A DNA stretch of 33,507 nucleotides from an uncultured Opitutia bacterium (GTDB lineage: Bacteria > Verrucomicrobiota > Verrucomicrobiia > Opitutales > Opitutaceae), in assembly GCA_903830425.1 (NCBI GenBank), contig CAIKTR010000136.1, positions 1 to 33,507 on the forward strand, given 5' to 3'. Numbering within the stretch: position 1 is the first letter of the stretch; each line of letters starts with the position of its first letter. Below are positions 1 through 33,507 of this stretch, in pieces. Below the pieces are notes generated by a model. The model was not told where the DNA came from. It did no database searches and saw only the letters and a program-made list of their open reading frames with translations. The translations under genes and the position numbers were made by a program.

Positions 1-153
1 GAGGTCTTGCCTCTAATGATCGCGCACGCCGCGCCAATTCTGGGTCGGAATGTGCCGCCTGGGGGCGGTTGGACGCCGACGAATCCCCATGTAACGATCG
101 GAACACCGGTGGTTATACCGGACGCAAATTCAGCTGAGAAAAAGTCCCAGTGA
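1..153 (+). CDS. possible C-terminal end of a gene entering from the left (partial)
   Basis: Frame 1 is open from the first base to a TGA at 151-153 and would encode about 50 residues rich in Pro, Gly and Thr, ending in a charged tail (AEKKSQ). Third codon positions are only moderately GC-rich, less than in most genes of this window. No domain is recognised and the start lies outside the window. It may be a real gene end or chance open sequence. The following 100 bases up to the tRNA contain no gene, only a short direct repeat (CACTTGT twice plus CACTT, 203-221). Confidence 0.25.
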   Translation, partial: EVLPLMIAHAAPILGRNVPPGGGWTPTNPHVTIGTPVVIPDANSAEKKSQ

Positions 154-254
154 CGGATCCGCCGTCCGGCGGTCATTCTGAAAACACCGTCCGGTGCCCG
201 GCCACTTGTCACTTGTCACTTTCTCCCAGGTTCGCGACAAAGGCGCGAACAGAC

Positions 255-330
255 GGGCCGATAGCTTAATGGTTAAAGCAGAGGACTCATAATCCTTTGA
301 GTCTGGGTTCGAGTCCCAGTCGGCCCACCA
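255..330 (+). tRNA. tRNA with CAU anticodon (elongator Met or lysidine-type Ile2)
   Basis: A full cloverleaf can be drawn. The acceptor stem pairs GGGCCGA (255-261) with TCGGCCC (320-326), followed by discriminator A327 and an encoded CCA (328-330). The D arm is GCTT/AAGC, the anticodon arm is GAGGA/TCCTT around the loop CTCATAA, and the T arm is CTGGG/CCCAG around TTCGAGT. The anticodon is CAT. It is not initiator tRNA: the anticodon stem lacks the three G-C pairs and position 1-72 is a normal G-C pair. Acceptor pairs C4-G69 and C5-G68 match those of E. coli tRNA-Ile2, the TilS substrate, rather than tRNA-Met. Automated callers would probably label it Met. Confidence 0.95.
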
Positions 331-355
331 TCCAGCCATCCCATCCTCCCTCCTC

Positions 356-664
356 ATGACATCCTCCCGTTCCCCCAAGTCCTTCCTGCTCCTCCTCGCG
401 GTCCTCGCCGCCGCCGTTTCCGCTTCCGCCAGCGACGCCAAAACCGCCCCGGCCGCAGCGGCCTACCCGCTCAAGGTCTGCGTCGTCTCCGGCGAGGAGC
501 TGGAGGGGGGCGACATGGGTGGCCCCATCGATTATTTCTTCAAGGAAAAGGGCAAACCCGACCGGCTCGTCCGCTTTTGCTGCAAGCATTGCATCAAGGA
601 TTTTGAGAAGGACCCGGCCAAGTACCTGAAGAAACTCGATCAGGCCCAGGCCAAGCCCCTGTAA
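356..664 (+). CDS. small secreted YHS/TRASH-like putative metal-binding protein
   Basis: 102 residues. Residues 1-26 form a signal peptide: a short basic start, a Leu/Ala/Val-rich core, then an Ala/Ser-rich cleavage region. The mature part has a first cysteine in KVCVVSGEEL and a cluster FCCKHCIKDF followed by EKDPAKYL, the pattern of YHS/TRASH-type small metal-binding domains (often FC..C...F..DP..Y). A periplasmic role binding a transition metal is inferred; the metal is unknown. The ATG lies 25 nt after the tRNA CCA end with no Shine-Dalgarno sequence, so the two may share a transcript. The gene is convergent with the chemoreceptor, with a structured 171-nt gap between them. Confidence 0.8.
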   Translation: MTSSRSPKSFLLLLAVLAAAVSASASDAKTAPAAAAYPLKVCVVSGEELEGGDMGGPIDYFFKEKGKPDRLVRFCCKHCIKDFEKDPAKYLKKLDQAQAKPL

Positions 665-679
665 GAAAAACGCGGCATG

Positions 680-800
680 GTTCCGGAGGCCTAGGAGGTT
701 CCCTAGACACCGGAACAGACCCAGGGGCGCCCTGTTCTGGCGGTTGGCCCGGAGGTGGCACCGGGTCAGGGCTGCAATCTCAACCAACCGCCCCAAGGGG
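680..800. repeat. cluster of nested inverted repeats between convergent genes (terminator region or structured RNA)
   Basis: GTTCCGG (680-686) pairs with CCGGAAC (710-716) around an inner CTAGG/CCTAG stem (691-695 with 702-706). GAACAG (713-718) can pair instead with CTGTTC (732-737), so these two hairpins compete for the same bases. GGCGGTTGG (739-747) pairs perfectly with CCAACCGCC (784-792) and encloses CCCGG/CCGGG (748-752 with 761-765). CCCC-AA-GGGG follows at 791-800. No clear T tract follows any stem on either strand. It probably ends transcription of both flanking genes, but it is more elaborate than a simple terminator. Confidence 0.5.
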
Positions 801-835
801 CTCGTATGCGCCGCAATGCCGGCGGGAATTTTAGT

Positions 836-2686
836 CTAGGTACCACGATTTCGGCCGTGTCCGTCGGCCAGCGCCCGCAGTCCGGCCACGGTGTCCTTCA
901 GCATCAGCGACTGCCCGTTTAGCTCCTCTGCGGCCGCCGCGGTTTCCTCGGCGCTTCCTGCGTTGGCTTGGGTCACCGTGTCCATCTGGGTCACCGCCGA
1001 GGTGACCTGACAGATTCCTTGGGTCTGCTCAGCTGACGCGTTGGCCATGCCGGTCACCAGCAGGTCGAGCTGACGAATCCGGGTTTGAACCTCCGCGAAG
1101 CTTTGGGCGACCTGCGCGCTGATTGCGACCCCATGATGGCTCTTGTCCACCGAGTCGGCGATCTTAGTGGCAGTTTCCTTCGCCGCTAGAGCGGATCGCT
1201 GGGCCAGCGCGCGGACCTCCTCGGCGACGACCGCGAAACCGGCGCCGGACTCACCGGCGCGAGCGGCCTCCACCGCCGCGTTGAGTGCGAGCAAGTTCGT
1301 CTGAAACGCAATTTCGTCGATGGTCTTAAGGATTTTGGTGATATCTTCGCTCGCGACTTCGATGGCATGCATCGCCTGCTGCATGGCTTGCATCCGGTGC
1401 CCGCCGGCCTCAGCCGAATTACGGGCGTCCGCCGCAGCTTGCTGGGCCTGTTGGGCCGAGGCGGAGTTTCGCTTGGTCATGGAGGAAATTTCCTCCAGGG
1501 CCGAACTGGCCTGTCCCAGTGAGGCCGCCTGCTCACTGGCACCGGCTGCCAAGGTTTGGCTGGAGGAGGAAATTTGACTGGCTGCGTCTGAAACCTGCTC
1601 GGAACCCGCGGTCAGCTCGCCCATGATCTGGTGCAGGGGTCCGGTGATGGAGCGGGCGATCCACCAGGAGCCGAGCAGGGAGAGCAGGAAGCAGCATCCT
1701 GTGGCAAACGCGTAGAGCGCGAATTGGCTCCGCGCGCCAGCCTTGATCTGGTCGGCTCCCTGAGCGTAGTCGCTGGCGAGGCGGTCTTCCACGTCCTTCA
1801 GCAAATTGATGCGGGCGGTGCTGGCTGCGAACCAAGCCTTGGGGCTAAGGCCAAACCCACTGGTCGGGGTCCGCTCCCGGACCACGCGACGGATGTGGGA
1901 GACGGCGTCGATCGCCGGACCTTGCAGCAGTTCGGCGCTGAATCGGCGCTGTGCCGCTGTGGCGAAACCAGCGTAGACTTGGAAAAAAGTGTTTTGCGCC
2001 GACAAGGCTTCATTAAACCGCCCCAAACTGTCGTCCGTGAAATGATTCGCGGTCAAAACGCCGGTGAGGGTGGCGCGTTCTATCCCGGCCTGTTCCTTGG
2101 CTTGGAGAAAATAAACATAGCAGGAGATACCGTTGCCGATTTCGGCATCCTTGCTCAGGTGTGACATGCCGACCACGATATCTAGCAACGTTGCGATGGT
2201 CTTGGAATAGAACGCGGTCGACTCGGCGGCTGTCATGGCCAGGGCACTGATACCGGACCGGCGGGAGGGAATTTCTCCCAGAGCGCCGATCCCCAGACTT
2301 AAGCGGCCTTGGAACTCAGGCCCAAAATGACGAGCGTCAAACCGCTGGAGCAAGGCATCCAGATGCGCAATGGCAGCGTCGGTCAGCACTCTCTGGGTTG
2401 GCAGCTCGGTGACGAACGCGGCGCCCTTGCCTCCGATGAATCCCGCGGAATACCCGCGCTCCTTCTGCAATTCGTGGATCGATCCACCAATCTGTTGGAG
2501 CACGGCTGAGTTGTGCTCCAAGACTACATAATCGCGGTAGACCCGCCATTTTTCGTAGGAGCTGCGCAAGCCGAAGAGGGTCATTCCCGCCAACGGCAGA
2601 GTGATGAGGACCAGCAATTTTGCGATGAGGGAGAGAGTTTTCACTGGGGGAAGGGCTGATAACGAGGCGGAGAGGCTAGCGTGCAT
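836..2686 (-). CDS. methyl-accepting chemotaxis protein with NIT-type sensor domain
   Basis: 616 residues. TM1 is at about 18-40, the periplasmic sensor at 41-318 and TM2 at about 321-344. The sensor begins with [11 protein letters not shown] (73-83), the hallmark of the NIT family (nitrate/nitrite- and similar anion-sensing helical domains). The cytoplasmic part carries the conserved chemoreceptor hairpin tip at 456-499 ([20 protein letters not shown]), so it should bind CheW/CheA and control CheA. Only a stub, RSITGPL, follows TM2 before the coiled coil, so HAMP is missing or vestigial. There is no C-terminal CheR-tethering pentapeptide. Composition looks less GC-rich than the neighbouring transport genes. 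No other chemotaxis gene is in the window. The start is the first in-frame ATG that includes TM1 in full. The ligand is unknown. Confidence 0.93.
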
Positions 2687-2724
2687 GATCGTCCCGAATC
2701 CCGGTAGATAAGCCCGGAACTCAC

Positions 2725-2750
2725 GGAGTCTTGATCCAAGTCAAGACTCC
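2725..2750. repeat. 10-bp perfect inverted repeat upstream of the chemoreceptor gene
   Basis: GGAGTCTTGA (2725-2734) and TCAAGACTCC (2741-2750) are perfect reverse complements separated by TCCAAG. The element lies 38 nt upstream of the chemoreceptor ATG on the minus strand, in its leader or promoter region. It could be an operator, or an end of the adjacent repeat-like segment. No T tract supports a terminator. Confidence 0.6.
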
Positions 2751-2754
2751 CCAT

Positions 2755-2870
2755 GAGAGCCGAGGTCCGACCGGGCATGGACCCGAGAGACCGCGGCGAT
2801 TCTTCGACGCGCCCCGGAGGGGAAGCGCTACGCTCCGGGTGACGACGGTCGCCCGGCTGGGCATCGGGCC
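2755..2870. repeat. dispersed intergenic repeat-like segment
   Basis: This noncoding stretch contains GATTCTTCGACGCG (2798-2811), the short hairpin CCCC-GGA-GGGG (2812-2822) and CGCTCCGGGTG (2831-2841). Read on the minus strand, a spurious frame gives HPERSASPPGRVEESP, which resembles the HPERSEE-type peptide produced by a common family of dispersed intergenic repeats in many bacterial genomes (recognised from memory). It fills the gap between the symporter stop and the chemoreceptor promoter. Copy number elsewhere in the genome is unknown. Confidence 0.45.
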
Positions 2871-2888
2871 CCTCGGCCTGCGACGAGA

Positions 2889-4976
2889 TCAGCCCCGGCC
2901 GTGCCCTTCGGGCGCGACCATGCCGTCGTCCGTGGCCTCGGTCCGGACGGAGCGCAGCGCGGCGAAGAGCCGCCGCAGGTCGCGCACCACGCCCCAGGAC
3001 AGCCAGACGGTCGTGAGGACGCCGATCACCAGCGGCAGCAGGATCAGGTAGAACCACCAGAGGTTGGACCACGCGGCCAGCGTCCAGCGCTGCACCACCA
3101 TGTTCCAGGTGGTCACACTCAGGAACACGACGCACGACGCCACGAACCAGGCAAACAGGCTGCCGGAAATCCACTTGTCGCCCCGGGTGAAATGCCGGTC
3201 CCAGCCGATCAGCCGGGCGGCCCAGTGGCGCGGCCCCGCCGCGGAGACGGTTGCCGTCTGGTCCTCGCGCACGGCGTAGGGCCCGCGCCGCAGCAGCTGC
3301 TCCATGTTGAACGGCTCGCGGCAGGTGAGCAGCGAGAGGCCGACGTAGCAGGCGATGGCCACCAGCACCGAGACAAACGCGATCTCCAGCCCGTTCATCA
3401 CGTGACCCCAGGGCAGCGTGATGAATTTCAGCCAGAAGGCCCTGCCGGCCAGGTCGCCGCGCTGGGCGCACAGGCTGGCCATCTGCTGCACCCCGATGCC
3501 GAGGAGGGGGGTGATCGCCCCGGAGAGCATGGCGCCCCACGCCCCGGCGGTGGTGCCCCGCTTCCAGTACAGCCCCCCGATGATCACGGCCCCGGCGCCG
3601 CCCCCGAAGATCGCCCCGGTGATGCTGAAAAACAGCACGATGGCGTCCGTCTGCCGGAACAGCAGGCTGAAGAGGTACGCGAAGAGCGCCACGCCGCTGA
3701 TCGCCCAGCGCAGCAGCCGGATGTGCTGCGCCGGCGTGAACGGGGTCCGGCGAAAGGGCATCACCACATCCTGCACGAAAATGCTGCCCCACGAGTGCAG
3801 GTAGGAGCCGTCGCAGGCCAGCATCGCGAACAGCATGACGGCGGCGAAGCAGCCCTTGATCCCGGACGGCAGCACGTGGCTCAGCGTCACCGGCACGAGC
3901 ATCTGCGCCCGGATCTGGGGCTGCTCGATCCGGTTCACGTCGGCCAGGATCCGGCCGGCCTCGACCCGGTGCTCCGGGGACCGCAGGACGGTCAGCGCGC
4001 ACAGGCCCAGCAGCGTGATCATCACCGAGCGGGCAAACCCCCGCCAGTTGCCGAGAATGTTGCCCATTTTGGCCTCGTGCGGGTTCGCCGCCGAGCAGTT
4101 GAAGCCCTGGTTCCCCTGCCAGGCCATGTAGAGGTAGGCCAGCATGGCCGCGCCGATCGTCACATACCAGATGTTGAAGTCCTCGGTGGCGCTGGGGGAG
4201 TCGAAGGGATCCACCAGCCAGTTCCCCTTGGACCCGACCGGGGCCCCGAAGACCGCCTTGCCCGAGGCGTCGAGCAGGCCGATGCCCAGGCCCTGGTCGG
4301 ATATGGCGCGGAAAATTTCGGGCCAGTCGAACATCGTCAGCAGCGCCACCGCGATGATCAGGTACAGGCCGCCGGAGATCAGGCCCTCGACCGCATCCGT
4401 CACCATGATGGTCAGCTGCCCCCCGATCAGCGCCATGGCCAGGGCCGAGCCGAGCAGCCCCAGCATCACCAGCCCGAATGTCGGGAAGGCGTGGCCCCCC
4501 AGCGCGATGCTCTGCGGCCAGCCGATGTAGTTGACGAAGAAGCGGGCGCTGACCGCCGGGAAGATGGCGAAATTCACCAGGCCCGAGACGAAGCACAGCG
4601 TGCCGGCCAGGATGCGGAAGCGCCGGCTGTAGCGGACCTCAAAGAGCTGCGCCAGCGTCAGGACGCGCGTTTCCCGGTAGCGGTAGACGATGAAGCCGGA
4701 CAGGGCCAGGAGCATGACGATCGTGCCGCTCCGCCCCAGCACGATCTCCCACCAGGTGATGGTCACGCCCGACCGGCACATGATCTCGAAACACATGATG
4801 GCCGTGATGGCCCCGAAGCTGGCCGTGCCGACGGAGGTGGCCACCAGGTAGCGTCCCGCCGTGCGCCGCGCCGACAGGAAGTCGGCGACGGAGTGCATGT
4901 GCCGCTGCGTGTACCAGGCGATCGTCAGGACGATCGCGAGCGGCACCGCCACAATCGACCAGTCCAGCCAGCTCAT
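2889..4976 (-). CDS. sodium:solute symporter (SSS family)
   Basis: 695 residues, about 14 membrane segments, inner membrane. It opens with MSWLDWSIVAVPLAIVL and then TQRHMHSVADFLSARRTAGRYL, the typical SSS start in which TM1 is followed by a cytoplasmic (A)xDFxxAxR-type loop. The middle contains NQGFNCSAANPHEAKMGNILG and FAAVMLFAMLACDGSYLHSW, in the position of the conserved SSS core helices with small and polar residues. The C-terminal third has extra helices and a hydrophilic loop before the last pair. It should couple Na+ entry to uptake of a sugar, organic acid or similar solute; the substrate cannot be read. Start ATG 4976 has a GGAGG (complement of 4986-4990) 9 nt upstream, one of the few clear Shine-Dalgarno sites here. 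The frame extends upstream but that part is low-complexity Arg/Pro and is rejected. Confidence 0.9.
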   Translation of the reverse strand: MSWLDWSIVAVPLAIVLTIAWYTQRHMHSVADFLSARRTAGRYLVATSVGTASFGAITAIMCFEIMCRSGVTITWWEIVLGRSGTIVMLLALSGFIVYRYRETRVLTLAQLFEVRYSRRFRILAGTLCFVSGLVNFAIFPAVSARFFVNYIGWPQSIALGGHAFPTFGLVMLGLLGSALAMALIGGQLTIMVTDAVEGLISGGLYLIIAVALLTMFDWPEIFRAISDQGLGIGLLDASGKAVFGAPVGSKGNWLVDPFDSPSATEDFNIWYVTIGAAMLAYLYMAWQGNQGFNCSAANPHEAKMGNILGNWRGFARSVMITLLGLCALTVLRSPEHRVEAGRILADVNRIEQPQIRAQMLVPVTLSHVLPSGIKGCFAAVMLFAMLACDGSYLHSWGSIFVQDVVMPFRRTPFTPAQHIRLLRWAISGVALFAYLFSLLFRQTDAIVLFFSITGAIFGGGAGAVIIGGLYWKRGTTAGAWGAMLSGAITPLLGIGVQQMASLCAQRGDLAGRAFWLKFITLPWGHVMNGLEIAFVSVLVAIACYVGLSLLTCREPFNMEQLLRRGPYAVREDQTATVSAAGPRHWAARLIGWDRHFTRGDKWISGSLFAWFVASCVVFLSVTTWNMVVQRWTLAAWSNLWWFYLILLPLVIGVLTTVWLSWGVVRDLRRLFAALRSVRTEATDDGMVAPEGHGRG

Positions 4977-5164
4977 GCGCTCCGCCCTCCGCCGACTGCG
5001 ACCCGACCGGGCCGGGGGCACGGTTCGAGCGGGGGCACGTACTCGGGAGGGGACACGTTGAACAGGCGCGCGTTTGCGGGGTTCATCCGTGGGGGTAGGT
5101 CCGGACGAGCGGCCCATGCTCGGGGATCCGCCGCCGTTTGTCCATCCTCGCGGCGGCCCCGCGC

Positions 5165-5195
5165 CGCCACCGCTCCGGAGCGCTTTTGGGTGGCG
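5165..5195. repeat. nested inverted repeat in the leader of the secreted protein gene
   Basis: CGCCACC (5165-5171) pairs with GGTGGCG (5189-5195) and encloses the palindrome GCTCCGGAGC. It ends 46 nt before the ATG at 5242, in the divergent region shared with the symporter. It could be an operator or a leader hairpin. No promoter hexamers were identified with confidence nearby. Confidence 0.35.
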
Positions 5196-5241
5196 CTGAA
5201 AACCGCCCGGGTCCATGGATGCACGGCCCGATTCCATCCCC

Positions 5242-6042
5242 ATGAATCCAATTTTCCGCCGACTGGCCCAGTCCGTCCGCCCCCTGTGTTTCCTGCTTCT
5301 GGCCGGTGGCCGGCTGGCGGCGACCGAGGGCGAGAACACGTTCCCGATCAATGTGCGGGCCGTCGTGGACCGGCCGTTCAAGGGTTTCGGGGTGGAGCCG
5401 CTCCGCGAGCACGGCAAGAGCTACGCCATCGTCTCGATCGAGCAGATCGACAACCCGACCAACCGGCTGGCGCGGCCGGTGAACGAATTCGCCCTGCTCA
5501 AGAACCTCCGCCACGTCCTCGCGACCCACGGGTTCCGCGAGGCCCCGGCCAACACCCGGCCCGAGATCATCCTCACCGTCCTCTACGGCCGCGGCTGGCT
5601 CCGCAACCCCTACCTGGATGACAGCATGATCGACGAGCTCTCGGGCGGCATCGACGGCATCAGCGCCGGCGGGGCGCGGGTCGTGACCATCGTGGGCATC
5701 CCCAAGAACGTGATCCGGCACAAGGAGCCCGGGTACGAGGAGAAGGTGCAGCGGGCCGACGGCGAGAAGCTCATCCTCAACCTCACCGCGTGGCAGCCGC
5801 CCGAGCCCCGGAAGGCCGGGGCGAAGAAGGTGAAGCCGCGGCAGCTCTGGCACACCACCATCAACACCGACGATGCCGACCAGGACCTGAACGAGCTGAT
5901 GGAAAAGATGCTGGCCGCCGGCGCGGCCTATTTCGACCGCGAGATCGAGCAGGAGGAGGTCTCCATCCCCAGCACCCTGCCCGAAGGCCGCGTGAACGTG
6001 GGCACGCCCACCGTGGTCGAGCCCAACCCGCCGCGGAAGTGA
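5242..6042 (+). CDS. secreted protein of unknown function
   Basis: 266 residues from ATG 5242. The frame also has an ATG at 5215, but the downstream start gives a clean signal peptide: NPIFRRLAQSVR, then a hydrophobic core, then an AAT-type cleavage near residue 27. The mature protein includes NTRPEIILTVLYGRG, a Gly-rich GGIDGISAGGARVV stretch, and a C-terminal QLWHTTINTDDADQDLNELMEKMLAAGAAYFDRE run split by short loops. A strand-rich core ending in Trp, an Asp-rich turn and then a long helix recalls DUF4136-like secreted proteins, but the resemblance is loose and I do not claim membership. It is divergent from the symporter and convergent with the TRAP permease. It looks like a free periplasmic protein; no lipobox cysteine follows the core. 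Confidence 0.75.
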   Translation: MNPIFRRLAQSVRPLCFLLLAGGRLAATEGENTFPINVRAVVDRPFKGFGVEPLREHGKSYAIVSIEQIDNPTNRLARPVNEFALLKNLRHVLATHGFREAPANTRPEIILTVLYGRGWLRNPYLDDSMIDELSGGIDGISAGGARVVTIVGIPKNVIRHKEPGYEEKVQRADGEKLILNLTAWQPPEPRKAGAKKVKPRQLWHTTINTDDADQDLNELMEKMLAAGAAYFDREIEQEEVSIPSTLPEGRVNVGTPTVVEPNPPRK

Positions 6043-6066
6043 CGCGCCCGGCCGGGCGGCGCGTCA
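6040..6066. terminator. probable bidirectional terminator built from both stop codons
   Basis: TGACGCGCC (6040-6048) and GGCGCGTCA (6058-6066) are perfect inverted 9-mers around CGGCCGGGC. The arms contain the TGA of the secreted protein gene and the TGA of the TRAP permease gene. The centre also holds the palindrome GCCCGGCCGGGC. The stem is very strong but lacks a T tract on either side. Confidence 0.5.
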
Positions 6067-7917
6067 CCGCAGCCAGCGCGGCAGCGCCAGCGAGATCCAG
6101 GGCAGGTAGGTGATGAGCAGCACCCCGACGAACCGCACGCCGAGCAGCGGCAGCACGGCGCGGATGACCTCGGCGATCGGCTTGTTCAGCCGGTAGGAGG
6201 CGAGCAGCAGGTTCAGCCCGACGGGCGGGGCGAGGAAGCTGAGCTCCATGTTGGCGAGGAAGATGATGCCGAGGTGCAGCGGGTCGATCCCCAGCCGCGT
6301 CCCGATGGGGATGAGCAGCGGCACGACGACCACGATCGCCGCGTAGATTTCCACCAGCCCGCCGATGAGCAGGAGCGCCACGTTCAGGCCGAGCAGGAAC
6401 ACCCAGCGCGACTGCACGTGGATCGCCGCCCACTCCGCCAGGCGGTCCGGGATCTGGGCGTCCACCAGGTAGTTCGTCAGCCCGAGCGCCACCCCGAGGA
6501 TCAGCAGGATGCCGCCGACGAGCACGCCGGCCTCGGTCATCACCCGCGGGCAGTCCCGCACGATCCCGAGGTCGCGGTGAATCACCGCGGCGACCAGCCA
6601 CGCATAAAACGCCGTCACCGCCGCCGCCTCGACCGGCGTGGCCCAGCCGCCGAACAGCGCGACCATCGACACCACCGGCAGCAGCAGCTCCCACTTCGCC
6701 GCCCAGAGGGCGCGGCCGGCCTCCCCCGCCTCGAACCGCTGCCGGTCCGCCGCCGCCCGCCGCCCCGCCCAGATGCCCCAGGCCACCGTCATGGCAATCA
6801 GGAGCAGCGCCGGCACCAGCCCGGCGAGAAACATCTCCGGGATGTCCACCTTGGCGAGGATGGCGTAGAGGATCACCGGGAGGCAGGGCGGCAGCAGGAT
6901 CCCGAGCGAGCCGGCGCCGGTGACGAGCCCGAGCGCGTCCCGCTCCGAGAACCGCGCCGCGATGAGCACGGGCAGCAGGAGCCCGCCCAGCGCGAGGATC
7001 GTGACGCCCGAGCCGCCGGTGAACGAGGTGAAGAACGCGCAGATCAGGGCCGTGGCGACCGCCGGCCCGCCGCGGAACCAGCCGACGAGGGCCTGGAACA
7101 CCCGGACCAGCCGCTGCGAGGCGCCGCTCTCCGCCATGAAGTAGCCGGCGAGGGTGAAGAGGGGGATGGCGGGCAGCGCGGGATTGGTCACCAGCGCATA
7201 GTGCTCGACCGACACCGCGGCGATCGGGACGTCGCGGCCCCAGAACAGGACCAGGGCGGTGCCGCCGAGCGCGACGAAGATGGGCGCCCCGAGGGCGGTG
7301 GCGGCGAGCAGCGCGGCCAGCGCGGGCAGGACGAGGCGGTCAACGGCGAGGGGCGGGAACACGGCGGCGAGGACCAGCGCGGCCGCGACCCCGAGGGTGG
7401 CGGCGCGGTGCGGCCCGGTGGCCGCCGCCCGCCAGATCAGCCGCAGGCAGATGAGGCCGAAGCCGACGGGCATCGCGAGCTGCACGATCCACAGGGGCAG
7501 GCCGTAGGCCAGCACGCTGCCGCCCTCCCGCTCCTGCAGCACGAACTGCAGGCTGGCGAACGCGAGAAAGGCGGTGACCGCCGCCGCCACGGCGCTGCGG
7601 AAGACCAGGGCGGCGCCCGGCCCGCGCCCGCGGTCCAGGGCGGGCGCCGTGGCGAGCGCGAGCAACCGGCCGTCCCGCGCGGCCACCACGCCGCCCACCA
7701 TGCCGACCAGCAGGGTGAGGTGGCGCAGGAAGTCGGGCGCGCTGGGGATGCCGGTGGAAAACTGCCGCAGCCCGATTTCCGCCAGCGGCAGCGCGACCAT
7801 CAGGGCGAGCAGCAGCGCGAGCCCGAGGTCCTCGCCCCGGTGCCACCACCGGCGCGGGGCCGGCGCGACGGTCAGCGCGGCGGCGATGGCGGCGGAGGGT
7901 TCGACCCCGGGGTGCAT
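6064..7917 (-). CDS. TRAP transporter fused small (DctQ) and large (DctM) membrane subunits
   Basis: 617 residues from ATG 7917; upstream sequence in frame is Arg-rich and overlaps dctP, so it is rejected. Residues about 30-185 form a four-helix DctQ-like part (EDLGLALLLALMVALPLAEIGLRQF, later RHLTLLVGMVGGVVAARDGRLLAL). From about residue 195 a DctM domain of roughly 12 helices follows, with ITILALGG-like and Gly/Pro-rich helices such as TSFTGGSGVTILALGGLLLP, GSLGILLPPCLPVILYA and ELSFLAPPVGLNLLL, typical of the DctM scaffold. It should carry Na+-driven import of the ligand delivered by DctP. The stop codon takes part in an inverted repeat shared with the convergent gene. It is the last gene of the tatT-dctP-dctQM operon, 23 nt after dctP. 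Confidence 0.92.
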   Translation of the reverse strand: MHPGVEPSAAIAAALTVAPAPRRWWHRGEDLGLALLLALMVALPLAEIGLRQFSTGIPSAPDFLRHLTLLVGMVGGVVAARDGRLLALATAPALDRGRGPGAALVFRSAVAAAVTAFLAFASLQFVLQEREGGSVLAYGLPLWIVQLAMPVGFGLICLRLIWRAAATGPHRAATLGVAAALVLAAVFPPLAVDRLVLPALAALLAATALGAPIFVALGGTALVLFWGRDVPIAAVSVEHYALVTNPALPAIPLFTLAGYFMAESGASQRLVRVFQALVGWFRGGPAVATALICAFFTSFTGGSGVTILALGGLLLPVLIAARFSERDALGLVTGAGSLGILLPPCLPVILYAILAKVDIPEMFLAGLVPALLLIAMTVAWGIWAGRRAAADRQRFEAGEAGRALWAAKWELLLPVVSMVALFGGWATPVEAAAVTAFYAWLVAAVIHRDLGIVRDCPRVMTEAGVLVGGILLILGVALGLTNYLVDAQIPDRLAEWAAIHVQSRWVFLLGLNVALLLIGGLVEIYAAIVVVVPLLIPIGTRLGIDPLHLGIIFLANMELSFLAPPVGLNLLLASYRLNKPIAEVIRAVLPLLGVRFVGVLLITYLPWISLALPRWLR

Positions 7918-7940
7918 GCGCGTGGTCCGGGGGCGCCGGC

Positions 7941-8960
7941 TCAGGGGGTGCCGCCGGGCGCGGCGCGGCACTCGGCCAGCGCCGCCAGCACCTGGTCGAA
8001 GATTTCCGCGGGCACGATCGGCCCGCGGATCAGGGGGTAGGACTGGGCCGCCAGCCGCTGCCACGCGGCCCGGATCGCGGGCGTGACCGGCTGGACCACC
8101 AGGCCGTGCTGTTGCATCGCGATGATCGCCGCGTCGTCCTCGGCCCGCGTCTGCGTGCGGATCCGCCCCGCGGTGGCGGTGGCGATCGCCTGCAGCTGGG
8201 CGCGCAGCGCCGGCGGGATTTTCTCCCAGACGTCGCGCCGCACGATGGCGGCGCCGACAATCGGCACCCAGTTCAGGTCGAGCATGTATTTCGCCGGCCG
8301 GTTGATCTGGAGGGCGTTGGCGAGGAAGGGCGGCACGGGCACCACGCTGACCATGCCGGTGGTCAGGCTGGGCAGGATCTGCTCGGTCTCCAGGGCGACC
8401 GGCTGGTAGCCGAGCTCGCGCATGATCTCCATCTGCCGGGGCACGCCGGCGAGGACGAACAGCTTCATGCGCTTGTAGTCGTCCGGATAGGCCCCCGGCT
8501 CCTTCGAGAAGTAGCGCACCCAGCCGGCGTCGCCCCAGAACAGCACCTCGAAGCCCTTGGCGCGCAGGCGCGCCTCCAGCTCGGGGCGGATCTTCTCGCG
8601 CACGTAGTCCACCTCGCGCCAGTCCCGGAACATCATCGGCATCAGTTGCAGGCTGGAGACCGAGCGGTCGATCTCCGAGAGCCCGACCGCGGTCAGCACG
8701 GCCGCGTTGATCTGCCGCGCGCGCATTTTCTTCACGAGCAGCGGCTCGCCGTCGGCCATGCCGGCGTAGAGGGTCAGCTTCACGGCCGGCCCCGCCGCCT
8801 TTTGCCAGGCGGCGCGCATCTCCATCAGGTTCTGGTGGCCGGAGGTGCCGACGGGGAGAATCGTGGCGAGCTTGATCTCGACCGGCTCGGCCGCGGCGGC
8901 GGGCAGGAGGCCCAGGGCCAGGGCGGCCGCGAGGGCGGCGGGCAGGAGGCGGCGGGTCAT
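7941..8960 (-). CDS. TRAP transporter substrate-binding protein (DctP family)
   Basis: 339 residues. The signal peptide covers about 1-24, with AAAAEPVEIKLATILPVGT marking the start of the mature protein, the classic DctP opening. Other family features are LLVKKMRARQINAAVLTAVGLSEI in the first lobe, the hinge region MKLFVLAGVPRQMEIMRELGYQPVAL (R at the usual ligand-binding arginine zone), LTTGMVSVVPVPPFLANAL, and a C-terminal helix with WEKIPPALRAQLQAIA. It is periplasmic and binds an organic acid or other small ligand; the ligand cannot be predicted. Its ATG overlaps the tatT stop by 4 nt (ATGA at 8957-8960), so translation is coupled. It was formerly typical to find this family with separate Q and M subunits; here they are fused downstream. 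Confidence 0.93.
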   Translation of the reverse strand: MTRRLLPAALAAALALGLLPAAAAEPVEIKLATILPVGTSGHQNLMEMRAAWQKAAGPAVKLTLYAGMADGEPLLVKKMRARQINAAVLTAVGLSEIDRSVSSLQLMPMMFRDWREVDYVREKIRPELEARLRAKGFEVLFWGDAGWVRYFSKEPGAYPDDYKRMKLFVLAGVPRQMEIMRELGYQPVALETEQILPSLTTGMVSVVPVPPFLANALQINRPAKYMLDLNWVPIVGAAIVRRDVWEKIPPALRAQLQAIATATAGRIRTQTRAEDDAAIIAMQQHGLVVQPVTPAIRAAWQRLAAQSYPLIRGPIVPAEIFDQVLAALAECRAAPGGTP

Positions 8961-9961
8961 GGCGGGGAGGAGGGCGCCGGGGGCGGGGCGGGGGGCAGGA
9001 TCAGTTCATCGGTGCGCGAAAGCAACCAGCGCGCGCGGCGCTGCACCACGAGGTTGGCCAGCCGCCACTCCGGATGCGCCGCGGGATCGATCGCGAGGGC
9101 CCGCTGGAGCAGGGCCTGGAACTCCGCGCGGTCCTGCCGCGGCACCGCCACGGCCTCGGCCAGGCTGACCAGCGGGCCGGCCTGGCCGCCGCCGCACAGC
9201 TCCAGGGCGCGCGCGCAGTGCTGCCGCGCCCGCGCCGCCGGGTCGCCGGACCCGCCCTGCCGCGCCATCTCGTACGGGATGAGGAACGCATGGATGGCCC
9301 CGTCCGCATAACCCTCGTTCAGCGCGAGCGCGCGGTCGATCAGGGCCTCGACCAGCACCTGGTCGGCGATCAGGTCGGCGTTGTCCTTGGAGAGGGTGAT
9401 GGCCGCGCCCCAGGCGGCGGCAGTCCAGAACAGCAGGGGGACGTCGTCGGGCCCGGCCGCACGCACCGCCGCCGCCGGGTCGGCCGAGAGCTGGCGCGAG
9501 AAGCCCGCGTGCGCCGCGTCCAGCCCGCGCAGCCCGTGGTCGCGCGCCCGCAGGTACATCCGCCGCGCCCGGGCGCGCAGCTGGCTGGCGGCCGCGAAGT
9601 CCTGGTCGGCGACCAGGTCGGCGTCCTGCTCGAGAAATCCCCAGGCGTACTGGGTGAACCCGCTGGCGGCCGCGAGCCGCAGCCCGCGGTGCTCGGGGGC
9701 CTCGGCCAGCAGGCTCTCGACCAGCTTCAGGCTGAACGGGGCCGCGGCCCGGATCAGCTCCGGATCCTCGTCGGTCGCGAACCCCGCGCCGCTTTCCGCC
9801 AGCGCCTGGCCCACCTGGTTGACCGCGGACCGCCGCAGGGTGGTGCAGCCGGGCCCGGCGAGCAGCCCGAGTGCCAGGAGCGCAACGGGCAGCCCGGCCA
9901 GCACGCCGGCGTGCTGGCGGGACCGGGGATGCGGCGGACGGACTGGGGAGCAAGGAATCAA
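8957..9961 (-). CDS. tatT: TRAP-associated TPR lipoprotein, T component (TatT-like)
   Basis: 334 residues. An N-terminal hydrophobic segment ends in LLALGLLAGPGCTTL, a probable lipobox with the cysteine as lipid anchor (the residue at -2 is Pro, slightly unusual). The rest is all-helical and Ala/Leu-rich. Stretches such as FTQYAWGFLEQDADLVADQ and RARARRMYLRARDHGLRGL match the cryptic-TPR T-component family known from Treponema pallidum Tp0956, where it forms a trimer that docks the P subunit. Position directly in front of dctP, with a 4-nt overlap, supports the call. It should sit in the periplasm on a membrane anchor and may help load a hydrophobic ligand. This ATG is the only one before the signal segment; a GTG near residue 20 is possible. 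Confidence 0.85.
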   Translation of the reverse strand: MIPCSPVRPPHPRSRQHAGVLAGLPVALLALGLLAGPGCTTLRRSAVNQVGQALAESGAGFATDEDPELIRAAAPFSLKLVESLLAEAPEHRGLRLAAASGFTQYAWGFLEQDADLVADQDFAAASQLRARARRMYLRARDHGLRGLDAAHAGFSRQLSADPAAAVRAAGPDDVPLLFWTAAAWGAAITLSKDNADLIADQVLVEALIDRALALNEGYADGAIHAFLIPYEMARQGGSGDPAARARQHCARALELCGGGQAGPLVSLAEAVAVPRQDRAEFQALLQRALAIDPAAHPEWRLANLVVQRRARWLLSRTDELILPPAPPPAPSSPP

Positions 9962-10081
9962 GGGTGGAAATTTGCCTCGCGCCGGGGAGGTCGATTCAGG
10001 CCCGTCGCTCAGGGGCGAGCATAGTTTGGTTTGGGCGCTTGGGGAGACAATAAGCGCGCCGGGACGGGGTGGGCCCGGTCC

Positions 10082-11647
10082 TCACGCATTCATGTCGGCC
10101 CAGCGGCGGGCCTGGCGGCCGAAGATCCACAGCGCCCCGGCGGCCAGGATGCCGATGGCCGCGAAGGGGAGCCACACATGCAGCTGCGGGTGGTAGGTGT
10201 CCCACAGCAGCCGCGTGGCGGCGGTGGCGTCCAGCCCGGTGACCGCCTGCAGCTTCAGCATGGCCTCCGGCCGCGTCACGCCGAGGGTCTGCTCCAGCGA
10301 GGCCACGTTGCCATCCCAGGCGCGGCCGGCCCCGAGCGGCGTCTGCTCCGCGAGGTAGCGCAGGGCGAGCCCGGCCTTCTCGCCGTACTGCCCGTAGACA
10401 TGGCCGGCGAGCTGCGAGCCGGCATACACCCCCACGCCCACCGGGATGTTCACGTAGCCGAGGTAGAGCCCCTTCTTGCCGGGGGGCGCGATCAGCGCGA
10501 GGTATTCGCTCTTCTTCGGGCCGGTGGCCATCTCGCCCAGCGAGAAAAACAGGATGCCCAGGACTAGGACCCACGCGCTCGGCGTCAGGCCCGCCACCAG
10601 CACGCCGGCCGTGGCCAGCAGCATGCCGAAGAGCATCGCCGTCAGCGTGCGCAGGTGCCGCGTCAGCCACGCCATGCCCACCACGCCGAGGATGATGAAC
10701 AGCGCGTTCGCGCTCAGCAGCACCTGCTGGGGGATCATCGGCCCGCGCGTGGTCTGCTGCACGAGGGTCTGGTACAGGCTGGACGGCAGCCAGCGCAGGC
10801 CCTCCGCCATCCCGCGGCTGTCCACCCAGTCGGCGATGAAGTTCGGCTGCAGGTCCCAGAGCTGGTACATCATCAGCCAGAAGCAGGACATGATCGCCAT
10901 CCAGGCGAGCAGGCGCGGCTCGAGGATGCCCTGGACCGTGCGCAGCAGCACGGCGCCGGGCGACTCCGTCTTGGACGCGCCCGTCGGGGTGTCCTTCAGC
11001 ACGAGCAGCAGCCCGAGATTGAGGGAGGAGAACAGCGCCGAGGCGAGGAACAGGTTGCGCCACGCCCCGGGCGAGTTGGCCTCCGCGTGGAGCACGCCGG
11101 GCAGCAGCGCGCTCAGGGCCAGCAGCAGGGACGGCAGGTAGTGCCCGAGGAAGGCGCCCACGTTGACGACCCAGTAAAACAGGCCCCAGCCGACGGAGGA
11201 GTTTTCCTTCGTGAGGTTGAGGGCCAGGGCGCCCTGGATGCTCGGCTTGAAGAAGGCGGTGCCGGTGGCCAGCACCATGACGCCCGTGAAAAAGCCCCAG
11301 TAGTTGCTGATGAACGCGACGTCGCGCAGGCCTGCGATCATCAGGTAGCCCGCCATCATCATCACCACCGAGCACCCCAGCGTCTTCTTGAAGCCGTAGC
11401 GGTCGGCGAAGCCGCCGGTCACGATGGGCAGCAGCGACTGGAACGCCGCCCACCACGCGTAGATCGTGCCCTTGTCCATCGCCGTGAGGTGCAGCCCGCC
11501 GGGGTTGTCGGCCTGCATGATGTAGATCGGCGCCATCACCCGCAGGTTGTAATAGGCCAGCCGCTCCCACATCTCGATCGTGTTGAGCGTCCAGAAGACG
11601 CGGCCGAACTTCGGCGGCACCGGCGCGGCGGGGGGGAGAGGGCTCAT
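10082..11647 (-). CDS. POT/PTR family proton-dependent peptide transporter (MFS)
   Basis: 521 residues, about 12-14 membrane helices, inner membrane. Helix 1 carries EMWERLAYYN (25-34), the ExxER motif of POT transporters used for proton coupling. Other family features are DRYGFKKTL in the first MFS loop, GTAFFKPSIQGALA (PTR2 signature region with FFKP), NSSVGWGLFYWVVNVGAFLG, and LGILFFSLGEMATGPKKSEYLALIAP. It should import di- or tripeptides with H+. It lies 120 nt upstream of tatT on the same strand. The intervening sequence has no clear terminator, so read-through into the TRAP operon is possible. Together with the nearby asparaginase it suggests use of peptides or amino acids as nitrogen source. 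Confidence 0.92.
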   Translation of the reverse strand: MSPLPPAAPVPPKFGRVFWTLNTIEMWERLAYYNLRVMAPIYIMQADNPGGLHLTAMDKGTIYAWWAAFQSLLPIVTGGFADRYGFKKTLGCSVVMMMAGYLMIAGLRDVAFISNYWGFFTGVMVLATGTAFFKPSIQGALALNLTKENSSVGWGLFYWVVNVGAFLGHYLPSLLLALSALLPGVLHAEANSPGAWRNLFLASALFSSLNLGLLLVLKDTPTGASKTESPGAVLLRTVQGILEPRLLAWMAIMSCFWLMMYQLWDLQPNFIADWVDSRGMAEGLRWLPSSLYQTLVQQTTRGPMIPQQVLLSANALFIILGVVGMAWLTRHLRTLTAMLFGMLLATAGVLVAGLTPSAWVLVLGILFFSLGEMATGPKKSEYLALIAPPGKKGLYLGYVNIPVGVGVYAGSQLAGHVYGQYGEKAGLALRYLAEQTPLGAGRAWDGNVASLEQTLGVTRPEAMLKLQAVTGLDATAATRLLWDTYHPQLHVWLPFAAIGILAAGALWIFGRQARRWADMNA

Positions 11648-11761
11648 GGCGGCAGAAAAGCAGGCGGAGAAAACCGTCCGCCACGCTGCCGGCCCTGCCG
11701 GGCCCGGGCAAGAGTCATGTCGCGGCCCGCGCCGGCCGCGCGGGGCCGCCGGCCCCGGCTC

Positions 11762-11791
11762 CCGCCGCCGGAGGGCGATCTCCGGCGGCGG
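11762..11791 (-). terminator. strong hairpin downstream of the YbaK-like gene
   Basis: CCGCCGCCGGAG (11762-11773) and CTCCGGCGGCGG (11780-11791) are perfect 12-bp arms with a 6-nt loop. It starts 33 nt after the stop of the deacylase gene on the minus strand and lies upstream of the POT gene. There is no U tract, so it is either a GC-only terminator or another transcript-end structure. Confidence 0.5.
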
Positions 11792-11824
11792 AACCCGGCC
11801 TAACCGGCCGGCCGGGCGGGGACC

Positions 11825-12304
11825 CTAGGCCGGGGTGGCCCGGGTCGTGATGAACTCGAGCACCGTCGGCTGCACGAGGGCGTCGTAGTCGTCGTACGCC
11901 ATCTTGATGATCTCGGTGTGCGACCCGGCGTTGAACGCGATCTCCCGCTCCTCGGACAGGCTGGCCTCCACGTACACCGGCAGCCCGTACAGGTTGCCGA
12001 AGGGCGGCATGGCCCCCAGCTCGCAGTCGGGAAACAGGTCGCGGAACTCGGACTCGGTGGCGAGCCGGGCCTCGGGCGAGGCCAGCAGGTCGCGCAGGTC
12101 GTGCAGCACGATGCGCCGGCTCGCGGGCAGCACCACCATCGCGGGGCGGCCGCCGAGCCACATGATCACCGTCTTGGCAAAATCACGCCCGGCCACATGG
12201 GCCGAGGCGGCAACTTCCGCGGCCGTGACCGCCGGCGAATGCCGGATCGTCACGTATTTGACCCCGCGACTGTCGAGGAAAACCCGGACTTTGTTCGCTG
12301 GCAT
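11825..12304 (-). CDS. YbaK/EbsC-family aminoacyl-tRNA deacylase
   Basis: 159 residues, the normal length for a free-standing editing protein. It begins MPANKVRVFLDSRGVKYVTIRHSP, then AAEVAASAHVAGRDFAKTVIM, where Lys44 in the FAKT segment is the position conserved as important for editing in YbaK/ProX proteins. Further conserved pieces are LGAMPPFGN (GxxxPFG) and the C-terminal FNAGSHTEIIKMAYDDY. The expected activity is hydrolysis of mischarged aminoacyl-tRNA (Cys-tRNA-Pro or Ala-tRNA-Pro) in the cytoplasm; which one cannot be told. ATG 12304 is chosen because AGGAGG (complement of 12309-12314) lies 4 nt upstream; the 47 codons upstream are out of family character. A strong hairpin follows the stop. 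Confidence 0.9.
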   Translation of the reverse strand: MPANKVRVFLDSRGVKYVTIRHSPAVTAAEVAASAHVAGRDFAKTVIMWLGGRPAMVVLPASRRIVLHDLRDLLASPEARLATESEFRDLFPDCELGAMPPFGNLYGLPVYVEASLSEEREIAFNAGSHTEIIKMAYDDYDALVQPTVLEFITTRATPA

Positions 12305-12386
12305 ACATCCTCCTGGGTTAAGGGCTGCGTTGGACTGGGCGTGGGCGCCGGGCATCGCACCCCGCCGGGAGTGACCCCGGCTAGGT

Positions 12387-12433
12387 CCGGTGCGCCGACA
12401 CCGGCACTGTAACGCGTTTCGCCGAAAAGTAAA
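12387..12433 (-). promoter_or_regulatory. candidate promoter of the YbaK-like gene with a hairpin at the predicted start site
   Basis: On the minus strand TTTACT (complement of 12428-12433) and TACAGT (complement of 12406-12411) are separated by 16 bp in a locally AT-richer stretch, acceptable sigma70-like hexamers. Directly downstream CCGGTG and CACCGG (12387-12392 and 12399-12404) form an inverted repeat that would sit at the RNA 5' end. The leader would be about 95 nt. Confidence 0.3.
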
Positions 12434-12492
12434 TTTCCGAATCACCCGGCGCGGCTCCAGCCGGGCTTCCGCCGCCCCGCCCGGGCCGGCGC

Positions 12493-12828
12493 CTAGCCGC
12501 GGTCCATGAGGCGCGACTGCTCGCCGACTTCGGGGAAAAACTTCGTCTGCGGCTTGGTGTTGTACTGGAAGTCGAGCCAGGAGGCCGCGATCAGCAGCAC
12601 GCCCAGCACCCCGGGCAGCATGTATCCGATCGCAAAACCCACCAGCAGCAGGACCCCGACGGCCAGGCCAATCTTGTCCAGCTGGCGCATCTTCTTGTCG
12701 CCCGAGATCACGTAGCCCCGGCGCTCGGAGGGGATGATGACCCAGCCGCGGTCGAGCCAGATTTGCACTTCCGTGGGCACGGGGCCCGAGGCGTCATTGG
12801 AGCGGTCGGATTTGGAGGGAATGCGCAT
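12493..12828 (-). CDS. small two-helix membrane protein of unknown function
   Basis: 111 residues. The hydrophilic N-terminal part (1-48) includes VPTEVQIWLDRGWVIIPSERRGYVISGDKK. Two adjacent membrane segments follow at about 53-82 (LAVGVLLLVGFAIGYMLPGVLGVLLIAASWL), then a hydrophilic tail with FQYNTKPQTKFFPE. I do not recognise a family. The absence of a signal peptide and the short hairpin of helices suggest an inner-membrane protein with both ends in the cytoplasm. It lies between the asparaginase and deacylase genes on the same strand, with 166 nt and 188 nt gaps, so an operon is uncertain. Confidence 0.75.
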   Translation of the reverse strand: MRIPSKSDRSNDASGPVPTEVQIWLDRGWVIIPSERRGYVISGDKKMRQLDKIGLAVGVLLLVGFAIGYMLPGVLGVLLIAASWLDFQYNTKPQTKFFPEVGEQSRLMDRG

Positions 12829-12975
12829 GGTGGGGGTGGGCGCGGTACGGAGTCGTGGGTACGGGAGCCCGGTGGTGGTTGAGCGGGGGTGGCGGGTCTG
12901 GCGCCCGTCTTCGCGTTCCAGCTCCGGCGAGCGTGGGGCGCCCCCTGCCGGGTGGCAAGCGCGGGCTGGGCGTGG

Positions 12976-12990
12976 CCGGCGCTCCGCCGG
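12976..12990 (-). terminator. short hairpin after the asparaginase stop
   Basis: CCGGCG-CTC-CGCCGG forms a 6-bp stem with a 3-nt loop 4 nt past the asparaginase stop codon on the minus strand. No T tract follows. Confidence 0.35.
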
Positions 12991-12994
12991 GGGC

Positions 12995-14017
12995 TCAATA
13001 GGTGAAGAACATCTCCTGCAGGGCGGCGGGATCGGCCGTCCGGGTGAGGCCGAGCATCAGCAGCACGCGGGCCTTCTGCGGGTTGAGCTCGTCGGCGGCG
13101 ATGAACCCGAGCTCGTCGTCGTTCACCTCGATGTTCCGCTCGACCACGCCCCCGCCGGTGCGCGAGCTGCGCACGACGGCGACGCCCGCGCGGGCGGCGG
13201 CGGCCGTGGCGGCGAGGGCGGCGGCGTTCAGGTTGCCGTCGCCGACGCCGGCCACGACGAGGCCGCGGGCCCCGGCGCGCACGGCGGCGTCGATCAGCTC
13301 GCGGCCCATGCCGGCGTGGGCGTACACGATGTCGACCCGCGGCAGCGCGGGCGGCAGGGGCCCGGCAAACGCGCTCGCCGTGGTGTGGCGCCGCACCGGC
13401 GGCGCGTAGAGGTGCAGCCGGCCGGCATGCACCAGCCCGGCCAGCCCGCGGTGCGTGGCCTTGAACGTGCCGACCTGCGTGGTGTTGGTCTTGGACACCT
13501 CGCGGGCGAAGTGGATCTCGTCGTTGGCGACGATCAGCACCCCCCGGCCGCGCGCGTCGGGGTGGGCGGCCACCGCCACGGCGTTGTAGAGGTTCATCGG
13601 GCCGTCGGCGCTGATCTCCGTGGCCGGGCGCATGGCGCCGACGAGGACGACCGGCTTGGCGCTGCCGACGACGAGATTGAGGAAGTAGCCGGTCTCCTCC
13701 ATGGTGTCCGTGCCGTGGGTGATGACCACGGCGGCCAGGGCGGGGTCCGCCAGCGCGGCCTGGGCGCGCGCCGCCAGCTGCAGCCAGACGGACTCGTTCA
13801 TGTCCTGGCTGCCGAGGGCGGCGACCTGCTCGACCTCCAGGTGGGCGAGGGCGGCGAGCTGGGGCACGGCGCCGACCAGCGCGTCGATGGAAAAGGCCGC
13901 GGCCTGGTAGCCGCGGGCGCCGCCCGTCTGGGCGCCGGCAATGGTGCCGCCGGTGGCGAGCACGCGGATGCGGGGGAGGGCAGGGTGGGAGGAGGGCATG
14001 GGAAAAAGGGCCGGCAT
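12995..14017 (-). CDS. L-asparaginase (type II sequence family, no signal peptide)
   Basis: 340 residues, standard length. RVLATGGTIAG (18-28) contains the catalytic-threonine motif, ALGSQDMNE (67-75) the substrate-binding Ser-Gln region, and ITHGTDTMEET (99-109) the second catalytic Thr-Asp motif. Later VLVGAMRP and DGPMNLYNAV are also family-typical. It hydrolyses asparagine, possibly also glutamine, to the acid and ammonia. Type II enzymes are usually exported, but no signal peptide is visible, so a cytoplasmic location is likely. ATG 14017 lies inside a GGCCGG-CAT-CCGGCC inverted repeat; ATG 13999, six codons in, is an equally plausible start. It is divergent from the Gfo/Idh gene. Confidence 0.92.
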   Translation of the reverse strand: MPALFPMPSSHPALPRIRVLATGGTIAGAQTGGARGYQAAAFSIDALVGAVPQLAALAHLEVEQVAALGSQDMNESVWLQLAARAQAALADPALAAVVITHGTDTMEETGYFLNLVVGSAKPVVLVGAMRPATEISADGPMNLYNAVAVAAHPDARGRGVLIVANDEIHFAREVSKTNTTQVGTFKATHRGLAGLVHAGRLHLYAPPVRRHTTASAFAGPLPPALPRVDIVYAHAGMGRELIDAAVRAGARGLVVAGVGDGNLNAAALAATAAAARAGVAVVRSSRTGGGVVERNIEVNDDELGFIAADELNPQKARVLLMLGLTRTADPAALQEMFFTY

Positions 14018-14136
14018 CCGGCCGGCCGGTCCCGACGTTGCCGGCCCGGGGCCGGCGCTACAAGCCCGCCGCGGGCCGCCGGCGGGGGGCGCAGTCTGCG
14101 CTGGAACCCCCGCGGCCGGCGGCGCAGGCTGCCGCC

Positions 14137-15057
14137 ATGAACCCCGCCGCGCCCCGCGAACTGAAGCTCGGCCTGATCGGCCTCGACACGTCGCACGTGC
14201 TCGTCTTCGCCGACACGTTCAACAACCCCGCCTCGAAGCAGGCGCTGCCCGGCGCGCGCATCACCGCGGCGTGGCCGGGCGGCTCGCCCGACCTGCCGGC
14301 GAGCAGCAGCCGTCTGGCGGGCTACACCGCCGAGCTGCGCGACAAGTTCGGCATCGCGATCGTGGACAGCCCCGAGGCGGTGGCCCGGGCCTGCGACGCG
14401 ATCCTGCTCACCTCGCTGGACGGCCGCACGCACCCGGGGCAATTCGCGCGGATCGCGCCCCTGGGCAAGCCGGTGTTCATGGACAAGCCCTTTGCCGTGA
14501 GCACGGCCGACGCGAAGGCCATGTTTGCCCTGGCCGAGCAGCACCACGTGCGGCTGTTCTCGGCCTCCTCGCTGCGCTTCACCGAGGCGCTCGTGCGGGT
14601 CGTCACGCCCGAGACCAAGGCCCTGGTCAAGGGCGCGGACTTCAGCGGCGCCGCGGCGCACGAGCCGACCAACCCCGGGCTCTACTGGTACGGCATCCAT
14701 GCCGTGGAGATGCTGTACACGGCCATGGGCCGCGGGTGCCGCAGCGTGCGCTGCGTCTCGTGCGGGCCCACCGACCTCGTGACGGGTGTGTGGGCCGACG
14801 GCCGCATCGGCACCGTGCGGGGCAGCCGCACGGGCAACTACGAGATGCACGGGCTGGTGCACTTCGAAAAGTCCACCGTGGCGGTGAACGTGCAGACCCA
14901 GGCGAAGCCGTTTTACGCCAGCCTGGCCGAGGCGTGCCTGGCGTTTTTCCAGGGCGGGCCGGTGCCGATCGACCCCGCCGAGACCATCGAGATGATGCGC
15001 TTCATCGAGGCCGCCAACGAGAGCAGCGCCCACGACGGCCGCGAAGTCCTCCTCTGA
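14137..15057 (+). CDS. Gfo/Idh/MocA-family oxidoreductase
   Basis: 306 residues from ATG 14137; the upstream 33 in-frame codons are Arg/Ala-rich and rejected. The N-terminal Rossmann start reads LGLIGLDTSHV (11-21), a variant of the usual GxGxxG. The EKP motif appears as MDKPFA (115-120), and the conserved catalytic-region histidine is in YWYGIHAVEM (His188). The C-terminal part forms the substrate-binding sheet. It probably oxidises or reduces a sugar or sugar derivative with NAD(P) in the cytoplasm. It is followed 60 nt later by the GH36-like glycosidase on the same strand, suggesting co-transcription and a shared substrate. The DTSH variant of the nucleotide motif makes the cofactor less certain. 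Confidence 0.85.
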   Translation: MNPAAPRELKLGLIGLDTSHVLVFADTFNNPASKQALPGARITAAWPGGSPDLPASSSRLAGYTAELRDKFGIAIVDSPEAVARACDAILLTSLDGRTHPGQFARIAPLGKPVFMDKPFAVSTADAKAMFALAEQHHVRLFSASSLRFTEALVRVVTPETKALVKGADFSGAAAHEPTNPGLYWYGIHAVEMLYTAMGRGCRSVRCVSCGPTDLVTGVWADGRIGTVRGSRTGNYEMHGLVHFEKSTVAVNVQTQAKPFYASLAEACLAFFQGGPVPIDPAETIEMMRFIEAANESSAHDGREVLL

Positions 15058-15117
15058 GCGGCCCCCGCGTCCCCGGCTCGTTGAGCCCCCGTCCCACCCC
15101 CCCCCTTGCCTAACCCC

Positions 15118-17523
15118 ATGCACCTCGCACTGCGCGCCGGAAAAATCACCTTCACCGCCGGCCCGTTTGTCCTCGGCCCGGGCGCGCCCGCGCTGCAGGT
15201 CGACGGGAAAAAGCACCCGCTCCGCGCGGTCGCGGCCCCCCGGGGCCGCGCCGTCTGGCGCAGCGCCCGGGTCGAGCTGGCGCACGCGTTCACCCACGAG
15301 ACGAAGCGCCGCCTCCGCGTCACCAGCACCCTGCGCAACACCGGGCCGGGGCCGCTCACGCTCAACGCGGTCGTGCTCTTCGCCACCTCCCGCCTGGGCC
15401 TGGGCCCCCAGCCCGAGGCCGTGCGCATTCTGGAGCAGGCCTCCTACCTGGGCCGGGTGCGCACGCCGCGGCAGATGCGGACGGGCAGCGACCAGCAGAC
15501 CGCGCTCGACGGCACGACCGGGGCGTTCACCAGCCAGATGCACACCCTGTTCTACAACCCGGCGGCGCGTCAGGGGCTGCTCCTCGGCTTCGAGACGGTG
15601 GACCGCTGGCTGCCCAATTTGGCGGGGCGCATGTTCCTGTCGGCCGGGCGCATGGCCTCCGGCACCGACAACGTTGACGCCGGCCGCGCGGGCCAGGCGC
15701 CGGCTGGCGGGGCGGAGTCCGCCGCCCCGGCCAAGATCCCGGCCTTCCGCCGGTTCACGATCGATTTTGACGGCGGCGACCTGCTCGTCGCGCCCGGGGA
15801 AACCGTGGCGCTGGGCGACTGGGTGCTTGAGCTCGGGGCCGACCCGCTGGCGCTGCTCGACGCGCACGGCGCGCGCATCGCCCGGCGGAACCGCTTTGCG
15901 CCGCCGCCGGGCCCGCTGGCCAACTGGTGCAGCTGGTATCCCTACCGGCTCGGCGTGACCGAGGGGCTCGTGCTCGCCACCGCGCGCGCCGCCCGGGCGC
16001 GCCGCCTCGACCAACTCGGCCTGCGCTTCCTGCAGGTCGACCTCGGCTGGGAGAAGGACAACATCCCCTCGTTTTTTGAGGAGAACGAGCGGTTCGCGCA
16101 GGGGCTCGCCTGGCTCAGCCGCGAGCTGCGCCAGGAGCACTTCGACCTCGGGGTGTGGGTCGGCGTGCTCTGCATCGCCTCCACCCACCCCGTCGCGCAG
16201 GAGCACCCCGAGTGGCTGCTGCGCGGCGCCGACGGCCAGCCCCACAACTGCTACAACTGGTTCTGGGCGCCGTTCTGCCCGATCTTCGCGCTCGATGTCT
16301 CGCACCCCGGCGCGCAGCAGTGGCTGCGGGAGAACTTCACCGGGCTCGCGAAAAAAGGCGTGCGTTATGTGAAATGGGACTTCGCCGGCGTCGGCACGCA
16401 CCCGGACCTGCGCGGCCGGCACGACCCGCGCCTCGTCAACACCCGCGCCCGCGAGGCGGTGCGCACCGCCTTCCGCATCGCGCAGACGGCGCTCGAGTCG
16501 CAGGGCGAGCCGGCGCTGATGATGGACTGCTCCGGCACCGACTCCGCCGCCGCCGGCATCGCCGGGCTCAGCTACGCGAACATGGACACCGGCAACACCG
16601 GCCTCGGCTGGCGCCACCTGCGCGAGATCTACACCGCCTACGCCTGCCACCTGTTCAAGCACCACTGGGCGCTGCTCCAGCCGTCCTGCCTCGTGGTCGG
16701 GCTCCCCGGCACGCTGGAGGAGGCGCGCCTCCGCGCCACGGTCACCTTCATGGGCGCCGGCCACGTGGACCTCGGCGACGACCTCACCACCCTGCCCGAG
16801 GACCGCTGGGCCGTGCTGCTCGCCACGCTGCCGCCCAACGACACCCCGGCCCGGACGGTGGACCTCTTCGAGCCCATCGCCACCGGCACGCTGCCCTACC
16901 TGGCGCTGATCAAGGAACAGCCGCCCGTGCCGCCCCGCCTCAGCCCCGATCCCGAGGGGGCCTGCGTGTGGACGCTCCCGGTGAAGGCCGACTGGGACGA
17001 GTGGACCCTGGTGGCGTTTTTCAACTGGACGGAGCCGCCCGTGGAGGAGGGCTCCAAGGTCAACCTCGCCCGCCGCTACCAGGTCGCCCTCACGCGGCTC
17101 GGCCTGCCGGCCGCCGCCCGGCTCTGGGCGTATGAATTCTGGTCGGGCCAGTTCCTCGGGGTGATCCCCCGCGCCCAGCTGCCCGCGTCCGCCTACCGGC
17201 ACCCGGGGGACTTTGCGCACCCGATCCAGGCCTCGGGGCCCGGCTGGCTGGACATCGGGTTCCACGGCCCGGCGGTGAAGCTGCTGGTGCTGCGCCGGCC
17301 GCGCCCGCATCCGTGGCCGGTGGGCACGAGCTTCCACCAGAGCGGCGGCCGCGAGCTGTCCGGGGTCCGCTGGGACCCGCGGACGCGCACGCTGTCCGGC
17401 CAGCTCCTCCGGCCCGAAGGCGAGACCGGGTTCATCATGATCGCCGGGCTGCCGGACGGCGCCGTGCACCGGCACCCGGTGGCGGCCACCGCGGCCCGCA
17501 CCGCGTGGTCGGTGCGGCTGTGA
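15118..17523 (+). CDS. GH36-like alpha-galactosidase-type glycoside hydrolase
   Basis: 801 residues. An N-terminal beta-sandwich part (about 1-250) precedes a TIM barrel with NWCSWYPYRLGV, FLQVDLGWEKD, GVWVGV, then VRYVKWDFAG, where Asp421 is the expected nucleophile. LMMDCSGTDSAAAG (about 467-480) sits in the acid/base region. A C-terminal beta domain follows from about 610. This matches clan GH-D (GH36/GH27), which hydrolyses alpha-galactosides. The usual CxSGGxR acid/base loop is altered, so substrate and even activity are not certain. No signal peptide is present, which suggests cytoplasmic action on imported oligosaccharides. Start: ATG 15118 is preferred; a TTG at 15106 follows a run of nine C and is an alternative. 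It is convergent with the AraC gene, 7 nt apart. Confidence 0.82.
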   Translation: MHLALRAGKITFTAGPFVLGPGAPALQVDGKKHPLRAVAAPRGRAVWRSARVELAHAFTHETKRRLRVTSTLRNTGPGPLTLNAVVLFATSRLGLGPQPEAVRILEQASYLGRVRTPRQMRTGSDQQTALDGTTGAFTSQMHTLFYNPAARQGLLLGFETVDRWLPNLAGRMFLSAGRMASGTDNVDAGRAGQAPAGGAESAAPAKIPAFRRFTIDFDGGDLLVAPGETVALGDWVLELGADPLALLDAHGARIARRNRFAPPPGPLANWCSWYPYRLGVTEGLVLATARAARARRLDQLGLRFLQVDLGWEKDNIPSFFEENERFAQGLAWLSRELRQEHFDLGVWVGVLCIASTHPVAQEHPEWLLRGADGQPHNCYNWFWAPFCPIFALDVSHPGAQQWLRENFTGLAKKGVRYVKWDFAGVGTHPDLRGRHDPRLVNTRAREAVRTAFRIAQTALESQGEPALMMDCSGTDSAAAGIAGLSYANMDTGNTGLGWRHLREIYTAYACHLFKHHWALLQPSCLVVGLPGTLEEARLRATVTFMGAGHVDLGDDLTTLPEDRWAVLLATLPPNDTPARTVDLFEPIATGTLPYLALIKEQPPVPPRLSPDPEGACVWTLPVKADWDEWTLVAFFNWTEPPVEEGSKVNLARRYQVALTRLGLPAAARLWAYEFWSGQFLGVIPRAQLPASAYRHPGDFAHPIQASGPGWLDIGFHGPAVKLLVLRRPRPHPWPVGTSFHQSGGRELSGVRWDPRTRTLSGQLLRPEGETGFIMIAGLPDGAVHRHPVAATAARTAWSVRL

Positions 17524-17538
17524 GCGGCGCTCAGCGCC
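17521..17538. terminator. overlapping palindromes at the GH36/AraC convergent stops
   Basis: TGAGCG-G-CGCTCA (17521-17533) spans both stop codons, and GGCGCT-C-AGCGCC (17526-17538) overlaps it. Loops of one base cannot close, so the real stems would be a pair shorter. They may help end transcription of both genes, but no T tract is present. Confidence 0.35.
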
Positions 17539-18349
17539 GGGCGCGCCGCCAGCGGCCGGGGGTGACGCCGGCCACGGCCTTGAACTGGCGGTGGAAGAAA
17601 TACACGTCGGTGTAGCCGAGGGACGCGGCGATCTGCTCGAGGCTCATGGCCGACTCCGCCATCAGGCTGCGGGCGCGGTCGACCCGGGCGCGGATGACAA
17701 ACTCACGCGGGCTCAGCCCGGTCAGCCCGCGGATCCGCCGGGCGGTCTGGGACACCGAGAGGCCGGCCCGGGCGGCGAGGCCGGGCACGGTCCAGGCGGC
17801 CCCGGGATTTTCCCGCACCGCCAGCAGCGCGGCGGCGAGCATGGAGCGATCGCTCCGCGTGGCGGGGGCCTGCGCGGACTCGTGCAGGGTGAGGAGGATG
17901 AGGCGCAGCGCGAGGTCGCGGCGCAGGCGGCCGGCGGCCGTGTCGGCCGCGCCGCCCTCCACCACCTGCCGGGCCAGCGGCTCCAGCGTGGTGAGGTCGC
18001 TCACCACCACCGGCATGGCCGGCAGGTGCAGGGCGGTGGCGGCGAGCGGGCGGCCGGCGGCGTCCAGCAAGTCCGCGTGCAGATAAAACACCCGCAGCCG
18101 GCGCTGGGGGTCGTGGGTGGCGGCCAGCGCCGCGCCCGGCGGGAGCAGGAGGCAGGAGCCCGGCCCCAGGGCCAGCGCCGGCCCGCCGATCGACGCGGTG
18201 CCGACCCCGTCGAGCACGCACCACAGGAGAAAGTCCGCCAGCCGGTAGGGCTTGAACTCCCAGACCGGCTCGCAGCGCACGATCCCCGCCAGACCGTTGA
18301 GCCGCCACCGGCCCGCGGCGGCGGCCTCAGCCAAGGTGATAGCAGTCAT
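17531..18349 (-). CDS. AraC-family transcriptional regulator
   Basis: 272 residues from ATG 18349 (an in-frame ATG at 18385 would add 12 residues and run through the likely promoter). The N-terminal half has cupin-like sensor features: CEPVWEFKPYRLADFLLWCVLDG and ALGPGSCLLLPPGAAL, then a strand with RVFYLHADLL. The C-terminal double helix-turn-helix includes WTVPGLAARAGLSVSQTARRI and YTDVYFFHRQFKAVAGVTPGRWR, the conserved second-helix signature. It probably binds a sugar and activates the divergently transcribed PhyH gene and perhaps the nearby catabolic operon. It is divergent from PhyH over a 71-nt AT-rich region. Confidence 0.92.
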   Translation of the reverse strand: MTAITLAEAAAAGRWRLNGLAGIVRCEPVWEFKPYRLADFLLWCVLDGVGTASIGGPALALGPGSCLLLPPGAALAATHDPQRRLRVFYLHADLLDAAGRPLAATALHLPAMPVVVSDLTTLEPLARQVVEGGAADTAAGRLRRDLALRLILLTLHESAQAPATRSDRSMLAAALLAVRENPGAAWTVPGLAARAGLSVSQTARRIRGLTGLSPREFVIRARVDRARSLMAESAMSLEQIAASLGYTDVYFFHRQFKAVAGVTPGRWRRARR

Positions 18350-18363
18350 GCATGATAAGTGCA

Positions 18364-18413
18364 AAAATAGGCTCAATGCGTCCATTTAAAACTGCCATCA
18401 GTCCTGCTATGTT
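18364..18413. promoter_or_regulatory. divergent AraC/PhyH promoter region, possibly giving leaderless or near-leaderless mRNAs
   Basis: Rightward: TTTAAA (18385-18390), 17 bp, TATGTT (18408-18413), then the PhyH ATG 7 nt later, which would put the RNA start at or next to the A of ATG. Leftward: TATTTT (complement of 18364-18369) lies 14 nt before the AraC ATG at 18349; the self-complementary TTTAAA is 15 bp upstream and could serve as a poor -35. The stretch is strikingly AT-rich for this genome. Confidence 0.5.
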
Positions 18414-18420
18414 ATGCGCG

Positions 18421-19332
18421 ATGGACACAAATACCCCCGCCCTGTACGACGTCCTCCCCGAGCAGCCCGACGCCGACCTGGTCGCGCGCTACCGGGAGGA
18501 AGGTTATCTGGCCTTTCGCCAGGTGCTGACCCCGGAGGAGGTGAAGGCCGCCTCCGACGGCATCAACCAGCTGGTGCACAAGTACGCGTTCAACGACGCG
18601 CTGTCCGAGCGCATCTACAAGGCCAAGGAGCAGAAGATGCAGAACGGCCGGGGCATGCTCTTCAAGAGCCGCACCTCGGATTTTCACTTTCAGGTGGAGG
18701 GGGATTATGAGGCGCGCCCCGACCGGCTGGATGAGCTGGCGGACAACATCCGGAAGTTCCAGTCCTACACCCAGGAGCTGCCGATCTACGACTTCATCGC
18801 CAACCGGCATCCGCGCCTGCGCGCGCTGCTGGGCGCCGTGCTCGGCCCGGACTACCAGCCCTATTCCAGCATGGCGCTGTGCAAGCCCGCGGGCATCGGC
18901 GCCGCGAAACCCTGGCACCAGGACCTCGCCTATTTCGCGGTCAACCGCTTCGACGGGGTGGCGGGGGTGTGGATCGCGCTCGACCCCGCGACGGTGGCGA
19001 ACGGCTGCATGCATGTCATCCCCGGCGGCCATCGCACCGGCCCGCGCCCGCACTACTGGTCGAAGGTCGACTGTGAAATCACCACCGAGGAGGTGGCCCC
19101 GGCCGCCGCCGTGGCGATCGAGCTGCCCCCGGGCGGGCTGATGGTCTTCGACGGGCTGCTGCCGCACGAGACGCCCGCCAACCGTTCCCCGCTCCGGCGC
19201 CGCGCCCTGCAGTTCCACTACCGCAGCGCCGCGACGCAGGTCGTCCCCCGGGAGGAATACCAGAAGAAGTTCGCCGGCCCCGACGGGCTCTTCCTCGGCT
19301 GCGACTACTCGAAGGTGGCGACCAAGGAGTGA
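18421..19332 (+). CDS. phytanoyl-CoA dioxygenase (PhyH) family Fe(II)/2-oxoglutarate oxygenase
   Basis: 303 residues from ATG 18421; the in-frame ATG at 18352 falls in the promoter region. The iron-binding facial triad is visible as PWHQDLAYF (His166, Asp168) and LLPHETPANRS (His249), with Arg residues in PLRRRALQ (259-261) placed to bind 2-oxoglutarate. YREEGYLAFRQVLTPEEVK at the N terminus is typical of the family. It should hydroxylate a small organic substrate using O2 and 2-oxoglutarate in the cytoplasm; the substrate cannot be read, and bacterial members act on very diverse compounds. Neighbours suggest a sugar-derived or sugar-linked molecule. It is controlled, probably, by the divergent AraC gene and is convergent with the OppC-type permease (15 nt gap). 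Confidence 0.9.
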   Translation: MDTNTPALYDVLPEQPDADLVARYREEGYLAFRQVLTPEEVKAASDGINQLVHKYAFNDALSERIYKAKEQKMQNGRGMLFKSRTSDFHFQVEGDYEARPDRLDELADNIRKFQSYTQELPIYDFIANRHPRLRALLGAVLGPDYQPYSSMALCKPAGIGAAKPWHQDLAYFAVNRFDGVAGVWIALDPATVANGCMHVIPGGHRTGPRPHYWSKVDCEITTEEVAPAAAVAIELPPGGLMVFDGLLPHETPANRSPLRRRALQFHYRSAATQVVPREEYQKKFAGPDGLFLGCDYSKVATKE

Positions 19333-19347
19333 GCCCCGGGCCGCGCC

Positions 19348-20478
19348 TCACCGGTCGCTGTACGGATCCGCGGCGTCGCGCAGCGCGTCGCCGGCGAAGT
19401 TGAACGCCAGGATCGTCAGCACGATGAACAGCACCGGCGAGAGCAGCCAGGGATAGTGGCCGACCGTCTGCAGGTTCTGGCAGTCCTGCAGCATCACGCC
19501 CCAGCTCACGATCGGCGCGCGCAGGCCGAGCCCGAGAAAGCTGAGCACCGTCTCGCCCAGGATCATGCCCGGCACGCCGAGGGTGAGCGTCACGATGATG
19601 TGGCTGGTGAAGCCCGGGACGAGGTGGCGGAACAGCACGCGCGCATGGGAGGCGCCGAGCAGCCGCGCGGCGACGGCGTAGTCCTCCTCGCGCAGCGCGA
19701 GGATCTTGCCGCGCACCACCCGCGCCAGGCCGGTCCAGCTGATGAGGCTGAGCGCGACCGTGACGCAGAAGTAGACGGTCAGGGGGGACCATTCCGCGGG
19801 GAAGATCGCGCCGAGGGCCAGCCAGAGCGGGAGCTGGGGCAGGGCATTGATGATCTCGATCACCCGCTGGATGAGGTTGTCCCACCCGCCGCCGACGTAG
19901 CCGGAGAGGCCGCCGAGGGTGACGCCGAGGCCGAAGGTGATGAGGATGGAGATCAGGCCGACCGAGAGGCTGATGCGCGCCCCGTAGATGAGCCGGCTGT
20001 AGACGTCGTGGCCGTACTTGTCGGCGCCCATCAGGTAGAAGACCGTGCCCGCCTCGTCGGCCCGGCCCTGGGCGGCGAGCGCGTCGCGGTTCACGCCGAA
20101 GAAATGCCGCTCGAGCGGCACGAGGTTCCACAGCCGGTAGGGCTCGCCGCGCACGAGGAACCCGAGCGGCACCCGCCCGCGCTCGTCGACGGTGTAGTGG
20201 CGGGCGAAGGTCACCGGATCATCGTAGCGCTGCATCCGGTGCACGTAGAGGCCGTCGCGCAGGGAGAAATGGATCGGCTGCGGCGGGCAGTAGGAGTAGG
20301 CGAGGTTGCGCCAGTTCCGGGTGGTGGGGGCGAAGAACTCGCAGCCCAGGGCCAGCGCATAGAGCACGACGAGCAGGAAGAACGCCGCCAGCCCCAGCCG
20401 GTGCCGGGCAAAGCGCCGCCGCGTGAGGTCCCACGGTGAGCTGACGGCCTCGGTCCGGGGCGGGGCGTCCGCGCTCAT
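19348..20478 (-). CDS. ABC importer permease, OppC/DppC/YejE type
   Basis: 376 residues from ATG 20478. The N-terminal cytoplasmic tail has SPWDLTRRRFARHRLGLAAFFLLVVLYAL, the usual OppC opening with TM1. A periplasmic insert of about 100 residues follows, containing LGFLVRGEPYRLWNLVPLERHFFGV and YLMGADKYGHDVYSRLIYGARISLSVG, a known feature of larger OppC/YejE proteins. Five more helices follow, with the coupling helix EEDYAVAARLLGASHARVLFRHLVPG (EAA loop). It pairs with the OppB-type half of the fused protein to form the inner-membrane channel. The ATG overlaps the stop of the upstream fusion gene by 4 nt (20475-20478), so translation is coupled. It is the last gene of the operon; no ATPase gene follows. 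Confidence 0.93.
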   Translation of the reverse strand: MSADAPPRTEAVSSPWDLTRRRFARHRLGLAAFFLLVVLYALALGCEFFAPTTRNWRNLAYSYCPPQPIHFSLRDGLYVHRMQRYDDPVTFARHYTVDERGRVPLGFLVRGEPYRLWNLVPLERHFFGVNRDALAAQGRADEAGTVFYLMGADKYGHDVYSRLIYGARISLSVGLISILITFGLGVTLGGLSGYVGGGWDNLIQRVIEIINALPQLPLWLALGAIFPAEWSPLTVYFCVTVALSLISWTGLARVVRGKILALREEDYAVAARLLGASHARVLFRHLVPGFTSHIIVTLTLGVPGMILGETVLSFLGLGLRAPIVSWGVMLQDCQNLQTVGHYPWLLSPVLFIVLTILAFNFAGDALRDAADPYSDR

Positions 20479-23400
20479 CGGGTGCCGCCTCCCAGCCGGA
20501 TGCGCGGGTCCAGCCACAGCAGGACCAGGTCGCTGACGAGGGTGCCGAGCACGCCGAGCACGCTCAGGATCATGAGCAGGGACGCCGCGAAGTTGGTGTC
20601 CTCGTTGAGCAGCGACTGCAGCAGCACCGGGCCGATGGTGGGCAGGCTGAGCACGAGGGCGACGATGGCGCCGCCCGAGACCAGCTGCGGGAACAGGGCG
20701 GCGAGGCTGGAGGCGAAGGGGTTGAGCGCCAGGCGCACGGGATACTTGAGCAGGAGCTTGAGCGGGCGCACGCCCTTGGCGCGGGCGGCGACGACGTAGG
20801 GCTGCTTCAGCTCGTCGAGGAGGTTGGCGCGCATCACGCGGATCATCACCGCCGTGCTGCCGGCCCCGAGCACGACCACCGCCACCCAGACGTGCTGCAG
20901 CAGGTCCCCGACCTTGCCCCAGGACCAGGCTGGGTCGGCCATGTAGCGCACGCTGAAGAGCCCCGACACGCTGAGGTGCAGGTACTCGCTGCTGGCGTAC
21001 ATCAGCACGAGGGCGAAGAGGAAGGGCGGCACGGACATGCCCACGAAGCCCACCAGCGTGAGCACGTAGTCGCCCCGCGTGTAGGGCCGGACCGCCGAGT
21101 AGATGCCGATGGGCAGCGCCACGGCCCAGGTGAAGAGCATGGTGAGGACCGAGATGACGACGGTGAGGAGGATGCGGTCGCCGAGGATTTCGTTCACCGG
21201 CAGGTTGTTTTCCATCGAGCGGCCGAGGTTGCCCTGCAGCAGGCCGGTGTCGGCGGGGTCCAGGGTTCCCAGCCAGTACAGGCCCAGCCAGCGCGAGTAC
21301 TGCTGCCAGCCCGGCTCATCGAGGTGGAAGTTCTTCCGGAGGTCCGCGAGCTGCGCCGCCGCGTTCGGGTCGCCGTTGAGGGAGAGCTCGGCCGTCTTGG
21401 CGGCGACGAAGTCCCCGGGCGGCAGCTGCACGAGGGTGAACACGATGACCGAGGTGAGGAGCAGGGTGGGGACGAGGGTGAGCAGCCGGCGCCCGATGAA
21501 CGGGTGGCGCAGCACCAGCAGCACCCCGGCCAGCCCGGCCGTGAGCCCGAGGCCCCAGGCGAGCAGCCGGCCGCCGCCGGTGGCCCCGCCGCCGGCCGGC
21601 GCCCCGGCGGTCGGCAGCTTCGAGGGGTGGTCGAGGGAGGCCGTCAGGCGCGCCACCACCGCCGGCGAATCATTGGGGGTGTCCCAGAAATAGGTTTCCA
21701 TCCCGGTGTTCCCGGGGGTCATGAAGAAAAACCCGGTGAGCGCCCCGTCGGGCACGTTGTGCAGGCCGTCCTGCACCGCCACGAGCGCCGGGGGCGGGGT
21801 GGCGACGCTGATGCTCCAGACCTGCTCGGCGGCGATGTCGAGGATCTCGCGGAACCGGGCGAGGCGGTCCGCCTCGGTGGCGGCGGTCTGCGCGCGGTCG
21901 TACAGCTCCATCGCCCGCCGGGCCGGGTGGCCCGGCGGCGGCGCCTCCATCCCGGGGAGGTCCGCCTCGGGGCGGCCGCGCAGGCCGCCGGCGGAATACC
22001 AGCGGCCCCAGGCCGGCGCGAAAAAGGAGGAGCCGTTGATCGGCGCGTAGTAGCGCGGGTCGAGCATGGGCATGAACTCCTCCAGGCCCGTCCAATAGGT
22101 GAAGTCGTGCTCCAGCGCGGCCTGCTCCACCTGCCAGAGGGCGCGCGGGTGGACCTGCACGAGGGCGCGGAGCCCCACCCGGGACCACTGCTCCGCGATC
22201 ATCTGCGCCGTGTCCGGCAGGTAGAACTCCGCGAGGTTGAGGAACCACGTCATGCGCGTCCCGTCCGGAAAGGTGCGGAACCCCTCGGGGTCGCGCTGCG
22301 CCAGGCCGAGGGCGTCGAGCATCCGTCCGGCCCGGGCGGGGTCGTAGGCCGTGAAGCTGTGGAAGTGGCCGGCGTGGCCGTAGGGCGACCCCGGCCCGGG
22401 GGAGTTCTGCGCCGGCTCGCCGACGCCGTTGAAGACCGCCGCGATGATTTCCGGGCGGTCGACGGCGAGCGACAGCGCCTGCCGGAAGGCGGGGGCGTTG
22501 AGCAGCTGGTGCTTCCACCGGCTGGCGGGGTCCCCCGGGTGCACGCGGTGGTTGAGGTTGGGGCTGAGCTGCGCCCAGGTGCGCGTGGCGTTGAACCAGT
22601 GGAGCAGGTGGTAGCCGCGGCGCGGCGCCTCGCTGGCGAGCAGGGTGTAGTCCTCGAAGTCGATGTGCCGGTCCTGCATCGAGAGCTCCCCGCCGGCAAT
22701 CGCGGCCGAGATCATGGCGCGGCTCTTCACGTCGAAGAGCACGCGGTCGAGGTAGGGCAGCTGGCGGCCCTGGGGGTCGACCGCGAAGTAGTACGGGTTG
22801 CGCACGAACCCCTGCGGGGCGGCGGAGCGGTAGTCCGCGTAGATCCACGGCCACATGCGCGGATGCTCGGGGTTGCAGCGGTTGACCAGGCGCTCGTAGA
22901 CCGACTGCCGGCTGGGCAGGTTCAGCGCCTGCATGGTCCGCGCGATCAGGGCCGGGTCGCCGAGGGCCGGGTGGTAGGGCCGCAGGTAATGCGCCGGCCG
23001 GAAGCACTCCACCGCGCTGGCCAGCTTTTCCAGGAACAGGGTGTGGGGATCGTCAAAGCTGAAGCGCACCGTCAGCGGGTCCACCGCCTCGATGCGGCCG
23101 ACCCGGCCCGCATGCTGCATGAACGCGTAGTTGTTGAGGCCATGGCTGTTCGACTTGAAGTACAGCGCCTCCCACTGCCACCAGAAGAGGATGTCGGCGG
23201 TCGTGAACGGGTGGCCGTCCGACCAGCGCAGGCCCGGGCGCAGCGTGACGGTCCAGACCCGCCGGTCGGGCGAGGCGCTCCAGGACTTGGCGAGATGGGG
23301 CACGATGGGGTAGCCCTGCGGCGACCAGCGCACCAGCGCCGCGTACGACAGCCGCGAGGCGAGCACGCCCTCGATGTCCTCGGTGTCCGTCCCCAGCCGG

Positions 23401-23798
23401 TGCCAGGTGCCGCCGTAGCGGCCGGTGGCGGTCTCAAGTCCCGCCAGCACCACCGGCTCGGGGCCGGTGCGCTCGGCGACGGGCGGCAGCCGGCCGGCGC
23501 GCACCAGCGGGGCGAGCAGCGGCGGCTCGCCCTGGGGCCACCAGGCGCCCCGCGGGCCCTCGGCGTAGTTCACGTCGCGCCAGACCTGCGGCGGCGACGC
23601 GCGGTTGAGCTGCGGATCGCGCGCCAGCCGCGCGGCGGCGGCGGCGCGCGGGTCGGGCGGCACGGGCGGGCGGCCGAGATCCGGCCGGAAAAACGCCGCC
23701 GTGGCCAGCGCCAGGACGGTCAGCCCGAGCGCCGCGCCGACGCAGCCGGCGGCAAAGGTGAGGGCGAGGCGAAGCGGACGGTGACCGGGGCGGGGCAT
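20475..23798 (-). CDS. fusion of family-5 solute-binding protein and OppB-type ABC permease
   Basis: 1107 residues. Residues 11-37 form an uncleaved-looking hydrophobic anchor. Residues about 110-715 are an SBP_bac_5-type binding protein: LAKSWSASPDRRVWTVTLRPGLRWSDGHPFT with the WSDGxPFTxxD motif, then FRQALSLAVDRPEII and the C-terminal lobe. A Gly/Ala/Pro linker (about 723-743) leads to a helix at 744-763, then the OppB domain: RRLLTLVPTLLLTSVIVFTLVQLPPGD, the GNLGRSM loop and five further helices. The EAA coupling helix is YVVAARAKGVRPLKLLLKYP (1001-1020). Topology fits: anchor in to out, binding domain in the periplasm, return helix, then OppB TM1 going out again. It imports peptides or oligosaccharides. 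It starts 22 nt after the dehydratase gene. Confidence 0.93.
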   Translation of the reverse strand: MPRPGHRPLRLALTFAAGCVGAALGLTVLALATAAFFRPDLGRPPVPPDPRAAAAARLARDPQLNRASPPQVWRDVNYAEGPRGAWWPQGEPPLLAPLVRAGRLPPVAERTGPEPVVLAGLETATGRYGGTWHRLGTDTEDIEGVLASRLSYAALVRWSPQGYPIVPHLAKSWSASPDRRVWTVTLRPGLRWSDGHPFTTADILFWWQWEALYFKSNSHGLNNYAFMQHAGRVGRIEAVDPLTVRFSFDDPHTLFLEKLASAVECFRPAHYLRPYHPALGDPALIARTMQALNLPSRQSVYERLVNRCNPEHPRMWPWIYADYRSAAPQGFVRNPYYFAVDPQGRQLPYLDRVLFDVKSRAMISAAIAGGELSMQDRHIDFEDYTLLASEAPRRGYHLLHWFNATRTWAQLSPNLNHRVHPGDPASRWKHQLLNAPAFRQALSLAVDRPEIIAAVFNGVGEPAQNSPGPGSPYGHAGHFHSFTAYDPARAGRMLDALGLAQRDPEGFRTFPDGTRMTWFLNLAEFYLPDTAQMIAEQWSRVGLRALVQVHPRALWQVEQAALEHDFTYWTGLEEFMPMLDPRYYAPINGSSFFAPAWGRWYSAGGLRGRPEADLPGMEAPPPGHPARRAMELYDRAQTAATEADRLARFREILDIAAEQVWSISVATPPPALVAVQDGLHNVPDGALTGFFFMTPGNTGMETYFWDTPNDSPAVVARLTASLDHPSKLPTAGAPAGGGATGGGRLLAWGLGLTAGLAGVLLVLRHPFIGRRLLTLVPTLLLTSVIVFTLVQLPPGDFVAAKTAELSLNGDPNAAAQLADLRKNFHLDEPGWQQYSRWLGLYWLGTLDPADTGLLQGNLGRSMENNLPVNEILGDRILLTVVISVLTMLFTWAVALPIGIYSAVRPYTRGDYVLTLVGFVGMSVPPFLFALVLMYASSEYLHLSVSGLFSVRYMADPAWSWGKVGDLLQHVWVAVVVLGAGSTAVMIRVMRANLLDELKQPYVVAARAKGVRPLKLLLKYPVRLALNPFASSLAALFPQLVSGGAIVALVLSLPTIGPVLLQSLLNEDTNFAASLLMILSVLGVLGTLVSDLVLLWLDPRIRLGGGTR

Positions 23799-23820
23799 TC
23801 AGGGCGGGAAAGCGCCCTGA

Positions 23821-24963
23821 TCACAGCCGCCCCACCGTCCGCAGGCAAGCCGCCGCGCGGCCATCCGGCTGGCCGCCCAGGCCGGGGGCCGTGGGCAGCG
23901 CCAGCACGTCGGCCGGGGGGTGCAGGGCGCGGCCCAGCAGGCTGTCCGCGAGGAATTGCGGGCCGTTGAGCGCGCAGGGCTGGGTGAGGCCGGCCCAGGC
24001 GAAGAGGTGCGCGGCGGCCAGCAGCGAGAAGTCGGGGTCGGTCAGCCCGGAGCCCAGCACCATCAGCTGGTGCGCGCGGAGCTGGTGGACGATCTGCACC
24101 GAGGGCCAGAGGCCGGCGTTGCGCGCGGGCTTGAGCGCGATGCCGTCGAGCATGCCGAGGGCGATGAACTCCGCCGCGACCTCGGGGCCGACCAGCCCCT
24201 CGTCCATCAGCACGGGCAGCGCCCCCTGCCGCCGGAGCGCCTGGTAGCCGCGGATCTGCGTGGGGGGCAGCGGGGACTCGAGCACGTCGACGCCGGCGTC
24301 GCGCAGCCGTGGGGCGATGGCCAGCGCCTCCGCCGGCGTGTAGCCGGTGTTGGCATCGGCCCAGAGAAAACCCGCGGGGGCAAAGGCGCGGACCCGGCGC
24401 GCTAGCGCCAGGTCGTAGTCCGCCGACTGGGGCGCGCCGACCTTGATGTTGAAGTTGCGGTAGCCGCGCGCGCGGCCCTCGGCCAGCTGGCGCTCGATGG
24501 TCTCGAGGTGGGGGGAGGCGACGGTCCAGCTGAGCGTCAGCGTCTCGCGGGCCGTCGCCGGCGCGCCGAAGAGCTGCCAGGCCGGCACGCCGCGCTGCCG
24601 GCCGACGAGATCGTGGCAGGCGAGGTCCAGCGCCGCCTTGCACAGCGGCTGGCCGACGGAGAAGGCCGGGCGGATCGCCGTGTTCATCGCCGCGTGCAGG
24701 CCGGCAAAGTCCGCGGGGTCGCGCCCCAGCACCACCGCCGCGAGGTGGAACTCCAGCGTGGTCAGCACGCTCTCGACCGTCTCGTAGGTCCACGAGGGCA
24801 CGGGCACGGACTGGCCCCAGCCGGCGACGCCGTCCTCGTCGGTCAGCCGGACCAGCACGGAGGGCCGGGTCACGCGGCCGTCGGGGCCGGGCTGGAAGAA
24901 CTTGAACTCGCCGGCGACCGCGTAGTCGAAGCGGCCGATTTCTACTTGGGCAATGCGTGCCAC
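23821..24963 (-). CDS. mandelate racemase/muconate lactonizing enzyme-family protein (enolase superfamily)
   Basis: 380 residues. The N-terminal capping domain covers about 1-125. The barrel carries FNIKVG with Lys174 (the first Lys of the usual KxK is Asn), metal ligands Asp203 in WADANTGY, Glu229 in LESPLP and Asp254 in LMDEG, and Lys278 in IALKP opposite the first base. This is the muconate lactonizing enzyme subgroup arrangement with a lysine on each face. Typical reactions are acid-sugar dehydration, epimerisation or cycloisomerisation with Mg2+; the precise one is not decidable. The gene context (sugar isomerase upstream, oligosaccharide-type ABC importer downstream) favours acid-sugar chemistry. 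Its first 22 nt overlap the end of the isomerase gene, showing translational coupling. Confidence 0.9.
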   Translation of the reverse strand: MARIAQVEIGRFDYAVAGEFKFFQPGPDGRVTRPSVLVRLTDEDGVAGWGQSVPVPSWTYETVESVLTTLEFHLAAVVLGRDPADFAGLHAAMNTAIRPAFSVGQPLCKAALDLACHDLVGRQRGVPAWQLFGAPATARETLTLSWTVASPHLETIERQLAEGRARGYRNFNIKVGAPQSADYDLALARRVRAFAPAGFLWADANTGYTPAEALAIAPRLRDAGVDVLESPLPPTQIRGYQALRRQGALPVLMDEGLVGPEVAAEFIALGMLDGIALKPARNAGLWPSVQIVHQLRAHQLMVLGSGLTDPDFSLLAAAHLFAWAGLTQPCALNGPQFLADSLLGRALHPPADVLALPTAPGLGGQPDGRAAACLRTVGRL

Positions 24964-25847
24964 GGGTTCAGGGCGGGGTTGCGTTGGTAGCGGGCGTGGA
25001 TTTCGCGGAGGTAGTCGATGGACCGCTTGGCGGTGAGCCAGGCGTCGCCGCCGAGGTCGTAGGCCTGCGAGATGATCGGGCCGGTGTAGCCCCGGGCCCA
25101 GAGGAGGCCGAGGGCGGCGGCGATGTCGATGTTGCCGTCGTCCAGCGGGCGGGTGCGGAAGGGCTCCGCGGGCTTGGGCCAGCCGTTGAGCACGGCGAAA
25201 TAGCCGAGGCGGTCCATCCCGGGCTGCGCCAGCACCTCCGGCAGGTCGGGCACGCCGAGGTGGAAGAACGCGTGGAAGAGCGCGAGGCCGGGGCGGATGA
25301 CCTGCGCGCCGCTCTCCTGGATGGCGCGGACGCCGGCGGCCGGCGTGTCGAGCATGAACCAGACGTGGTTGTACAGGTTGCCGCTCAGGCCGCGCCGCGC
25401 GAGGTGGGCGTCGACCTCGCGCAGCAGGTGCGCGGTGCGCTCCCAGTGGCGCGGCTCCGCCTTGGCCGAGCCGGCGTCGCGGTAGTCCGGCGTGGATTTG
25501 CCGCCGGGGTTGCTGAGGATGGTGAAGTTGACGAAGGCCTGCGGGTCGATCGCGGCGAGGCGGTCGATCATCTGCTTGGCGCGGGCCACCTCGGCGTCGA
25601 ACTGGCCGAATTCGGCGTCGGTGATGCCCTTGGACACGATGTACATGCCGGCGCGCTGGAGCCCGCTGGCCCGGAAGGCCGCCGTCGCCTCGCCCCAGGT
25701 GGCGTCGTCGCCCGGCTCGATGGGGTGAAACTCGTAGCCGTCGTAGCCGGTGTCGGCGGCGATCGCCAGGCGCGTCCGGTACGGGTACTGCCGCCGGTGC
25801 ATCACAAAGTGATTGTTGAACAGGATGAGCGGGTTGGGGAAGGACAT
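24942..25847 (-). CDS. sugar phosphate isomerase/epimerase-like TIM-barrel protein
   Basis: 301 residues, no signal peptide. Strand-helix pieces typical of the AP-endonuclease-2-like (xylose isomerase-like) fold are TRLAIAADTGYDGYEFHPIEPGDD, FRASGLQRAGMYIVSKG, GNLYNHVWFMLDTPAAGVRAIQ (with the Asn/His/Asp metal-region residues), and GYTGPIISQAYDLGGDAWLTAKRSIDYLREI at the C terminus. Such proteins isomerise or epimerise sugars or inositol derivatives with a divalent metal, in the cytoplasm. It is the first gene of the four-gene minus-strand operon 25847-19348. The 215-nt region upstream separates it from the divergent heparinase-like gene; I see no convincing promoter hexamers there. Confidence 0.85.
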   Translation of the reverse strand: MSFPNPLILFNNHFVMHRRQYPYRTRLAIAADTGYDGYEFHPIEPGDDATWGEATAAFRASGLQRAGMYIVSKGITDAEFGQFDAEVARAKQMIDRLAAIDPQAFVNFTILSNPGGKSTPDYRDAGSAKAEPRHWERTAHLLREVDAHLARRGLSGNLYNHVWFMLDTPAAGVRAIQESGAQVIRPGLALFHAFFHLGVPDLPEVLAQPGMDRLGYFAVLNGWPKPAEPFRTRPLDDGNIDIAAALGLLWARGYTGPIISQAYDLGGDAWLTAKRSIDYLREIHARYQRNPALNPWHALPK

Positions 25848-26062
25848 GCGGGCGGGGGCTGGGCGCGGGGCGGCTGGAGGGTTCCGGCGCGGGCGGTTGG
25901 CAGGTGGGCGGGGTGGGTGGCGGCGGCCGGCCGGGTCATACCGATAGGATAAACCCCGGCTTGGCGGCGCGGCGCGGAACTGGCAGCAAGAAGCCGTTAG
26001 GCAACCCGGCCTCCGTCACGAGCGAAAACTGATTCCGCGGGCCGCAACTTTTGGCTACCTGT

Positions 26063-28420
26063 ATGAAAACCACCCCGATCAACTCCGCCGAGGCCATCTT
26101 CGAGGCCTTCTTCGACGAGACGCTGAGCGGCCTGCCCCACTGGCGGATCGACCGCGGCGGCGCCGAGGGCCTGACCGTCGTGCAGAAGTGGGCGTGGGTG
26201 CAGTACGACTGGCAGCGGGCGCCGGCCGATCCGGCCGTGCCCGCGCTGCGGCTGAGCCGCGACTACGAGGTGGACTGCGCGGACTACGACGCGCTGGTGT
26301 TCTCGCTGGTGGCGCCGCCGGGGTCGCGGGTGGCGCTGATCGCCGGCACGGAGGCCGGGGAGCACCGCCGCCTGAGCGCGCCGTTTCCGGCCCAGAAGTG
26401 CGAGCTGCTCCTGCCGCTCGGCGGGGCCCGCCGGCTGCAGCGCCTGACCGTCGAGATTTACGCCGACCCCGCCCGGCCCCCGGGCAGCGCCTGCGGCTGG
26501 TTCAACTGGATCGGCCTGCAGCACGGCGCCCAGCTCCAGCGCCACCTGCGCCAGGTGGCCCGCTTCGACGACCGCTGGGCGGACTACCTCCAGCCCGAGA
26601 CCTTCACGCCCAGCTGCGAGCCCGCCTACGGCCTGCACCTGACCCGGGACGAACTGGCCGCCGCCCGCACCGCGCTGGCCGCGGCCGGCGGCCCGCGCAC
26701 CTCGCCGCTGTGGGCGCTGGCGGAGGACGCGCGCCGGCTGGTGCCGGAGAAAATGACGACCGAGTACGTCAATTTCTGGAACGACACGCGGTTCAACCGG
26801 GTGCGGGACACCGGCAACCACCTGCTGACCCACGGGGCGAACGCCGCCCAGGCGGCGGTGCTGTTCCGCGACCCGCAGCTGGGCCGGCTGGCCGCGCGGT
26901 ATGCCATCTGCATGGCGCACTGCACGCGCTGGGACCCGTCGTTCCTCAGCTGGATGACCGGCTGCAAGTGGGAGCACCGCGCCTTCGTCCCCAGCCTGGT
27001 GATGTACGACTGCGCGCTGATCCTGGACCTGTGCGGCGAGTGGTTCACGACCTACGGCCGCGAGCTCCTCCTGCGCCGCCTCGCCGAGGAGGGCCAGGGC
27101 ACGAACAACTACAACGCCTGGTGGTACACCTACATCTTCTGGTGCAACCAGACCGCCTGGTTCATGCCCGGCCGCATGTACGCCTATCTCGTGCTGGAGC
27201 GGACGCTGCCCACGCAGTGGGAGCCCTATCCCAAGCCGGTGCCCTCCCGCGTCACGCCCTACACCGACCTCGCGCTGGCCGACCTGCTCGACAACCTCGG
27301 CAAGATCCTCCTGCCCGACGGCGGCTACACCGAGGGGCCCATGTATTTCACGTTCACCGCCCGCCAGGCGCTGATCACGTTCTATTATTATGCCCGGGCC
27401 CGCGGCCTTGATCCCCGCACTCTGGCCCCGCCCGCCCTCTACGCCACTGCCATCATGGCGGAAACGCTCGTCAGCACCGCGGACGACGCGCAGATGATCC
27501 TGATCTGCGACGCGCAATACGTCCCGCAGGAAGGGGCGGCGTTCCTCGCGTGGCTGATGCCGGATTCGCACTGGGTCACGATCTTCCGCAAGTCCGTCGC
27601 CCGCACCGGCGGCCAGCCGATGACGCTGCTGGCGCAGAACCTGGCGCGCGACCTCCCGGCGGCCGGGCCGGCGTTCCGCCCGCTGGTCGACATGCCGGCG
27701 ATCGGCCAGATGGCCTCGCACCGCCGGCACGGCGGCGAGTGGGTGAAGCTCTTCCTGATGGGCAACCAGTCCGGCGCCTCGCACACCCACGAGGACAAGG
27801 GCTCGTTCGTGCTCGAGTTTGCCGGCGACAGCTTTGCCAAGGATTTCGGCAGCTGCGACTACAGCAACCCGCTCGCCGACCTGATGAAGCACTGCCAGCG
27901 GCACAACATGCTGGTGCCGCTCACGGCCGGCGGCGTGCGGCCCCGGCCGAAGAACCCGATCTTTGCCGACCTCACGCCCCGCGGCGGCGGGGACGAAACC
28001 TCGTTCCACGCCACGCTGGAGCTCGCCGCCGGCTGGGAGGGCTGGTTCGAGCGCTGGACCCGGACCTGGGACGCGCCGACCCCGGGCGAACTCACGATCA
28101 CGGACGACTGGGCGGTCGTCCAAGGCGAGGGCGTGGTGTTCCATTGGACGACCCCGCTGCCCCTCACGCTCGACGCCCCCGGCCGCCGCGCGGTGATCGA
28201 GGGCCGCCGCGGCCGCGCCACGCTGACCTGGGACGAGGGAATCGAGGCGGTCTACGAGGAGCTGCCGTTCGAGGAGGCCAGCTGGAAGGAGGTGCTGCGC
28301 GAGCGCCAGGAAGCCTACCTGGTCACGACGCTGCTCCCCGAGGTCCAGCCGCGGCTTGCGCTCCGCCAGCGCGGCCGGGCCGGCCGGCTGGTGGTGCAGG
28401 TGCGGCTCGAGCGGAAGTGA
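26063..28420 (+). CDS. heparinase II/III-like protein
   Basis: 785 residues from ATG 26063; an in-frame TTG at 26051 is less likely. An N-terminal part (1-170) is a beta-rich accessory domain. A long alpha-toroid follows (about 190-480) with WNDTRFNRVRDTGNHLLTHG and NNYNAWWYTYIFWCNQTAW, and the C-terminal sandwich opens with SHTHEDKGSFVLEFAG (about 573-588), the H-x-H-x-D-x-GSF signature of heparinase II/III-type lyases. Such enzymes cleave uronic-acid-containing polysaccharides by beta-elimination. Known family members are usually secreted; no signal peptide is visible here, so it may act in the cytoplasm on imported oligosaccharides. It is divergent from the isomerase operon and convergent with the GH38 gene with no bases between the stop codons. 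Confidence 0.85.
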   Translation: MKTTPINSAEAIFEAFFDETLSGLPHWRIDRGGAEGLTVVQKWAWVQYDWQRAPADPAVPALRLSRDYEVDCADYDALVFSLVAPPGSRVALIAGTEAGEHRRLSAPFPAQKCELLLPLGGARRLQRLTVEIYADPARPPGSACGWFNWIGLQHGAQLQRHLRQVARFDDRWADYLQPETFTPSCEPAYGLHLTRDELAAARTALAAAGGPRTSPLWALAEDARRLVPEKMTTEYVNFWNDTRFNRVRDTGNHLLTHGANAAQAAVLFRDPQLGRLAARYAICMAHCTRWDPSFLSWMTGCKWEHRAFVPSLVMYDCALILDLCGEWFTTYGRELLLRRLAEEGQGTNNYNAWWYTYIFWCNQTAWFMPGRMYAYLVLERTLPTQWEPYPKPVPSRVTPYTDLALADLLDNLGKILLPDGGYTEGPMYFTFTARQALITFYYYARARGLDPRTLAPPALYATAIMAETLVSTADDAQMILICDAQYVPQEGAAFLAWLMPDSHWVTIFRKSVARTGGQPMTLLAQNLARDLPAAGPAFRPLVDMPAIGQMASHRRHGGEWVKLFLMGNQSGASHTHEDKGSFVLEFAGDSFAKDFGSCDYSNPLADLMKHCQRHNMLVPLTAGGVRPRPKNPIFADLTPRGGGDETSFHATLELAAGWEGWFERWTRTWDAPTPGELTITDDWAVVQGEGVVFHWTTPLPLTLDAPGRRAVIEGRRGRATLTWDEGIEAVYEELPFEEASWKEVLRERQEAYLVTTLLPEVQPRLALRQRGRAGRLVVQVRLERK

Positions 28421-31400
28421 TCAGTCGCGGGTGAGCTGCAGGCTCACGATTTGGTACGGGGCAAACGCCAGCCGGCCCGCCCGCAGGGGCGCGGCGGTGG
28501 CGGCGCCGAGCAGGTTGACCGGGCGGGCAGTCCAGCCGGGCGCGAGCCGGAGCCGGGCCGTGCCCCGCTGCCCGCCCACCTCGTGCAGCCGCAGCACCCA
28601 GCGGTCGCGGCCCTGCGGCTGCGCCCAGTGGGGGATGAGGGTGTCGCCGCCGGTGAGGCCCTGGAACGCGCTGGCCATGGGCCGGCCGGTGTAGGCCACG
28701 GCCGGCGTGAACAGCGTCTCCGCCAGCACCGCGGGCTGCTCGGCGCGGAGCGCGGTGGCGTCGTAGCAACCGAGCGCGAGCGGGATCGTGTGCCGGCCGA
28801 GGTCCGTGTAGACCGTCGCCGGCGGCCCCAGGCGGCTGAGCTGCGCGGGGTAGGCCCGGCCGTGGTCCTCGAAGCCCACGTGCTTCTGGGTGCGCAGCAG
28901 CGTCAGACCCAGGTTGCCGTCGCGGCAGCTCACGCCGTATTTCGCCTCGGTCACGACGAAGAGCCCGGCCCGCTCGGCCTCGGCGCTCACGGTCGCCCAG
29001 CGGCTCATCGGCCACTCCCACATTGCCTCGGCCTCGCGGGTCGTGGCCAGCTGCGGGCGCAGCACGCTGCCCAGCGGCGTCCCGCAGCGCACCTCGCGCC
29101 CCCGATAGGACGTGGGGAAATGCAGCTTCACCAGCACGTCGGCTTCGTGCCAGTCCAGGTCCACCGTGAGGCGGAGCACGCTCGCGCCGGGCTCCAGCCA
29201 GTAGCGCACCGTGGCCGTGCTCGCCGCGCCGACCGGGCGCGTCACGGTCACCCCGTCCGGCTGCACCGTGATCCGGGCCGGCCGGCGCGCGGGCTGGCCG
29301 AGCGAGAGCGAGTGCCGGTCGATGTCCCAGGGCCCGAAGTTCGCGGGCTGCTCCGGGTAGACCACCAGCTCCCCGGCCCCGGCGAGGAGCTCCACGTCGC
29401 GGCCGTCGACGCGCAGCGCCGCGAGCTGGCCGCGGGCGTTGATCCGGGCGGTGACGCGGCCGTTCGTGAGGGTGCGGCCCCGGACGGTGACGGGGGCGAC
29501 GCCGGGCACGGTGGCGTCGGCGAGGCGCACGCCGGCGAGCGGCGGCAGGTCGACGACGCGGCCGGCGACCACCGCGAGGCGGGCGAGCGGGAGCGGGTTG
29601 AAGACGCAGGCCTCGCCGCCCGGGGCGGGGGCGAGGGACGCGGCGGCGGCGGCGGTTTGTCCGCGGGCGAGCTGGGCGAGCTCGGGGAGGCCCTCGGCGT
29701 AGACCTCGGGGATGGAGCTGCCCGGGATGAAGTCGTGGAACTGGGCGAACACCAGGCGGCGCCAGGCGTGGGCGAGGTCGGCGCCCGGCGTGCCGCGGGT
29801 GGCGACGAGGGCGGCCTCGCGCAGCTGCAGGGCGCGCTCGAGGGCGCGGAAGTGGGACTTCACGCGGCTCTGCGTCGTGAAGGTGCCGCGGTGGTATTCG
29901 AGGTAGATCTCGCCGTCGAGGGCGGGGAGGGCGGCGCGTTTTTTCGCGAGCCGGTCGAAGAAGGCCTCGGGCTGGTCCCACCGGAGGGCGGGCAGGCCGC
30001 GGAGCGAGCTGAGCCGGCGGGCGCGCTCGCACAGCTCGGCGCTCGGGCCGCCGCCGCCGTCGCCCCAGCCGTTGGGCATGAGCACCTCGGGGTGGAGGTC
30101 GCCCTGCTGGTTCTGGTGGACGCAGGCGCGGACCTGGTCGACGGCGAGGGTGTTGTTGAACTGGACGCCCTGGGTGACGTGGCTGACGACGCCGTGGCCG
30201 CCGGGGCCGCGCCAGACGAAGCTGGAGTGCGGGAAGCGGTTGACGGTGTTCCAGGTGGTCTTGGTGGTGAAGAAATAGTCCACCCCGCTGAGCTGCATGA
30301 GCTGGGGCAGGCAGGCGCTGAAGCCGAAGAGGTCGGGCAGCCAGAGGAGGCGGGAGCGGCGGCCGGAGAGCTGGAGGAACGACTCCTGGCCGAGGATGAA
30401 GCTGCGCGCGAGGCCCTCGCCGCAGGCGACGTGCGAGTCGCTCTCGACGTACATGCCGCCGGTGGCCTCCCACTGGCCGGAGCGCAGGCGGGCGCGCACG
30501 GCGCGGTGGAGCTCCGGCGAGCGGCGGCCGACGGCCTCGTAGCTCGCGGGCTGCGAGTAGGCGAAGCGGAACTCGGGATACTGCGCCATCAGGCGGTTGA
30601 CGTTGGCGAAGGTGTGCACGGCCTTGCCCTCGCCGACCTGCTCGGGCCAGAGCCACACGAGGTCGAGGTGGGAGTGGCCGGTGAGGGCGGCGCGGGCGAG
30701 CGGCGCGGTGTCGCGCATCTCGGTGTAGACGGTGGCGAGCCGGCGGCGCAGCGCGGCCACGCCGGCGGTGTCGAAGGCGTCGAGCGCGGCGTCGAGGCCG
30801 CGCAGCAGGCGGCGGTAGAGCGGGGAGACGTCGGTGAGTGGGGGCTGCTGGGTCTGGCTGAAGAGCTCGCGGGGCACGCCGGGGAACTCCTTCGCGCGGA
30901 GGTCGACCATCCAGTCGTAGAGGCAGTTCAGGTCGTGGTAGGCGGCCCAGGCCGCGTCGTCGCGGCGGAGCAGGCGCGCGCCGCGGAAGAGGTTGCCGTC
31001 GGGGTTCAGGCCCTTGGCGTCGGGGTGCCAGATGGCGGCCTGCACGCAGAGGCTCTCGACCCAGACCTCGCGCGTGCCGGCGGGGAGCTCGCAGTGGCGG
31101 TGGGCGACGTCGAAGCCGAAGAACGGGACGCCGTCGATGAAGAGCGTGGCCTCGCCCTGCTCGTCCCAGTGGAGCCAGCGCGGGCCGCCGGCGGGGAGAG
31201 CGACGCGGCACCAGCGCTGGTCGTAGAGGCGGCCCCAGGCGGTGCCGTCGCGCACGGCGCGGCGGGGGAGCTTTTTCGCCGCGGCCAGCGGGAGGTGGTC
31301 CGGGCGCGTGGCCGTGGCCTCGACGCGGAGCGCGCGCGGGTCGTGCCAGATGACTTCGGCGAGGCGGGCGACGCCGCGCTGCGTGCGCAGGGGGGTGAGC

Positions 31401-31426
31401 TGGAGGAGGGGGTTGAGGGGCAGCAT
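28421..31426 (-). CDS. GH38 alpha-mannosidase
   Basis: 1001 residues from ATG 31426; the upstream 83 in-frame codons are Arg/His/Pro-rich, overlap the LuxR gene leader and are rejected. The catalytic domain has LTGHSHLDLVWLWPEQ (about 245-260, zinc-binding HxHxD..W) and LLWLPDLFGFSACLPQLM (about 358-375), where the Asp of PDxFG is the nucleophile. HDFIPGSS and a C-terminal beta-rich region with WEWPMSRWATV and AYTGRPMASAF complete the family. It removes alpha-linked mannose with retention, using a Zn2+ or Ca2+/Co2+ centre. No signal peptide is seen, so cytoplasmic trimming of imported oligosaccharides is likely. Its TGA abuts the convergent heparinase-like TGA, leaving no intergenic base. Confidence 0.93.
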   Translation of the reverse strand: MLPLNPLLQLTPLRTQRGVARLAEVIWHDPRALRVEATATRPDHLPLAAAKKLPRRAVRDGTAWGRLYDQRWCRVALPAGGPRWLHWDEQGEATLFIDGVPFFGFDVAHRHCELPAGTREVWVESLCVQAAIWHPDAKGLNPDGNLFRGARLLRRDDAAWAAYHDLNCLYDWMVDLRAKEFPGVPRELFSQTQQPPLTDVSPLYRRLLRGLDAALDAFDTAGVAALRRRLATVYTEMRDTAPLARAALTGHSHLDLVWLWPEQVGEGKAVHTFANVNRLMAQYPEFRFAYSQPASYEAVGRRSPELHRAVRARLRSGQWEATGGMYVESDSHVACGEGLARSFILGQESFLQLSGRRSRLLWLPDLFGFSACLPQLMQLSGVDYFFTTKTTWNTVNRFPHSSFVWRGPGGHGVVSHVTQGVQFNNTLAVDQVRACVHQNQQGDLHPEVLMPNGWGDGGGGPSAELCERARRLSSLRGLPALRWDQPEAFFDRLAKKRAALPALDGEIYLEYHRGTFTTQSRVKSHFRALERALQLREAALVATRGTPGADLAHAWRRLVFAQFHDFIPGSSIPEVYAEGLPELAQLARGQTAAAAASLAPAPGGEACVFNPLPLARLAVVAGRVVDLPPLAGVRLADATVPGVAPVTVRGRTLTNGRVTARINARGQLAALRVDGRDVELLAGAGELVVYPEQPANFGPWDIDRHSLSLGQPARRPARITVQPDGVTVTRPVGAASTATVRYWLEPGASVLRLTVDLDWHEADVLVKLHFPTSYRGREVRCGTPLGSVLRPQLATTREAEAMWEWPMSRWATVSAEAERAGLFVVTEAKYGVSCRDGNLGLTLLRTQKHVGFEDHGRAYPAQLSRLGPPATVYTDLGRHTIPLALGCYDATALRAEQPAVLAETLFTPAVAYTGRPMASAFQGLTGGDTLIPHWAQPQGRDRWVLRLHEVGGQRGTARLRLAPGWTARPVNLLGAATAAPLRAGRLAFAPYQIVSLQLTRD

Positions 31427-31505
31427 CCAGGTAGTTTTCGCGCGGCGCGGCGCGGCCTGCAAACACTTCTGCGCCCCCGCGGCCGTCCGGGCGGGCCCGG
31501 CCCGG

Positions 31506-31523
31506 CGTAACAACCTTGTTACG
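31506..31523. promoter_or_regulatory. 18-bp palindrome upstream of the LuxR-type regulator (operator candidate)
   Basis: CGTAACAACCTTGTTACG has perfect 8-bp arms around a central CC, giving an 8-2-8 (or 7-2-7) layout. It ends 44 nt before the GTG start of the regulator and 79 nt before the divergent GH38 ATG. It is AT-rich relative to its surroundings. The layout matches the operator class of NarL/LuxR dimers, so autoregulation or control of both divergent genes is possible. Confidence 0.5.
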
Positions 31524-31567
31524 GTCGCAGCCTTTCCCCGGCGCCGGCGGGAAGGGAGGGTCCGCCC

Positions 31568-32383
31568 GTGCCGCTCGTCATGACCCCACCCAAGGCCGTC
31601 CGGCGTCCCGCCCCGGAGAAGGCCCCCGCGCTGCCGGATCCGGCCGCCGGGGTGGCCCGGGTGGTGGTGGGGCAATCGGGCCGGACCTACGCCGAGGCCC
31701 TGCGCCGCTCATGCCTGGAGGCGTTTCCGCCGGCCGCGGTGGTCACCGCCCGCAGCGGGAAGGAAATCCTCGCCGCGCTCTATGCCCAGCGGGCGGACTT
31801 CCTGCTCCTCGCGATGAACCTGCCCGACATGCACGGCGTCGACCTGCTGCGGCGGATCACGGGGGAAAAGCTGGCGGCCCGCGTGCTGGTGGTCTGCCAG
31901 CATTGCGACGAGCGGACGCTGCTGGACCTGCGCAACGCGCAGTTTGACGGGCTGCTCGACACCGAGGAGGAGAGTTTGGACGACCTGATTCGGGTGATGC
32001 GGCTGGTGGCGGGCGGGCAGGCCTATGTGAGCCCGGCCTTTCGCGGCACGGTGGTGGACCGCGGCCCGGTGGGCGCGATCTGGCACAAACTCACGCCGGC
32101 GGAGCTCCGGGTGTTTTCCGCCATCGGGGATGGCAGCGGCAACCAGGAGGCCACGGCGCAGCTGGGCCTGAGCGAGGCGACGGTGCAGACCCACCGGCGG
32201 AACCTCATGCACAAGCTGGGGATTTCCAGCAGCGCCAAGCTGGTGCGGGAGGCCATCCGGCTCGGCCTGGTGCGGATCAGCGCCAACGGCAGCGTGATCC
32301 GGCCGGGGTTTCTGCCGGCCATGGCCAGCCGCGAATTTCCGGTCGATCGGCGGAGTGAACTGCAATGCCACGGGGCTACCTAA
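31568..32383 (+). CDS. LuxR/NarL-type regulator with degenerate receiver domain
   Basis: 271 residues from GTG 31568, chosen because GGGAGGG (31554-31560) lies 7 nt upstream; ATG 31580 is the alternative. Residues 31-155 are receiver-like (VVVGQSGRTY, RADFLLLAMNLPDMHGVDLLRRI, RVLVVCQHCDE). The phospho-acceptor Asp is Ala82, the paired acidic residues are Gly35/Gln36, and the conserved Lys after the fifth strand is absent. Residues 174-238 are a LuxR-type helix-turn-helix (LTPAELRVFSAIGDGSGNQEATAQLGLSEATVQTHRRNLMHKLG split in helices). It should bind DNA as a dimer without normal phosphorylation. A palindrome precedes it and two TACC-N8-GGTA repeats start within its last codons. A TonB receptor gene follows 312 nt later. 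Confidence 0.9.
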   Translation: MPLVMTPPKAVRRPAPEKAPALPDPAAGVARVVVGQSGRTYAEALRRSCLEAFPPAAVVTARSGKEILAALYAQRADFLLLAMNLPDMHGVDLLRRITGEKLAARVLVVCQHCDERTLLDLRNAQFDGLLDTEEESLDDLIRVMRLVAGGQAYVSPAFRGTVVDRGPVGAIWHKLTPAELRVFSAIGDGSGNQEATAQLGLSEATVQTHRRNLMHKLGISSSAKLVREAIRLGLVRISANGSVIRPGFLPAMASREFPVDRRSELQCHGAT

Positions 32384-32412
32384 ATTTAGGTAGAACTACC
32401 CTGTAATAGGTA
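32376..32412. promoter_or_regulatory. two tandem TACC-N8-GGTA operator-like sites, 20 bp apart
   Basis: Site 1 is the perfect palindrome CTACCTAAATTTAGGTAG (32376-32393), which contains the regulator's TAA stop. Site 2 is TACC-CTGTAATA-GGTA (32397-32412). Both keep exactly 8 bp between TACC and GGTA, and their starts are exactly 20 bp apart, about two helical turns. The 7-2-7 layout and TAC start match the NarL-family heptamer pattern; ATAGGTA of site 2 reads TACCTAT in complement, an exact match to TACYYMT. Confidence 0.6.
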
Positions 32413-32695
32413 AACGGCGAGATATCGGATCCGCCCCCAACCCGGCAGAATAGGCCCATTACCCCAAACACCGGCTAGAATTTCTCTGCGCTCGCCCCGC
32501 TGCTACTTTCAGAACTTGTCCGACCGGTTCCTGATTTCACCGGCCGGATGCCACCGGGGGGTGGTTTGTTCCAGGAATGGCGGTAGGCGGGCGCAGAGAT
32601 CTTCCCGGCTTCACCCGTCCGCGAACTCCGCGGCGACTCCCTTTTGGCCCGGCAATCGTGCCGGGCCAATCTTGCAACGATCCATCCCAAACCCA
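32384..32695 (+). other. 312-nt noncoding region between regulator and TonB receptor
   Basis: No gene is supported here. It holds the second operator-like site at its left end, a -10-like TAGAAT at 32476-32481 without a convincing -35, a weak hairpin CCACC-GGGG-GGTGG followed by TTTGTT (32551-32570) that could end regulator transcription, and a strong 11-bp hairpin (32644-32669) just before the receptor start. The composition is less GC-rich than the flanking block. Confidence 0.5.
32644..32669 (+). promoter_or_regulatory. strong leader hairpin 26 nt upstream of the TonB receptor ATG
   Basis: TTGGCCCGGCA (32644-32654) and TGCCGGGCCAA (32659-32669) are perfect 11-bp arms closing the loop ATCG. 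No T tract follows, so a standard terminator is unlikely. Position suggests an mRNA leader structure affecting stability or translation, or an attenuator-like element. Confidence 0.5.
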
Positions 32696-33507
32696 ATGAA
32701 CCTACCAACCCGTTACCTAGCATCAGGGACCAGTCCGTATCTGGTCGCCTGTTTGGCCGCCTTGGTCGCGGTTTCGGCCCCGACGATGCGGGCCCAAACC
32801 AGCGACGCCAAAACCATCTCGGCCCCCACCGCCGGAGCCCTCGGAACCGATGCCGAAGTCCAGGTCCTCTCACCCTTCCAGGTGACCAGCGACAAGGACT
32901 ACGGTTACCTCAAGACCAACGCCGCCACCGCGACGAAGATCGGCATGGAGATCCAGAAAGTGCCGCTCGCCATCTCGGTCGTCTCGCGCGAGTTCCTCGA
33001 CGACACCAACGTGCGGTCCCTGACGGACCTGTTCCGCTACTCGTCCGCCGCCTCCGGTGACGGCCGTTTCGCGATGCGCGTTCCCTCCAACGAGGCGACC
33101 CCCCAAGGCGCCTTCACCATGCGCGGTTTCCAGGTGAACAACATGATGCGCGACGGCATCTTCCGGTACACCGCGTACAGCGTCGACTCGGTCGAGCGCG
33201 TGGAAATCGTCAAGGGCCCCGCGTCCGTGTTCTTCGGCCAGGGCTATCCCGGCGGCGTGATCAACTACATCTCGAAGCGCGCGACGTTCGCGAAGCTCCC
33301 GACGACGTTCACCTACCTGATCGACGACAACGGCGGCGACAAATTCAAGTTCGACCAGAACACCGTGCTGTCCAAGAAGGCCGCTTTCCGCGTGGTCGGC
33401 GCCTGGGAAGACACCGTCGGCCAGTACGCCTTCGAGTACAAGAAGGGCTTCAACATCACGCCGTCGGTCACGCTCCTGCCGTTCGACAGCGGCAAGATCA
33501 AGGTCAA
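32696..33507 (+). CDS. TonB-dependent outer-membrane receptor, N-terminal part (cut by window edge)
   Basis: 270 complete codons, open to the last base. The signal peptide runs to about residue 33 (YLVACLAALVAVSAPTMRAQ). A TonB-box-like VQVLSPFQVTSDKDYGYL (55-72) follows, in the form common in Opitutaceae receptors. The plug domain then shows KVPLAISVVSREFLDD, GAFTMRGFQVNNMMRDGIFR and the conserved VERVEIVKGPASVFFGQGYPGGVINYISKR split around residues 165-195. This plug pattern is that of siderophore/polymer-type receptors. It should bring a bulky substrate across the outer membrane using TonB energy; the substrate is not predictable. ATG 32696 has no Shine-Dalgarno sequence and a strong hairpin just upstream. 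The barrel lies beyond the window. Confidence 0.93.
   Translation, partial: MNLPTRYLASGTSPYLVACLAALVAVSAPTMRAQTSDAKTISAPTAGALGTDAEVQVLSPFQVTSDKDYGYLKTNAATATKIGMEIQKVPLAISVVSREFLDDTNVRSLTDLFRYSSAASGDGRFAMRVPSNEATPQGAFTMRGFQVNNMMRDGIFRYTAYSVDSVERVEIVKGPASVFFGQGYPGGVINYISKRATFAKLPTTFTYLIDDNGGDKFKFDQNTVLSKKAAFRVVGAWEDTVGQYAFEYKKGFNITPSVTLLPFDSGKIKV

Follow-up and report, generated by a model that had tools for sequence, protein, structure and literature searches.

A solute-binding protein fused to an OppB permease, probably a tethered-receptor form of the Opp/Dpp importer, in an uncultured Opitutia bacterium

Importers of the Opp and Dpp type (OppABCDF, DppABCDF) combine a family-5 binding protein with OppB and OppC permeases and an OppD/OppF-like ATPase pair, and their binding protein is a separate polypeptide, free or lipid-anchored. 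Covalent attachment of the receptor to the permease chain has been described in GlnPQ (PMC8025302) and OpuA, and in EgtUBC, where both are one chain with the receptor after the permease (PMC9732360). The locus studied here, in a window of 33,507 nucleotides (the whole stretch of DNA that was analysed), resembles both groups. Its system has the components of Opp/Dpp, while the separate binding protein is absent: the receptor shares one frame with OppB, the one-chain arrangement of GlnPQ, OpuA and EgtUBC (Table 1). No description of a family-5 receptor fused to OppB was found among the titles and abstract starts listed from the open-licence PMC literature, at most 20 papers per listing.

Table 1. 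Features of the fusion gene and of the genes around it, with coordinates in the window
Feature	Coordinates	Strand	Basis
Fusion gene, family-5 solute-binding protein and OppB permease	20475..23798	-	1107 aa; Pfam; conserved among relatives
N-terminal hydrophobic anchor, residues about 9-36	23691..23774	-	Family hydropathy; N-termini of 45 fusions; without conserved lipobox cysteine
Solute-binding domain, residues about 90-702	21693..23531	-	Pfam; phmmer against PDB sequences, residues 90-699
Linker, residues 703-740, variable in length and sequence	21579..21692	-	45-fusion alignment
Return transmembrane helix, residues about 741-763	21510..21578	-	Family hydropathy; not in unfused sister genes inspected
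OppB permease domain, residues 767-1101	20496..21500	-	Pfam
OppC permease partner	19348..20517	-	Pfam OppC_N and BPD_transp_1; adjoins fusion in most relatives
GFO/IDH/MocA oxidoreductase	14038..15057	+	Pfam; 10/16 loci
Melibiase-like glycosidase	15106..17523	+	Pfam; 8/16 loci
AraC-type regulator adjoining the cluster	17531..18385	-	Pfam; no match in 16 loci compared
PhyH-type dioxygenase, convergent with OppC	18352..19332	+	Pfam; 3/16 loci
Enolase-superfamily enzyme (MR/MLE)	23821..24963	-	Pfam; 10/16 loci compared
Xylose-isomerase-like TIM barrel protein	24942..25847	-	Pfam; 11/16 loci compared
Weak heparinase II/III C-terminal match	26051..28420	+	23.3 bits, below 24-bit cut-off; 7/16 loci
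GH38-type alpha-mannosidase	28421..31675	-	Pfam; 7/16 loci

The frame runs from ATG to TGA with no internal stop. Pfam matched SBP_bac_5 at residues 165-566 (2e-46), BPD_transp_1_N at 767-882 (9.6e-7) and BPD_transp_1 at 894-1101 (1.5e-26), and the OppB domain has matches to DppB of E. coli (8z1v, 8e-27) and to permeases of M. tuberculosis. Hydropathy averaged over an alignment of 45 fusions placed hydrophobic segments at residues 9-42 and 741-769, followed by the OppB set. A basic loop, RHPFIGRR (764-771), lies between the return helix and the first transmembrane segment (TM1) of OppB, and helix and loop are retained across the 45 fusions. Translation, Pfam and hydropathy confirm what a sequence-only reading had claimed, namely that a single 1107-residue frame holds an anchor, a complete family-5 binding protein, a return helix and a complete OppB. 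The predicted topology, with the anchor leading out, the return helix leading back and OppB inserted as usual, fits hydropathy and charge; it rests on hydropathy because an AlphaFold model from four sequences only had a mean pLDDT of 34.8. We rejected lipoprotein anchoring through Cys19, a cysteine that is not conserved in the 45 N-termini.

We asked whether the frame could be an artefact, two normal genes joined through a frameshift or misassembly. The window genome lies in 254 contigs, and another copy of the fusion (G218:C4) has a frame broken by three stops. However, a re-search of 48 genomes recovered 57 near-full-length single-frame copies in 41 of them, the fusion occurs in the single-contig genomes G028 and G058, and the return helix and basic loop are conserved as described above. 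In a quick tree of 95 rows (three of 98 were dropped: L136 for its broken frame, L053 and L117 because contig ends truncate them), 62 fused OppB domains fall on one side of one branch (SH-aLRT 99), and in this tree the fused domains form one clade inside unfused relatives. Because the fusion is conserved in relatives, junction included, we reject the assembly error that had been raised as a possible refutation and give an artefact almost no credence. Besides the 57 copies there are three others, the broken G218:C4, one split over two contigs (G005) and one cut by a contig end (G086); our hand-made table of copies counts all 60. The G127 copy has one stop within the match, yet its frame is open from about residue 19.

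The database check proposed for the junction architecture found the same fusion in relatives. Of 372 genomes sampled from the order, 40 have near-full-length matches, and these represent 27 of 100 genera. A sample of the phylum gave 24 matched genomes among 387, 15 of them outside the order; 13 of these carry a near-full-length fusion, one match is cut by a contig end (G570) and one is unfused (G647), so that the fusion is found also in other families of the phylum. Both scans scored only two candidates per genome. Outside the phylum, tblastn returned 491 plasmid records with one place covering at least 80%; no fusion was seen among the 12 of these listed, 11 having two annotated features and one being unannotated, and in both records that we opened receptor and OppB are two genes. 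A junction search added nothing clear among the best 15 of 804 matches.

A genuine fused gene could nevertheless encode a precursor that is cleaved after synthesis to yield an ordinary anchored binding protein and an ordinary OppB, which would make the fusion mechanistically meaningless. The linker varies in length and sequence, as a cut site could, but it is followed by a conserved return helix that a free OppB would not need, and the OppB proteins of the unfused sisters inspected begin straight at TM1 with no such helix. We therefore regard cleavage as quite unlikely. In the sister lineage, 6 of the 10 unfused junctions inspected (L163, L164, L167, L168, L179, L094) keep receptor and OppB in frame with each other, separated by a single stop. 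Since an ATG follows 1-6 codons past that stop and the stop itself varies (TAG, TAA, TGA), we read them as tightly packed separate genes and rejected stop-codon recoding. At three other junctions (L152, L155, L156) the frame shifts, and at L174 the gap is longer and contains a second stop.

The likely ATG of OppC and the stop of the fusion have ATGA in common (20475-20478), and close coupling of the two genes is therefore plausible. Coupling loops were read by eye in both halves, the EAA-like loop of the OppB domain lying at about residues 1001-1022. In part of the fusion family, OppC has separated from the fusion and shares an operon with the ATPases; this, the single clade of fused OppB domains and the probable oligosaccharide cargo go beyond the sequence-only reading.

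We wondered what drives this permease. The observation that no ATP-binding gene lies nearby was borne out: Pfam detected no ABC ATPase among the window frames scanned, and so none of them forms an ATPase pair just outside the operon, which would have spoken against the earlier account. The suggested genome search for orphan Opp-type ATPase genes did find an OppD/OppF-like pair, inside contig C29 of the window genome. The pair shows ABC_tran and partial oligo_HPY matches. Walker A, signature and Walker B were all found by pattern in the D gene product; in F the pattern found Walker A only, and FSGGQ and VCDE were read by eye.

Several lines of evidence connect this pair to the fusion. One relative has the order fusion-OppC-D-F (L067), where identity to the C29 pair is 75% for D and 77% for F, and ten order genomes (L129-L138, L136 with broken frames) have the same order. 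The C29 genes cluster with fusion-adjacent ATPases in the trees of D and F, and not with those beside unfused OppB. In the F tree (55 rows, one of them, L188, stray and long-branched), the C29 gene falls in a clade of 38 rows (96), to which all 19 fusion-adjacent rows belong and none of the 12 adjacent to an unfused OppB. In the order sample, the C29-type F class was found in 38 of 40 fusion genomes versus 5 of 332 others (a Fisher test here ignores relatedness). The class comprises scores of 339 bits or more, a cut-off chosen after the scores were seen, plus G127, which enters by a 66% partial match beside 37 genomes that qualify by score; it is impure, including F genes beside unfused OppB (G065:C167, G139:C305). 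The two fusion genomes without it are G158 and G194. Phylogeny, gene order in relatives and co-occurrence support the C29 pair as the candidate motor of the fusion.

Alternatively, the C29 pair may serve another transporter, and the motor of the fusion may be the remaining Opp-type ATPases of this genome, on contig C176. That contig carries a D-type gene with the usual Fe-S cysteines and, truncated at the contig end, the beginning of a second ATPase gene. Fusion and C29 pair do have no physical link in the window genome. Against this stand the grouping of the C29 genes with fusion-adjacent ATPases in the D and F trees (the C176 genes are in neither) and three genomes of the same genus (G008, G009, G011), which keep full-tail Opp ATPases and have neither the fusion nor the short-tail pair. 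A C176 motor is, in our judgement, very improbable.

Both C29 ATPases lack the C-terminal [4Fe-4S] cysteines that are present in many fusion-linked relatives. In E. coli DppD/DppF these cysteines are described as binding a [4Fe-4S] cluster and as required for assembly. The M. tuberculosis DppD is described as likewise devoid of the Fe-S domain (PMC12136057), so the absence does not exclude membership in the Opp/Dpp group. The motif occurs in 17 of 20 D rows beside a fusion versus 5 of 19 unlinked ones; these are raw counts, in which the motif-less row L176 is cut by its end and the motif of D-F tandem rows may belong to F. We dropped the idea that tail loss is linked to separation of the ATPases from the fusion when independent pairs on the tree gave it no support (3 pairs, same way 0.0 on average).

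Fusion, OppC and F genes were counted in ten genomes with more than one fusion, all except G028 in many contigs. F genes are fewer than fusions in six (fusion:OppC:F of 3:2:1 in the single-contig G028, 4:3:1 in G023, 3:3:1 in G302, 2:2:1 in G007 and G347, 3:1:1 in G037) and not fewer in three (3:3:3 in G116; 2:2:2 in G218, one fusion being broken; 2:1:2 in G065, one F lying beside an unfused OppB); in G194 (3:3:0) the F gene was not found. One ATPase pair, and sometimes one OppC, appears to serve several fusions in some relatives. Of the earlier proposal of a shared ATPase encoded elsewhere, "elsewhere" is supported by the C29 pair and "shared" has support in some relatives of this kind, but not in the window genome, with its one fusion and one such pair. 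More tentatively, and with somewhat less than an even chance of being right, the fused receptor-OppB proteins may be exchangeable specificity halves that plug into a common engine of one OppC and one ATPase pair; where OppC stands with the ATPases, a single fused gene would then be the only substrate-specific part.

As to the cargo, the nearest solved structures of the binding domain in a phmmer search of PDB sequences are T. maritima OppA (5ipw) and the pectin-binding SPH1118, the closest characterised relative found (3.7e-61 over residues 97-698). SPH1118 of Sphingomonas sp. A1 is annotated as oligopeptide-binding, yet is reported to bind pectin and to show little response to yeast extract or tryptone (PMC9314435); Opp-like genes are reported to adjoin its gene (PMC7055323). 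It is a free periplasmic protein, whereas the binding domain here is tethered, and only part of its ligand residues align, all by hand mapping. R466 and R496 align with fusion R552 and R582 (Arg in 31/45 and 39/45) and R57 lies near R149 (36/45), while R438, N53, N324 and D483 correspond to E524, E143, T405 and W569, and the stacking W594 to F690, a position aromatic (Y, F, W) in only 18/45.

Glycan-type genes remain next to the fusion within the genus in a 16-locus comparison; they are missing in L067, which has the whole operon, and in L069 and L083. Farther out, 108 selected neighbour proteins, with some long frames left out, included among the first 25 families listed only 5 GFO oxidoreductases, 4 TIM barrels and 3 LacI regulators, with housekeeping proteins among the others; reading a cargo from neighbours across the family was set aside as weak on this comparison. 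In Rhizobium, where loci L203 and L204 have an unfused operon, KduI/IolB, GH39 and TIM-barrel genes lie downstream; BLAST found no match between the TIM and glycosidase proteins of Rhizobium and those of the window.

Because the relatives of the binding domain include a pectin-binding protein and glycan enzymes adjoin the gene in the genus, an oligosaccharide would be a likelier cargo than a peptide. The system could still be an ordinary peptide importer with a tethered receptor: the top NCBIfam matches carry peptide and nickel names (Opp4B, Opp4C, others; all below cut-offs), 5ipw is called an oligopeptide-binding protein and an asparaginase gene (12995-14017) lies in the region. However, SPH1118 carries the same kind of annotation and is reported to bind pectin and hardly the peptide mixtures that were tried, and the enzymes beside the gene are of glycan type in the genus and in Rhizobium. 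We consider a peptide cargo unlikely.

Taken together, these results make it fairly likely that the fusion is the receptor-plus-OppB half of an Opp/Dpp-type I ABC importer with OppC, a C29 motor and an oligosaccharide cargo. Its mode of action is probably that of a type I importer whose receptor is tethered. Hydropathy and charge would place the binding domain in the periplasm, held between the N-terminal anchor and the return helix; that helix would bring the chain to the cytoplasmic side, where OppB could begin in its normal orientation and pair with OppC from the next gene, the putative motor being the C29-encoded pair. With receptor and permease in a single chain, every importer would carry a receptor of its own, locally concentrated, in place of a surplus of free ones, and it is reasonable to suppose that tethering fixes the stoichiometry. 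The most likely cargo would be an oligosaccharide set free from an acidic or mixed glycan, on which the enzymes encoded nearby would act. If true, nature offers an Opp-type importer whose receptor-to-permease ratio is fixed, in a lineage that allows separate and fused receptors to be compared, and with specificity halves and motor encoded apart. Two questions then become testable: what an importer gains or loses once its receptor is no longer in free excess, and to what extent several importers can draw on one ATPase pair, either alone or together with OppC. It would also move what is likely a "peptide transporter" annotation toward glycan uptake.

Among known systems, this is probably a known kind of importer, Opp/Dpp, in a new form: a family-5 receptor tethered to OppB. 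Unlike Opp/Dpp, receptor and OppB are joined through an extra helix, the ATPase genes lie apart and the pair of the window genome has no Fe-S tail. The Rhizobium operon, SBP-OppB-OppC-ATPase-ATPase, has the gene order of the fusion system (L203 identity 31% for SBP, 51% for OppB and 48% for OppC), but 102 bases separate its receptor gene from its OppB gene, and its ATPases are in the operon and keep the Fe-S cysteines. GlnPQ, OpuA and EgtUBC belong to other receptor and permease families, whereas the Pfam and NCBIfam matches here are of Opp, Dpp and Nik types; in contrast to EgtUBC, a family-5 receptor of about 600 residues precedes OppB. In the Streptomyces sugar importers that use MsiK, and in ECF transporters, a common engine is encoded apart from several specificity modules. 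The fusion system may work like them in that its motor is encoded apart from several specificity modules, the exchangeable halves recalling the S-components that have one ECF module in common, although the protein families are different.

We scanned the window for the genes of the fused importer. A single stop-free frame joins a family-5 solute-binding protein (SBP) to an OppB permease (see the table), as the sequence-only reading had claimed. The best solved-structure matches of residues 90-699 were the binding proteins 5ipw and SPH1118, and those of residues about 767-1103 were DppB/OppB-type permeases. The partner permease gene, OppC, is next: its most likely start ATG overlaps the fusion stop in a common ATGA. 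The same reading had found no ATP-binding gene nearby, and indeed none of the window frames scanned encodes an ABC ATPase. The window spans contig C136 entirely; the genome comprises 3.5 Mb in 254 contigs, and the nearer contig end is 9.7 kb away from the fusion. Elsewhere the window carries a chemoreceptor with a nitrate/nitrite-sensing NIT domain (836-2686) and a TRAP transporter set (6064-9961: fused DctQ-DctM, 6064-8064; DctP, 7941-8960; TRAP T-component protein, 8957-9961).

Features of the fusion gene in the window and of the ATPase pair on contig C29 of the same genome
Feature	Location	Strand	Remarks
Fusion gene	20475-23798	minus	1107 residues, stop-free frame
SBP_bac_5	fusion residues 165-566		Pfam
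BPD_transp_1_N	fusion residues 767-882		Pfam
BPD_transp_1	fusion residues 894-1101		Pfam
Complete D/F ATPase pair	C29, 62318-64032

The fused frame could have been an assembly or frameshift artefact. We rejected this explanation because the architecture recurs across relatives, the order and the phylum. A nearly full-length fusion is present in 11 of 37 relatives, and a twelfth, G005, has a copy split across two contig ends. In the order sample, 40 of 372 genomes, from 27 of 100 genera, match at 1e-120. In the phylum sample, 24 of 387 match at 1e-90, and 15 of these lie outside the order: 13 carry nearly full-length fusions, one is cut by a contig end (G570) and one is unfused (G647). A closer search of 48 genomes yielded 57 nearly full-length copies spread over 41 genomes, and three incomplete ones (the split G005 copy, G086, which is cut, and G218:C4, which is broken). 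Alignment of 45 distinct fusions showed well-conserved SBP and OppB parts and a variable linker (703-740); the hydrophobic segment 741-769 and a basic loop ahead of OppB are kept. A quick OppB tree (95 rows; three of 98 dropped) placed 62 fusion OppB domains on one side of a branch (SH-aLRT 99), with unfused OppB as next relatives. At the sequence level, these comparisons show a conserved single-chain architecture that forms one clade.

Where is the ATPase? The sequence-only reading implied one encoded elsewhere, and a genome search located an orphan pair that groups with fusion-adjacent genes. Two sites carry Opp-type (oligo_HPY) ATPase genes: C176, with an OppD-like (D) gene and the beginning of a second ATPase gene truncated by the contig end, and C29, with D and OppF-like (F) genes. 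The scanned frames flanking the C29 pair encode a GTP-binding protein, a two-component system and a TonB-dependent receptor, and C29 has no match to SBP_bac_5 or BPD_transp_1. At a relative's locus, L067, the gene order is fusion, OppC, D, F, and its D and F share 75 and 77% identity with their C29 counterparts. The same order occurs in ten more genomes (L129-L138; the L136 frames are broken). In an F tree of 55 rows, C29 F falls inside a 38-row clade (support 96) containing all 19 fusion-adjacent rows and none of the 12 adjoining unfused OppB. Judged from sequence, this genome encodes ATPases of the matching clade in trans, whereas other genomes have them in cis. The order is rearranged in L178 (G626), with the fusion and OppC sitting between D and F. 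The translation of L132:1-73, at the end of contig G116:C136, reads like a homopolymer run and is probably an assembly artefact.

F genes of this class, delimited by a threshold set once scores were known, occur in 38 of the 40 genomes with a fusion (37 pass the threshold and G127 has a partial match) and in 5 of 332 non-fusion genomes (G107, G117, G132, G139 and G207), a co-occurrence whose Fisher test ignores relatedness. Unfused relatives of the system are present in G107, G132 and G139. The class is impure: the F genes of G065:C167 and G139:C305 adjoin unfused OppB. The two fusion genomes without a class F gene are fragmented assemblies, G158 with about 370 contigs and G194 with about 560. 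Two members of the window's genus, G008 and G009, have neither fusion nor class F gene, and G011 likewise by separate searches of relatives.

OppC directly follows the fusion in most loci. In G017, G349, G355, G377 and G379 the fusion stands without it, well inside a contig, and the genome's only OppC match at 1e-60 precedes D and F genes elsewhere; G342 shows a similar picture, except that its fusion is near a contig end. The single contig of G058 has some 270 kb between the F gene and the fusion with its OppC. G028, also a single contig, has three fusions, two OppC genes and one class F gene, far from all three fusions. F genes are fewer than fusions in six of ten multi-fusion genomes (fusion:F 3:1 in G028, G302 and G037, 4:1 in G023, 2:1 in G007 and G347) and equal in three (G116 3:3; G218 2:2, one fusion broken; G065 2:2, one F gene adjoining unfused OppB); no class F gene was found in the tenth, G194. 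G054 has two F genes and one fusion. Single gene absences are weak evidence because all multi-fusion genomes except G028 are in many contigs.

A pattern search found Walker A, the LSGGM signature and Walker B in C29 D, and Walker A alone in C29 F, where FSGGQ and VCDE were seen by eye. Both lack the C-terminal [4Fe-4S] cysteines, which in E. coli DppD and DppF are described as holding a cluster required for assembly (PMC12136057). These cysteines are retained in many fusion-linked relatives and lost more commonly in unlinked pairs; a correlated change between tail loss and unlinking from the fusion had no support on the tree. The orphan D and F genes, at L071:4319-6033 and in relatives, are without this tail, which on the D tree was seemingly lost at least twice. 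In L133, L135, L192, L138 and L132 the D frame continues some 360-430 residues beyond the D match, and D and F appear to be joined as one tandem ATPase protein.

How did the fusion arise? We inspected ten unfused junctions. At six of them (L163, L164, L167, L168, L179 and L094), the SBP gene stops 1-6 codons ahead of the OppB ATG, in-frame, so that a single stop separates the two; L152, L155 and L156 have a frame change and L174 a longer gap. OppB at the six same-frame junctions begins right at its first helix and lacks the return helix, so stop loss alone would leave it misoriented. We infer that the extra return helix was the essential invention of the fusion. Read by eye, the unfused sister SBPs of L164, L166 and L167 have a hydrophobic N-terminus, possibly an uncleaved anchor, the L173 SBP looks lipoprotein-like, and that of a Rhizobium relative resembles a typical exported protein. 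A route from free to anchored to fused receptor is suggested.

SPH1118, the closest characterised relative found for the binding domain, was annotated as oligopeptide-binding, yet is reported to bind pectin, with hardly any response to tryptone or yeast extract (PMC9314435). The other match, 5ipw, is the OppA protein of T. maritima, and the same paper states that no structure of it with a peptide was solved. Of the residues with which SPH1118 binds its ligand, R466 and R496 correspond to fusion R552 and R582, and R57 lies near R149; others, including the stacking tryptophan, are changed or variable in fusions. We compared 16 loci, of which L068 and L081 overlap, and found genes for a TIM-barrel protein in 11, an enolase-superfamily protein and an oxidoreductase in 10 each, a melibiase-like protein in eight, and heparinase-like and GH38 proteins in seven each; L067, L069 and L083 have none of these six. 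An asparaginase gene (window 12995-14017), with matches in 9 of the 16, stands beside the glycan-type genes. In Rhizobium, KduI/IolB, GH39 and TIM-barrel genes lie downstream of a five-gene operon of the unfused type, with no BLAST matches between these enzymes and the window's. More distant loci have mixed neighbours. Our best guess for the cargo is an acidic or mixed-glycan oligosaccharide.

Structure prediction was uninformative (pLDDT 34.8). The receptor domain would lie outside the cell membrane with OppB normally oriented, the tethered receptor would dock on the permease pair to which it belongs or on an adjacent one, and cargo would take the route usual for type I importers. In ABC importers, receptors are described as tending to be produced in excess over the permease (PMC9045158); the fusion would trade this excess for proximity and a fixed ratio. 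Receptor-permease fusions are already known in GlnPQ (PMC8025302), OpuA and EgtUBC (PMC9732360), but their families differ from those joined here, and among the titles and abstract starts listed in searches of open-licence literature, none described a family-5 receptor and OppB in one chain. By its domains the system is of the Opp/Dpp kind, but it differs from those importers, and is new, in architecture and gene distribution.
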